Assembly: GCF_018873765.1 (NCBI RefSeq)
Contig: NC_057922.1
Coordinates: forward strand, 14,893,563-14,957,562
DNA from: Telopea speciosissima
Taxonomy: Eukaryota > Streptophyta > Magnoliopsida > Proteales > Proteaceae
Length of the DNA stretch: 64,000 bases
Direction of reading: 5' to 3'
Below the pieces are notes generated by a model. It searched no databases, was not told where the DNA came from, and saw nothing but the letters and a program-made list of their open reading frames with translations. Both the position numbers and the translations under genes were made by a program. This document shows, in pieces, positions 1 to 64,000 of the stretch; within the stretch, counting starts at the first letter, position 1; each line of letters starts with the position of its first letter.

Positions 1-279
1 TCAGTGACAACAATAAGGTGATGACTGATGAGCCATAGGCAAGTCCAGACACTCAGGAAATGATAGGGAAGAAGACGGCAAAGGAGAGCTTGGAAGGGAA
101 AAAGAAGGGTTGTGAGATAAGTAAAGATAAGAAGTCCAACGAGAGATATTTTGCAAAACAGAGATGGGTTTAGGAGTGGACTGAGTGAACATAACTTGAT
201 TTCTAAAGAGTCCAGATAAAGCGCACAGTGATAGCTATAATACTAGAAATCCACTTAAGATCAAACATAGACATAGTTT

Positions 280-790
280 TGTCATGGTTATTAGAATATG
301 CAGACTAGATATATAAACCAGAATGTTAAAAGAGAGGGAGGATGGAAAAGCTAATTTTGCTTGAAGTGAATGAGAATCTGAGTTCAATGAAGCTGTTCTG
401 AGCTGGATATCTAAGAAAATTTCCTTCTACAAATGTTCTTATTATTGAAGTTCTGTATTTGGTTAGCCAATTAGAATTTGCATTCACCCCAATTTCCAGT
501 CTCCTTTGATCCATTTGATCTTTTGAATGCCAGTTTCAAGTTTCAGTAAGGGGTATGACATGATGTATTGGTCAAACTGTTTCGCCGACAATTCAAACCT
601 ATCAGATCTGTAAAAAATGATTCATAAAACTTTGAAATGCCCATCTCCTTAAGTAGGATTCTGGGATTGCATACGCCTCTGCATGCTCTGCACTCCACAG
701 AAGTGTTAACATTTCCTAATCCTTAAAATTTTGGATCTCATGAGAGAGACACTTGAAGTCTCACAGATGATAATGTCACTAGTTGCCTGC
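280..790. repeat. Diverged repeat unit, first copy
   Basis: This stretch resembles 1900-2360 in the same order: a GA-rich start, a segment ending near a TTTCAAG run, then a matching block around CTCCACAGAAG and the following ATAATG. Identity is low, roughly two thirds by eye, so the duplication is old. No intact reading frame is present. The family is unknown; on the minus strand the second copy has a faint likeness to the tail of a copia-type polyprotein, too weak to rely on. Bases 1-279 show nothing I recognise. Confidence 0.45.
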
Positions 791-799
791 CTCTATATG

Positions 800-1690
800 C
801 TTATAAGTTGACTGAAACATCATCAAGGTTGAGTTGTGACATTGTCAGTTGATGGCATCAGGTGTAGCGTATTATTCGCTATCTTTAATCTTCAGCTCAA
901 AGATCAATTTTAAAGGCCAAATAGAAGAAGAAAAGTAACTCCCATGACACATTAAAGCAAATATGGGGACATTGGGTCACCCTTATCTATGCTGCAGGAG
1001 AGAGAGAGAGAGAGAGAGAGCTGCCTGGACATGGGGATCCATTAAGCAAAATGGACAGAGTACGAGTTGAGATTCAAATCTTATCATTTCCACCCACTTA
1101 GGATATATCCATAAGCAGTGAGTACTTGCTGAATAAAACTCCATTCCAATTGATCATATGCACTTGCCATGTCAATCTTAAGAGCCATGAGACCCAATCT
1201 TCCTCTTCTTTTCTTGTGAATAGTATGAAAGGTTTCATGAGCAAGGAGAATGTTTCCTTGAATTAACCTATTGACTACATAGGCGAAATGGTTGGGAGAT
1301 CTGATTTTTTTTCGAGCAGAGGCATCACCATAAACAAGCAACTTAACTATGATCTTGTAAATGAAGTTGGATAGACCAATTGGGCTGAACTTAACAACTG
1401 AATCAGCCTGTTCCGATTTAGCAATCAGACAAACAAAGGTGTAATTCATCCACTTAGAAAAACAACCTGTTTGGAAAAATTGCCTCAACTCTCCCCAACA
1501 GAGGGCCAGCAAGCTCTACAGAATACCCTGAAAATACATCAGGGCAAGGAGTAGAATTTAGGTTAAGTTGTTACATAATATGAAATATTTCGTGAGCAGA
1601 AGGTGATGCCAATAAGCAATCATTATCTTCTTGCGTAACCTTGTAGTGAATTCCTTCAAGAAAACCATCCAAGGATTATACGGATCAATC
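800..1690 (-). mobile_element. Decayed L1-type LINE, reverse transcriptase fragment
   Basis: The minus strand encodes pieces of a non-LTR reverse transcriptase. Reading from high to low coordinates they are: a segment like NSTPCPDVFSGY near 1550; a block with SPIGLSNFIYKII, RLIQGNILLAHE and ALKIDMASAYDQLEWSF (1084-1512); an LLNGSPCPG-like piece near 1030-1070; and GDPMSPYL near 955-990. Order and spacing match plant L1 elements. A GA microsatellite (about 1001-1020) and several frame changes interrupt the coding sequence, and I saw no endonuclease domain, RNase H or poly(A) tail. This is a dead 5'-truncated copy. Confidence 0.8.
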
Positions 1691-1899
1691 AACTCATCTA
1701 CCACTACATGACATGTGTTGAAGCAAAAAATGCTTCACCAGCTTGATAGACTGTACAATCATTCATCTTCAGTATTTGGTATTTTTGGCCGTTAATAAGG
1801 GTTTTTTGGTCATTAGAATATGCTAAAGCGTTTTTCATGGATCAATCAGTCTGGGTGGCTGGGCACCTCTTGTGACCGAAAAGAATGAAGACTATGATG

Positions 1900-2360
1900 G
1901 CAAGAGTTAAAGACTACCTAAATATCAACCAAAATGATGAAAGAGAGGAGGATAGGGACTAGGGAGCTTTCATTTGAACAGAATGAGAATCTTTCACTGA
2001 GCTATTGTGAGTGAGATACGTTTATCTCTTTCACCAATGTGCCAAGAATTTGCATCCATCACAATGTCAATCTTCTTCAATGATGAATTCTAAATTCCGG
2101 TTTCAAGAGTATCGGTATTGGATATGAGGGGCTGGACTACTTATTGGTACCTATCCAGATGGATTTGCAAACAGCTCCAATTCAGACTGATTTCATCCAA
2201 AGACTGATATGTAATACCTTGGAATGCCAATCTCCATGAGCAGGAGGACTATGGCATTTGTGCAATTCTTCACTCCACAGAAGTTGTAGAACAGTGCCTC
2301 ATCCTTCATGCTTGAGGGACGTTTGAAATGTCAAGGATCATAATGCTATTAATTTCCTCT
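1900..2360. repeat. Diverged repeat unit, second copy
   Basis: Partner of 280-790, lying on the other side of the LINE fragment. The best matching block is around 2224-2345. No open reading frame is convincing. The two copies flanking the LINE could be remains of one larger element split by it, or two independent insertions. Confidence 0.45.
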
Positions 2361-3417
2361 AGCTATTGTAAGTGATCAAGCATTAGTGTTGAGATGGGTA
2401 CACCCCCCCGCCCCCAAAATGAAAAGCTGGCTATGTATGTTTTTAAGAAACTCTCCGAATCCCCTCTTTGCCATTGCAGTTGTTGTCAGGCATGAAGATA
2501 CTATTGTCCATGAATGATAAGGGTTTATTAGATTTGTGAATGAGGAAATGACAAGAGATTTTCATGGATCACTGTTTGTGTGGACTTCACCCATGCTTTG
2601 TGTTGCATCAGAGGTAGCAGCCCTTGGCCATGGTATATGTAGGGCGCTGTGGGTTAATTCCAGTGTACATTTTCTTGAGACATTGATAGGTGGGCTGCTT
2701 TGGGCAAATTTTGTATGGTCAGGAACCCCTTCCCTTCTGTAAACGAGGTGTTTTGTGTCACCTCGTCAGTTCCTAGTGACATATTTCACGCTGTTGAGAA
2801 GAATGTTAAGACATGTCGATGGTCGCAGTTGGATTGTCCAGTCTGATGGTTGCTCGCTCATCGACAAAAAAGTCAATGGTTGCAGTTGATTGTCTGGTCT
2901 GATGGTCCTTTAAAAAAAATCTTTCTTGCATCCCTCAAGATGTTACAAGGCAGGCAACTTTGAAGCACATCTACAGATTAACTCAAAGGGGTCTTGAAAA
3001 AGACTATGTTCTGTCCTTGGGAAATCTGTTTTGACACTATGACTTTTAAAGAGTGACCTTAAATATTGACTAGAGGTTTTGCAAATTAATACGTATCTGG
3101 TGAAGAGTTCTGCAGGTATCAAAATCACAGCATTCTTAAGTGGAAGAGATGGAGTAGAAGTTTAGATATACAAACCTGTGAATTTGAAGTGCCCTTGCTG
3201 TGCTTGATCTTTAGCCAACAGATCAAGGTAGTCTCCGTACGGTTGCAAGCCCATATTTTAAGGCCAATATATAGGAAAAACTAAATCGCATTCCTCATTT
3301 TAGGATCTAACTCTAATATCACAGCAAAGAACTGAAAGGATTCTAAAAAGTACTCCTATGTTGTGATTAGATTACAAGAATCTAAAAACACAATAGCTTA
3401 TAACAATCCTTCTGAAC
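2361..3417. other. Gene-free stretch
   Basis: AT-rich intergenic DNA with short spurious reading frames and a C-rich run near 2402. I see no gene, tRNA or recognisable transposon. Confidence 0.5.
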
Positions 3418-3433
3418 AACTATTGATGGTCAT

Positions 3434-3534
3434 ACCCCAAAGGGGTAGCTCAGTTGGCAAAGACCAACACCTCATAATTAAGAGGTCACGAGTTCAAATC
3501 TCCTTAGGGGGCCTATCTATCCAAAAAAAAAAAA
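3434..3534 (+). mobile_element. Very short tRNA-derived SINE or retroposed tRNA pseudogene
   Basis: The sequence has a tRNA-like A box (TAGCTCAGTTGG, 3446-3457), a B box (GAGTTCAAATC, 3490-3500) and an A-rich tail of about 14 bases, all within about 100 bp. It is bracketed by a 16-bp direct repeat with one mismatch (3418-3433, AACTATTGATGGTCAT; 3535-3550). Tail plus long target duplication indicates LINE-assisted retroposition. The anticodon-arm region does not fold into a normal seven-base loop, so it is not a working tRNA. There is almost no body beyond the tRNA part, which is unusually small for a plant SINE. Confidence 0.75.
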
Positions 3535-3550
3535 AACTATTGATTGTCAT

Positions 3551-4184
3551 TATCTTCAAAATGCACTGAAATTCCTTTGGGGAAAGACCACTGCTTAAAG
3601 ATTATACAAATTGATTCACCACTCTGTTTTTTAATGAAATGTGAGTCTCATTTTGTTCAATTATAATGGTAAAGAAACAGAGGAAGCACCAGAACTCAAA
3701 TTCTAAATGCATGCCCATTATCATCCTACCAACCCATACCCCGAAAAGCCTTAAAACACAGAACGTATAAATTATGCTTGAATCCCAAGAAACCATATTT
3801 GAAGCAGTTGGCATTTAGTTGAACTCATTTCTTGTTACTACATTTGGGAAAAATAATTCAGTTTTCACATTGAAAGGGGAGATGAAAAACTCACAATATA
3901 TTCAATTAAAAAAAGATAAGGAAACAAAGGGAAGCAGAAGAATTCAAATTGTAAATAAATACTCATCTCCATCCTATCAAGCCATAGCCCCAAAAGCCTT
4001 GGAACCCAGATCACATGAATACAAAAGATGCAAGTTGCATTCTTGGTTCCCCAAGAAACTCAAATTGAATGATGCAGTTCACATAGGTTTCCAGATGGTC
4101 TTAACTTGATCGATACAAATCAACATATCAGAGGGACCATGGTAGCAGCATGAGCAAACAAATCAAACCCTTCTGTCAACTTCT
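3551..4184. other. Gene-free stretch downstream of GXM gene 1
   Basis: AT-rich DNA with no supported gene. Its right part should hold the 3' untranslated region of the minus-strand GXM gene that ends at 4185. I saw no other element. Confidence 0.5.
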
Positions 4185-5030
4185 CTAGGTGGAACTGGAA
4201 GGGCAAAAAGGCCTATCAGGACTGTCTCTGTGACTTGGAATTGTGAAGTGCCTAATAAGACCTTCTTGCTCCTTCATGTACCCTTCACACAAAAAGGTCT
4301 TGGAGAACTTATCCTCCACGACCCTGTTCACATCATGCACAAACACATCAGTCTCTCCTTCTTTCCTATTCCTAGCCATCATTCCAGCAGTATAGATAGC
4401 TCCCATCCTCCCTGGTGCATCATCGTGATAGCCCGTCGGTGCATCCACCATTATCAAATCCCACTCTACCTCATAAACCACTTGTGGCAATGCCTTCAAC
4501 ATGAGCTGACACTTAGAATTCTCTCTATCACTCACAACCGTACACTCCTTTTCCTTACCAATCCTCAAAAGGTTCTCTGCATCTCTCACTTTGGTCTCAT
4601 ACCCAACATGATAAACCTCTAAATTTGAAAACTTCTGCTTGATTAGCTTGATCCACGATTCATCTTCGTCGAGAAAAACCGTTCGCCCACCATAATTCAA
4701 AGAGCTCCAGAGAGGGCTATCATGGCCAAGGCCAAAGACTAGGAAATTGCAGGGGGACTTCTTGTCTAGGACTCTAGCTGAGACTGATATCTCTTTGAAT
4801 GTTTGTTGTGGGGTGGTATTTGAGGTTGAGTAGTGAATCAGAGCTTGGACTAATGGTGTTGGGATCTTGTTACATGTTTCTGTTGATTTGATTTCTGGAA
4901 TTGGAGATAATGGGTTGTTCTGGAAAGAAGAAGGTAAGAAGCTTGACCTGAACATCAAGAGGAGGAAAGCAAGGAAGAAACCAAAGATGAGAAGCTTGAC
5001 TTGAAGAGGCAATTGAGTTGCAGATCCCAT
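4185..5030 (-). CDS. GXM: Glucuronoxylan 4-O-methyltransferase-like protein (GXM, DUF579), copy 1
   Basis: A complete intronless gene of 281 codons. Enzymes of this family transfer a methyl group from S-adenosylmethionine to O-4 of glucuronic acid side chains on xylan, in the Golgi during secondary-wall formation. The protein is a type II membrane protein: a short basic-hydrophobic N-terminus with one membrane segment (about residues 11-29), a low-complexity stem, then the DUF579 domain from about residue 55. Visible family motifs are NFLVFGLGHDS (95-105, the AdoMet-site region), FLDEDESW (119-126), VDAPTGYHDDAPGRM (195-209) and VHDVNR (231-236). Length matches Arabidopsis GXM proteins, which are about 280-300 residues, and differs from the longer-tailed IRX15 branch. 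The start is the first in-frame ATG before the membrane segment. A second copy lies 5.7 kb away on the same strand. Confidence 0.93.
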   Translation of the reverse strand: MGSATQLPLQVKLLIFGFFLAFLLLMFRSSFLPSSFQNNPLSPIPEIKSTETCNKIPTPLVQALIHYSTSNTTPQQTFKEISVSARVLDKKSPCNFLVFGLGHDSPLWSSLNYGGRTVFLDEDESWIKLIKQKFSNLEVYHVGYETKVRDAENLLRIGKEKECTVVSDRENSKCQLMLKALPQVVYEVEWDLIMVDAPTGYHDDAPGRMGAIYTAGMMARNRKEGETDVFVHDVNRVVEDKFSKTFLCEGYMKEQEGLIRHFTIPSHRDSPDRPFCPSSST

Positions 5031-6367
5031 TTTTGAACTGTGTTCGAATTGGTTTCCTGAGGGTATTTTCCAGTTTGGGTTGGGATTGGAAGTAAAGAGA
5101 AGGGGAGAAATTTCTTGGGACTCAAAGTCAGGGTTTAGGTGCTGGGTGAGACAATTGTTGAGACTTTCCCTTAGCCGTTACAGTGTCTTAACTCCTAATT
5201 GAGAGAAGCACGCACAGTCAGGGTTGTGCTCCTTTGGTTAAATTAATTGGATTGGAATCTTTGGAATATTAGAATCTTATCTAACCTTCATTTTTTAAAT
5301 TTGCCTGCCATTTATGTAACTGCTTCCTTGTTTTAATATGGTTTAGGTGTTAGTTAAATTTAATTATTGTCTTAAACTGGTGCTATGATTGGGTGATTTT
5401 CTACAGTATTAGGTAAGAGTGCTTGGCTGTTTTACGAAGGGTTTTTATTAAATAAAGCCAAGATTTAGAAAGAAATCCATATGTCCTAATCAAAGACCGC
5501 TGGTATGGAATCTTTGTAGAATACCAAGTGGTTAGGATAATATATTGTTTTTTGTTTTTGTTTGGTAAGATAGGATAATATATTGTCACACATCAATGAT
5601 GGTCTACCAAATATGCAGTGGACGTCAGATCATTTCTCCATTGCATGGGAACCCCGCGGCCGATTAGTGCTCTTTTACCCCCAATATACGCTACTTAATC
5701 ACGTGGTCCCTACGCCAGGGGAGGGACCAATGGAAGCAAAGGCCCCAAGCATCTAAGAGTCGGGTTCAATAAATGAGTTTTCTCTTGACAAAAAAAAAAC
5801 AAGTATTTGGGCGTAGGGAGTGCGATCAAGCAATTTTCTTTTTCCCTAATAAAATATATGATTTTTGTGGGCTATCCTCTAATCTTGATCCTACGATTGA
5901 AAGTTTGTTATTTTTTATGGGACAAGACTCGTGCACAGGAGATTCTCCCATCGAACCTATCATTTTGGATGGCCATTTATATCCATACAACTATGTCATG
6001 CAGGGCGTGCATGAATACTATTGCCATTTTTTATTCGGAGAAAAGTTCTCTTTAGGAGACTGTACCGCCCACGCCAAGATATAGAAAGGGGAGGAAGGAG
6101 ACCAAATGACCACCCCAATCTCATGAAAGATAGAAATTCCACCCCTATGATACAAACTCACATACTTTCATTGGCTACCGTGCACGCACAAGGGCCACAT
6201 TCCTCCTGTGAGATCGTCGACCCTTTTTATTTTATTGGAATCTTTTGTAGTATGATTGAGTTTTCCTTTACATGGAAGAATTCTTCACCATTTGTAATGG
6301 GACGGTATGATTGAGCTCTAGTAATAATGCAATATCATATTTTTATATATACATAAAAATAGGGAGA
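5031..6367. other. Upstream region of GXM gene 1; no gene seen
   Basis: Contains the promoter of the minus-strand GXM gene. No TATA box stands out near its start. Short overlapping frames at 5773-6314 have no recognisable domain and odd composition, so I do not call them genes. No repeat was recognised in this part. Confidence 0.5.
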
Positions 6368-6494
6368 ATATTCTCTGTGCCTCAGCGTGCAAGCTGCGCT
6401 CAGACACATGGGTAGCCTGTGCAAGGGGGCAGGGTGGTCATTGCATCCACCCCATGTGCCTAGGCACAGCCTGCGCTGCGGCATAGAGCAACAA
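6368..6494. repeat. Short GC-rich foldback (MITE-like), copy 1
   Basis: About 127 bp whose ends are inverted repeats: CTCTGTGCCTCAGCG at the left and CGCTGCGGCATAGAG at the right. The centre is GC-rich (AGCCTGTGCAAGGGGGCAGGG). A related copy in the opposite orientation is at 39288-39412, sharing the CAGACACATGGG and GGTGGATGCAATGACCA segments. No coding capacity. Confidence 0.7.
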
Positions 6495-6615
6495 CAAAAA
6501 TTCCTTGTTTACATTTTTATATAAATGCTCGATGATTATTTATCTAGTCTTTTCTCCTCAAGGGCCTACATGCCAACCACAAGTTAAGGGTGGAATGCTA
6601 CATGATTTAAAAATA

Positions 6616-7838
6616 GGAGCAATTACCAGCACTACCCTACACTTAACCTATATTTATTAAAACTATCCTACCTTAAACTTCTCTTCTGAAATTACCCTGC
6701 TTTTAAACTTTTACATCCCCTTCTACCCTCATGTTTTTAAATACCCAGAGTGCCCTTCCTTTTCACCTAGTAACCTGCTAATCTATTTAACCTACCATTC
6801 ATCTTCTACAAAGCACCCACCTGCTTCTTCTCTCTCCCGTTTTTACTCCATTCGGTTATTTTATATATTTTTGTTTTTTCTTCAATCTATCTATTTAATT
6901 AATTTTTTATTCAATATTTCATCCTCATCGTTCTTCTTCGAACAAATCATGGTTCTAAGTATCGGTATCGTATCGCCCGTAATGGGCGATACATACCGGC
7001 TTTGCTAGTCACCGATATCGATACTGTATCGATAGCATGGTACGAATAAGGGGTAATTTTGCCCGATACAACCGATCCAGGCCAATACTATATCGATTTT
7101 GTAAGTTACCGATACCCGTTCTGATACCGTGCACTAAAACCATGAAACAGATCGACTCTGTTCAAAGCACCCCACTTCTTCTCTCTTTTATTCAATTTAC
7201 TTTTTACAAATTTTGAAGAGAGTTGATCTGTTCCATGGTTTTAGTGCACGGTATGGGAATGGGCATCAGTAGCCTGCAAAACCGATATGATACCGATATA
7301 GTATTGGCCTGGATCGGCTGTATCAGGCAATTATCCCTGAATTTCCTTAAAAATGAGTTTTCTAACCATTTTACCCCTTGTCCGTACTGTGCTATCAATA
7401 CGGTATTGACACAATATTGGTATCAATGACTAGCAAAATCGGTACGTATTGTCTGATACGGGCGATTCGATACCGATACTTAGAACCATGATCTATTTGA
7501 AGAAGAATGATGATGACGAAATATTGAATAAAAAATTAATTAAATAGAAAAATTGAAGAATAAATGAAAAAAATAATCTGAATGGAGTAAAAAACGGGAG
7601 AGAGAAGAAGCGGGTGGGTGCTTTCAGTTTTTACTATTTTAATGACAAAAATAGTAAAAATTAGAAGATGAATGGTAGATTAAATAGATTAGCAAGTTAC
7701 TAGGTGAAAAAAAAAGATAATCTGAATATTTAAAAACATGTGGGTAGATGGAGATGTAAAAGTTTAAAAGCAGGATAATATTAGAAAAGAAGTTTTAGTA
7801 AATATAGGCCAGTGTTGGGTTGTGATAATAATTGCCCC
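6616..7838. mobile_element. Long-armed foldback element of about 1.2 kb
   Basis: The left arm (6616 to about 7190) and right arm (about 7205 to 7838) are inverted copies of each other over nearly their full length. The outer ends read GGAGCAATTA at left and TAATTGCCCC at right. Matching inner blocks include the AACCTATATTTATTAAAAC segment, the CACCTAGTAACCTGCTAATC segment and, near the centre, ACCATGGAACAGATC-type sequence. Each arm contains a cluster of degenerate GTATCGGTATCG words also found elsewhere in the window. No transposase is encoded. The flanks both contain ATTTAA, but a clean target duplication is not obvious, so the superfamily is unresolved. Long-TIR Mutator-like or foldback types are candidates. 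Confidence 0.8.
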
Positions 7839-8070
7839 ATTTAATACGCTACTATTATGTGTTCTTTGTTGCCCTTTCACATCCTCAGGTCCTCAATACA
7901 TAATAGTACGATTAGGTAGACCCCCCTGTTTGTGTGTTTCAACTTTTTTAAACAATATTCTTATGGGATCACTTTTCTCGTACGTCTTTGATCCACGCGT
8001 CAATTCCACCAAAGTCGAAGATTTCTTTTTTTTTTTTTAAATTTGAAATTTTATCATGGATGACTGTTGC

Positions 8071-8078
8071 GGGTAAAT
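8071..8078. repeat. 8-bp target-site duplication of hAT element, left
   Basis: GGGTAAAT directly left of the element, repeated exactly at 9527-9534. Eight bases is the hAT superfamily hallmark. Confidence 0.9.
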
Positions 8079-9526
8079 TAGAGATGTAAACGAATAGTCG
8101 AAAATCCGTATTTGATCCGGGTTCGTATTCGTTTATCAGGATTCGTATTCAAAAATTCACTATCCGGAAATTATCTGAATCCGTCCGAAACTAATCAAAT
8201 ACAAATATGGTAATTCATGTTTTTGATCGATTATTATCCGATTCGTTTAGCTATTCGACGGTATTAAAATATCCGAAATAAAATATTCATATCCGTCTAT
8301 CCGATTAAGTTGCCTTCTTGGATCTTGTATTTTATTTATATTTATAACTTAGTAGCTAGTAAGTTAGAAAACATGATTGTTTTATATATATTACTATTTG
8401 ACTATGATAGATGTTATCATATACCTATTAGAAAAACATATAAAAACAAAACAAAAAGTAGAAATGCATAAAAAATGTAAATAAGACCGAAAAAAAAAAG
8501 AAGGAATTAAGACAGTCACAAGTAAAAATGTAAATAAGACAAAAAAAGATAGAAAAGCCAAAAGTATCGATGGAAACTTGGAAAGCCAAAAACCTCTTTG
8601 AAAATTGAAATCTCGGATTCTCGATCTCTCAACTCTCAACTCTCAAGACTCTCAAGTATAACCTTAAAGCTCAACGTTCTCTTTGCCTTCCATTCGCTGT
8701 GATTACAAATCTACAATCCCTCTTTCTCTCTAGTTTCATATACATATCGTTTCATGCCTTCCTGCACACATCTTCGTTGTTACAAGAGACGTCGTTCTGC
8801 ATGCGCAATCACTAGTAGCAACTGTCAAAGGTAAGTCTCTCTCTCTCTCTCTCTCTCTATTGTTTCATATGCATCGTTTTCTTCTTTATAGCGTTACCCC
8901 TTATGCCATTTCTATCATTCTAATTTCTAACGAATCCATCTCTTGGATTGTCATCTGAAGTCCCAGAATTCATTGTTCAGGTTGTCGATCTCAAGCCTGT
9001 CGGCAACAGATTTACGTGAGTTTCTATCTTTCAGATTCTTTTTTTTTTTTTTTTTTTTTAATTGTATGAATCTGGTTGTTGTATGTTGGATTTGTTATTA
9101 GTCTTATCTACAGTATCACCTATTGCTTTATATTTGTTGGGTTGTTCCATATTCGGATACTGCAGGTTTGGTTGGGTTTTAGATCAGGCTTTTCTGTTTT
9201 ATTATATTCATGAGTGAAATCTTTAAATTGGACTTTGGAGGAACTTGCAAACAGGATTTAAGAAGAAATAAAGCTCAATAAATAGAAAACAGTAAGCAGA
9301 CAATCGAACGGTAATCGGATAGAAACATTCGGATATTTGGTATCTGTTGCTAAACGAATCGAACCGGATAAATATCCGGAATCCGTTTAACAAGTCGAAT
9401 TCGAATTTGATATTGTGTTATTATATTCGGCGGATATTCGGATCGAATTCGGATAGTGGAATTATAAACGAATTTGAATTCGAATAGAACCCAATCCAAT
9501 TCGAATTCGATCCGTTTACATCTCTA
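8079..9526. mobile_element. Non-autonomous hAT transposon, 1.45 kb
   Basis: The element starts TAGAGATGTAAACG and ends CGTTTACATCTCTA, perfect 14-bp terminal inverted repeats. Identical 8-bp target duplications lie outside. Subterminal regions are rich in ATCCG/CGGAT and CGAATTCG words on both sides, as is usual for hAT elements whose transposase binds subterminal repeats. No hAT transposase reading frame is present. The interior (about 8590-9060) is different in composition: it looks like a gene fragment, with a pyrimidine-rich leader, a GTAAGT donor near 8832 and a short exon-like stretch at 8954-9015. A run of about 21 T follows near 9040. Perfect ends and target sites suggest a fairly young insertion. 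Confidence 0.92.
8954..9015 (+). pseudogene. Possible captured fragment of a replication protein A large-subunit gene
   Basis: Inside the hAT element, this stretch reads EVPEFIVQVVDLKPVGNRFT and is followed at once by a GTGAGT splice-donor sequence. From memory, the pattern QVVDLKP-G-NR-F/Y resembles the start of the N-terminal OB fold of RPA1 (RPA70) proteins. The match is short, about 20 residues, and the neighbouring exon does not clearly continue the domain. Treat it as a candidate transduplicated exon, not a gene. Confidence 0.4.
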
Positions 9527-9739
9527 GGGTAAATCTCGGACTAAAGGATTAGAATAGGTAATGAAAGGGGAGGGGGAGAAAGCCACCGGAAAACCGGAAT
9601 CCCTTCCCCTCTTTCTCTCTTTTCTCTTTCACTACTCGCTCCCTCTCTTCCTTTCTTGTGAGTTATCAATTCTTTTTCATTTTTTTGTATCATTTCATTT
9701 CTTATTAAATTTTTCATATTTTTATTGGTTAAAGATTTC

Positions 9740-9868
9740 GTACATGATTGTGTATGGTGCACGATCATGCCTTCAATTGTTGGATGGCGATGAGAAATTG
9801 TGTACTATACATAGTCATGTCCATCCAATGGTTGAGAATACAATCGTGTATCATGCACGGTCATGTAC
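9740..9868. repeat. Small foldback (MITE-like)
   Basis: The ends are inverted repeats: GTACATGATTGTG at left and its approximate complement ending CATGTAC at right. The centre contains repeated GCACGATCATG and GTCATGTCCATCCAATGG segments. About 129 bp, no coding capacity. Confidence 0.55.
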
Positions 9869-10769
9869 AAAAACCTTTCCCTTTTTTTTTTTAATCTTTT
9901 ATTCCTTTTTTAATTTATATTCAAATTCAACATAATGTTTTTATATATCGGTCTATTGAGATCGATATCGTTAAAGATTTAAAAAAAAAAAAAAAATAGT
10001 AAAATTCGTATCGAATCGAGGATGATCTGATATCAATACATATCAATCAACATAGTGAAATATGACGATTTGGCAATTTGATGCTATGGTGCAATTGATA
10101 GTGATTTTTTAAACTCAATAATAAAAAAAAAGGGGAAAAAGAATGCCACACCCCATGGAAAGACAGAAATTTCTGAAGGCGTGATAGTCATTTAGCACGG
10201 CCTTGTGTCTAGGTGCAGGAGCCACATATGATCAAGTAGCGTTCTCTTTCCTTGATAAAAAATGTTATCACTTTAAAACCATGGTAAATAATGTGAGATA
10301 ACCCATGAAATACCACTTGAAGGTTTAACCCAAAAGTTAATTAAACTATTAGGTATAAATAGTCCAATGGGGGATAAGGGATGTGAACTATAAATCTAGA
10401 ATTCCCAACATTTCAACATAATATAATTGAGATTAGCATAAGTGAATTAGAAGTAATTGATTCCCTCAATTTTGATCCAATTTTTTTCAAACTATCTGAC
10501 CTAGTTAATACTACATCCAAGCCCTTGAAGGCTATAGGTTATTTTCTTTTTCTCCCTCGAAAATGGAAAAAGTAACCCAAAAAAAGAAAGGAAAAAAGGA
10601 AACTGTTACTGTGAGGGATAAACATATTTTTTCTGAAAATCTTATCAAGAATAAAATTCTTCAAATTCAAATTCAAATTAAAAAAAAAAAAAAAAAAAAA
10701 AACAAAGAATAGTCACAAATGGCAGAAGAGAGATGGAGTACTCTCATGCATCAAAAGATAGTAATTCTC
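9869..10769. other. Gene-free stretch downstream of GXM gene 2
   Basis: AT-rich with poly(A) and poly(T) runs (for example near 9980 and 10680-10702). The right end should contain the 3' untranslated region of GXM gene 2. A segment near 10195-10260 shares AGGTGCAGGAGCCA and GCGTTCTCTTTC-like words with 30240-30425, probably a dispersed repeat. Confidence 0.45.
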
Positions 10770-11642
10770 TTAACTTTCAGGACAAAAGGGCTTATCCACA
10801 TTATCTCTATGACTTGGAATTGTGAAGTGCCTTAGCCTACCTTCTTGTTCCTTCATGTACCCTTCACACAAAAAGGCCTTAGAGAACTGGTCCTCTACAA
10901 CCCTATTCACATCATGCACAAACACATCAGTTTCTCCATCTTTCCTATTCCTTCCCATCAATCCAGCAGTATAAATGGCACTCATCCTCCCTGGTGCATC
11001 TTCAAAATAACCAGTTGGTGCATCCACCATTATCAAATCCCATTCTATATCATACACCTTAGCAGGTAATCCCTTCAATGCAAGTTGACACTTAGAATTC
11101 CTTACATCCCCTACCACTTTGCATTCCTCTCCCTTCCCAATCTCCATCAGATCATCTGCATCTCGAACCCGGCTATCGTAGAAGACATGGTATGATTCTA
11201 ACATTGTGAATCTCTGTTTGATTTGTTGAATCCATGATCTATCTTCCTCAAGAAAAACTGTTCTTCCACCATGATTGAGTGAACTCCACATGAGGCTGTC
11301 ATGGCCTAAACCAAAGACTAGGAAGTTGCAAGGGGATTTCTTCTCTAGTATTCTGGATGTAACAGAGATCTCTTTCAGTGTTTGCTGTGGAGTAATGTTT
11401 GATGTTGAGTAATGGAGGAGTGCTTGAACTAGGGAAGATGGGATTTTGGTGCAAGTTGATGTGGAGAGATCTTGAGGTGGGCAAGAATTTGTGGAATATT
11501 GGGCTTCTTCCTTGTTGATTGTTGATGGTTTGGATGATGATGAGAAGTTTGTTCTTAGTATGAAGAGGATGAGAAGGAAGGCAAGCAAGAAACCAAAGAT
11601 GAGGAGCTTAAGGTTGAGTGGATATTGGGTTTTGGGTTTCAT
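10770..11642 (-). CDS. GXM: Glucuronoxylan 4-O-methyltransferase-like protein (GXM, DUF579), copy 2
   Basis: A complete intronless gene of 290 codons, paralogous to the gene at 4185-5030. One membrane anchor (about residues 12-30) precedes a serine-rich stem and the DUF579 domain. Motifs are NFLVFGLGHDS (106-116), FLEEDRSW (130-137), VDAPTGYFEDAPGRM (206-220), VHDVNR (242-247) and the C-terminal HFTIPSHRD (272-280). Cysteines just before the domain (TSTCTKIP) are shared with copy 1. The C-terminal half is far more conserved than the stem, as expected for duplicated Golgi enzymes under selection. Expected role: methylation of glucuronic acid on xylan. It reads closer to Arabidopsis GXMT1 in the stem and AdoMet region than copy 1 does, but this is by eye. 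Confidence 0.95.
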   Translation of the reverse strand: MKPKTQYPLNLKLLIFGFLLAFLLILFILRTNFSSSSKPSTINKEEAQYSTNSCPPQDLSTSTCTKIPSSLVQALLHYSTSNITPQQTLKEISVTSRILEKKSPCNFLVFGLGHDSLMWSSLNHGGRTVFLEEDRSWIQQIKQRFTMLESYHVFYDSRVRDADDLMEIGKGEECKVVGDVRNSKCQLALKGLPAKVYDIEWDLIMVDAPTGYFEDAPGRMSAIYTAGLMGRNRKDGETDVFVHDVNRVVEDQFSKAFLCEGYMKEQEGRLRHFTIPSHRDNVDKPFCPES

Positions 11643-12100
11643 GTTTCTTCTTGTGTTGGCTGATCACTCTCATCGTTCTGCATTCCTGCAGCTCTATTTA
11701 AGAAATGGGTTTGTTGTGTTTATGAAGTTTTGTATGTAAAGAAGTGATGTTGATGGGTTTGGATTATAATTAACAATGAAGATATGGGCCTTGTGGGGTT
11801 TACAATTTTTGCTTCTAAATTGAAGGAAACAAATACTAAATAAGGATTACTTAAGATGGAGTGAAGATAGTGATTGCTTGGCTGTTTTTTTTTTTTTTTC
11901 CATGGATTCTTGGGATTGAAGGGAAGAAGAGTGGATGATTGATGAGGACATGAGAGCAACAGGTAGGTAAGTTGGTAGATCTACAAGTTTGGTCGTCTCT
12001 GTATGTGTGTGTGTTAGTGTTTTTCTTCTTTATTTATTTTTTAAGTTGGAGGGGTTAAGGAATGCTATTTTGTATTGAAATGGGGAGCCAGTAGGAAAAG
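11643..12100. other. Promoter region of GXM gene 2
   Basis: A TATA-like CTTAAATAG on the minus strand (complement of 11693-11701) lies about 55 bases upstream of the GXM start codon, a plausible distance for a short leader. Otherwise A/T-rich with a 16-T run near 11886. No other gene seen. Confidence 0.35.
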
Positions 12101-12284
12101 GATTCTGTCCAGCCGTGGTGGGTGCTGGAGCGTCCAGGCCCGCTAAACGACAACAAAAACAAGGGATGGTCATTTCATAGGTGGGTCCCACCTAGGCCCC
12201 ACATGTGAAATGACTACCCACCCCTGTTTTTGCTGTCGTTTAGTGGGGTTGGATCGTTCAGCTTCCACCACGGCTGGCAAGAAC
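12101..12284. repeat. Palindromic MITE-like repeat, copy 1
   Basis: Inverted arms begin GATTCTGTCCAGCCGTGGTGGG and end CCACCACGGCTGGCAAGAACC. Inner arms match around TAAACGACAACAAAAACA and TGTTTTTGCTGTCGTTTA. About 184 bp, a near-complete hairpin. A second copy lies 150 bp to the right. Confidence 0.8.
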
Positions 12285-12437
12285 CAGGTTCGAGGCTCCG
12301 AGCCAATACTGTTTCCCATAAAGTGGTAGTGGTTCAGAAAAATGTTGGAATATTGCTAGGGTTGGGTTCAACGGGTTTGGATTCCCTCCCCACATGAGGG
12401 GACCACACCCCATGGAGGATGTAGATATGGGACCTAG

Positions 12438-12633
12438 CTCCTGTCCAGCCCGTGGCGGGAGCTGGACCTTCCAGCTCCGCTAAACGACAGAGAAAACAGG
12501 GTTAGAGTGATCATTTCACATGTGGGGCCCAGGTGGGACTCACCTGTGAAATGACCACCTTACCCCTGTTTTCTCTATCGTTTAGTGGAGTTGGATGGTC
12601 CAACTCCCACCACGGCTAGATAGAATCCTTTTC
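12438..12633. repeat. Palindromic MITE-like repeat, copy 2
   Basis: Same family as 12101-12284: CTGTCCAGCCCGTGGCGGGAG at left, CTCCCACCACGGCTAGATAG at right, with inner arms around AAACGACAGAGAAAACAGGG and CCCTGTTTTCTCTATCGTTT. A partial third copy is at 51224-51302. Confidence 0.8.
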
Positions 12634-12689
12634 CATAGATCTGTCCCATGGGGTAGTTGCTCTTGAACTGATAAGACTGATTGAGGGGG

Positions 12690-13340
12690 GGGGGGGAACC
12701 AGACTAACGCCCTTATCGGTTTCATATCGGTTTTACTTTTATAAACCAGTTAAAAACTGAAACCAAATTAGGCCAACCAAAACGTGGAAAAATCGTTTAG
12801 TTTTTAATACAATTTTTATTTTTTTGTATATAAAAAAACAAAGATTGAACAAAAAATAAACCGATAAGGGACCAATAAGAGGTCATCAAGAGAAACCAAT
12901 AGATACGTCATCCGATTTTGGTCAATTTTTTGTGGTGCATATATCAGGTTAGATCAAAATCAAACTAATAAGGATTTGAACCTTAAAAACCAATTTGTGG
13001 TCAATAGTTACCAGTCTGATCGTTTTAGTTCCAAAAACCAAATCACAACCGAAACTTATCAGTCTGGTCGTTTCAGCTCCTTATCGATTTCTTTTATTGG
13101 TATGGCTTCGTTTGGGGTTTCAAAGCTAACTTTTTGAATACCTATTTTTCGAATAAGAATTCCTTAAATGGATACGAACTTGAATTAAATATGGATTTTC
13201 GCATCCTTAGTTGTATATGTTGATTGGATTGGATAACATAGCTTCTAAACGGATTCATATAGTTTCAAGATATCAATTTATGGAATATGGATTCTCCTAA
13301 ATGGATAGGGACACAAATCGAACACTAATTTTCAACTTCA
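12690..13340. repeat. Dispersed repeat, inverted partner of 31690-33280
   Basis: Two blocks (12690-13110, with CGGTTTCATATCGGTTTTAC and ACCAGTCTGATCGTTTTAG; 13130-13340, with AACGGATTCATATAG and CTAAATGGATAGGGACAC) recur as reverse complements at 32810-33280 and 31690-31960. Here the blocks are adjacent; in the partner about 0.8 kb lies between them. Non-coding, family unknown; the CGGATT/ATCC-rich style is like the subterminal parts of hAT elements. Confidence 0.65.
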
Positions 13341-13500
13341 CCTAATAAAATAGAATTAAAGTTTAGAGGTTCAGATACTGTCACACGACCATGGCCCTAG
13401 TGATCCTGATAACAAACTCGATACCTCCATTGTCATCATTCTTCAATGCCGCATTTGTGTTCAGCTTGTGCCCAGAGGGGCATCTAGCCGTGAATTTTTA

Positions 13501-13647
13501 TCCTATGCAGTTACTGCACGGTGCAGTGCTACATCGTGAGGTGGCTGCAGAGGCCATGTGCACCATGTGGGGCCCGCTGGCCCACTGTGCCACATGGTCT
13601 CTGCTGCGCCGCATGATGCATTACTGCATCGTGCAGTAACAGGAGAG
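13501..13647. repeat. GC-rich foldback repeat
   Basis: Inverted arms TATGCAGTTACTGCACGGTGC and GCATCGTGCAGTAACAGG, with an inner palindrome GCCATGTGCACCATGTGG against CCACTGTGCCACATGGTC. About 147 bp and much richer in G+C than its surroundings. Confidence 0.65.
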
Positions 13648-14177
13648 GATAACGACCGTTGGGCTATGCCGCACACATCCCGATAGCTGACTTAGTGCGC
13701 AAGGATATGTGCTGCACAACCCAACCCTTAAATGCACCCCTGGGCGCTGAGGTTCTTGGAGAGGAATCAGATCCTTTAACCTATCACATACTAGGCTAAT
13801 CCAATTTGACGCCCATACACTATTAGGGTGATTCAGGCTGATTCAATCTAACACCCATACATTAGAATGGCCGTACTATTTTTTTATTTTTTTTGGTAAA
13901 AAAGGGACGTGCTAGTCAGGATAGTTTCGGATGTTCCGAATTTGGTCAAAATAAATTATGATTTTTAGTCCAGTTACGGAATACCCTTTAGATACCGTTT
14001 TCAAGCACACAATTGGTTTTGGGAACCTATCAGCGCTACAGAGTTGGAAACACGGGAATCTGTCATCGTCACTTTCCCAATAGTTTCCAATAAAAGGATG
14101 CGTACGGAGAAGCTGTTACTCTTCTCTGTCAGAAAGGAACCGCTAGGGTTTCCATAAACTGAAAAGAATACTGAAAT

Positions 14178-17100
14178 ATGAAGTTCGCAGTGAAAGCATG
14201 GAGCAACGGAAGAGCACGGGCAGGGGTCCTCCAACTGAGCAGCTGCCCGAACCCAATAGAGACACCTGCCCTTCTTCTCACCACAAGAAAGGGTCTGCCC
14301 GTATTCATTGCTCCTAATCTCCTTCAGTTCCTCTCTTCTCCTGATTCTCATCTCCTCCAAACAAGCCCTCTCCATTTGTAAGTACATTGTACAGCCTTTG
14401 ATGCTTCTACTCTTTAATTAACAACGGTGACGCTGAGTGGGACCCACTAATGGTGGGTTCTGTCCTCTTGCTTGCTCACGTGGAAGCCAGGTGCCACTGT
14501 GTAAAAGTGGTGGGTTTGCACATATGGTGTTTGTGATTTGGACTTTGTAGGGTCAACAACACCACCAATCTTAGTTCATGTCATGGGAGTTCTGGTCCTT
14601 ACGACCAATTGGGTGGGGCATACCACTTGCCCGACTGCCACGTGGAAATTGGACCACTGGTGGGTTGCTCATAAGGTGTTTGTGATTTGGGCTTTGGTGC
14701 TGCAACACCACTGTGAAGTTGTGAACATCCATGATCCAAACTGAGCCTAAATTATTATGCATAGATGACAGTTCAGATGTTGCCTACGATGGTGATGGAA
14801 AGAAAATTTTTATTTTTGATAAGAGGTGATAGAAAGAAACACCCTATGTGGTAATCTATACTTGGTGAGTTGGTGACATACAAGGAGTTTTTGGAAGATG
14901 TTGTCTCTTAGACTCGTAGTTGTAGGATGACATCAAGGAGTTTTAGAAAAATCTAAGTTGAAGATGTGTGCTCTGTTCTTTATGCGTGGGCAGTTTCAGA
15001 AACTTCTTGCGGCTCCTGGTTCACCTTGTCACCCATTTGTGTTTGTTCTAAAATTTTCTGATTGCAGAAATTTTTGGCATTGCCTATCAAGGTTTAAAAA
15101 TAAAAAAATTGCATATATATTGGCTGATGACTTGTTTTTAACACTGTGTTTCCTTCAGCTTAGAGTGCCCTTCATCAAAAACAATTTCAAATATTGGGGG
15201 ATTGCACCAGATGGTAAGATTGACTGAGTATGGCTTTGTAGCTGCCCCTAGGGATTCTATTTTATGCCTACCAGACTGTGATGGAACTAACAAAATTGGA
15301 GCTTCTTTTGAGACACCTTGTGGTCGCCGATTGGTAATGCTTTCATGTTGTTGTTTCTAAATATCATTAACTTAACCTTTACTTATTTTTTTTTTTTTTT
15401 TTGATAAGCATTAACTTGACCTTTACTTGGGTAGTATACTTCCTTGTATTTCTGGTAGAAATGTCTTGAGCATGTTCGCATCTGGACTTTTATTGTGCAG
15501 ATAAAGCCAAAAGAATACATGGAACTGATTTCTTCGCTGGAACCAAATATATGGGCTAGTTTGGCAGATGAGGTGCCTGCATGGGTTTCTGAAAAGAGGA
15601 ACAAGACTTCGGTGGATAGAACTGTACGTTGGCTTGATGACTGTATTGCCTTAAACCTGGTATGTACAATATATCAGTTCAATACCTAGGCATTTATTCT
15701 TTTTTCCTTACCTGTAAGCTTTTGTTTCTAGTATGAGATCCAATCACTCTTAACCAAACAACCTCAAGTTTTTGCCTAAATTTGCATTGAATGTTATTTA
15801 GGCAAAGCAATTTCTAAATGGAGACCGTATTTTTGCCACATGGAGGCTGATCCCATTGTCAGAAAGCTGGAACATCCTTGGATCCAAATGTCAAATTTTG
15901 TGTTCCATCTGAATCATATCGCACACCATCTATTGAATCTCTTCCCCTTGTACTCAGCCATTAAACTGATGTAAAGCTGATCTTGTCATCCTGACCATTA
16001 AATAGATAGGGGTCCAAGTATTGACTATTGACTAGTTTTGTGAAGATTGTTTTTTATATTCTATGATTCTTTAGAGATGAAATTTACATTGACAGGGGTC
16101 AACGTTGGCAATATGCTTACAATAATTGAAGACTAATTGATAAGCTATGTGGCAGATAAGGTAGTCCCAATGAGTAGGTGTGGAGATTGTTAAGATTATC
16201 GTGTTTAGGTGTTTGGGGTTGTTTATGTCTCTTATTGTGCTTTCTAGTTAGTTCTAAATTAGCTTTATGTCTTAAGGGTATTTTGGGTACTTCATATTGT
16301 AATTCACTTAAGTTATGTTATAAATAAATCTGTCTCTCACGATTTAGTTAATTCAACTAAATCGTGAGAAGCCTTCTTTTCTCTCGGTTTTTCCTTCTTC
16401 TCCTTCTCTCGGTTCTTCTTCTTTCTTCTTTGCTTTCTTCTTCTAGTTCTCTTGCTGCAGATTATTTTTAGCTTCAGTTTTGTTTCATGGTATCAGAGCA
16501 ATAAATTCTGATCCACGAGATTCATCTTGCTGCTGCTGTTTTGAAGGTTCTTTTTCACCCCTTTGTTTATCGTGGTTTACAGCAACCTATGCTGCCTATG
16601 TTGATCTGAACTCTAGTCATATATTCATGAAGGACTAGAGTCTCCTGCTATGCTGCAACTGATTGTGTATGTTCCTGCTGCTGTTCGAAGTCCTTGAAGA
16701 TTGGTTATTTGCTTGCCCCTAAAACCCTGACAATCAATATTCCAAATCCCTGTGGAAATCGATTTGTTTTTCTTCTGGGGTCTGTTCTTCATTCTTGTGG
16801 CTGGACTTCTAGTGATTATACATCACTATTGCTGGTTATATTTATCAAAGACTATACTTCTGTATTGGGCTGTTCTGCCCTATTCTTCAAGGCTATCGGA
16901 TTTACCCTGATCAAAGATTTCTTTCTTTTGGGCTGTTATCGACATTGGAGTTTGCACCTTTTTATTTCCCTAAGGGCTGATGCTAAGTCTTCTACCGACA
17001 ACTTTAATATTCAGATTACCAGTGTGAAGCTGAATGGTGCTTCTAATTATCTACTTTGGTCTCAAGCCTTTGAGGTCTATGTCACTGCTCGCCGGAAGAT

Positions 17101-20100
17101 GAAATATCTTACGATGGAACCCGTGGATTCCACTGATGACAAATATGATGATTGGAAGGCTGAGAATGCAACCCTTCTTTGCTGGCTTTGGAATAGCATG
17201 GAACCCTCCATTGCTTCCAATGTTATGTTTCATAAAACTACCAAGGGTGTTTGGAACGAACTTAAAGAGAGCTACTCTCAAGATACAAATCTGTCCCGAA
17301 TTTATGATGTCTATGAGAAATTCTTTTCTTTTAAACAACATGGAAAATCCCTTGGTGAGTATTACAGTTCATTGAAGGGGATGTGGGAAGAACTCAATGT
17401 ATACCAGCCTAACTCTACTGATGCTGCTGTAATTAAGTCCCAACGATCTGAATTTTTGGTTGCTCAATTTCTCTCTGGGCTAGATTTTGATCTTCAATCC
17501 GTCAAAAATCAATTGTTGACTAGAGAGAAGATCCCCTCTATGAATGAAGCATATTGTCGGATCCAGAGAGTTTTATCCCCTTCTGTGGTGAAGTCTGATT
17601 CAGCTCCTACCAACAAAGATAATTCTACCCTTTTCACTTCTACTGGAGGGCGTGGCCGTGGTGGTGGTGGTACTTCTTCTCGCAGTCGTGGTTCTACTTT
17701 TGGGCGCGGTAGTGCCGCTGGTTCTGGAGGTCGTGGGGTTACATCTAACACTGCTGGTTCTGGTTCTGTTGATACTAGTTCTCGATGGTGCACTCATTGT
17801 AATCGGTCTAATCATACTGTTGATAAGTGTTGGCTCAAACATGGCAAACCACAGTGGGCCCATGAGCAATTTGCAAACTCTGCCATATCTGATGGAGGGA
17901 CTGATTCTGTGCACTCTTCCGACCCTGCCCCGAGATCCTTTACTAATGGTGGTACCTCTTCTAATGATTTAGTCTCTCAACTCTTACAATGAGTCCAAAA
18001 ACTTGAGGCTTCTTCTTCTACATCTACAGCTGTCCTTACCCACTCAGGTACTACTGCTTGTTTCGCATCCTCATCCTCTCCGTGGGTCATTGACTCAGGA
18101 GCATCCTCTCACATGACTGGTAAGCTTACTTTGTTTTCATCTTCCACACAGACTTCTATGTCATCTCGGATTTCTATTGCAGATGGATCCTCTATGCTAG
18201 TCACTGGTCATGGGAAAGTTGCTCTGTCTTCTAACATATCTTTAGCTGATGTTCTTCATGTTCCCAAGCTTCCTCTTAACCTCTTGTTTGTTAGTCATTT
18301 AACTAAAAATTTGAATTGTTCCATAAGCTTTCACCCTTCTTATTGTGTCTTTCAGGATCTTGCAACAAAGACGAAGATTGGTGGCGGGTATGAGAAGGGA
18401 GGCCTCTATTACTTTGATCGAGAACTACATCCTTGCAGCGGTTGCTCGCTTCTCTGGCGTATCTCCTTTACATTGGCACTATCGGCTAGGACATCATTTT
18501 CTATCTAAGCTGCAGCACCTTGTTCCCAGTTGCAAGTTTGTCTCCCGTATCGAGTGTGAAGCTTGTGAGCTTGGCAAGCATCATCGTACTATTTTTCCTT
18601 TGAGTCCAGAGTCTAGGAGTACTTCTTTATTTTAGGTAGTTCATTCGGATATTTGGGGTCCTTGTAGGGTCAAAAGTCGGTTAGGGTTTTCATATTTTGT
18701 TGGTTTTATTGATGATCATTCTCATATGACATGGCTGTACCTCTTGAAGGATCGATCTGAATTTGTCTCTGTCTTCAAACAGTTTTATAATGAAATTCGA
18801 GTTCATTTTGGTGTTTCTTTAAAGACTTTGCGTACTGATAATGCACTTGAATTAATTCAGCGTGAGGTCTCTCGTTTTTGTTCTGACAATGGTATTCTTC
18901 ACCAAACTAGTTGCTTTTACACACCCCAACAAAATGGTATGGCAGAGCGCAAAAATCGCCATTTGTTAAATGTTACTCATTCTTTGATGTTTCATATGCA
19001 TGTTCCCAAACTCTATTGGGCAGATGCGGTGCTGACAGCATGTTTCCTTATTAATCGTATGCCTTCGTTTGTCCTCAATAATCAAATTCCTTTCAAACTA
19101 GTTTTTCCTGATCGGGCTGTTTTCTCTCTTCCTTGTGTTTTTGGTTGTCAGTGTTTTGTTCATGTGCTTCGCCTAGGGCTTGATAAGTTATCTCCTCGGG
19201 CTGTTAAGTGTTTATTTCTTGGATATTCTCGTACCCAGAAGGGGTATCGTTGCTTTGACCCTGTTATTCGCCAACAGTTTATTTCTGCTGATGTTACCTT
19301 TTTCGAGAGTTCCCCGTATTTTGTTGGTTCCTCCGTTGATGTTCCTTTTGATGCCGTTGATTGGGTTGCTGCCCCTGCCCCTCTTCCCTTGCCGATAGCT
19401 GCCCCGCCTGTACAGGTTTATGTGCGTCCTCACCAACAGCAGCCGCTGCCCCCAGTTCAATCTATTACGGCCACAACTCTACCGCCACCAGCTGATTCTT
19501 TGCCTGCAGATCCCACTGTTAACGTTGATGATCTCCCTATTGCTCAGAGAAAAGGTACTCGTGCTTGCACTAACCGTCCTCTTTATCCTGTGGCCAACTA
19601 TGTGTCTGTTTCTCATCTTCCTCTTCATTATCGTGCTTTTGCTACTGCATTACATTCTACTTTTATTCCTACTTCTTATACCATTGCTATGTCTCACCTT
19701 GAGTGGAAAAATGCTATGGATGTGGAGATGGAGGCTCTCATCTCTCGTAAGACTTGGTCTTTGGTTGATCTCCCACCTGGTAAGGATCTTGTTAAGTGTC
19801 GTTAGGTGTACACGATGAAATACAATCACGATGGTACTGTGGAGCGGCACAAGGCCAGTTTGGTTGCCAAGGGGTTTACCCAGACCTATGGGGTCGATTA
19901 TTTTGAAACCTTCTCTCCTGTTGTGAGGCTGAATTCCGTTCGTATCTTGCTTTCTTTGGCTGTTAACCTTGACTGGCCTCTTTTCCAGATGGATGTGAAG
20001 AATGCTTTCTTATATGGTGACCTGTAGGAGGAGGTGTATATGGAGCAACCTCCTGGTTATGTTGCTCAGGGGGAGGATAGTGTCCGAGTTTGTCGCCTTC

Positions 20101-23100
20101 ACAAGGCAATTTATGGACTGAAACAGTCCCCCCGTGCCTGGTTTGATAAATTTAGTAGTGTTGTTGTTGGTTGTGGATTTTCTCAGTGCTACTCTGATCA
20201 CTCTATCTTTGTTAGACGACAGGGGTCTAATGTGGTCATCTTAGCCATATATGTTGATGATATTATTATTACTGGTAATGATGCTTCTGGGTTTGCACAG
20301 GTGAAGACATATCTACTTGACAATTTTCAGATTAAGGATTTAGGTAACCTCAGGTACTTTCTTGGCATCGAGGTTGTTTGCAGTTCTCGTGGTCTAAGCT
20401 TGTCCCAACGGAAGTATGTTTTTAATTTACTTGATGAGATAGGTATGATGGGTTGTAAACCTATTGATACTCCTATGGATCCTCATGTCAAGTTTGGTGC
20501 TTCTGATAACACAGACTTTGGTGATCCACACCAGTATCGACGCCTGGTCGGTAGACTTATCTATCTTACAGTTACTCGTCCTGATATTTCTTTTGCTGTG
20601 GGTGTTATCAGTCAGTTCATGCAGACGCCTAAGGAAGTTCATTGGGAGGCTGCTTGTCGTATTTTACGTTATCTTAAGGGTGCTCCTGGCAAGGGGCTTA
20701 TCTATCGCCGTCATGGACACACTAGCATTGTTGGATTTTCTGATGCCGATTGGGCTGGTTCTGATGGTGATCGTAAGTCTACTTTATTGTACTTTCTTTG
20801 GTGGTAACTTGGTTACTTGGAAGAGCAAGAACCAAACTACTATTGCTCGTTCCAGTGCAGAGGCTGAGTACAGAGCTATGGCTCACACAGCTGCTGAATT
20901 GATGTAGGTTCGTTCCTTTGCTCATGAGCTTGGTTATTCCAGTAATCAGCCCATGGAGATGTACTGTGATAACCAGGCTGCTATCTACATTGCCAACAAC
21001 TCTGTGTTTCATGAACGAACTAAGCACATTGAAGTTGACTGTCATTTTGTTCGTGATGCTGTTCTGAAGAAGTTGATTACTACCCCTTTTGTTCGATCCC
21101 AGTTTCAGCTCGGCGATATGTTTACCAAAGTTTTGTTTCGACCACAGTTTGCAAATGACTGTTCCAAAGGTGATGTCTATGCTCCAGCTTGAGGGGGAGT
21201 GTTAAGATTATCGTGTTTTGGTGTTTGGGGTTGTTTATGTCTCTTATTGTGCTTTCTAGTTAGTTCTAAATTAGCTTTATGTCTTAAGGGTATTTTGGGT
21301 ACTTCATATTGTAATTCAATTAAGTTATGTTATAAATAAATCTGTCTCTCACGATTTAGCTAATTCAACTAAATCGTGAGAAGCCTTCTTTCTCTCAGTT
21401 TTTCCTTCTTCTCCTTCTCTCGGTTCTTCTTCTAGTTCTCTGGCTGCAGATTATTTTTAGCTTCAGTTTTGTTTCGGAGATCCTACCTATGTTTGGCCCA
21501 TGTAGACAACTGCTTCCATTTATATTCAGTTGTTTTCTTCTTTCTCACTAGTTGCCTTTGGGACCTTAAACCTCAATCTTGAAACTGTAAACTCTAAATC
21601 AGTTTTTTAATAAGAAAATGTAATTCATTATTTTCTTGAAAAGGATTATTTCTTCTGACATCCTAAAGTAGCCAATACTTTAAAGATTTGTGGTCAAATT
21701 GTAAGGGGTTGATAATAAGTTGTTTAACCTTGGTCCAATATTTTGTTATAATCAAATGGCAATCTCAAGGGTTTCCTCTGTGCCTCAGAGAGGGCCTTAG
21801 ACAAGCTGGTCTATTTTTCATGGTTATGATGAACATATTTAGTTGATTATTTAAGAATTTTTTTTTTTTTGGGGGGGGGGGGGGGGGTGTGTGTTGTGAT
21901 TTGATCTATGACAAAAACTATCTAACTCTGGGCCCCAATATGCCTCATGTTCGATATTTTGATGATAACTATGGAGTTTGCAAGGCCAATGAGGATTTAT
22001 GCAACACTTGAGTTAAAAAAAAATGTTGTTTATTTATTTAATTTTTGGTTCTTCTTCTTCATTAGTTCACTAGAAGCTTGTTGTCATATGGGTGAAGTGA
22101 TAAAAAGAAGACTGTCTGGAACTGATGTGAATTGAGATTTACAAGGAATATTTTCACTCATTTTGGAAGTGACATAAACCTTGGACTATGAAACAACTAG
22201 CTTTACCCTTTCAAGGAACTCTTAGATCTTTGGAGTTTTGGGATGTAATGCTGAGAGATTTGCCACGGTTTCATGCATTAAGGAGGAACTACTCACCTCA
22301 TGTCTCCACGCGGGGAGTGGGAGTTTAAGGTGAAACTATGATCAAATCCACCATTTCTAACCTTCTGTCCTCCATAGCATGATATAAAAACTTAAGTTCT
22401 TTCATAAATCTTTTTGTTTGGAAACCTGTTGAGCTTGAGCCCACCTGATGCAAATCAGGCATTTGTCTACTCTTGCTAAGTTGATTTTGAGATATCTAAT
22501 GGATGGAGTCTTGCCAGTGCTATTGGGGCTGTTTATTTGATCTCCGTATTTTGAAATTCTGTAAAATCTCTTTTGTTCCATGATACCCATTATTAAGTGA
22601 CCAGCCCTGAAATACCTGCAGTATTGGTAAGGATATTCATATTTTCTTCTTTCTCATTTCTAAGCCCTGGGAACACTGGGATCAGCAACACTTAGTTTTG
22701 AAAGCTTAAAGTTGTAAGTCAGGACTTCATGATTTAAAGGATTTCATTGTTTACTTTTTCTAACGCAAATTTCTTCTAGCACTAGGGCCTATTATTTTCA
22801 ATCTTAGATGTCACTAGTACTTCATTTGTGAATTTTTTCCTAGTGTTAAATCCTGCTTTAGGGCTATCTTTTCTTGACCTACAGATTTTTCTCTTTTAGG
22901 AACACACTTCATTTGTCTTCTGGAACTTTGATTTTTGACATCAGTTTATTTCATGACCTATAGACAAATCGAGGAGCAATTTTTGGGGCTATTGTTGGAG
23001 GTTCCAGTGTAGAAGAACGTCGTTGTTGTGCTCAAGAAGTAGTGAGGCGAAATGTATCAGGTTACTTAGCTCTTCATAGTTTTTGAATATGCCATCTTCT

Positions 23101-26100
23101 TATTGAAATTGTGTTTGAAATTAATATCATGGCTATATTATTTGTACTATTTTTTCATGGTAATGGGGACGAATAAGTCTCTGTAGGTCATTTACCATCT
23201 TGATTGTTTGATTTGGGTACATTCTCAAGGAAAAAAGTTAAAAAGAAAATGAGCTGCTCAGATTCTTCTGTTCTTGTCCTCTCTATGTTTGTTCTGGGCC
23301 CATGAAGTATGAAATTCCATCCTCCCTTAGGTTTTTGATAATATGAAAACCAGTTAGGTTTTAATTATGGTGTATCGATCTAGATTGCATTTTCTCTACC
23401 TAGCTTTGCTAAAAGTTCTGAGAAATAGCTTGCTACAGGTTTCTGGATTGGTGGTTTTGGGCTTGGAGAGAGTATGGATGAACGCTCTGCTCTCCTTAAT
23501 GCTGTTACTGTAAGATACGAGCCCTTAATGCTATGTATACCTAAATATTTAGCATTTGTTTGGAATCTTATGCCTATCCCAAAAACGTTTTTGTATTTTG
23601 ATATGTAGCATCCAAAAAGAAGCCACATTTGTGAGAATATCAGGACTGGAGGTTACTAGTTTTTTGTGTATTATTAATTGGAGAGTGTACCATGTAGGAT
23701 TAACTTTTAGCATATTACTTTTTTACTTACATTATAACCGTCAACGTTACTGGACTGCTGATAAAAGGATTTGTCAAGTTGGTAACTGGCACAAAAAATT
23801 TTAACTGTGAATTCTGAAAGTTCCTTCTCAAGCTCACATCAGGTTTCTTTTCATTGTATAGCTGGTCATCCCCTAGGATTGAAACTGAAATCATATGATC
23901 CCATTGTAGGTATTGAGCAGGGGTTCTTATGCCATTTCGGAAAATTGGGCAACACAACTCGTTGGAGAGAAGGTTGATCATCATAAAAAATCTAATCAAA
24001 CCCTTTAGTCATGGGAAATGAATATTCATTATTTCAAGCTCATGATGGGAGTTCCCTACAAGTATCTAATACAAACAAGAAGTTTCCAGAAAGCTGAAAT
24101 TGTTGCTTTCGTCCAGCACTCTTCCAGCTGCCGGCCTAGATTTGTAACTTTTTGGGTTTTCAAATGAAATTTGGAATGGCCAGAAGTTTGACCTAAATTT
24201 GACCTTTAAACTGTGGGTCTTAAGCAGATCGGCATGTGGGTTTTATGAGGCCCATACTGGCCAGCTCATGAACTTGTTAATAAGTTGTACTGCAGCTCCT
24301 AAGATCATTTAAAATAAGATATTTATTATACATTTTATGGAACGTAGAGTAGCATTAAGTTTGGAAACTAACTTTGGTAATTCCTTGGATTTTGAGAAAT
24401 TAAATAGGAAATAGATAGTGCAGTTTCTACTTGGATTAAATGTTTCCTTTTATTTCATTGTTCCCAAGTCTTTAAATAATATGAGATAGGAGACATTCTT
24501 GATGTGGTGTTCTATGATACAAGTTGAATTTTATAATGGAAAATAGTGAGCCGAAAAGGAGGTGGCTTATGTTATTGGAAAAGGGTTTCATGACATATGG
24601 AGGATAAGCCTCATGATAATGTGAGATGACAGCAAAAGGATTCATGTAGCTGACCCTGATATGGATGTAAAATAATTCTACTTGAGGATATGGATTCAGA
24701 CAACCAAAATGAGAAAAGAGCCAGAAACCCTTGTTTTAACTATTTGCATTGGTGATTCTCTTGACAAAAAAATCAGGAACTGAGAAACCTAAGAACCTTA
24801 TGGATGAGTAGGTGGTAATTTTTATGTCCAGTGTATTTAGACCTGCAGCAACATTTCTACTCCACTCTGTGTTCTCTTGAAGCCAAATGCTCAAATTGGT
24901 GTGCTTTTGTATTTTAAAACATAGCATGCATGTATTGTTGCACACGCTAATGCAGTATGCTAGAAAATTTATATATTGTTTCTCAAATTGGTGTGCTCTC
25001 TTGTATTCACGATATGCACTTCAGCCTCCCACTCCATGTTGTGGCACTTAGTACATTAGGTCAATTATGATGGGAGAAAAAGAAAAAAAGAGGAGCCAAA
25101 TATAGAAGTAATTATCTGGTCGTAAGTTTTGATCCATGAAACAAATAAATGTAACCGGTAGTCCATTTGAATATTCAAGTGTTTCACCATGTATGTTGTT
25201 ACCAACTCACCATGTTATAGAGGTAATTTTTTAGATTGAAAATTTGTCTTTTATATCATGATTTTAGAGAGCTAATACTTCCATCTAAACCAGGATGTCT
25301 TACCTGATGAAAGGCCACGCCAAGTTTGTGGGCTTGGACTTCCAGGTAATGCCACTGTTTCTTGCACCTTTTTCACTGTTAATTTTAATGCTTTCCGGAG
25401 CACTGACACACTTGTGCATATAAAATTTCAAAAGGTTTCCTTTTTCCATTCTCATTCTACTTTTGCACCCTCCATGTTAAGTTCCTCTGTTTGTAGCCTT
25501 ATGTATGCATAAATAAAAAATTGTGTCTGATGATTAAACAACAATACAATGTATCTCAGGTTATTTAATGAAGTGAGGTTACAGTTTAGAGACTTCACCC
25601 AGTCATGAATCATATTTACTCACCTTTGCATCAGTTCTTAGTACCATTTTGGTCAATTAAGTGAACTGAGAATTATGATGGCATTTTTGTGCTTCTATAG
25701 TTCTATTACTACAGGGATAGTAGTAGAATTGTTATTTATGTAGTTTCTAGAAGGGTCATAAGTATCATATTGTCTGATATGTATTGGTATCGGTGGGTAT
25801 TGTTATGATACTTATTTTTCAAAAAAACATTGTATTGACCAATATGGGTGGATACACTCATATACAGGACTGTTTGTTTTTCTCTTCAATATGAGTTAGT
25901 GGAAATCATCTAACATAAAAAACAATCCTAATTTTCACCATTTCAACAAGTTTTAGGGATTTATAGTGCTCTAATCGCGGATCAAAACAGATTTACGGGA
26001 AGAAGTGGTAAAGTTGCAGATATCTTTTATCTTTTTTAGTGCTCAAATCTCTTTTTTTCTTACTTTTTTTGGGGGGGGTGGGGGGTTGGGTATGCATCAC

Positions 26101-29100
26101 TAGATTAGGTAGAAACAACTCAAATCCTTGCACCAAGTTGATGCACATTTATGCATATCTTGATCATTTCCATTCTTATCTTTAGCATATCTTACGTCTC
26201 TCCGATACGGTATGATACATCTCTTAAAATCACCCTCGATGCGATACCCGATACCAATACTTAAATCTTTGTGTTCTAGACTTCTAGTGCATGTAAAAGT
26301 TATAATCTACAGCCGTCGTACACAAATATGATTTTTATTCATTTCTACTGCTTTGGCCAAATATTTGTACTTGGAAGTATTGCATTTGTATAATTTTGTC
26401 AATATATTCCCTTCAGTGGACAAATTTTTTTTTTATTTTTTATTTTCATTTCAGAGGAGATCTTGCAGGGAGTTGCTGCGGGGATTGATCTCTTTGACTC
26501 GACGTATGTACCTTGGTCCAGTTTGTAATCTCTTTACTTTATTTCTATATTGCTTTCATCTACCACTGGTCTGAGGAACTCAACAACAATTTGACAGGTA
26601 CATTTACCATCTTACACTTGGAGGATTTGCACTCACCTTTCATCTGGATGGAACTGACAGTCATGTTTCTGGTTCACAGTTCAGTGATATAGGCAGTGAC
26701 CACACAAAGATAAATCTACGAGCAACAATTTACAGGTGACTAATAATATCTGATAAATTTACAATATACTTCTTTAGCTTCTCTGAGATATTGTCTGTTT
26801 GATTTCCCTGTGCTCTACTTATTTACTGATTACTCGATTGATCTCTCCTGGATGGTATCTAGGCACTGACCGACTATACCATAAGCTACATGTGGTTCCT
26901 TCAATCTTAGGAATGTTTCTGTTTGCTTATGCTTGCTGCAAATGGTGTGGAATTCTAGATGTGATTTTTATGCTAATATGCACTTTTGACAGAAAGAATC
27001 AGTTTCTCTATCTTGTATGCACTTTACTCCTTATTCAATGACGGTGAATGTTACTTCTGGTTTGTTGGCAAATGATTCAACTTTTGATTGCCTGATTTTG
27101 TTGGCCAAATCTGGCCTGGTAGATATGATACAGTCTAGTTGCTTTTGTGAGGAAATGTACAAATCCAATTGGGTGTGGCTTTTCAATCACCAACAAAACC
27201 ATAAGGTAAAAACTCCTTAAAATTTCATGAGTGAGATCTGAGATGACTTTGGATTTGGAGGGCTGTTACCAAGAAAATAATTCTAGCACTAGTGGGACTG
27301 AAGGCTTGCACTTCTGGAAATTAGTTTGTTTCATGATCAGGGAGAATGAAAATTGGTTTTTCCTCTTTTTTTTTTTTTTTTTTTTCCTCCTTCGTGCCAA
27401 GTGACCGCAAAATTTTCAATTTTCTAAGGTTTGAGAATTAAGATTAATTAATAAGCATAGTGGGACGAGTTTTTGGCCATTCTTAGCAAGCAGACTCCAG
27501 AATGGTGTATAAATTCTTTTATAATTGGTATTTCAAGCTTAACAGTTTGCTGGTTCCTTCTATGTGTAATTGCCACCAATCTGATTCTGGTTTCTTGACA
27601 TTGGTTAATCTATTTTTTATTTCTTGTTCTATGAAACAAAACTCGCACACGCACAAACAAAAATAATAACAGTAAATCCTGACGATTCACCCATAAATCC
27701 TGATTCCTAAATTTCCCAGTGACTTGTTTGTTTTATTTGTCCTTGTACTTATCCACACTGACACAATCTTGTGAACAAGGTTTAAGTACCAGAATCATGG
27801 ATTTCAATCCGGATCGGTTGGTATTGGCCGATTCTACCCCTAACGATCAACTTTATTGGATCGGCATAAAAATCAGAGAGAGAAAATAAAAAAAAAAAAG
27901 TTAGAATCTCTCTCTCACCTGCACCCTTCTCTGCAACCCCCTTCTCTCTCTCTCTTCAATTCTCTCTTCTGCCCTTCCCCCTTTTTCTGCAACTCTCGCC
28001 TGCTCCCTTCTATGCAGCTCTCTCTCCCCCCCCTCTCTTATCTGCAACACTCTCGCTCTTCTTCCTTCCCCGCAACTCTCCCCCCCTCCGCCCCTTCTCT
28101 GCAATTCTCTCTGTCCCCTCTGATAACATGCTTGGGAAATTGATCTAGATAATGGAGCCAGAGTCCAAAAGTTTTCAAGTCAATTATTTTGTAGCAGGTG
28201 GTTGACTGATGCAAAAGGCGAATGGGACGTTCGAATGCCTCATGATGGATGATGGAATTGCTGGACTTCTGAAATGTGAAGCCACTGCTTAGGATTGAGA
28301 AATTCTGTGTCTTGCTAACAAAATGAAGTTAGGTTTGACTATATGAATAAAATATAGTTTTGGCTCGAAACTTCATTGTATTGTGAGCCTTGGATAGTGC
28401 AATGCCAGATTTAGAATTGAGGATCTTTCATAAATTTGAAAACATGATATCTACCTCAACAAGCGCATCTTCAAAGCAAATAAAGGTCTCGAGATACGTC
28501 ATGGTTTCAACATCTTGTAGTATCTATTTCAGGGAGAAAATTTCTCTTGAATACTGATGATTGTTCTGGTGTGACTTCTTGTGCTTAGAAAGGTTTCCAG
28601 AGGTTTCACAAGTTGCTCTGAAAGTGACCGTCATATCTTAGGTTTGATATCTGTATACTAGAAGTTCTACCAAGTCTACTTGGTGGATACTGAGTGTTCT
28701 AAGAATCACTTCACATATTGATAGTCTTCATTAACACCCTTGATTGTCTTTTATATGATCAATATTGGAAGAAACTAAGGTGCAATTGAAGCCAATATTT
28801 CTCTAAAAGGTTTATTGGAATATTAAAACTTTCTTATAACATGAAATGATTAAAAAATACAAAGGAGAAGGGAATGGGAGAGAGGAAAAAGTTGGGGGGG
28901 GGGGGGGGAAGAGAATAAATCATATAAACTTGTTGCATTGGGGATCTGAAAACATCATTTGTATTATTATCAGTTTTACTGTCTCATTTTGGTATATATG
29001 CTTTGTTGTTTCAAGTTTGCAGTGATGACATAGTATGGAAATACGACAAGCATTTTTAACCATTAAATTAACTCTGGTTGTAATGTTGGTTACCGTTCAG

Positions 29101-29443
29101 GAAAGATACATCTCCAATTGTTGAAGGTTGTAGCTGCTACACATGTCAGAATCACACCAAAGCCTATGTCAACCACCTGCTGAATGTTCATGAAATGCTG
29201 GCTCAGATTCTTCTAGAAATGTAATAGTTCTCTGTATCTTTTTGTTATTTTTGCTACTTATATTCTTTGTGTTTACATCTGAGATCAATTTTTCTTACAC
29301 TTTGCAGACATAACACTCATCATTATCTGGGATTCTTCCGGTTGATAAGGGACGCAATCAAGGAGGGTGAGTTTGATCTATTCCGGCAAAGGTTTATAGA
29401 GAGTAGGCGAGACCATCTAGTGGTAGCTTCTGTATTCTCGTGA
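14178..29443 (+). CDS. QTRT2: Queuine tRNA-ribosyltransferase accessory subunit 2, ten exons
   Basis: Exons: 14178-14377, 15159-15333, 15501-15659, 22964-23060, 23439-23509, 25294-25345, 26455-26503, 26598-26735, 29101-29220 and 29308-29443. All introns are GT-AG, and the exons join in frame to 398 codons plus stop. QTRT2 pairs with catalytic QTRT1 to exchange guanine 34 for queuine in tRNA His, Tyr, Asn and Asp. The N-terminus [20 protein letters not shown] and the run [20 protein letters not shown] are typical. A TGT-type zinc site is intact: Cys324, Cys326, Cys329 and, 26 residues on, His355. GIDLFDST aligns with the region of the catalytic Asp in true TGTs, but the PTRxARxG motif that follows in those is missing, as expected for the non-catalytic partner. 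Intron 3 (7.3 kb) holds a copia element; intron 8 holds a CT-rich tract. Other intronic frames are noise. Confidence 0.93.
16188..16487 (+). repeat. 5' LTR of the copia element
   Basis: 300 bp starting TGTTAAGATTATCG. Contains TATAAATAAA near 16319, which may serve as both TATA and polyadenylation region, and an inverted CACGATTTAG/CTAAATCGTG pair. A pyrimidine-rich (TTCTTC) tract is longer here than in the 3' LTR. Confidence 0.95.
21200..21476 (+). repeat. 3' LTR of the copia element
   Basis: 277 bp, nearly identical to the 5' LTR. It is shorter mainly because the TTCTTC-rich tract is contracted. The right end is fixed by the GAGAT target duplication that follows. Confidence 0.95.
27890..28115. 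repeat. CT-rich low-complexity tract in QTRT2 intron 8
   Basis: Imperfect CTCTCT, CTGCAACTCT and CCCCTTCTCT units for over 200 bases. The unit TCTCTGCAA(C/T) recurs several times. Reading frames across it have no protein meaning. Confidence 0.7.
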
Positions 29444-30640
29444 TCAAAGCTGTTCTTCACATAAGCGTTCGAGATGGCGTCTTGTGTTTGCAAAATGCAG
29501 AGGAGCATGGATGTGGTGCAATCAAACTGTCTGCAGTTAAATTTTTTTTTTTTTAACTTTAAAAAATGTTGATTAAGAAAGCTATTAAATTAATATATAG
29601 TGCACAATTTGTTGAAGAAAAATTCCTAAATGTTTTGAAGAGGTTGCTAGTACGAACAAGCTCAAGGTATATGATAAATGTGGCATGCCAGCTGATTAAA
29701 AAAAGAAAAAGAAAAAGGAAAAAGAAAGACATATAATCACACAGTAATCATGGTTGAAGGTTCATAGCTCATGGAATAAAAATGTGATTCTTACTCACAG
29801 TGAGGTGGGTTGTTTGCTTTCCTAAGATTTCGATAATAAGAGAGAGAAAAGAATAATGTTGGCCACATCAATATTCACACATGCGTATTTGCACTTCATG
29901 TGTTTGTGGGGCAAAAGCCAAGCTGTCTTTTAGGTTCTTTTCCTTTTATTTTTTTAATAAAATAAAAAATCCATCAATTGATTAATGGGTACTAATTAAC
30001 TCTAGGACGAGAGAACACTCCCTTGGCCTCCAGAGCCTGCACATGTATGTTGGCCAATGGGAACACATGCACAAGTATCTATTTGGGTGGGATTTTTGCT
30101 TTTCCTTGGAGGTAGGGCGGTACTTGATTTAAACATGGAGAGAGGATGATACTGTGTCTTGTCACATGAACCACGCTGGCCATGCGAGCAAGTACCGTTC
30201 TTTTCCCCTTAAACTTTATTATATGGTATTAATTATATGGACAAGAGAACGCCAACCAGTTGTGTAGCCCCTGCAGCATGATAGTTAATGAAAGTGCGCA
30301 CAAAGGCATTGGTTTGGATGTGATTTTCAATTTCATTGGGTGTTGAATGGTTTTTTGCACATAAATACATTGTTTTATGTCAAGGTGCAGGAACCATGCT
30401 AACCACTCAACCAGTTAGCATTCTTTTTCTCTTTCTTATGTCCTTACTGGTACCAATAAGATACAAATCGAATCGTATCAAAAGCAAACCGCTTTTTGGG
30501 TGATTTTCTCGATCCATATCGGGATTGCATCGGTATCAGGTACTGGCGGTATGGACACATGTCGGCCAATGTGGCCAATGCAATATCAATACCTTGATTT
30601 ACTTAGGTGGAAAAGCACCAGCCAATTCGTCAGTCTCTCT
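29444..30640. other. 3' flank of QTRT2 and intergenic DNA
   Basis: The start should contain the QTRT2 3' untranslated region; an AATAAA occurs near 29776, a candidate poly(A) signal. Around 30240-30425 are ends resembling a dispersed repeat (GAGAACGCCAACCAGTTGTG at left, GCTAACCACTCAACCAGTTAGC at right), whose left word recurs near 57803. GTATCGG-type words appear near 30460-30550. No gene seen. Confidence 0.4.
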
Positions 30641-30643
30641 GAC

Positions 30644-30796
30644 CGTTTTCAATCATTGATCGTTTTTTACTGTTTTCGATCTTAAACTTTTTTTTTTTCA
30701 CCATTTTCAATCACTTAAACGTTTTTTGCAGTTTTCAGTCATTGACTGTTTTCTGACCGTTTTAGTCACTGGCCGTTTTCAATCATTGACTGACAG
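30644..30796. repeat. Degenerate minisatellite, unit of about 24 bp
   Basis: About six imperfect copies of a unit close to CCGTTTTCAATCATTGACTG with a T-rich spacer, just upstream of the small secreted-peptide gene. Copies differ at several positions each. Confidence 0.6.
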
Positions 30797-30998
30797 GTCT
30801 AATCTTGACTGAAATAAATTTTGGTCTATTCCTCTATTGACTGAAATATACCAAAAATATGATATAAACAGTGTCTCTCACAATCTTGTTTGACCAGGGT
30901 CACATGATTTTAAATGGGATTGTGGATATTGTTTTCTTTCATCGCTAATGACATAGTAGTAATCTTGATTGAAGGTTTCACACTTACTCTCACAGTAG

Positions 30999-31006
30999 TA
31001 TATAAG
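30999..31006 (+). promoter_or_regulatory. TATA box of the cysteine-rich peptide gene
   Basis: TATATAAG, 49 bases before the start codon at 31048. Transcription would begin about 30 bases downstream, giving a leader of roughly 15-20 bases. Confidence 0.6.
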
Positions 31007-31047
31007 TATGACCATCCATGCCTCCTTGGAGTTACTAAGAAAGAAAG

Positions 31048-31251
31048 ATGGAAAAGCTAGTGATATTCTTCTTCTTTGCACTAATCTTGGTTCCAGGAGG
31101 AGATGGTAGTAGAGTTATCCCCTCCAGTGCACCTGGTCAAGGTTGCTGCCATGATAATATGAAATGCTGTGCTTCTGAAAAGCTTGCACTGGCAACTAAA
31201 ATTATCCCTCCACGTCACTATTGTTGCCCAGGTGGACAGTATTGCTGCTAA
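31048..31251 (+). CDS. Small secreted peptide with two CC-x5-CC blocks
   Basis: A 67-codon gene without introns. Residues 1-20 (MEKLVIFFFFALILVPGGDG) form a textbook signal peptide, so the product should enter the secretory pathway. The mature part of about 46 residues has eight cysteines, all in adjacent pairs: CC-HDNMK-CC, 17 residues, then CC-PGGQY-CC. Both blocks have the same CC-x5-CC spacing, which suggests internal duplication or strong structural constraint. This is not the pattern of plant defensins, thionins, heveins, LTPs, snakins or RALF. The YCCPGGQYCC end slightly recalls granulin repeats, but those are longer. A TATA box lies 49 bases upstream and AATAAA 80 bases downstream. 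Role unknown; defence or signalling peptides have this size. Conservation in related plants would settle whether it is real. Confidence 0.65.
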   Translation: MEKLVIFFFFALILVPGGDGSRVIPSSAPGQGCCHDNMKCCASEKLALATKIIPPRHYCCPGGQYCC

Positions 31252-31330
31252 GAGTATGAACTGATCGAACAGAGATAATATGAATGAAAGCTATATCCCC
31301 CCCACCCCCCAAGTGTTCTTACTAAGTATA

Positions 31331-31336
31331 AATAAA
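31331..31336 (+). terminator. Poly(A) signal of the cysteine-rich peptide gene
   Basis: AATAAA 80 bases after the stop codon, inside TATAAATAAATGAAA. With the upstream TATA box it frames a compact transcription unit. Confidence 0.5.
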
Positions 31337-32039
31337 TGAAATTATGTTGATTTTACTAATGACTTTACCTGTGTTTTCTTTTTCATATATCGATTGATGA
31401 AACTGTTGCTCAAATCTCAGGCATAGATCGATCTCTAGGTGAGCATCCTTACAGAGGAATCTATGCCTGTGTTTGGTATGCATTCTAGGTTGAATTTACA
31501 TTCTTGACTGATAAAAATAGTTGTTTTTTATTGTCCAAGAATACGAAATCACTCTAGAATATGCATATCAAACACAGCCTATATGTGTTCACACAGTTGA
31601 ATGATTTTATTTTTTATGTGGTAACCTTGTTTCATGGTTAAAGAACCCGAATCGTAGATTCCAATCCATTTTGTGGACTAGGAAAAAAAAATTGGGAGAA
31701 TCCATTTAGGATGCAAGCGGATAGTTGATAATTAGTATTCGATTTGTGTCCCTATCCATTTAGGAGAATCTATATTCGACAAAACTATATGAATCCGTTT
31801 AGAAGCTATGTTATCCAATCTAATTATATTAAATAATAGTTTTAACTTTTAACGACATTATGGATGTAAATAGATAGTCGTAAATCCATATTCAATTCAA
31901 GTTCATATCCATTTAAGGAATTCTTATTCAAAAAAGCAGTATTAAAAAAGATAGCTTTGAAAATCCAAACGAAACCTATAATTATGGAAGTGATCATACC
32001 ATACTCTAGGTGTTTGTTTAAAGCCCAAAAAAGCATGAT

Positions 32040-32230
32040 TCAACTTACAAACAAAGTTGAGGATGTTGAGAATCTATATAGCCAGGAGGTTGGTTGTTCC
32101 ATGAAGACTTCCTTCTTCCTTGAGAAAACTATGGATGAAGCATTCTTCACGTTTAATTGACAAAGTTCCCACTTAAAAATAGTTGCTAAGTTGATTATAT
32201 ACAGTAGGAGGCACTCACCCTTCATCATGC
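32040..32230 (-). mobile_element. Relic of a Ty1/copia reverse transcriptase
   Basis: The minus strand has the signature region LNVKNA followed by EVFMEQP, the copia reverse-transcriptase block seen in the full element at 20.0 kb. Under 200 bases survive; it is a heavily broken fossil with no LTRs nearby. Confidence 0.7.
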
Positions 32231-32414
32231 ATTTAGTTTTTGTCTATTTGGTTTTGGTTCCTTATCGGCATGGACGGAAAAATCGACCAAACCAAGCCAG
32301 ACCAAATCAAATCAAACCATACATATCATTTTGGCTTCAATTTTGAATTTAAAAAACCGATAAAATCAAAATCGAATAGAACGAAATTTGATAAGCCTAA
32401 TAAAACTAATGTTT

Positions 32415-32790
32415 TTATTAGGGATTTAAATAGATAAATGAAAATCCGAATCCGATCCGCATCTGCATCTGTTTAGGGACATCCTTATTCGTATAAAGAT
32501 ATTCGGAAAAAATCCATCTAAAAAAAATTTGTATACTTAATGATAAAAAAATTAAGTAAATAATGATCTTGAGGGTTTTTAAAGATTCAATAAGTTTTAG
32601 AATAAGAAAAAAAGATAATCATGATCTAAGAGATATGGATTGAGAGTAAATTGTATCCGCTAAGGATAGAAATAAGGTCCAGGTTACACAAGGTAGAATT
32701 ATAAACGGATGATCGAAAATCTGAATTCGATCAGCATCTGAATCTGTTTAGAGGTATCCGAACCGAATCCTATCCATTTACATTCCAGTT
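32415..32790. repeat. hAT-like MITE, related to 41640-42080
   Basis: Starts near AGGGATTTAAATAGAT and contains AATCCGAATCCGATCCGCATC and CTGTTTAGGGAC. The reverse complement of this end matches the right end of the element at 41640-42080. It is rich in CGGAT/ATCCG like the hAT element at 8079. No clean target duplication seen. Confidence 0.5.
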
Positions 32791-33321
32791 TTTATACCCT
32801 TTTTCATATGAAAACCAAGACCAAGATGATGAGACCGTTAAAGAAATCGATAACCAACTGAAACGACTAGACTGATAAGTATCGGTTGTGGTTTGGTTTT
32901 TGGAGTCCGAATCTTTATTTGTTTGATTTTGGAACTAAAACGACCAGACTGGTAACTATTGATCGTAATTTGGTTTTTGAGGTCCAAATCCTTATTAGTT
33001 TGATTTTGATCTAACCTGATATATGCACCACAAAATTAAAATTGCCCAAAATCGAACGGCTTATCTATTAGTTTCTCTTAGTGACCTCTTATTGTACTTT
33101 ATCGGTTTATTATTGGTTCAATCTTTGATTTTTATGTATAAAAAATAAAAATAGTATTAAAAACTAAACGATTCCCCCCTTCCCTAGGTTTTGGTTGGCC
33201 TAATTTGGTTTCGGTTTTAAACTGGTTTATAAAATTAAAACTGATAAGGAACCGTTTTTTTTTTTTTTTTCTTTCCCCAATCAGTCTTATAAGTTTGATC
33301 TCTATTTTGACTTCCTATAGG

Positions 33322-33510
33322 ATCCGACTCCTCTACTTCCGCCTGTCCGGTACTACCGTGCACCCCCACACACAAGCACGGTGGATAGTACCGCCTTACC
33401 CCCGCTCGGGCAAGGTGCTCGGGTAGGGATAAAGCGGTACATTTCGCATTGCTTGAGTGTGGGGCACACACGACAGTGAGGGTAGGCGGAGGTGGAGGAG
33501 TCGAATTGCA
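33322..33510. repeat. GC-rich foldback repeat
   Basis: Inverted arms TCCGACTCCTCTACTTCCGCC at left and GGCGGAGGTGGAGGAGTCGA at right, with inner TACCGTGCACCCCCACAC against GTGTGGGGCACACACG. About 190 bp, no coding capacity. Confidence 0.65.
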
Positions 33511-35167
33511 TCCTACACTAGGGCAAGATAGAGTAGGCATTTTTTTACATGTCATTATTAGGTGCCAAAAGGAAAACAATGGTAGTTTCTCCTCACTCAT
33601 GGTGAAAAGAGAATCTCTTCAACGGGATCTGATTCTTTGTTTATGGCAAAGAGTTCTGTTCAACATGGACCGAAAGAAAACCTAATCGAAAAACAAAAAA
33701 AAAATCCTAGGGAATTCTAGAAGGCACATTGTGTGCTCTTGCCCTTTGTCCCTCTCATTTTGGTTTGAGAATTAGCAACATAAGGACTTAATGTTAATTG
33801 TGCAAATTATTCGCTCTAGAAAGACAACTTAATAAGACTGACAGGAAGTATGTGATTTTGTGAGATGCTATTCTTTGGAAAATACAATTTTCATTTAAAT
33901 TATATGACCTCTCAAATGCCTGATTCTACTAGAGCTTGTTGTGTTCTTTCTCATTTTGGTTCCTTCCAACTTCGTCTTAACTTAATCAATATTAGATGTA
34001 GAATCCAAAAGAATGAGAAATGATTTCAAACTGAAAAGTCATATTGGATTTAAGTGTTAACGAAAACATGAGAGATTAGAATTTAGTTGCAAATAATTGG
34101 TTTTAGTTTATTCTTAAAACCATATTAACTCCATATTTTTGCTTCCGGATTTTTACGGAGCAATTGTATTAAATACGTCCCGTATCATTGTCATGTGCAT
34201 TTTATTGTGTCGGATTTTTGAAAAGTATTATTACCGTATTATCCGTTTAATTGTCGTACATATCTGTTCCTATATTGTTGCCGCTCCCACACTTACTAAC
34301 TATGGGTTTGAACTTCTTGATCTTGATTATGCTAGTTCAAGTGGATTTCTTAAGTTTAAAATTGCTGGAAGTTGTTGCATTGTGATATTAGTGGAACTTC
34401 ATTGTATTGGGCAAATACATACATGCTACTTTTCAAGTCGATGCTTTAGTGGTCATTGCACTGTAGACGTAGTCTTCAGGTGAATCACATAACTCTCTGC
34501 ATGGTTTGTGGTTTGTGATTGTACTTTTAGGTAATTGTTGACTTGAGTACTCAAGAGGCAACGATTTTTTATCATTGATTCACCCCCTCTTAGTGATCTG
34601 TTAAGTTTTTTGACTTTTTTTGGGGGGAGAGGGATGGGTATGCTAGTCGTATACTGTAAGCTTGCACCCTATGTGTTTATCTCTCTCTCTTTCAATCCCT
34701 CTATTAGTATTTGGAGAAAAATAGAACAAGTGCATAAACAAACTTCGAAGTATAAACTTGATTTTAAATTTAAATTTTATTCCAACAATGATCTAAAAAA
34801 CATTTGAAGCCCATCTTGATACATTCAAGCCACAGAAAAAAAAAAAAAAAAAAAGGCTTTTCAAGCCCTTAACTATTTTTAGAACTTTGATAGAATCAAA
34901 GGTGCAAGACTAGCTTTGCATTGAAAAATAACTAGCTAACATTTCAATATCTAAATTAAATTTGTGACATCTCCAGATCAACTCACTGAATTTAATCTAA
35001 TTGACACAATCCTTACCAAAAAAAAAACTAACACAATCGAGAAAAATTTCGATTGTCAGAGTAACATATTTTCATGGTCTTTTGATTAGTATCTTAACCA
35101 AAATCCAAAAATAAATTGATATTTCACAAAATTTTTGGCAACCTTTAGACCATTTTTCTGTAACAAC
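33511..35167. other. Gene-free stretch 3' of LHT-A
   Basis: No supported gene. From about 34730 to 35167 the sequence resembles the 3' flanks of LHT-B (43215-43613) and LHT-C (51410-51791), sharing CCCATCTTGATACATT, AAAGGTGCAAGACTAGCTTTG-like and GTGACAC/ATCTC segments. This is the transcribed or flanking end of the ancestral LHT unit. A CT microsatellite and poly(A) runs occur near 34680 and 34838. Confidence 0.5.
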
Positions 35168-38100
35168 CTAAGAGAAAAACGTGTAATCTTTAGCACTAAT
35201 AATAATTGTCCGCGCTCCTCCAATTGGTGCAAGAACCATTATCAAACTTCCAAATATTATCGCAAACTGAAACCAAAAGACGAAATGATTAATTGATAGC
35301 GCAATTGAATTTTGATGATAACAAATATAAGTGTTTGGTAGTAACCAAACATGTAGACATCAATGGAATATAAATGTCTTAGTGGGACTAAACATGTTAC
35401 GAATTGACTATTGGTAAAATTTAAGAGATATATTGTGGCAAATGACTAGTAAAGTTCCTGAAGCTCCTAAATAATAGGGGGTTTGATAAATATGGTCTAC
35501 AATAAAGGATATGAAGTTTAAAGATTGATGAATATAAGTTGTCTATTTTACATACCCAACTTGCAGTCCAGTGGAAGCTCCATCTTTTTGGTTTTTTTAG
35601 GATAAGCCACATTATACAAGGGAGCTGCATCAAGAACCAATGGATCAATAAAAACTATAAGATATATAAGAAACATTAAAAAAAAATAAGGAGAAAGTTC
35701 TTTGTCCAGGAGTGTGGCCTATGCCAACACTCCCATGAGTCTATCTCTCTCTTCCCCATTTGAAAAGACACATTTGTTCCCTTGTTTTGAGGAGAAGAGA
35801 GATAGACACATGACACTACTGGTATAGGCCACACTCCCGGACAAAAAACTACTTCCCAGATAATTATTAGATGTGACAATATTTGATCACTCACAAAAAA
35901 TGATGTGGATGCAAACACAAGTCCCCCAAAGAACCCTAATAAACCTCCGAAGAAAGGGATGCAAACTGCTACAAGAGCTGTCAAAACTGAAAAGACAAAA
36001 AAACCAGATTAAGATAGAAAAAACGAGACCAAGGGAATGAGTTCTCAAAACCAGATTGATTTATTGTGTAATTGGTTAAGTTTGGTATCCATTGAAACCC
36101 AAAGGGCTTAGCTTGGTTAGGCTGGCTAAGCCATATATTTCACCAATGCATGCCCTTGTATACCATTTATTAATATAATTCATAATTAATGAGAAGAAGT
36201 ATACTTACTGACATAAATACTACGTCCAAATAAGCGGAGAGTGTACCCCGGTTTGCATTTTAGATCTTTTACCAAGTAGGTTTCAATTTGGTCGAACACT
36301 GGCATTGCAAAAACCTAGAATTGAAAAACAGTTAACCCAATTAGATATTCAATTCAATTCAGATTATTTGGATCATCATCTGAAATTGATCATTCTGTTT
36401 AGAGTTTAATTAAAATAAGTGTATACACATATATATATATATAAAAGTCACCTGATAGCTTCCGACAACATGGAGAAATACCATGAGATTAGCAATTGCA
36501 ATAAGCCATTTGGGTCTGCTTAGTGTCACAAGGACATCATCATCTACATGAACACCGAAAGCCCAGTAGCCAGAGATAGAAACTGAGAAGTAGCAAAATG
36601 CCAAAACAACATATGCTACAATTACTCCTTTCCACATAGGTTTACTTGATGGCTTCTCAGGAGTGGAAGGGATTGTGGCTTGAATCTCTAGAGCAACACT
36701 ATGACCTGCAAAGGCAAAAGCCATCGTCCCCATGCCATTGAATACGCCGAATATGGTTCCTGCTGTGGTGGTTGCACGAAGGCCATATCGTGCTTCTCTA
36801 TGATGCTCTGAACCTCTTATTGTAGATGCAATGAAAGCTATAGCAGAGTAACTATATATATATATATATATACACAATCATACAAAGAAAGAATTATAAC
36901 ATTTAGATCGGATTGTGTTATCCAAAACAAAGAAAATTAAATGCAAAATCCAATGAAACACAAAACATCTAGCTAGTACTGATCAAAGAAGCTAGCTAAA
37001 TACGTACCAAACAGACATTACAGCTGCAAGTAATGAAATTCCCCTTAGTGAGTTAAAATTGGGAGTTTGAGCAAGCAACACCTCCACGCCGCCAAAGATT
37101 ATTATGAAATAGGTTTTTCTAATTGACCCTACTGTTGGAACAAGCAGCTCAAAGAACTTCTTTATCGAGTTTCCACCTGTGACCATGTACACAATATTTG
37201 TAGCTACTTGAACAACTAATTGTTGAGGCATTACAATCCAATACCCCCTCTTTTTCCCAAAAACATATTCCCCTAGCTCTGGGTAACGATCAAAACGTAC
37301 TCCCGGCACACATTCGTGCATTTCAACCAGTTGCCACAATGAGTATAAAGTTACGAGCCATGAAACAACCAAGATAGCAATACCAGGAATCCTGAGTCAC
37401 ATGACATGAAAAAAATCCAAAATTGTTGTGAAGAAGAAGAAGAGGCCGGCCACAAAAAAAGAGATTAAACTAACAATTCTAAGCAGTTGAAAAATTAATT
37501 ATCACGGTGTTTTTTCGATGACAAGGAGAAGTATAAATACCATCCAAGCTGGGTCATTGCATAAGGCAATCCAAGTACACCTGCACCTACCACAGCTGTT
37601 ATATTGTGGAACGCGGAGTACCACCATTTTGCTTTCCGAGACGCTGTTATTGGCAACCAATTCTCCAAGTTCCTCTGTTGCTCGCTTGTATTTGAATCTT
37701 GCTGTTTAATTATATTTACATCCAATTAGAGATGCTAATTTAGAAACAATTCATGGATACATTTCATAGAAACGTGAAATCAATCAAGATAGGTGATAAT
37801 TAAAGTCGTCGTTAGAAGACTGACATTGAAATAATTAAGGAGGGGTATCATTTCAAACTTTTGCCTAAACAATTATATGCATGGTCTTCAACCCATTTTA
37901 ATGGAGTCCATGAATGAATGTAGGACAAATATTTTAAGGGAAAAATATCTCTGTCCGGGAGTGTGGCCCACTCCCATGAGTCTATCTCTCTCTTTCTCAT
38001 GTGAAAAGATATCTCTGCCCCCTTATTTTAAGGAGGAGAGAGATAGACACATGAGAGTGTTAGTGTAGGCCACACTCCCGGACAGAAAACTGCTTCCCAT

Positions 38101-38573
38101 AATTTCATTATCGATAGCACCTTTCGGTGAGAGATATGAACAAGACAGGAGAGAGAGAGAGAGCAAGAGAGAGAAAAGCGTAAACTTTAATTTGTCAAAA
38201 CGTTAAGTATCTTAGGTGTCATTTACCCTTTTTATGGGCTTTAAACAAAAAAAAAAAAAAAACAATTAAAAGAGCTATCGCTACTGATACTGATACTGAT
38301 ACTGATACAGATTGGCTTGTATCAAGTTATGCTCTTGATCCATCACCAATTCCGAGCCAAGATCGGCCAGGAATTGATATTGAGTAGTTGTTCGGGAGAA
38401 GAGTCATACAAATAACTCAAACATCAAGCCTTCACTTTCTTCCAATTTCTGAAGATACAAACCCCCACAAGGAACTATTTACACTAAAAAAACCAGAAGA
38501 AGAAATTAAAACATGGGAAATCAAACGGGAGAAGAATACTTACATTATCTCCGGTGTCTGTTGAGCTGCACAT
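35168..38573 (-). CDS. LHT: LHT-type amino-acid/proton symporter, gene A
   Basis: Eight coding exons on the minus strand, 5' to 3': 38544-38573, 37541-37701, 37008-37391, 36452-36851, 36209-36314, 35895-35986, 35556-35624 and 35168-35266. They join in frame to 446 codons plus stop. LHT proteins (AAAP family) import neutral and acidic amino acids with protons at the plasma membrane. Visible family landmarks: [101 protein letters not shown] and the C-terminal APIGG. About ten membrane segments are expected. It differs from genes B and C by an intron (36852-37007) splitting their long third exon. It is the most diverged member of the array and has a shorter first exon (10 codons). Introns 1 and 6 each hold a MITE copy. 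Which LHT paralogue it matches best cannot be told here. Confidence 0.92.
35690..35857. mobile_element. Foldback MITE family 1, copy 1 (LHT-A intron)
   Basis: Inverted ends around GTCCAGGAGTGTGGCC at left and GGCCACACTCCCGGAC at right, with an inner AGTCTATCTCTCTC against GAGAGATAGACAC. It lies wholly within the intron between LHT-A exons at 35556-35624 and 35895-35986, which is absent as such from the B and C introns. Confidence 0.8.
37938..38098. mobile_element. Foldback MITE family 1, copy 2 (LHT-A first intron)
   Basis: Starts GGGAAAAATATCTCTGTCCGGG and ends CCCGGACAGAAAACTGCTTCCC. Same inner TCTATCTCTCTC arms as copy 1. It lies in the first intron of LHT-A (37702-38543). Terminal GGGAA/TTCCC bases are shared with copy 3. 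Confidence 0.8.
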
Positions 38574-39287
38574 TTTTGCCGTGTCTGTAATCCTTCGCCC
38601 AGTGAAGTGAGAAGTGGAAAGAGACAGTGACAGAGTGCTCTCTGTGGCCTAAATAAAGCTAGCAATTGAACGATTAAGGATCGAAGCATCTAGAGATCCT
38701 AATAATTTGGGGGTTGGGTTCTTGAATTAGTCATAGAGAGTTGCTTAATTAGAGTGTTAGAGTGACAGTTAAACTGGGTCCTTGAGTAAATTAAGGAACT
38801 CTATCCGAATAATTTGGATTACCAGTAACGTGTTACTGGTCCGTGATGTGTTTGTGTTTATGTTTAACACAGAGAGAGAGAGAGAGACACAAAGACACAC
38901 ATAAAGGAATGGTGCAGCGGTCAAAGCAAACGTTGTGTCTGTTACATGTCTGTAGATAGGCTTTCATTCTGGTAATATATCATTTATTATGGATTGGATT
39001 AGTTTATCTAGTTGGGATTTTAATTAATTCTCTTATCTCTTGGACATATGCTGTATTTCCGAGATAAAAGATGACCAATGACTATCTCTCAGGGTAAGGC
39101 GGTTATTGCGTGTCTAGTCGTGTCTTGGCAGCATGATCCTGTCGGGCAGCTCGGTAGTAGAGGATCTAAATTGTTTTCTCTCTCTCCATCTTGAATTTGT
39201 TGAGTAGGTTGACTTCCTCTAATAGATCCCAATTCCTCCTATCCTCTCCTATTTTTTCTCTTTATCTGATAAATAAGAAGAGGGACG
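38574..39287. other. Upstream region of LHT-A
   Basis: Promoter side of the minus-strand gene. It contains a GA microsatellite near 38871-38888, and a segment near 39090-39175 (GGTAAGGCGGTTATTGCGTG ... CGGTAGTAGAGGATCTA) that recurs at about 55315-55395. No gene seen. Confidence 0.45.
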
Positions 39288-39412
39288 TTGTTCGCTGTGC
39301 CGCAGCGCAAGCTATGCCCAGACACATGGGGGTGGATGCAATGACCATCCTACCCCCTGCACAGGCTGCTCATGTGCTTGGGTGCAACCTGCGCTGCAGC
39401 ACAATATTGAGA
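39288..39412. repeat. Short GC-rich foldback (MITE-like), copy 2
   Basis: Opposite-orientation relative of 6368-6494. Left end TTGTTCGCTGTGCCGCAGCGC, right end GCGCTGCAGCACAATATTG, with GACACATGGGGGTGGATGCA in the middle. Confidence 0.65.
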
Positions 39413-39692
39413 ACCTAATATAAAGAACAACATATTTGTGTTTTTAATATCCCTATTTCTTGGGTATTAATACTTAAGTTAAAACTAATCGTATTAGTCA
39501 TATTATAATTGTATTATCCATCCTTAATTTGGCCCCTTTGTCCCCCACAGAGAACTAGATGAGATGCTATTTCACCTTCTTAGAACTGTGTCTTGTACTT
39601 TGAAGTTTAAATAGCAGAGCTAGTTGCATTAACAAAGGATGGTCAAACACTCCAGTCAATGATTTTTGGCAAAAACAAAAACAAAAAGTTGT

Positions 39693-41000
39693 ACCCAAAT
39701 GCACGAGGCTCCTTCGGGGTCTGGGGAAGGTCATAATGTACACAATCTTACACCTACTTTTGCAGAGAGATTGTTTCCAGATTCGAATCCATGATTACTT
39801 GGTCACAATGGAATGACCTTACCATTGCACAGAAACCCCACACAATGAAATTACAGTATTGCCATGATTCACTATTTGAAATGAATTTCATGAGAGTTTG
39901 GGAGCATGGTTCTTAATCTTGGGATCACTTAAGGCCTATAGATTGGTCAAAAGTGGTCCAAAATTAGGGTTTGTTGAATTTGTCTTGGAATCAGTCAAAA
40001 AAAAAAACCTTTTAAAAATCAAGTTAAAATTAATAATAAGTGTTACATTTAGTCTAAAGTTAGAATAGACGCATATTGTAAACCACAGCATGAATATAAA
40101 AAGAAAAAAAAAATTCAAAAAGAAAAAGGTCAAAAACCTTAAAAATTCAACCCTTGCATATGTATCAGATCGGGTGATCCTTCTGATCCAGTGAGCGCTC
40201 CAGTGATTCGTTCAAGGATCGTTTGTATCTCGGGTTCAATCATGGCCAATACTGGTCAACCAATCCAATCTCAAGATTACAAACCATGGGCAGGAGAGCT
40301 AAAGAATTGAATTCTAATATAAATTCTAAAGGAAAAAAAATCGGATTTTGATGAAACCAAACTCGAGTATGTTTGCCCGAAGGTTCAATTGGGTTGAATA
40401 ATTACAAGAAATTATCATATGGTGATAGGGTGAATTTAATTGAAGGAATTACACATTAGAAACCCCTTCTATGGGCTAACCATAGAACCTTATAAATTAA
40501 GTAGATTTAATTGAATCTATATGGTTAATTTAATAAAGGTTTTGACCCATCTAATTCAATTTAATTAAGTAGGGAAGGTTGGTTCAAATGGAAATCAATA
40601 GGTTCAATTGGGTTGATGTGTCTAATGGTTTTTTTTTTCCGGTTCAAGTAGTTCATAGGTTTGCATCATGCATGGGTAACAGAAGGATAAGGCAAAGGAT
40701 TAAATGGTCAATTCAAGGAACAAAGGGTACCCTAGCTATTTTTTTTTTTTTTTTTTTTTTTTTGTGGGTAGAACGGTAGCTAAGTTTTTGCATGAAAGAG
40801 AGGCAAGAAATTGCAAGGTAAGGACAAAGTGGGGTTTTCACCTCTCTTTTTGCATTCTAAGAACAAAGAAGAAGAATACGTTTCCTTCTCTCTTGTTCAT
40901 TCAAAGGTTTGAGAAAAGAGAGGAGAGAGAGAGAGAGAGAGAGGAAGAAGAGGAGAAGAAGAGCTTAGAAGGGAGGGAAATCGATGGGCTGTGAGAGGGT
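39693..41000. repeat. Left part of tandem segmental duplication, unit 1
   Basis: From ACCCAAATGCACGAGGCTCC (39693) onward this sequence runs parallel to 48994-50260: GGTCATAATGTACACA, TTCACTATTTGAAATGAATT, GAATAGACGCATATTG and AAACCCCTTCTATGGGCTAACC occur in both in the same order. A poly(T) run (40739-40763) and a GA microsatellite (40921-40942) are extra here. Spurious frames only. Confidence 0.8.
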
Positions 41001-41484
41001 TCTTGAAGGGTTGGGGGGGGGGGGGATTCATCCTTGTGGAGTGGAGAAGAAGAGAAAAAAGGGCGGATTTGAGAAGAGAGCAAACCTGGATTTCAAAGCC
41101 TGGAGCAAGGATTGAAGCTGGAACTTGAGGATTCAAGCTAAAGAGGAGTGGATTTCTTCAAAAACATAGGTCTTCTTCCCAATCTCTTCTCTACATTAAC
41201 ACAAAAAAAAAAAAAAAAACTCTGTTTTGGAGGCCTTCTTTGGGTTTTAAATCTGAAAAATTGAAAAGGGAAGAAGATGGAAAAGAAATAGAAATTGAAA
41301 GAGAAATAGGAGGGAAAATATTGCACAAGGAAGAGAAGACGAGAGGGAGTTAGGGATAATCTAGGAGAAAAAAACAAGGAGAAGGAGAGAGGACGAGAGA
41401 GAGAATTAAAATAGAAAGTATTAGTGAAGGAGAGGAAGAGTGGGTACTGGCCGGCTGGGTATAACGAAACTAGGCCTGTCAATT

Positions 41485-41633
41485 TTGCTGCTATACTTGT
41501 AGTAGTCAAGGAAATGGAATAATTCACTTTCATTTTGGGTTTATAAATACCCTCTAAGGTTTTTGTATTTTCTAAAATACCCTTTAAAATTCCATTTCCT
41601 TGGCTGCCAGCTTTGTAACAGCAAAATTTCATC
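41485..41633. repeat. MITE family 2, copy 1
   Basis: Ends are inverted: AATTTTGCTGCTATACTTGTAG at left and CTTTGTAACAGCAAAATTTCAT at right, around a core that includes GGAATAATTCACTTTCATTTTG and TTCTAAAATACCCTTTAAAAT. Further copies are at 42367-42562, 50257-50365 (reverse) and, truncated, 54333-54374. Confidence 0.7.
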
Positions 41634-41639
41634 TCGAAA

Positions 41640-42080
41640 CTAGGGCTGTAAATGGATTAGATTTGGCTCGGATACGGATCGGATGTGATTGGATCCGAAT
41701 ATTCCCTGACTGAATATGGATACCTCTAAACAAATTCAGATGGATTCGAATACGGATCGAATTTGGATTTTCGACCATCCGTTTAAATCTTTGCCTTGTA
41801 TAACTGGGACCTTCTTCCCCCTAGCAGATATAATTCATTCTCAATCCATATCTGTTAGATCATGATTCTCTTTTTCCTCATATTCTAGAACCTGTTGAAT
41901 CTTAAAAAACCTTCAAGGTCATTATTTATTTAATTTTTTATTATTAAGTATTTGGGTTTTTTTCTAGACTGATTTTTATCGGAGCATTCGGATTTTTTCT
42001 TGGATTTCTCTAAACGAATACAGATGTCCCTAAACGGATGTGGATGCGGATCGAATTCAGATTTTTGGTTATCAATTTAT
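41640..42080. repeat. hAT-like MITE, related to 32415-32790
   Basis: Begins TAGGGCTGTAAATGGATTAG and ends TATCAATTTATAACCCTA, imperfect terminal inverted repeats. The flanks inside are rich in CGGAT and ATCCG words, as in the hAT element at 8079-9526. Interior is AT-rich and non-coding. The right end matches the reverse complement of 32415-32480. Confidence 0.6.
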
Positions 42081-42366
42081 AACCCTAAACAAAACCCCCC
42101 TCTCTCTCTCTCTCGTCTTGTGTGATGTGCGTGGCCAATGTGGTTTTGCTCTGTTTTTTTTTTTTTTCCAAAAGAGAAAAAGATCTTTATTTGGTGGTGT
42201 TTCCTACGCCACCAAGTTTGGGCCAATGGGTGAGCACGCCTGGGTATCTATCCAAAGGGTAGATGCATCATCTCACGGTGCCTTATGAGAGAGTGTAGGA
42301 AACACCAACAAGTAGAGATCTTTTCCCCTTTTCAAAAATAGAAAAAATGAATTAGAGAATTAAGGA

Positions 42367-42562
42367 AAAAATTTTGCTGCTACACTTGTTCCTGCTACAA
42401 AGCTAGCAACCAATGAAATGGAATAATTCACTTCCCCTTTGGATTCATAAATATCCTCCTAGGTTTTAGTATTTTCTAAAATACCCTTTAAGATCCTGTT
42501 TCCATGGCTGCCAGCCTTGTAGCAGGAACATTCCTACTACAAGTATAACAGAAAAATTTCAT
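42367..42562. repeat. MITE family 2, copy 2
   Basis: AAATTTTGCTGCTACACTTG at left, CAAGTATAACAGAAAAATTTCAT at right. Core with GGAATAATTCACTTCCCCTTT matches copy 1. The nearby (TC)n and poly(T) tracts at 42100-42165 are simple repeats. Confidence 0.7.
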
Positions 42563-42599
42563 CGGAGAATGTAGGAGGAAGAAGATAGACAATAGATGT

Positions 42600-43613
42600 G
42601 ATCTATAAAAAAAATCTATGGGTTTGGTACTTTGGTTCCCTTTAATTCCATGGGCTTCTATATGGGCCCCGGTTTAATACCAGATGGACCTAAATTAGTG
42701 AATCAAAGAGTACCTTTTGGGCCTAAAAACTGAAAGTTTTAAATGGATTAATTGGGAGCTTAATCTTATGTATGATTTTAATTCTGTTTTAGGTAAAAAT
42801 ATATGTGGCATACTCCTACTTAATAGGTTCGAATTTATTGTGATGTTTCTATCTTAAGTATGTGAGCTTAAATGGCATGTTAGTATAAGTTGAATTTAAT
42901 TTAAGGAATTGTTACCCAAAAAATAAAAAATTTTTAAGGAATACTACAATTCTTGAGTGTCGCATGTATACATTATTTGAAAGGAGAATATAACTTCAAT
43001 TACCTTTTTAGAGCATAATATAACTACAAGTGACTTAATTGAAAGGTTTCATGTCCCATAAAAGATGTTGTACCAACAAATAACAACCCATGATCCGTAT
43101 CTATAAGAGTTAACACCAAATGGATTGTAAAGACCAAAATCTAATGTATTGTTGTGTAGAACTACACCGCTATAGGTGTTCCTCCATATCGTCAAGAAAA
43201 ATGAAATAAAAGGATAAACAAAGACTTGATCTTAAAGTTAGAAAGATTATTCAAACAATGATCTCAAAAAAGAAAAAAGAAAAAAAACATTGGAAACCCA
43301 TCTTGATACATTTGGGCAAAATAAAAATGCTTCCAAGCCTTTTTTATTTCAAGAATTTTGATAGAACCAAAGGTACAAGACTAGCTTTGCATTGAAAAAT
43401 AAGTACCTAACTTTTCGATATCTAAATTAAATTAGTGACACCTCTAAACTCATTGACTTTAATCTAACTGATACAATCGACAAAAATTTTGATTGTCAGA
43501 GTAACTCATTAATTTCATGGTCTTTTGATCAGTATCTTAACCAAAATCCAGAGATAAATCGATATTTAACAAAAATAAAATAAAAAATTGTCAACATATA
43601 CTGTAATTACAAC
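42600..43613. repeat. Duplicated 3' flank of LHT-B
   Basis: 42600-42722 matches about 50395-50515 (TCTATGGGTTTGG, TTTAATACCAGATGGA), and 43129-43613 matches 51302-51791 almost continuously (AAATGGATTGTAAAGACC, GATCTTAAAGTTAGAAAGATT-like). The part between, 42723-43128, is replaced by unrelated sequence in the other unit. No gene. Confidence 0.7.
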
Positions 43614-45772
43614 CTAAGAGAAAAACTTGTAATCTTTAGCAGTAATAATAATTTGTCGCAATCCTCCAATCGGCGCAAGAACCATTATCAAACTTCCAAA
43701 TATTATCGAGATCTGAAACCAAAAGATGAAATGATTAACTGATAGCACAATTGAATTTTGTCTTGAGTTGTGATGATTCCAATTGAATTAATTAACCATA
43801 TATATGTTTCTTTTTGGCTCAAGAAGCGATCATGCCCACATAACATATCTGATTGTTTTGCATGGATTATTCATCAGACAAATATAGGGCTTGATATATG
43901 GCGCGCAATGGAGTGTTTTAAGGTTAATGAATATAAGTTATCTATTTTCATACCCAACTTGCTGTCCAGTGGAAGCTCCATGATTTTGGATTTTCCACGA
44001 TAAGCCACATTATACTAGGGAACTGCATCAAGAAACCATGGATTAAGAAACTATAAGAAATATAAGGAATATTTAAAAAATATTAAAAGTGGCAATGATC
44101 ACTCACAACATATGATATGGGTGCGTACACAAGTCCCCCAAAAAACCCTAATAACCCTCCAAAGAAAGGGATGCAAATCCCAACAAAACCTGTTAAAACT
44201 GAAAAATGCAAGACAAAACAACTTATTATATGTAGTGTGGTTTAAGGAAACATCAATATATTCTGGCTAGCTTCACCAAAACTATTGAAATTTATGATAG
44301 GGATATGCTATAATTTGTTCAAGAAAACATGTTTTGCTTGATCATGATCATGTAATTGGATAGCTTTGGTAGCAGTTGAAACCCCAAAGGCTAAGTTAGG
44401 CTGGCTCATTAATTTTACCTATGCCCTTGTAAACCATTTATTAAATTACTTGCAAAGCATATATATATATATATAATTCATGATGAGAATTGTACACTTA
44501 CTAACATAAACACTACGTCCAATTAGGCGGAGAGTGTGCCCTGGAGTGCATTCTAAATTGTTTACCAAGTAGGATTCAATCAGGTCGAACACCGGCATTG
44601 CGAAAACCTGGAAAAACAGTTAACCCAAGAACATTCAATTCAGATTTCATCATCTGAAATTCATTCTGATTTAGAGTTTAAAATAGTGTCTATATATATG
44701 TCACCTGATAGCTTCCAACAACATGTAAAAACACCATGAGATTAGCAATTGCAATAAGCCATTTGGGGCTGTTGAGTGTCACTAGGACATCATCATCTAC
44801 ACTAACACCAAAAGCCCAGTAGCCAGTGATAGAAACTGTGAAGTAACAAAATGCGACAACAATATATGCTACATATACTCCTTTCCACATAGGTTTACTT
44901 GATGGCCTCTCAGGAGTGGAAGGGATTGTGGCTTGAATCTCTAGAACAACACTATGACCTGCAAAGGCAAAAGCCATCGTCCCCATGCCATTGAATACAT
45001 CAAAAATGGTTCCTGCCATGGTGGTCGCACGAAAGCCATAGTGTACATCTCTCTGATGTTGTGAACCTCTTATTGCAGATGCAATGAAAGATATAGAACA
45101 GTAACTAACGGACATTATAGCTGCAAGTAACGACACTCCTCTTAGTGAGTTAAAATTGGGAGTCTGAGAAAGCAGCAATTGTAGAGTGCCAAACATTGTT
45201 ATGAAATAGGTCTTTCTAATTGAGGCCACAGTTGGGGCAATGAGCTGAAAGAACTTTTGTAGCGAGTTTCCACCGGTGACCATGTACACAATGTTTGAAG
45301 CTACTTGAACAAGTAATTGTTGAGGCATTATAATCCAATACCCCCTCTTTTTGCCAAAAGCATGATCCCCCAGCTCAGGGTAACGATCGAAACGGTGTCC
45401 CGGCACACATTCGTGCAATTCAACCAGTTGCCACAATGTGTATAAAGTGACGACCCATGAAAGTCCCAAAATAGCAATTCCAGGAGTCCTGTAAGACATC
45501 ATGAGATAAACCTGAAAATTTTATTGAGAAGAAGAAGAAGAGGCTGAAACAGATTATTATGGTATTTTTTCGGGTGATAAGGAGTAGTATAAACATACAT
45601 ACCATCCAAGTTGGGACATTGCGAAAGGCAATCCAAGTGCACCTGCACCCACCATAGCTGTTACATTGTGGAACGTGGAGTACCACCATTTTGCTTTCCT
45701 AGATGCTGTTACTGGCAGCCAATTCTCCAAGTTCCTCTCTCGCTTGCTTCTATTTGAAGCTTGCTGTGTTAT

Positions 45773-45814
<42 letters not shown>

Positions 45815-46196
45815 TCCAACTCAGTAAGCCATATTCCAATTAATTGAAACACTGAACTTTCAGAATCCAATCTAAAGGGGGTTCGATTAAATGTTTTGAA
45901 TACCATGTGGAACCCCCTCTTTTTTTCTTCTTCTTCTTCTTTTGATGGGTAATCAATAAAACAACTAAAAGAACAGTTGGTGCCTTTGATGGGCATTCAA
46001 AAATCAAGCCTTTTAACTTTCTCTCAAAATGTCAGGCAGAGAGAGAGGAAGAGAACTACAAGAATAGTTACGAGATCATGGAGGAGAAGATCACACTTGT
46101 GATTCTACCCATCATGCACAAAGGAAGAATACTCACAGTAGCTTCTGCTGCTGCTGCTTGGTTCTCTGATGAGCTGCTCATGTTTGCAATTGTCAT
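43614..46196 (-). CDS. LHT: LHT-type amino-acid/proton symporter, gene B
   Basis: Seven coding exons on the minus strand, 5' to 3': 46137-46196, 45603-45763, 44705-45488, 44502-44607, 44107-44198, 43954-44022 and 43614-43712. All are GT-AG and join in frame to 456 codons plus stop, close to the 446 of Arabidopsis LHT1. The 784-base third exon encodes from [11 protein letters not shown] through VVGSYQ in one piece, where gene A has an intron. Family landmarks include [67 protein letters not shown] and [16 protein letters not shown]. The N-terminus carries an alanine run (NQAAAAEAT). A GA microsatellite lies in intron 1 (45777-45812). Nearest relative by eye is gene C in the tandem duplicate. 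Expected role: proton-coupled amino-acid import at the plasma membrane. Confidence 0.94.
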
Positions 46197-46852
46197 GTCT
46201 CTCTCTAATTCTCCTTTCCCTGTGAAGTGAGAGTAGAAGTGAAAGTGAAAGAGAGTATTTTAGTTACACTAAAAGTCAAACTGGATCCTAATTCTCCGCC
46301 CTTTGAAGTGAGAGTGAAAAGAGTATTTTAGTTACTAGAGTAATAGTTAAACTGTTTCCGGCCTAGAGAAAATTAAGGAAAAATTATGGTAACCTAATTC
46401 ACACATCAGTGAGACAGAGAGAGAAAAGCGTCGATTTCTTCCTTTCAACTACTCCTCCTATATTTTCTTACCCAAAAAAAAACTAATCCTCCTATATTTC
46501 GTGTTATTATCTTTGCTTAATTGACACATCAGTGATAATCTGATTAATCTGAGGCGTCAACTCTTGCCCGATTCAATCCTGACTTTGGGTTTGAAATCTG
46601 GAACCTTAACCTACCTTTAGGGTTGAAAAAGCCCAAGCCTTGTTTGGCCTTTGGGTCAAGGTTCACAGGGCCAAACTTGCACCCCTAATCTTATATTTGT
46701 CTTCTTACTTTGTATCATGTAATTTTCTATCTATTTCAGGGGAGATTAACAATTTTGCCGACTCCTTGACTTGGAGGGCACGGTCAGTGACATGAATGAC
46801 AGCTTGACTCAATTCCGATCCATGGTTGCAAGAGTTTTGTTATGCTCCTTCC
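46197..46852. other. Upstream region of LHT-B
   Basis: 46197-46430 resembles the upstream region of LHT-C (53937-54190), sharing AACTGGATCCTAATTCTCCGCC and GAGTGAAAAGAGTATTTTAG. A near-repeat of the GTGAGAGT-AAA-GAGTATTTTAG segment occurs twice within it. Beyond 46430 I see nothing recognisable. Confidence 0.5.
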
Positions 46853-48312
46853 ATGAGATTTCCATGTTAATCATGGGAGTTTTATCTTCTAAGGTTCCCT
46901 CACCCATACGGTTGTGAGATTCTCTTTGCGGATGTTCGACACGTGTTAGAGAGAAATCCAACGGTTGTGAAGTGAAATACACTTCACGATGGTGGTTCCC
47001 AAACAACGAGTGACTCTCTCTCTCTCTCTCTCCTCTCTCGACTCTTTCCTCAAAACCACTCTCTTCTCTCTCCTCTCTCCACTCTATCCTCAAAACCACT
47101 CTCTTCTCTCTCCTCTCTCTCCACGTTTGCAGTTCTCAATGAAACTGCAACTCTCACGTCTCCTCTATGAAGAATCTGTGAACCACGACCCTAGCTGCCG
47201 TTGTTATACACATCAATCTGCCGCAACACTCTTGAATCCTGGTATTTTGGTCCTCGCACACACCAAGAACAGAATAGGATAGGCGAATGGATTTGGCTTG
47301 GTCAGGGTCGAGGGAGGCGGCGAAACCATGGTAGGCGGTGGCGTAGGTGTAGAGAAGGGAATAATTCAAATGTAAGTGGGATGGGATTGTAAATATTGCA
47401 ACTGTGCATTCAACTCTGCGTTCTGAGCATTTTCTTTTTTTTGCTTTGAGACCGACTTGAAAAAGAAGATCAAAAAGATCTTCAAAATTATCTCCATCTT
47501 TTCTTTTGATTGGCTTAAAATGATTTAATCTTTGTTTTCAGATCAGAAAGGTTGAATCTCCAGGCCCAAAGATCCTGGATAACATACATCATCATGTATT
47601 TACTATTCTGCTCCTTATCTCTAAAACGTTAGATGTATGGAATCTCAAGATTCTAGCTTGTTGCACTCTTCATCATCCCTGATTCTGAGTTCCTCTCTCT
47701 CTCTCTCTCTCTCATTATCTTAATACATAGAGAGAAAGCACTACAAAGTAGGAAGTAGAAACTTGTATGATACATTCAATGAACTATCCCATCCCACTTA
47801 CACTTTGGCCTCTGCCATCGCCGCTGCCGTGTCCCTTCCACATACTGTGGCCATATCCATCCCCAACCTTCCCCTTCTGCAGACGGTGGCTTCTTAGGCA
47901 GGGAATGAGTTCGCCGGCCCTCTGGTTTGGCTGTCGCAAGATGCGGCAGTGGAGTTGTTGAAACCCTAAAATGAGTTTTCCATTTTTCGTTTCTGGTTTT
48001 GCGATTTGGAGAAGAAGGAAAGGGAATATTCTCTCTCTAATTTCTTATTTATTTTTGACTACTTTATTATAAAGATGTATAAAAATGGTTGAGGATAGAG
48101 TGGAAAGAGGAGAGAGGAGACAGTGATTTTGACGAAAGAGTGGAGAGAGGAGAGAGAGAGAATCACTCGTTGTTTGGGAACCACCATGTGAAGTATATTT
48201 CACCTCACAACTGTTGGATTTTTTTTCTAACACGTGTCGAACCTCCATAAGGAGAACCTCACAACCGTATGATTGAGGGAACCTTAAAAGGAAAAAAATC
48301 CATTAATCATGG
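46853..48312. mobile_element. Mutator-like foldback element carrying a gene fragment (Pack-MULE candidate)
   Basis: Inverted arms of about 230 bases (46853-47095 and 48085-48312) share AAGGTTCCCTCA, ATACGGTTGTGAG, TTCGACACGTGTTAGA and GTGGTTCCCAAACAACGAGTGA, followed by a CTCTCT-rich stretch. Long terminal inverted repeats with no transposase and a host-derived interior are typical of non-autonomous Mutator-like elements. The interior carries a subtilase fragment (47238-47372). A further GC-rich stretch (about 47800-47960) looks gene-derived, but I cannot assign it. A 9-base target duplication was not found, so the exact ends are approximate. Confidence 0.7.
47238..47372 (-). pseudogene. Captured subtilase (SBT1-type) propeptide fragment
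   Basis: The minus strand reads NYSLLYTYATAYHGFAASLD and continues PDQAKSIRLSYSVLGVCED. This is the end of the inhibitor-I9 propeptide of plant subtilisin-like proteases, whose usual form is like LYTY-AFHGFAA-L-P-EA--L--S-SVLGVYED. The match stops there, and neither the following HTTR segment nor the catalytic domain is present. About 45 codons survive inside the foldback element, so this is a captured exon piece and not a protease gene. Confidence 0.7.
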
Positions 48313-48800
48313 CACTTAGTACAAAGATATCCTATCTCTGAAAAACAGGGGAAGGCCCGCCTTCTGGGTGGGATACATGTCACGCCTTGAGGAGAGCGAT
48401 GTGGAGAGTAACGCACTTTCCACGTACGCATGCATATCCTCCGCATGCACGCTTCTTGAATTGAGTTCCCAAGTCAAATCTAAAACCTCCTTCCAGTTAA
48501 TACGCTCTAACTCTTAACGTTTTTTAGATGTCTATTTGAATCGACTACTTCGAGGGTGGTATAGAGAGTGAATAATTTTTATATTTATATTCAATTCTGA
48601 CTTCTTCTCAGCTCACTGGAGTCGAACTCCCAAGATTTCTTAATTAGCTTCTTCTTGAAGATATATCACAGCCCATTTCTTTCCTGATTTGTCTTTGATT
48701 TTTGTTAATTATTATTTTTAATTTATGTGATTTTAATTCTGAAATACAAACTTTCAATTCTGTTGGCAGGTATATATAGCTAGGGAGGGAGATCTGGACC
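48313..48800 (+). repeat. Duplicated PHT1 upstream region
   Basis: Parallel to about 55440-55987: TATCCTATCTCTGAAAA, ATGTCACGCCTTGAGGA, ACTTTCCACGTACG and CATTTCTTTCCTG occur in the same order. It directly precedes the PHT1 stub. It contains GCATATCC (48432-48439), which fits the GNATATNC P1BS site bound by PHR1-type phosphate-starvation regulators; the corresponding spot upstream of the longer copy does not fit it. Confidence 0.75.
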
Positions 48801-48993
48801 ATGGCCAAAGAAGACCTACATGTTTTGAGTGCTTTAGACACAGCTAATTAATTAAGACACGTACAATGGTAATCAAATCACAGCAATATATAGTTGTTGC
48901 AGGGATATGACGGGCTTCTTCTTCTTCACTGATATATGCTTATCATCTCTTCTTCATTTCCTTAGTTACAAATTAAGCTTCTTGGTCGTATAT
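48801..48993 (+). pseudogene. PHT1 phosphate transporter, 5' stub
   Basis: Begins [15 protein letters not shown], identical in sense to the start of the PHT1 gene at 55988. It then continues with small insertions through the FFTDAY-like region (cttcactgatatatgctt) and ends near CTTCTTGGTCGTAT. At that point it switches without a gap into the intergenic sequence found at 39693. It is a truncated copy of about 63 codons' worth created at a duplication junction, with several frame changes since. Confidence 0.88.
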
Positions 48994-50260
48994 ACCCAAT
49001 GCATGAGACTCTTGTCACCTCGGGTTTGGGAGGGTCATAATGTACACAGCCTTACCCTTACTTCTGCAGAGAAGTTGTTAATTTCCACACTCAAAATCAT
49101 GACCACTTGGTCACAATTGAACAACCTTATCGAGTTCGAGTCTCCTGGCTCATACCTTCCCCCCCTCCCTCCCCCCCCTCCAAAAAAGAGAGTAAGATAT
49201 ATATAAAAAGCTCCCAATTCCCAAAAAAAAATAAAAAAATAAAAAAAATTGAACAACCTTATCATTGCACCAAAGCCCACAACAGTGAAATTACAGTATT
49301 ACCATAGATTCACTATTTGAAATGAATTCCAAGAAGGTGGGAGCATGGTTCGTAATCTTGGGATCAATTAAGCCCTATACCTATCCAATATTGATCCAGA
49401 TTGGTCAAAAGTGGTCAAAAATTAAGGTTCATTGAATTTGTCTTGGAATCAGTCAGAAAAATAATAAAAACTTAAAAAACTTTTAAAAAAATTAGGTTAA
49501 AATTAATATTAAGTGTTATACATTTAGTCTAAACTCTAAAGTTAAAATAGACGCATATTGTACAGAAAAAAATTCAAAAAGAAAGAGGTAAAATATCCAG
49601 CCGGTACTGGTCAACCAATCCAATCTCCATATTACAAACCATGTGTAGGAGAGCTAAAGATTTGAATTCTAATATAAATTCAAAAGAAGAAAAATTCGGA
49701 TTTTGATGGAACCAGAGTCGAGTATATCAGTTGGGTTGAATAATTATAAGAAATTATCATATGGTCATAAGGTGAATTTAATTGAAGGAATTACACATTA
49801 TGAATATACTTTGAAACCCCTTCTATGGGCTAACCATAGAACCTTATGAATTGAGTTGATTTAATTGAATTTATATGGTTAATTTAATTATGGTTTTGAC
49901 TTTTGACCCATCTAATTTAATTTAATTGAGTTGGGTAGGTTGGTTCAAATGAAAATCAATAGGTTCAATTGGGTTTATGTGTCTAATTTTTATTTATTTT
50001 TTGTTAAGTTTAGTTCAAGTAGTTCAAACTTCATAGGGTTGCATGGGTAAAAGGGGGATAAGGCAAAGGATTAAATGGTCAATTCAAGGAAGAAAGGATA
50101 CCCTAGTTAAGTTTTTGTATGAGAGCTTATTGGCTTAAAAGAGAGGCAAAAAATTGCAAGGTAAGGGCAAAGTTGGATTTTCACCTCTCTTTTTGCATTC
50201 TAAGAACAAACTAGGAAGAATATGTATCCTTCTCTCTTGTTCATTCAAAGGAAATGGGAT
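48994..50260. repeat. Left part of tandem segmental duplication, unit 2
   Basis: Parallel to 39693-41000. A C-rich tract (49158-49182) and an A-rich run (49220-49248) distinguish it. No gene. The matching stretch begins exactly where the PHT1 stub ends. Confidence 0.8.
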
Positions 50261-51791
50261 CTTAAAAGGTGTTTTAGAAAATACAAAAACCTAGGAGGAT
50301 ATTTATGAATCCAAAAGGGAAGTGAACATTCCTGCTACAAGTAAAGCAGCAAAATTTCGTCCATGAATGAAAGAGGAAGAAGATAGACAATAGATGTGGT
50401 CTATAAAAATAAATCTATGGGTTTGGGTTCACTTTAATTTCATGGGTGTCTATATGGGCCCTGGTTTAATACCAGATGGATCTAAATTAGTGAATCAAGA
50501 CTCAAGAGTACCTTTTGGCACATGGAGTCTCAAGCTATAGTATGCAGAAATCTATTGTTATCGCTACTCTTCCAAAGTAAAGGACTCATTAAGGACTCAA
50601 TCTGATGGGCAATATTAGAAGGAATCCTAAAGACCCCTAACCAGTAGATATATGAAGCTTACATGATTGAGTGAACTAGCTCCACCTACCCCCATAAGAT
50701 AGGAGTTTAATTAATGTTTTAATGTACAACCAATATAACTAGAAGTAGGAATTTTAGATGGAGGACCTTTTGGTCTCGAAATTATGAGGGGTTGGGAATT
50801 TGTGACCCAACATTGACAGAGGGATTGAAAGGTCACAAGGGTTTTTAAGAACTTTCTTTATTGGTGTTTTTGCTTTATTTCTTCATGAGTCATGAAAATA
50901 ATTTCAAATTCTTTTTTTTTTTTTCTTCTAAATAAATCTCTAATATTCTAAAGTAATTTTTAGAAAGAAAATTCATACAAGTGATTTTTTTTTTTTATAT
51001 TAAATGAATATTTAACATAAACTATAACAACAATAAATGATTCTTACGATAAGGAGTGAAAATTTTTATCTTCGAAAAAGGAAAAAAAAAAAAACTCTGA
51101 TCAAAATTGCTCCATGGGCTCTTAAAAATCTCTATAGAAGTAATATATATCAAACATTCGCAAAGTGACAGTATTCTAATAGTTAGCTAATGCACTATGA
51201 CTATTCGGACCTGGCTCTCCTTTTGCCGTGGAGAGAGCTGGAGGATCCAGCCCAGCAAAAACGAGGGGGGGGGGGGGGTTGGTCATTTCATATGGGGGGC
51301 CCAAATGGATTGTAAAGACCAAAATCTAATGTATTGTTGTGTAGAACTACACCGCCATAGGTGTTTCTCCATATCGTCAAGAAAAATGAAATAAAAGGAT
51401 AAACAAACACTTGATCTTCAAGTTAGAAAGATTATTCAAACAATGATCTGAAAAAAGAAAAAAAAAAAATTGAAAACCCATCTTGATACATTTGGACAAA
51501 ATAAAAAATGCTTCCAAGCCCTTTTTATTTCTAGAATTTTGATAGAATCAAAGGTACAAGACTAGCTTTGCATTGAAAAATAAGTACCTAACATTTCGAT
51601 ATCTAAATTAAATTAGTGACACCTCTAGACTCATTGACTTTAATCTAACTGATACAATCGACAAAATTTTTGATTGTCAGAGTAACATCATTTCATGGTC
51701 TTTTGATCAGTATCTTAACCAAAATCCAGAGATAAATTGATATTTAACAAAAAATTTGCAACATATAAAACCATTTTTCTGTAATTACAAC
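50261..51791. other. Flank of LHT-C with inserted repeats
   Basis: 50257-50365 is a reverse-oriented MITE family 2 copy (GAATCCAAAAGGGAAGTGAA, AGTAAAGCAGCAAAATTTCG). 50395-50515 matches 42600-42722. 50516-51200 is unique. 51224-51302 is part of the palindromic repeat of 12101-12633 and includes a 14-G run (51265-51278). 51302-51791 matches 43129-43613. No gene. Confidence 0.6.
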
Positions 51792-53936
51792 CTAAGAGAA
51801 AAACGTGTAATCTTTAGCAGTAATAATAATTTGTCGCATTCCTCCAATCGGCGCAAGAACCATTACCAAACTTCCGAATATTATCGCGAACTGAAAGCAA
51901 AAGATGAAATGATTAGCTGATAGCTCAAGTAGCGATCATGACCACATAACATATCTGATTCTTTTGCATGGATTATTCATCGGGCAGATATAGGGGTTGA
52001 TATATGACAATGAAGTTTTAAGGTTAATGAATATAAGTTATGTATTCTACATACCCAACTTGCTATCCAGTGGAAGCTCCATATTTTTGGCTTTTTCAAG
52101 ATAAGCCATATTAGACTAGGGAACTGCATCAAGAACCCATGGATCAAGAAACTATAATACATGGTAAGTAACATTTTAAAAATATTAAATGTGGCAATGA
52201 TATGATCACTCACAACAAATGACATGGATGCGAACACAAGTCCCCCAAAGAACCCTAATAACCCTCCAAAGAAAGGGATGCAAATCCCAACAAAACCTGT
52301 TAAAACTGAAAAGGCTATATATGTTATAAGGCTGGCTTATTTTACCTATGCCCTTGTAAACCATTTATTAAATTACTTACTTACAAATTAAGCAGATATA
52401 ATTCATGATGAGAGAAGTATACTTACTAACATAAACACTGCGTCCAATTAGGCGGAGAGTGAACCCTGGATTGCAATTTAAATTGTTTACCAAGTAGGAT
52501 TCAATCAGGTCGAACACTGGCATTGCAAAAACCTGGAAAAACAGTTAACCCAAGAACATTCAATTCAGAATTCAGATTTCATCATCTGAAATTCATTCTG
52601 ATTTAGAGTTTAAAATAGTGTCTATATATATATATATGCCATGCACCTGATAGCTTCCAACAACATGTAAAAACACCATGAGATTAGCAGCTGCAATAAG
52701 CCATTTGGGGTTGCTGAGTGTCACAAGGATATCATCATCTACACCAATACCAAAAGCCCAGTAGCCAGTGATAGCAACTGTGAAGTAACAAAATGCGACA
52801 ATCATATATGCTACATATACTCCTTTCCACATAGGTTTACTTGATGGTCTCTCAGGAGTGGAAGGGATGGTGGCCTGGATCTCTAGAAGAACACTATGAC
52901 CTGCAAAGGAAAAAGCTATTGCCCCCATGCCATTGAATACTTCGAATATGGTTCCTGGCAAGGTGGACGCACGAACTCCATACTCTACATTTCTATTAGG
53001 TTGTGAACCTTTAATTGCAGATGCAATGAAAGATATAGAAGAGTAACTAATGGACATTATAGCTGCAAGGGATGACATTCCAGCAAGTGAATTAAAATTG
53101 GGAGTCTGAGAAAGCAGCAATTGCAGGGTGCCAAACATTGTTATGAAATAGGTCTTTCTAATTGAGGCCACAGTTGGGGCAATGAGCTGAAAGAACTTTT
53201 GTAGCGAGTTTCCACCGGTGACCATGTACACAATGTCTGAAGCTACTTGAACAAGTAATTGTTGAGGCATTACAATCCAATACCCCCTCTTTTTCCCAAA
53301 AGCATAATCCCCTAGCTCATAGTAACGATCGAAACGTTGTCCCGGCACACATTCGTGCAATTGAACCAGTTGATATAATGTGTATAAAGTGACGAGCCAT
53401 GAAAGTCCCAAGATAGCAATTCCAGGAGTCCTGTAAGACATCATGAGATGAACCTAGATAGCTAGCTAGCTCTCAAAATTGTTGACAACAAGAAGAAGAA
53501 GAAGAAGAAGAGGGTGAAAGAGATTTTAATAAAAACAACAATTCAGTTGGGTGATAAGGAGTAGTAGTATAAACAAAGATACATACCATCCAAGTTGGGA
53601 CATTGCGAAAGGCAATCCAAGTACACCTGCACCCACCATAGCTGTTACATTGTGGAACGTGGAGTACCACCATTTTGCTTTCCTAGATGCTGTTACTGGC
53701 AGCCAATTCTCCAAGTTCCTCTCTCGCTTGCTTCTATTTGAAGCTTGCTGTGTTATAATAGAAGAGAGAGAGAGAGAGAGCAACTCAGTAAGCCACATTC
53801 CAATTAATTAATTGAAATCACAACAACTATTTGTATTTGTGAAGATATTAAAACACTGGAAATCAAACGGGAGAATACTCACAGTAGCTGCTGCTGCTTG
53901 GTTCTCTGATGAGATGCTCATGTTTGCCATAGTCAT
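51792..53936 (-). CDS. LHT: LHT-type amino-acid/proton symporter, gene C
   Basis: Seven coding exons on the minus strand, 5' to 3': 53883-53936, 53587-53747, 52647-53430, 52427-52532, 52214-52305, 52055-52123 and 51792-51890. They join in frame to 454 codons plus stop. Exon lengths are identical to gene B except in exon 1 (54 against 60 bases). Landmarks include [62 protein letters not shown] and [18 protein letters not shown] differs from B in scattered substitutions (for example [12 protein letters not shown] against [12 protein letters not shown]), and more often in the loop with [20 protein letters not shown]. The gene looks intact. Expected to be a plasma-membrane proton-coupled amino-acid importer; a shift in substrate or expression from B is possible but not visible here. 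Confidence 0.94.
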
Positions 53937-55430
53937 GTCTCTCTCTAATTCTCTTCTCGCTGTGGAGTGCATTGAAGCGAAGTGAGAGTGGAAGTGAAAG
54001 AGAGTAGTTTAGTAGTTACACCAAAACATTCAAACTGGATCCTAATTCTCCGCCCTTTGAAGTCAGAGTGAAAAGAGTATTTTAGTTACTCACAGAGTAA
54101 CAGTCAAACTGGTTCCTACAGAAAATTAAGGAAAAATTATGATAACCTTAATATTCAGTGACACATCACTGAGAGAGTGAGAGAGAATCGTCGATTTTCA
54201 GTTCACTATTCACGGCACCGATAACGGTTATCACGAGTTGAAGATATTATTTTCCATTTTCCATTTTTATTTTTATAATCTCTAATAGTAATAATTAATT
54301 ACTATTAGTAAAAGCAACTTCTATGAATATGACGAAATTTTGCTGTTACAAGGCTGGCAGCCAAGGAAAGAATCCCATGGCATAGGACGGGGCAGTTCTG
54401 GGATGGGATTCTGAATGGTACCAGTTCTAAAATACCGGCAGATTAACAGGTTAGCTAGTACCCGTTCGAAAGATATATTTAATGATTTTTGTTCAAGTTT
54501 TACAAGTGTATGTATTTGAATGGTATTTTTATCCAAAAGAGGTTTCAGCTGATGAACCTCTAGTTATATTTTATAAACTTGTTTAGTGATGACATTAAAA
54601 CTATGTTCGGACTTTGTTTATTTGGTCATCATTAATTTTTAGTTGTCATTTTTTTTTTTTTTTTTTGGTCAATAAAATTCATATATTCTTTTTTTATATA
54701 TGAAAAGATAAACCCTATACTAAGCGAAAAGAAAATCACCAACACTGTACGAAACGCATAAGCGAATTCTATCAATTCAGGCTCTACGTGCTAAGTTGTG
54801 TGCTATGAAGATTGAAGACCCTATTATAAGATTGTTTAAGGACAAAATTTTTCTCCACCCATAAAGGACAATTCACTCACCATTCTTTTGCTCAGATATC
54901 GAGCTGCAATTTTAGTCGTCAACAGACCATTTTTTGCATAAGGGCAAAATAGGAATTAAATATGTTCAATAATCGCAAGAGGCATCTGAGAAATAATACT
55001 AACAATGTGAGTTGGGAAAACATAATTGATGAGAGGGAGATTCGAAGATCTCCTAGTCCAAACTCAGAAAAAGGAGTAAGACAGGTAGAGAGTCCCTCGG
55101 TCTGTTAGAGATAGATCTCACTCCACTTTGGAAGCCAAGGATCATTTCAGATATTGATCAAAGTCCCAAACCCAACCTTGCAACAAACAAGTCTCCTAAG
55201 GTAAGGAATCATTGGAGAAAAACCATTGCAAAACCAAGAACATTTTTTTCTTTTCATGATTAATATAGCTCGTCAGTTTATAGCCCAAGCGTGCCTGAGC
55301 GCTTTGCCCGAGTAAGGGTAAGGCAGTCATTATGCATCCCACCGTATTTGGGCAACACGGTCCTATCGGACAGTTCGGCAGTAGAGGATCTAGATCGGAA
55401 TAAACGTGAATAGCCTGGGAGGATCTTGGA
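53937..55430. other. Upstream region of LHT-C and intergenic DNA
   Basis: 53937-54190 matches the LHT-B upstream region. 54333-54374 is a truncated MITE family 2 copy (GAAATTTTGCTGTTACAAGG). 55265-55395 has the TAAGGGTAAGGCAGTCATTATG and CAGTTCGGCAGTAGAGGATCTA words also seen near 39090-39175. No gene. Confidence 0.5.
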
Positions 55431-55949
55431 TGGTACTTGTATAAGAACATGATCCTATCTCTGAAAAGTAGGGGGACAGCTCGCTTTCTAAGGGGGGCAC
55501 ATGTCACACCTTGAGGACAGCAATGTGGAGAGTAATTCACTTTCCACGTACGGATAGAGAGAGACTTTCTCCTTCCTTAAAACCAGTATACAATTTCCAT
55601 GCATCTCTCCTCCTCATGCACGTTTCTTTTAATTATCAGTCAAACCTTAAACCTCCTTCCACTTAATACTCTCTGACTTTCCTTATATGTCTATTTCAAT
55701 CTACTACTTCGGTGATGGTATAAAGACTGAATATTCCATGAATTTCCATTTTTATATATACATATTCTGACTTTTTCTTCATTTGACTCCCATTGATACT
55801 CACTGTCACTCACCAGTCACCACTCACCACCACTTTGAAGATCACAGTCCATTTCTTTCCTGGTTTGTGTTTGATTTTTTGTTTTTTGTTTTTTTTTGTG
55901 ATTTCAATTCTTAATTACAAAACTTTCAATTTTCTGTTCATGGTATACT

Positions 55950-55978
55950 GGAAGGAAGGAAGGAAGGAAGGAAGGAAG
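55950..55978. repeat. GGAA tetranucleotide microsatellite in the PHT1 leader
   Basis: Seven perfect GGAA/GAAG units end ten bases before the PHT1 start codon. The stub at 48.8 kb has GGGAGGGAGA in the same place, so the array expanded after the duplication. Confidence 0.9.
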
Positions 55979-55987
55979 ATCTGGAGC

Positions 55988-57566
55988 ATGGCCAAAGAAG
56001 ACCTACATGTTTTAAGTGCTTTAGATACAGCTAAAACACAATGGTATCAAATCACAGAAATAGTTGTTGCAGGAATGGGTTTCTTCACAGATGCTTATGA
56101 TCTCTTCCTGCATTTCTTTAGTTACAAAACTTCTTGGTCGTATTTACTATCATGTAGAAGGTTCTTCAAAACCAGGAACACTTCCTCCAAATGTTTCAGC
56201 AGCAGTTAATGGTGTTGCTTTATGTGGTACTTTAGCTGGACAACTTTTCTTTGGTTGGCTTGGTGACAAATTAGGTCGAAAAAGTGTTTATGGTGTAACA
56301 CTTTTACTCATGATTTTATGTTCAATTGCTTCTGGTCTTTCTTTTGGTAGTAAACCTTCAACTGTGATGGCAACTTTATGTTTCTTTAGATTTTGGCTTG
56401 GAGTTGGTATTGGTGGTGATTATCCACTTTCTGCAACTATAATGTCTGAGTATTCAAATAAGAAAACTCGTGGAGCTTTTATTGCTGCTGTGTTTGCAAT
56501 GCAAGGTTTTGGTATTATATATAGCTGGTGGAACAATGGCTCTTCTTGTTTCATCTATTTTTAATCATTATTATCCTTCACCACCTTATTCTAAAGATCC
56601 AATTGCTTCTACTGTTCCTCAAGCTGATTATGTTTGGAGCTGTTCCTGCTGCTTTAACATTTTATTCTCGAGTGAAGATGCCTGAGACATCTAGGTATAC
56701 TGCCCTAGTTGCCCAAAGATGCTGCAAAGGTTGCTAAAGATATGTCAAAGGTACTTGAAGTTGAAGTTGAAGTTTATCAAAATGAGATAGAAGTTGAGAA
56801 AGCAGAGACAATTATGATGGAGAAAGAAAGTAACAATTTTGGGTTGTTCTCAAAGGAATTCTTAAAAAGGCATGGATTGCATTTGTTAGGAACTACAACT
56901 ACATGGTTCTTATTGGATATTGCTTATTATAGTCAAAATTTGTTTCAAAAAGACATTTTTAGTTCAGTTGGTTGGATTCCTCCTGCAATAACTATGAATG
57001 GTATTCAAGAGCTTTTTAAGATTGCAAGAGCACAAACCCTAATTGCACTTTGTGGTACTGTGCCTGGTTATTGGTTTACCGTCTTTTTTATCGATAAAAT
57101 CGGAAGATTTTACATTCAATTGATGGGTTTCTTTTTCATGACAGTATTCATGTTTGCAATTGCAATTCCTTATCATTATTGGACTTTGAAAGGACATCAA
57201 GTTGGGTTTGTTATATTATATGCTCTTACCTTCTTTTTCGCGAATTTCGGACCAAATAGTACTACATTTGTTGTTCCAGCTGAGATTTTTCCAGCAAGAC
57301 TTAGATCAACATGTCATGGTCTCTCATCAGCTTCAGGGAAAGCTGGTGCAATTGTGGGAGCTTTTGGGTTCTTGTATGCTGCACAAAATCAAGATAAGTC
57401 AAAGACTGATGCTGGTTACCCTCCTGGGATTGGTGTGAGGAATTCCCTACTTGTGCTTGCAGTGGTAAGTGTACTAGGATTTGGGTTCACTTTCTTGGTG
57501 CCAGAATCTAAGGGGAAGTCATTGGAAGAAATGTCTAAAGAAACAGAGTCTACAGAATCTGTTTAA
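55988..57566 (+). pseudogene. PHT1: PHT1-type phosphate transporter with four frame-changing indels
   Basis: A full-length intronless PHT1 gene by homology, from [21 protein letters not shown] to a C-terminus ESVstop. PHT1 proteins import phosphate with protons at the plasma membrane (12 membrane segments). The signature [20 protein letters not shown] and the regions [39 protein letters not shown] and [13 protein letters not shown] are well conserved. Four changes relative to the family break the frame: one extra C after DAYDLF (near 56108), four extra bases at a TA run in the GFGI region (near 56520), 20 bases missing in the central-loop start near 56635, and one extra C near 56712. Net length corresponds to 531 codons in an ancestral form. 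Everything else reads clean, so inactivation is recent, or some indels (the two C-run ones) are assembly errors. Confidence 0.85.
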
Positions 57567-57724
57567 GCTCTTATACCTGTTGGGGATCCTTTAGATACAT
57601 TATTTTTTCATTAATTAGTTCTCTTAATCTTGGCCTAATCTACTTCTAAATTCTTTTCTTTTTTTTTTTTTTTTTTTTTTTTTGGACTAGCTTGTCTGTC
57701 ATGTACTTGTGAATAATAGAGTGC

Positions 57725-57730
57725 AATAAA
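57725..57730 (+). terminator. Poly(A) signal after PHT1
   Basis: AATAAA about 160 bases after the stop codon, just past a T run (57658-57682). Confidence 0.5.
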
Positions 57731-58500
57731 TTTCCATCTTTTTGTTGTGACTTCATTTTAATTATGCTTTTAGTTATGTCGTCGTGATTAATTTAATGAG
57801 CAAGAGAACGCTAACCGGTTGTGTAACACCTACACTAGATGTAATCTGTACCCATCAAATGTAAAATGGCACTTCTCAAATACTGCACTACCTAAGGATC
57901 GCACACTCTTCTCCTTAAAATGTCAATAGCTAAATTGTGTTTAATTTATTTAATTTTGACCAAGTAAATAGGAAAAGTAATATAACCGATCGAGTGGATT
58001 GAAGTGCCTAACAACTTCCTTAATCTGCAATCTGACTCATACCTTGACCTTTGATTTGACCGGTCTCCAATTGAACCCATTTTTGGAATTATTTATATTT
58101 TTATTTGTGAGTCATAAACTCTAATCTCAATAACAACTCTCTTTATTTTATCTTTCTGAAGAAGATGATAGATTCTCCTCAAGATGACAAGATGAATATT
58201 CATCGTTCTCACACAAGGCAAAAAATAAAAAAGAGAATTGTAAGAAGATTAAAGAATGCCTTGAAGGTCAATTAATTTGGTGGGCAAAGTCAATCAAATG
58301 GACCACTTGTATCATATTATCCTTTTGAATTCGAAATATTCAATTTTTTGAGTTCTTATCTTTGTTAACCATTTTCTTTAATCTTATTTTTCTCTTAGCT
58401 TAAATCTTTTTGGGTGATGAAATTTTATAGGAAGATGGAGGATGGTAGTGCTTACCTAAATTACTAAATTTGGGTGCTAGGTGAACTGTCACATAATAAA
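57731..58500. other. Gene-free stretch
   Basis: Contains GAGAACGCTAACCGGTTGTG near 57803, a word shared with 30245, likely the end of a dispersed repeat. Otherwise AT-rich with nothing recognised. Confidence 0.4.
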
Positions 58501-58505
58501 TAAAT

Positions 58506-58650
58506 GGGAAGCAGTTTTCTGTCTGCCATGTGTCTATCTCTCTCCTCCTCAAAATAAGGGGGCAAAAGTGTCTTTTCATATGAGGAAGAGAGAGATAGAC
58601 TCATGGGAGTGTTGGTGTAGGCTACACTCCCGGACCGAGATCTTTTTTCC
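58506..58650. mobile_element. Foldback MITE family 1, copy 3, with target duplication
   Basis: Starts GGGAAGCAGTTTTCTGTC and ends CTACACTCCCGGACCGAG plus a T-rich run and CC, in the opposite orientation to copies 1 and 2. Flanked by TAAAT on both sides (58501-58505 and 58651-58655), a likely 5-bp target duplication. Inner arms TCTATCTCTCTCCTCC and GAGAGAGATAGACTC. Confidence 0.8.
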
Positions 58651-58655
58651 TAAAT

Positions 58656-59797
58656 ATAAATCAAATAAGCTTGTCCACAACATGTGTTGTGCTACTACTT
58701 TTATTTTTAGAGAAAGTTTTCTTCCCCCATGGATAAAGGAGAAGTACATAAGTACATCCATCTAGAATTGTTATTACTTTGCTTCTTACTAGACGAAATT
58801 GAAACTCTCTCTACCCTCATAATGATCATTATCAAGGCCGAGGGAAACTGGACCTTCTATTTTATTTCCAATAGTCTCAAAGCCAAAGGTTGCTTGTTAA
58901 GCCCAACCAAACCAGTAACCACTTCCTAGTTTTGGACTCAGGTTGGGCTTGGGCCAACTTTGCCCGGCTACACCGCAACTTAGACCAGGGCCTGTCCCAA
59001 TTTCCCTTAATTGGTTTATGTGGGTCATTACTACCTGATGCTGATCCTGTCTGTAGTTGGAGAGATGAGTTTGGAGCCGATCTTAATTTGTATTTGTGCT
59101 ATCCATATCCAAAGCGAGAGAGCCCATTAATGCCACAGTATGCACTGTCAATATCATGGTTTGAGACATTGGCATCGGTTTAGCCGGATTTGTCGATTCA
59201 TATCGGTATCGGTACAGACCAATACTATGATTTCTGGCCGATTCTTTATCAATGTATCATTACGGACCAAAGGTAAAAATGTAAAATAATTCAAACTTTG
59301 AAGAAAACAGGGGTTGATGTGGATCCATTCAATCCGGACTGATTCGGATCAGATATCATACCGGTATCGGCTTAGACCGATACTGAATCCTAAATCCTTG
59401 GCTCAACATTGATCAATTTTTAACTCGGACCCGGGGGTTTTCCTTAGAACCGATTCTTTTTCATGCCCATGATTCTCCATCATGGCCATGGCCATCACCA
59501 TCACCATCACCATCACATCCCTTGCTAAATGTGTGTTAACGGTTTCTCTTCTTTTCTGCTGATGCACTCGATGGTTCTTTTAAGCTGAGCATAATAGCAT
59601 ATTCTTCTCTCTCTCTCTGTGCATTGATCTCTTCATTTTGATCATCTCCTCTTAGTTCTTAGTTCCTATACACTTCGTCATCTACTCATCTCTGAAGCTG
59701 GAGAAAAAAATTAAGATAGAAGGAAAAGGAAAAGAAAAAGAAAAAAAATTCATCCTCAGAGTCAAAGAAAATTTGAGCAATCTTTCGAAGGGGGGCC
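58656..59797. other. Upstream region of the UPF0301 gene
   Basis: 59165-59400 is rich in CGGTATCGG and ACCGATACTG words, like the arms of the foldback at 6616-7838 and stretches at 25750-26240. A CCATCA microsatellite spans about 59479-59516. A CT run near 59606 and a GGAAAAG-rich purine run (59720-59748) precede the start codon at 59798. No other gene. Confidence 0.5.
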
Positions 59798-62700
59798 ATG
59801 GATCTTTGGTCCCTTCAAGCGAAAAACAGCAACGGAGGCCCTTTCTGTGCTAAATTTTGTTCTTTTTCACAGAGAAATTCATGGGCCGAAAGACCCTTTT
59901 CCTGCAATTTGGGAAAGATTGCATCTTTCAAGGTCGAAGATGGGAGGTTGTTGGAGATTAGGATTTCGAAATTTAAGGCTTCTCCATGTCGATCTTTGAT
60001 CGTTAGAGCCATGGCAAAGAAGAATCGTCAGAACCCATCTTCCTCTGGTAAGAGTTAGTTTAGTTTAGTTTTTTGCATGTAAAAGTTTCATCTTTTTCTT
60101 ATGTTTTCACTAATTTCACCATCTGGGGGCGTTCAGTGGTGTCGGTTTGTAAGGATTTGTTGAATTTATATTTCTGAAGACTAAGGCTAAACCCTTCTCC
60201 AGTGATTATGTTTGACTTCATGGATTTTTCCGTTGCCATCAAAACTTTCAAGTAGCGAAAATATATTTTTCCACTTTTTGAATGATACCTGTGATCCCAA
60301 CGTTGTTTGTATCGGTTTTTCTTTCTATGGTTATAGCTTTACACTTGATTTGGTTCCAATTTGAAGAGATGATTTTCATTATCTTACGCACTTGGTACTT
60401 GCCCCATATGTATTCACACAATTGAACTCTTAACTGTAGAGACCAATGTTCTGGGCATTAGCTTTTCAATCGATGTTGTACTTCAGTACAGTACTTAAGA
60501 AATTTTTTGCTTCTGGTACTTGCATTCTACTCTAAAAGCTGATTGCAAACATGTGAAAGCCTTAAACAATTTCTATGGGTTTCTAGTAGTTTAAAATTTC
60601 AACTTACCTAGTTGTTTAAAATTTCAACTTGCCTGTTAATTTCAATTAAGATTTTTATTCAGTTGGAGCTGGTGTAAGGGATTTTGGAGACAGTTAAAAT
60701 TCAATGGACTCTTAAGCCTTTTAGGACAAGTGACAACTGGTATGCTAGTCAAATATCAAGTTTAAAACTTGAAACGCTGGTGCCTCTTCCTATCTATTAG
60801 TCAATTTTCCTCCCCAAGTTTTCTGCTTTTTGATGAATGTATTACTTGTTATGATATATGTGACCCTCCTTCCCCACTCTAGGACATGTTCTTGTCTTTT
60901 GGGTGAAATTAAATTAATTGTTCTTTTTTTTTTTTTTCAAATATAAAAAGATAAGAAGGGAAAAATAGAGATTGGTCAAAGATGACATGATGGAAAAGTG
61001 CTAATGAATTAAATGGCACTCCAAAACTTTTAATTTTTAAGTGGATTCATATGAACAAGGAGGTAACCATGTTTGCATGTTGACATTTCAGTCGTTGCAC
61101 TATCTTTTACATAGTGTGTTTTTTTTTTTATAACTATACGTAGTGTCAGTGTTGGATTTTGCTTTTATGTGTTTAAAGTACCTTCAAACTACTTAATGGA
61201 TTTGTGATCAGCGTACCTAGTGAAACCTGTATTTTATGAATTACAAACGGGGAAAATATCTAAAAAAGCTATATTATAAAGAACTCAATCGAAAAAATCC
61301 ATCCTTGGAATCTCTATATCATCAAGAAAATTTTTGTCATTTACCCACTTCTTGCCCATTCCTAGTTGACAGTGCAAGGAAAAGGACGCAAGTACCACGG
61401 TCAATTTCTATTGTCAGGTAAAAACCTTTTAAATCAGGAAGCTGCTGTAGCAAAGCTCCACCTTTTAGCTCGACAAAATTTTGTCCAACTCTTTCATGTT
61501 TTCTCCTCATTCTTGCATCATTTGCCCAATGCACTATTGGTAGGAAAGTATGCTGGCATATGCATTATCGTCTTCTGAAGCTCTGTAACAGCAAGTATCA
61601 GGTAGGACTGTCTCATTTCCTGAATCAGTGCAGTTATTTTATTGTTTACAGAACACAGCTTGTTTTCTGTGTTTGATGAAATCCCTATATTGTTTTACCA
61701 GGGCTTTCACGTTCAAGTCTGCATGCTTAGAAGAACTATTGGACGATAAGATTGTTTGGTACATGTGTTGAGAAGCAACACATTGTACAAAATCCACACA
61801 TACAGTGGTTTAGAGATAGATTCAACTTATTCATGTTTAAATATGTTTTTATAGTGATGTAAACATATATTAAGAGACATAGATTCAGTTTCAACTTATA
61901 ATCCCACAACTATACATCTATTCCCTGCTTTAATTAATTGAGGAAAGTGACAGATGACTCAAAAATTATAAAGAAAATTGCACATGCTTATATTTTCACT
62001 CTATGCTTAATCATATACTGGAAGAAACATATATGCTTATCCATATACTAAAAGAAACATATATGCTTATCTCTGAACTTGATTTCTAAGATAATAGAAG
62101 AAGAATATAGAAATTTGAGAATTAAGAAAGGAAGAAGAATTACCGTACAATCTCTCCAAGCCCTATAGAGATCTTCCTTGCAGAAACATATGGGCAGGAC
62201 AACCTCTAGTAACTAACCTTACAAGCATGGTTTTCGATAAAAGATAAAGGGCCAGTGATTCTGAATTAGCTATTTAAACGCAGGCATTGGTGAAGACAGT
62301 AGAATTCTGAATTAACTATTTCCTACTCTAAGTACATTTGTAGTTAATGCTTTAAAAATGTTTAATGGATGTAATAACCCTAATCACTTGAATATGGATT
62401 AAATGAAACTAAGTGAGAAATGACATTAACTGCCATGAAAAAAATAACAGCTGAAATTACCAAAGTACCTGTAACTGTGGGAGAAATAGAAATTCCAAAT
62501 TAAAGTGCTATTTATGGTTCTCCTAGGAGGCAGTGCCCTACAGTTGGCAGCATCTTTTTTGTCCACATAATTTACACACTACTCTTGTTTTGGAACCTGG
62601 TTTCCCATGTTTTGGCTATAGTAAGTCCTGATGGTTTTGATTCCCATCACAAATGAGAAAATGATGGAAGAAAATGGATTGCATTTTTCTTTGATTTGGG

Positions 62701-63523
62701 ATCATCATCAGCTAATAAGCCAGTCAACCTTGCAACAAAAAAAGCCAAATCAGTATTCATGGAATGTACCTGGAAGGTGGGGAGGAGGTGGAATTGGAAA
62801 TAATGGACCTGTTTTTTGGGCTTCTTTTGGATTGCATATGGGTTTATTCTCTTATATTTTACCCCTTTTCAAATTCTTCTTTCTAGCACCTTCTCTTCTC
62901 TGAAATACTTGGGCCTCCAGCTTTTGCTATCTTCTGACCCCACTGGATAGCCCATTGATCCCATTCTAGCTGTCTTTCTACAATTACTGGTTAAATTGGA
63001 TCTTTAAAGCTGAGATTCTGTCTTTAAAGAGTCATTCAGGAAGAGAAAGGCGTAATTTTGGTAGTACCACCTGATTTATGGCTCATTCTTGCTTGCATGC
63101 TTTTTACTGGGTTCTTCTTCATCCTCATTATTGCTTTATATGTTAAAAAATTTATTCTCCTTCAGATCATTAATTTTGTAAAAATCTCGTGGCAAGCCAA
63201 TTTTCTTTTTTGTTTCCTGCAAATATAACAATCTGAACAGGCTTAAGTTATTTTCCCATGTTATGAATGGTACTCCTTTTTTCCTTACTCCTATTTGCTG
63301 CCCCTGTTTTAGTTTTAATGTGAACATTCATATGTGTGTGTGTGATCTATATGGTAAGGTCCATAACATACACTATTTGTATATGCTGGGGGTGATTTTT
63401 ATAACAGGAAATGGTGATCAATCCATTCCAGAGAAAGATGGTTCCAAAGGGAAGAATCATGCTTCTGACAAAGTAATTTCGGATTGGAGAACATTCAGAG
63501 CAAATCTTGTTGCACAAGAGCAG
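59798..63523 (+). CDS. Probable plastid UPF0301 (DUF179, AlgH-like) protein, first two exons
   Basis: Exon 1 is 59798-60047 and exon 2 is 63408-63523, joined in frame by a 3.4-kb GT-AG intron. The gene continues beyond the window, after a GTAAAC donor at 63524. Exon 1 gives MDLWSLQAKNSNGG followed by a serine-, lysine- and arginine-rich stretch without acidic clusters and ends near VRAMAKKNRQNPSSSG, which looks like a chloroplast transit peptide and cleavage region. Exon 2 ends with SDWRTFRANLVAQEQ. From memory, S/DWREFRA-L-A-EQ leads into the DUF179 domain in plant proteins such as At1g33780. The biochemical role of this family is unknown. The DUF179 core itself is not in the window, so the call rests on the N-terminal signature only. 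Reading frames within the intron look spurious. Confidence 0.5.
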
Positions 63524-63839
63524 GTAAACTATAGCTTTTTGCCCGAGTCAAATTGAAATTACTTTCTTCCTTCTTAGAACAACACTAGGCTCAAAAATGA
63601 TAAGTTGTGGGGAAGTTCTTATCTTTGGTGGTTACTTATTAGAGTTTCATGACGAGACATGCAATCTGCTGGTAAGATCCCGATCTTCCTGGTGATATGT
63701 GGGACAAACATCGTTATAAGTTGTCCATGTTGCCAAAAGAGGTTTTCCTTCTCATTCTTGTCTTGCTACTGCGACTGCGGCAGCTATTGCTTGCTGCCGA
63801 ACACCTATCTCCTTCGTCTTCTTTTCTAGGGTAAACAAA

Positions 63840-63965
63840 ATTTGAAAGCGAGAACCCTTTTCTTTATCTTTATTTGGTGTAACTACTTGAGCCGTATGAG
63901 AGGAAACCTTCACCTCCGATTTTGAAGGGGGGAGATCCTATAGGAACCGATTCCAATTTTTCTTT
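63840..63965 (+). other. Organellar group II intron-like 3' end (nuclear insertion of organelle DNA)
   Basis: TGAGCCGTATGAGAGGAAAC followed by CTTCACCTCCGATTTTGAAG (63888-63927) resembles domain V of organellar group II introns, usually GAGCCGTATGAG-GAAA-CTC-CGTACGGTTC, with the GAAGGGGGG run that often follows. The right-hand stem has decayed, as expected for a nuclear copy. It would be a NUMT or NUPT inside the next intron of the UPF0301-like gene. Which organelle gene it came from I cannot tell, nor how far left or beyond the window it extends. Confidence 0.5.
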
Positions 63966-64000
63966 TGCGTCTCCTAGTTTTACTGCCATTTCAGAACGTG

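Follow-up and report, generated by a model that had tools for sequence, protein, structure and literature searches.

Positions 39692-56147 of the window, a stretch of 64,000 nucleotides from Telopea speciosissima (C7:14893563-14957562), consist of two direct, adjacent and collinear units with one novel seam between them, and thus form a tandem segmental duplication. Intergenic DNA, the region upstream of PHT1 and the beginning of that gene occur in both units, and each unit has one gene of the amino-acid transporter LHT. PHT1 is cut at the seam, where unit 1 ends in a stub. A third LHT copy, missed by the original prediction, is located to the left of the units. PHT1 codons are counted on an intact copy (533 codons) on C4. 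The units, genes and seam are:

39692..48992, plus strand: unit 1, 9,301 bases long
48993..56147, plus strand: unit 2, 7,155 bases long
48993..48995, unstranded: the seam, where the end of a SINE-like repeat meets PHT1 codon 53 with the 3 bases TAC in common
34844..38760, minus strand: LHT0, the third and older LHT copy, left of the units; ends approximate
43614..46196, minus strand: LHT1, the LHT gene of unit 1 (Aa_trans, PF01490); no stop codon in exons 2-7 over 418 compared codons, exon 1 by eye
51792..53936, minus strand: LHT2, the LHT gene of unit 2 (Aa_trans); no stop codon in exons 2-7 over 418 compared codons, exon 1 by eye
48801..48995, plus strand: PHT1 stub, codons 1-53, with an in-frame stop (TAA) after 16 codons and small insertions
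55988..57566, plus strand: PHT1 of unit 2 with its continuation beyond the unit, a pseudogene

Extent of the units and anatomy of the seam

The original prediction described two parallel units, each with an LHT gene and the PHT1 upstream region and start. This arrangement is borne out by shuffle tests and by a BLAST self-comparison of the window, in which 39.8-49.0 kb matches 49.2-56.1 kb in a collinear series. Local alignment combined with reading of the letters places the ends of the collinear chain at 39692/48993 and 48995/56147; the edges proposed earlier (39693, 48993/48994 and about 56140) were approximately right, lying 1-7 bases off. Local alignment of the 600 bases just inside each edge scores 1257 on the left (shuffle maximum 416) and 1407 on the right (shuffle maximum 373), and none of 200 shuffles reaches either value. 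Beyond the edges, similarity is no greater than in shuffled sequence (the observed score is reached by 139 of 200 shuffles on the left and by 195 of 200 on the right), and the chain neither runs past the PHT1 edge nor starts well left of 39693.

Stretches without a collinear partner include 40908-42525, 42713-43115 and 46438-48308 in unit 1, and 50511-51300 and 54198-55429 in unit 2. None of the matches that cross the unit edges is collinear; one is an 81-base match of 74% between the left flank (39091-39171) and a unit-2-specific stretch (55315-55395), another is a dispersed repeat (58524-58658) with a match in the LHT0 region, and the others look like A/T or GA runs. Positions 50250-50332 of unit 2 have a short match to 42420-42503 of unit 1 in inverted orientation, perhaps a small inverted-repeat element.

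The TAC at the seam is common to unit 1 (39692-39694) and PHT1 (56145-56147), as can be read from the letters at the junction: PHT1 has ..GGTCGTATTTAC.., the seam ..GGTCGTATATACCCAATGC.. and unit 1 ..AAAAAGTTGTACCCAAATGC.. around it. A match of TACCC at the switch had been claimed, which holds for unit 1, while PHT1 shares TAC alone. The switch from PHT1 to unit-1 sequence is indeed situated inside PHT1, but at codon 53 of 533 rather than about codon 63; the stub measures 195 bases and still breaks in codon 53 because it includes small insertions. The sequence entered at the seam, formerly taken as intergenic, does belong to unit 1 but is actually the end of a dispersed SINE-like repeat, present in both units:

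39670..39842, minus strand: dispersed SINE-like repeat with an A-rich tail, located at the left edge of unit 1; ends approximate
48993..49280, minus strand: unit-2 copy of the SINE-like repeat, lacking the tail and the last 4-5 bases and carrying an inner insert; right end approximate

A search of the genome (822,943,500 bases in 1287 contigs; the contigs named among the matches are C1 to C11) with positions 48660-49200 as query lists 40 matches, with 40 of 1962 candidates scored. These comprise the query itself, the PHT1 regions of unit 2 and C4, and 37 others, which all start at query positions 333-337, corresponding to 48992-48996 of the window. Nine of the 37 were aligned, and a GG-containing end is found just outward of TACCC in all nine, followed in most by an A- or T-rich stretch; in one copy TACTC replaces TACCC. 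Outward of TACCC, the unit-1 copy continues with GTTG and its A-rich tail, and the seam copy with PHT1 sequence. Because the seam copy lacks the end bases that are kept by the unit-1 copy and by all nine genomic copies, the break is placed within the repeat, 4-5 bases short of its end. By chance, a break would come as close as 5 bases to an element end in about 0.6% of cases; this figure is based on eight ends that we listed ourselves after the seam had been seen, and is not used as evidence. The unit-1 copy possibly has a 6-base target-site duplication (CAATGA, 39657-39662 and 39843-39848), a weak match found by eye.

The repeat may be an Au SINE, a plant tRNA-derived SINE, as its letters look Au-like. 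It resembles this family in being dispersed, in matching over about 140 bases between copies and in having a tail at one end. A text search of the literature with chosen strings gave no match; the family itself is treated in PMC5787218.

According to PMC4812662, duplications formed by microhomology or non-homologous joining share 1-10 bases at their breakpoints, while non-allelic homologous recombination needs long homology. The 3 bases shared here are within the range of about 10 bases or fewer for the former, and the long homology at both breakpoints that is usual for the latter (usually hundreds of bases) is absent. Gene-truncating tandem duplications of the former kind in plants (compare the CNV genes of Oryza in PMC4812662) likewise have direct units, a breakpoint overlap of a few bases and a gene cut at the seam. 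The present locus differs in that its seam is located 4-5 bases inside the end of a SINE-like repeat, and in being an older event that was followed by decay. With non-allelic homologous recombination it shares a dispersed repeat at one breakpoint, but only 3 bases are in common and no second SINE-like copy is seen in PHT1. Unequal crossing-over between the SINE-like copy at 39.7 kb and another one, inserted in PHT1 on a single homologue, would account for a seam at the very point where 37 of the 40 listed matches begin. However, the inserted copy should have kept its tail and end bases on the PHT1 side, both of which the seam copy lacks, and the unit-2 PHT1 carries no visible SINE-like copy; we regard this route as very improbable.

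A duplication captured by a transposon (Pack-MULE type) was rejected, as the unit edges have neither terminal inverted repeats nor a target-site duplication, with no bases duplicated there. In the inverted-repeat test, three pairs of edges behave like shuffles (26, 130 and 108 of 200 reach the observed score), whereas the control, the TIR element of unit 1, reaches a score of 249 (shuffle maximum 26).

The original prediction further held that the stub is the scar of the duplication and not an independent pseudogene. This is the simplest reading and the one we favor, although the same picture would arise if a longer tandem duplication had included the whole of PHT1, with a later deletion from codon 53 to the SINE-like end of the next unit making the stub. 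Such a sequence of events predicts the same dot plot and the same seam, and a deletion junction can equally show a 3-base overlap, but two events are needed instead of one. In a protein search of the window, unit 2 and the stub (codons 1-53) are the sole places with PHT1, and no left-flank sequence is seen beside the stub; both count against the longer duplication, with the proviso that a complete deletion would leave nothing of either. Overall, we consider a duplication trimmed by deletion unlikely, yet the most serious competitor to a stub made by the duplication itself.

Divergence, insertions and the LHT genes

The units differ at 354 of 4365 sites (8.1%) over 11 blocks aligned locally with affine gaps, and by 8.9% over the eight mostly non-coding blocks. 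Eight of the 11 blocks fall between 7 and 12%, including four intergenic blocks at 9.0-11.4%, and these divergences therefore fit one tandem duplication. Nevertheless, the blocks are heterogeneous (chi-square 50.9, 10 d.f., p 2e-7 for all 11; 31.0, 7 d.f., p 6e-5 for the eight mostly non-coding ones), which counts against a duplication of a single age unless local conversion, selection or alignment error is invoked. Low outliers are the LHT exon-2 block (45572-45796 / 53549-53780), with 3 differences in 225 sites (p 8e-6), and the 3′ block of LHT including exon 7, with 35 in 733 (p 1.5e-5); both may be conversion tracts. A high outlier is the PHT1 upstream block 48309-48431 (20 of 122 sites). 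The upstream divergence between stub and unit 2 depends on the aligner: local alignment with affine gaps, which we used, gives 11.4% for the PHT1 upstream region plus stub and 16.4% for the block before it, while a global MAFFT alignment of the upstream region, made with other gap costs, gives 25% and was set aside, as it probably forces unalignable stretches together. Substitution rates of 1.5-7 per billion years place the duplication at about 7 to 32 million years ago, which is a rough estimate.

The laying of two haplotypes in tandem is an error met in genome assemblies, and could in principle produce two such units. The 8.1% between the units is set against a heterozygosity of 0.76% given for Telopea speciosissima in PMC13080361. 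In addition, a gene cut by the seam and insertions private to each unit do not look like haplotypes; an assembly artefact is the least probable of the explanations considered.

Besides the SINE-like repeat, the units contain the following dispersed or inserted elements:

41641..42087, unstranded: dispersed repeat of about 450 bases within the unit-1-specific stretch 40908-42525
46877..48302, unstranded: dispersed TIR DNA element in unit 1, with a 10-base target-site duplication (TTAATCATGG) and arms of about 215 bases
49132..49246, plus strand: insert in unit 2, flanked by a 17-base target-site duplication; the corresponding site in unit 1 is empty

The first recurs in 39 further places at about its length among 45 matches listed (40 of 5390 candidates scored), and the TIR element has near-full relatives on C4, C3 and C2. 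The sequence inserted in unit 2 resembles a truncated SINE with an A-rich tail. A duplication followed by separate insertions in each unit, as had been proposed, is supported by this insert, while the TIR element of unit 1 has no comparable empty site because unit 2 lacks the bases adjoining it. As only the unit-2 insert has an empty site in the sister unit, it alone is directly seen to postdate the duplication.

LHT1 and LHT2 differ by a dN of 0.068 and a dS of 0.0925 over the 418 codons. The ratio of 0.74 may reflect relaxed constraint or adaptive change after duplication. LHT0, whose detected similarity to the units is confined to the gene and its near flanks, has a dS of 0.26-0.27 to both; since this exceeds the value between LHT1 and LHT2, LHT was duplicated first (giving LHT0), and later together with the PHT1 start. 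LHT2 gave no matches to solved structures up to an E value of 1.

PHT1 copies in the array and on C4

The PHT1 gene of unit 2 had been described as full. Instead, it is a pseudogene, with four frame-breaking indels (+1, +4, -20 and +1) and one in-frame loss of 9 bases relative to the C4 copy, which is located at 59346231-59347832 on the minus strand of C4 and is open over 533 codons. Among solved structures, PHT1 is best matched by 'Inorganic phosphate transporter 1-11'; assignment to a special class from this name was set aside, as one structure says nothing about class.

The C4 segment shares positions 55498-58608 with the window, spanning the promoter, PHT1 and about 1 kb of 3′ flank, and differs by 2.7% in the coding region, 4.3% in the 5′ flank and 6.7% in the 3′ flank. 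A retrocopy is ruled out by the sharing of both flanks. In 316 upstream sites aligned between the stub, unit 2 and C4, there are 33 changes unique to the stub, 3 to unit 2 and 8 to C4, and four sites differ in all three. Placing C4 as the outgroup needs a roughly tenfold difference in rate between stub and unit 2 (33 to 3, p 2e-7); by this non-coding clock, the C4 copy was made after the tandem duplication. Rooting the coding sequences of the stub, unit 2 and C4 with 13 other PHT1 copies is not decisive (five stub-derived changes, none in the ancestor of unit 2 and C4, and seven ambiguous), and gene conversion between C4 and unit 2 could imitate copying after the duplication. On balance, we lean towards a segment matching 55498-58608 having been copied as DNA to C4 after the duplication, the copy staying intact while its parent in the array died; order and direction are probably as given here. 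If true, a phosphate transporter moved to another chromosome, and the stub and the decayed parent are two corpses that date the move.

The similarity to C4 ends at 58608, inside a small dispersed repeat (58524-58658) that recurs in the LHT0 region at 35694-35815 and 37930-38053. An inverted-repeat element at 6616-7850 of the window has a relative at C4:59343035-59344350, no more than about 2 kb away from where the PHT1 segment there ends.

Proposed origin and setting

The explanation that we consider likely as a whole comprises one direct tandem duplication, a stub born at its seam, later insertions, copying to C4 and decay. Here, a break or a switch in replication would have linked two chromatids through the 3-base overlap TAC, connecting codon 53 of PHT1 on one with the SINE-like repeat's end, about 9 kb to the left, on the other. 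This event would have copied the SINE-like repeat, intergenic DNA, LHT, the PHT1 promoter and the PHT1 start, leaving the PHT1 of unit 1 a stub from birth and the whole gene in unit 2. Seam and duplication would thereby be one event, presumably caused by end joining or template switching. Each unit would then have gained its own insertions; later, the PHT1 region of unit 2 would have been copied to C4, and the gene in the array would have decayed.

A direct tandem duplication is a known and ordinary kind of genome rearrangement, and no finding at the locus is categorically new. The locus illustrates cleanly how duplication seams give rise to gene stubs; it also provides a built-in clock, later insertions that assist in ordering the events, and a gene copy that was probably relocated. 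Proteaceae are known for growing on phosphorus-poor soils. The gene involved in this member of the family is a phosphate transporter, from which no functional claim follows. Elsewhere in the window, positions 16182-16422 and 21194-21433 form a direct repeat of 97% identity, 5 kb apart.
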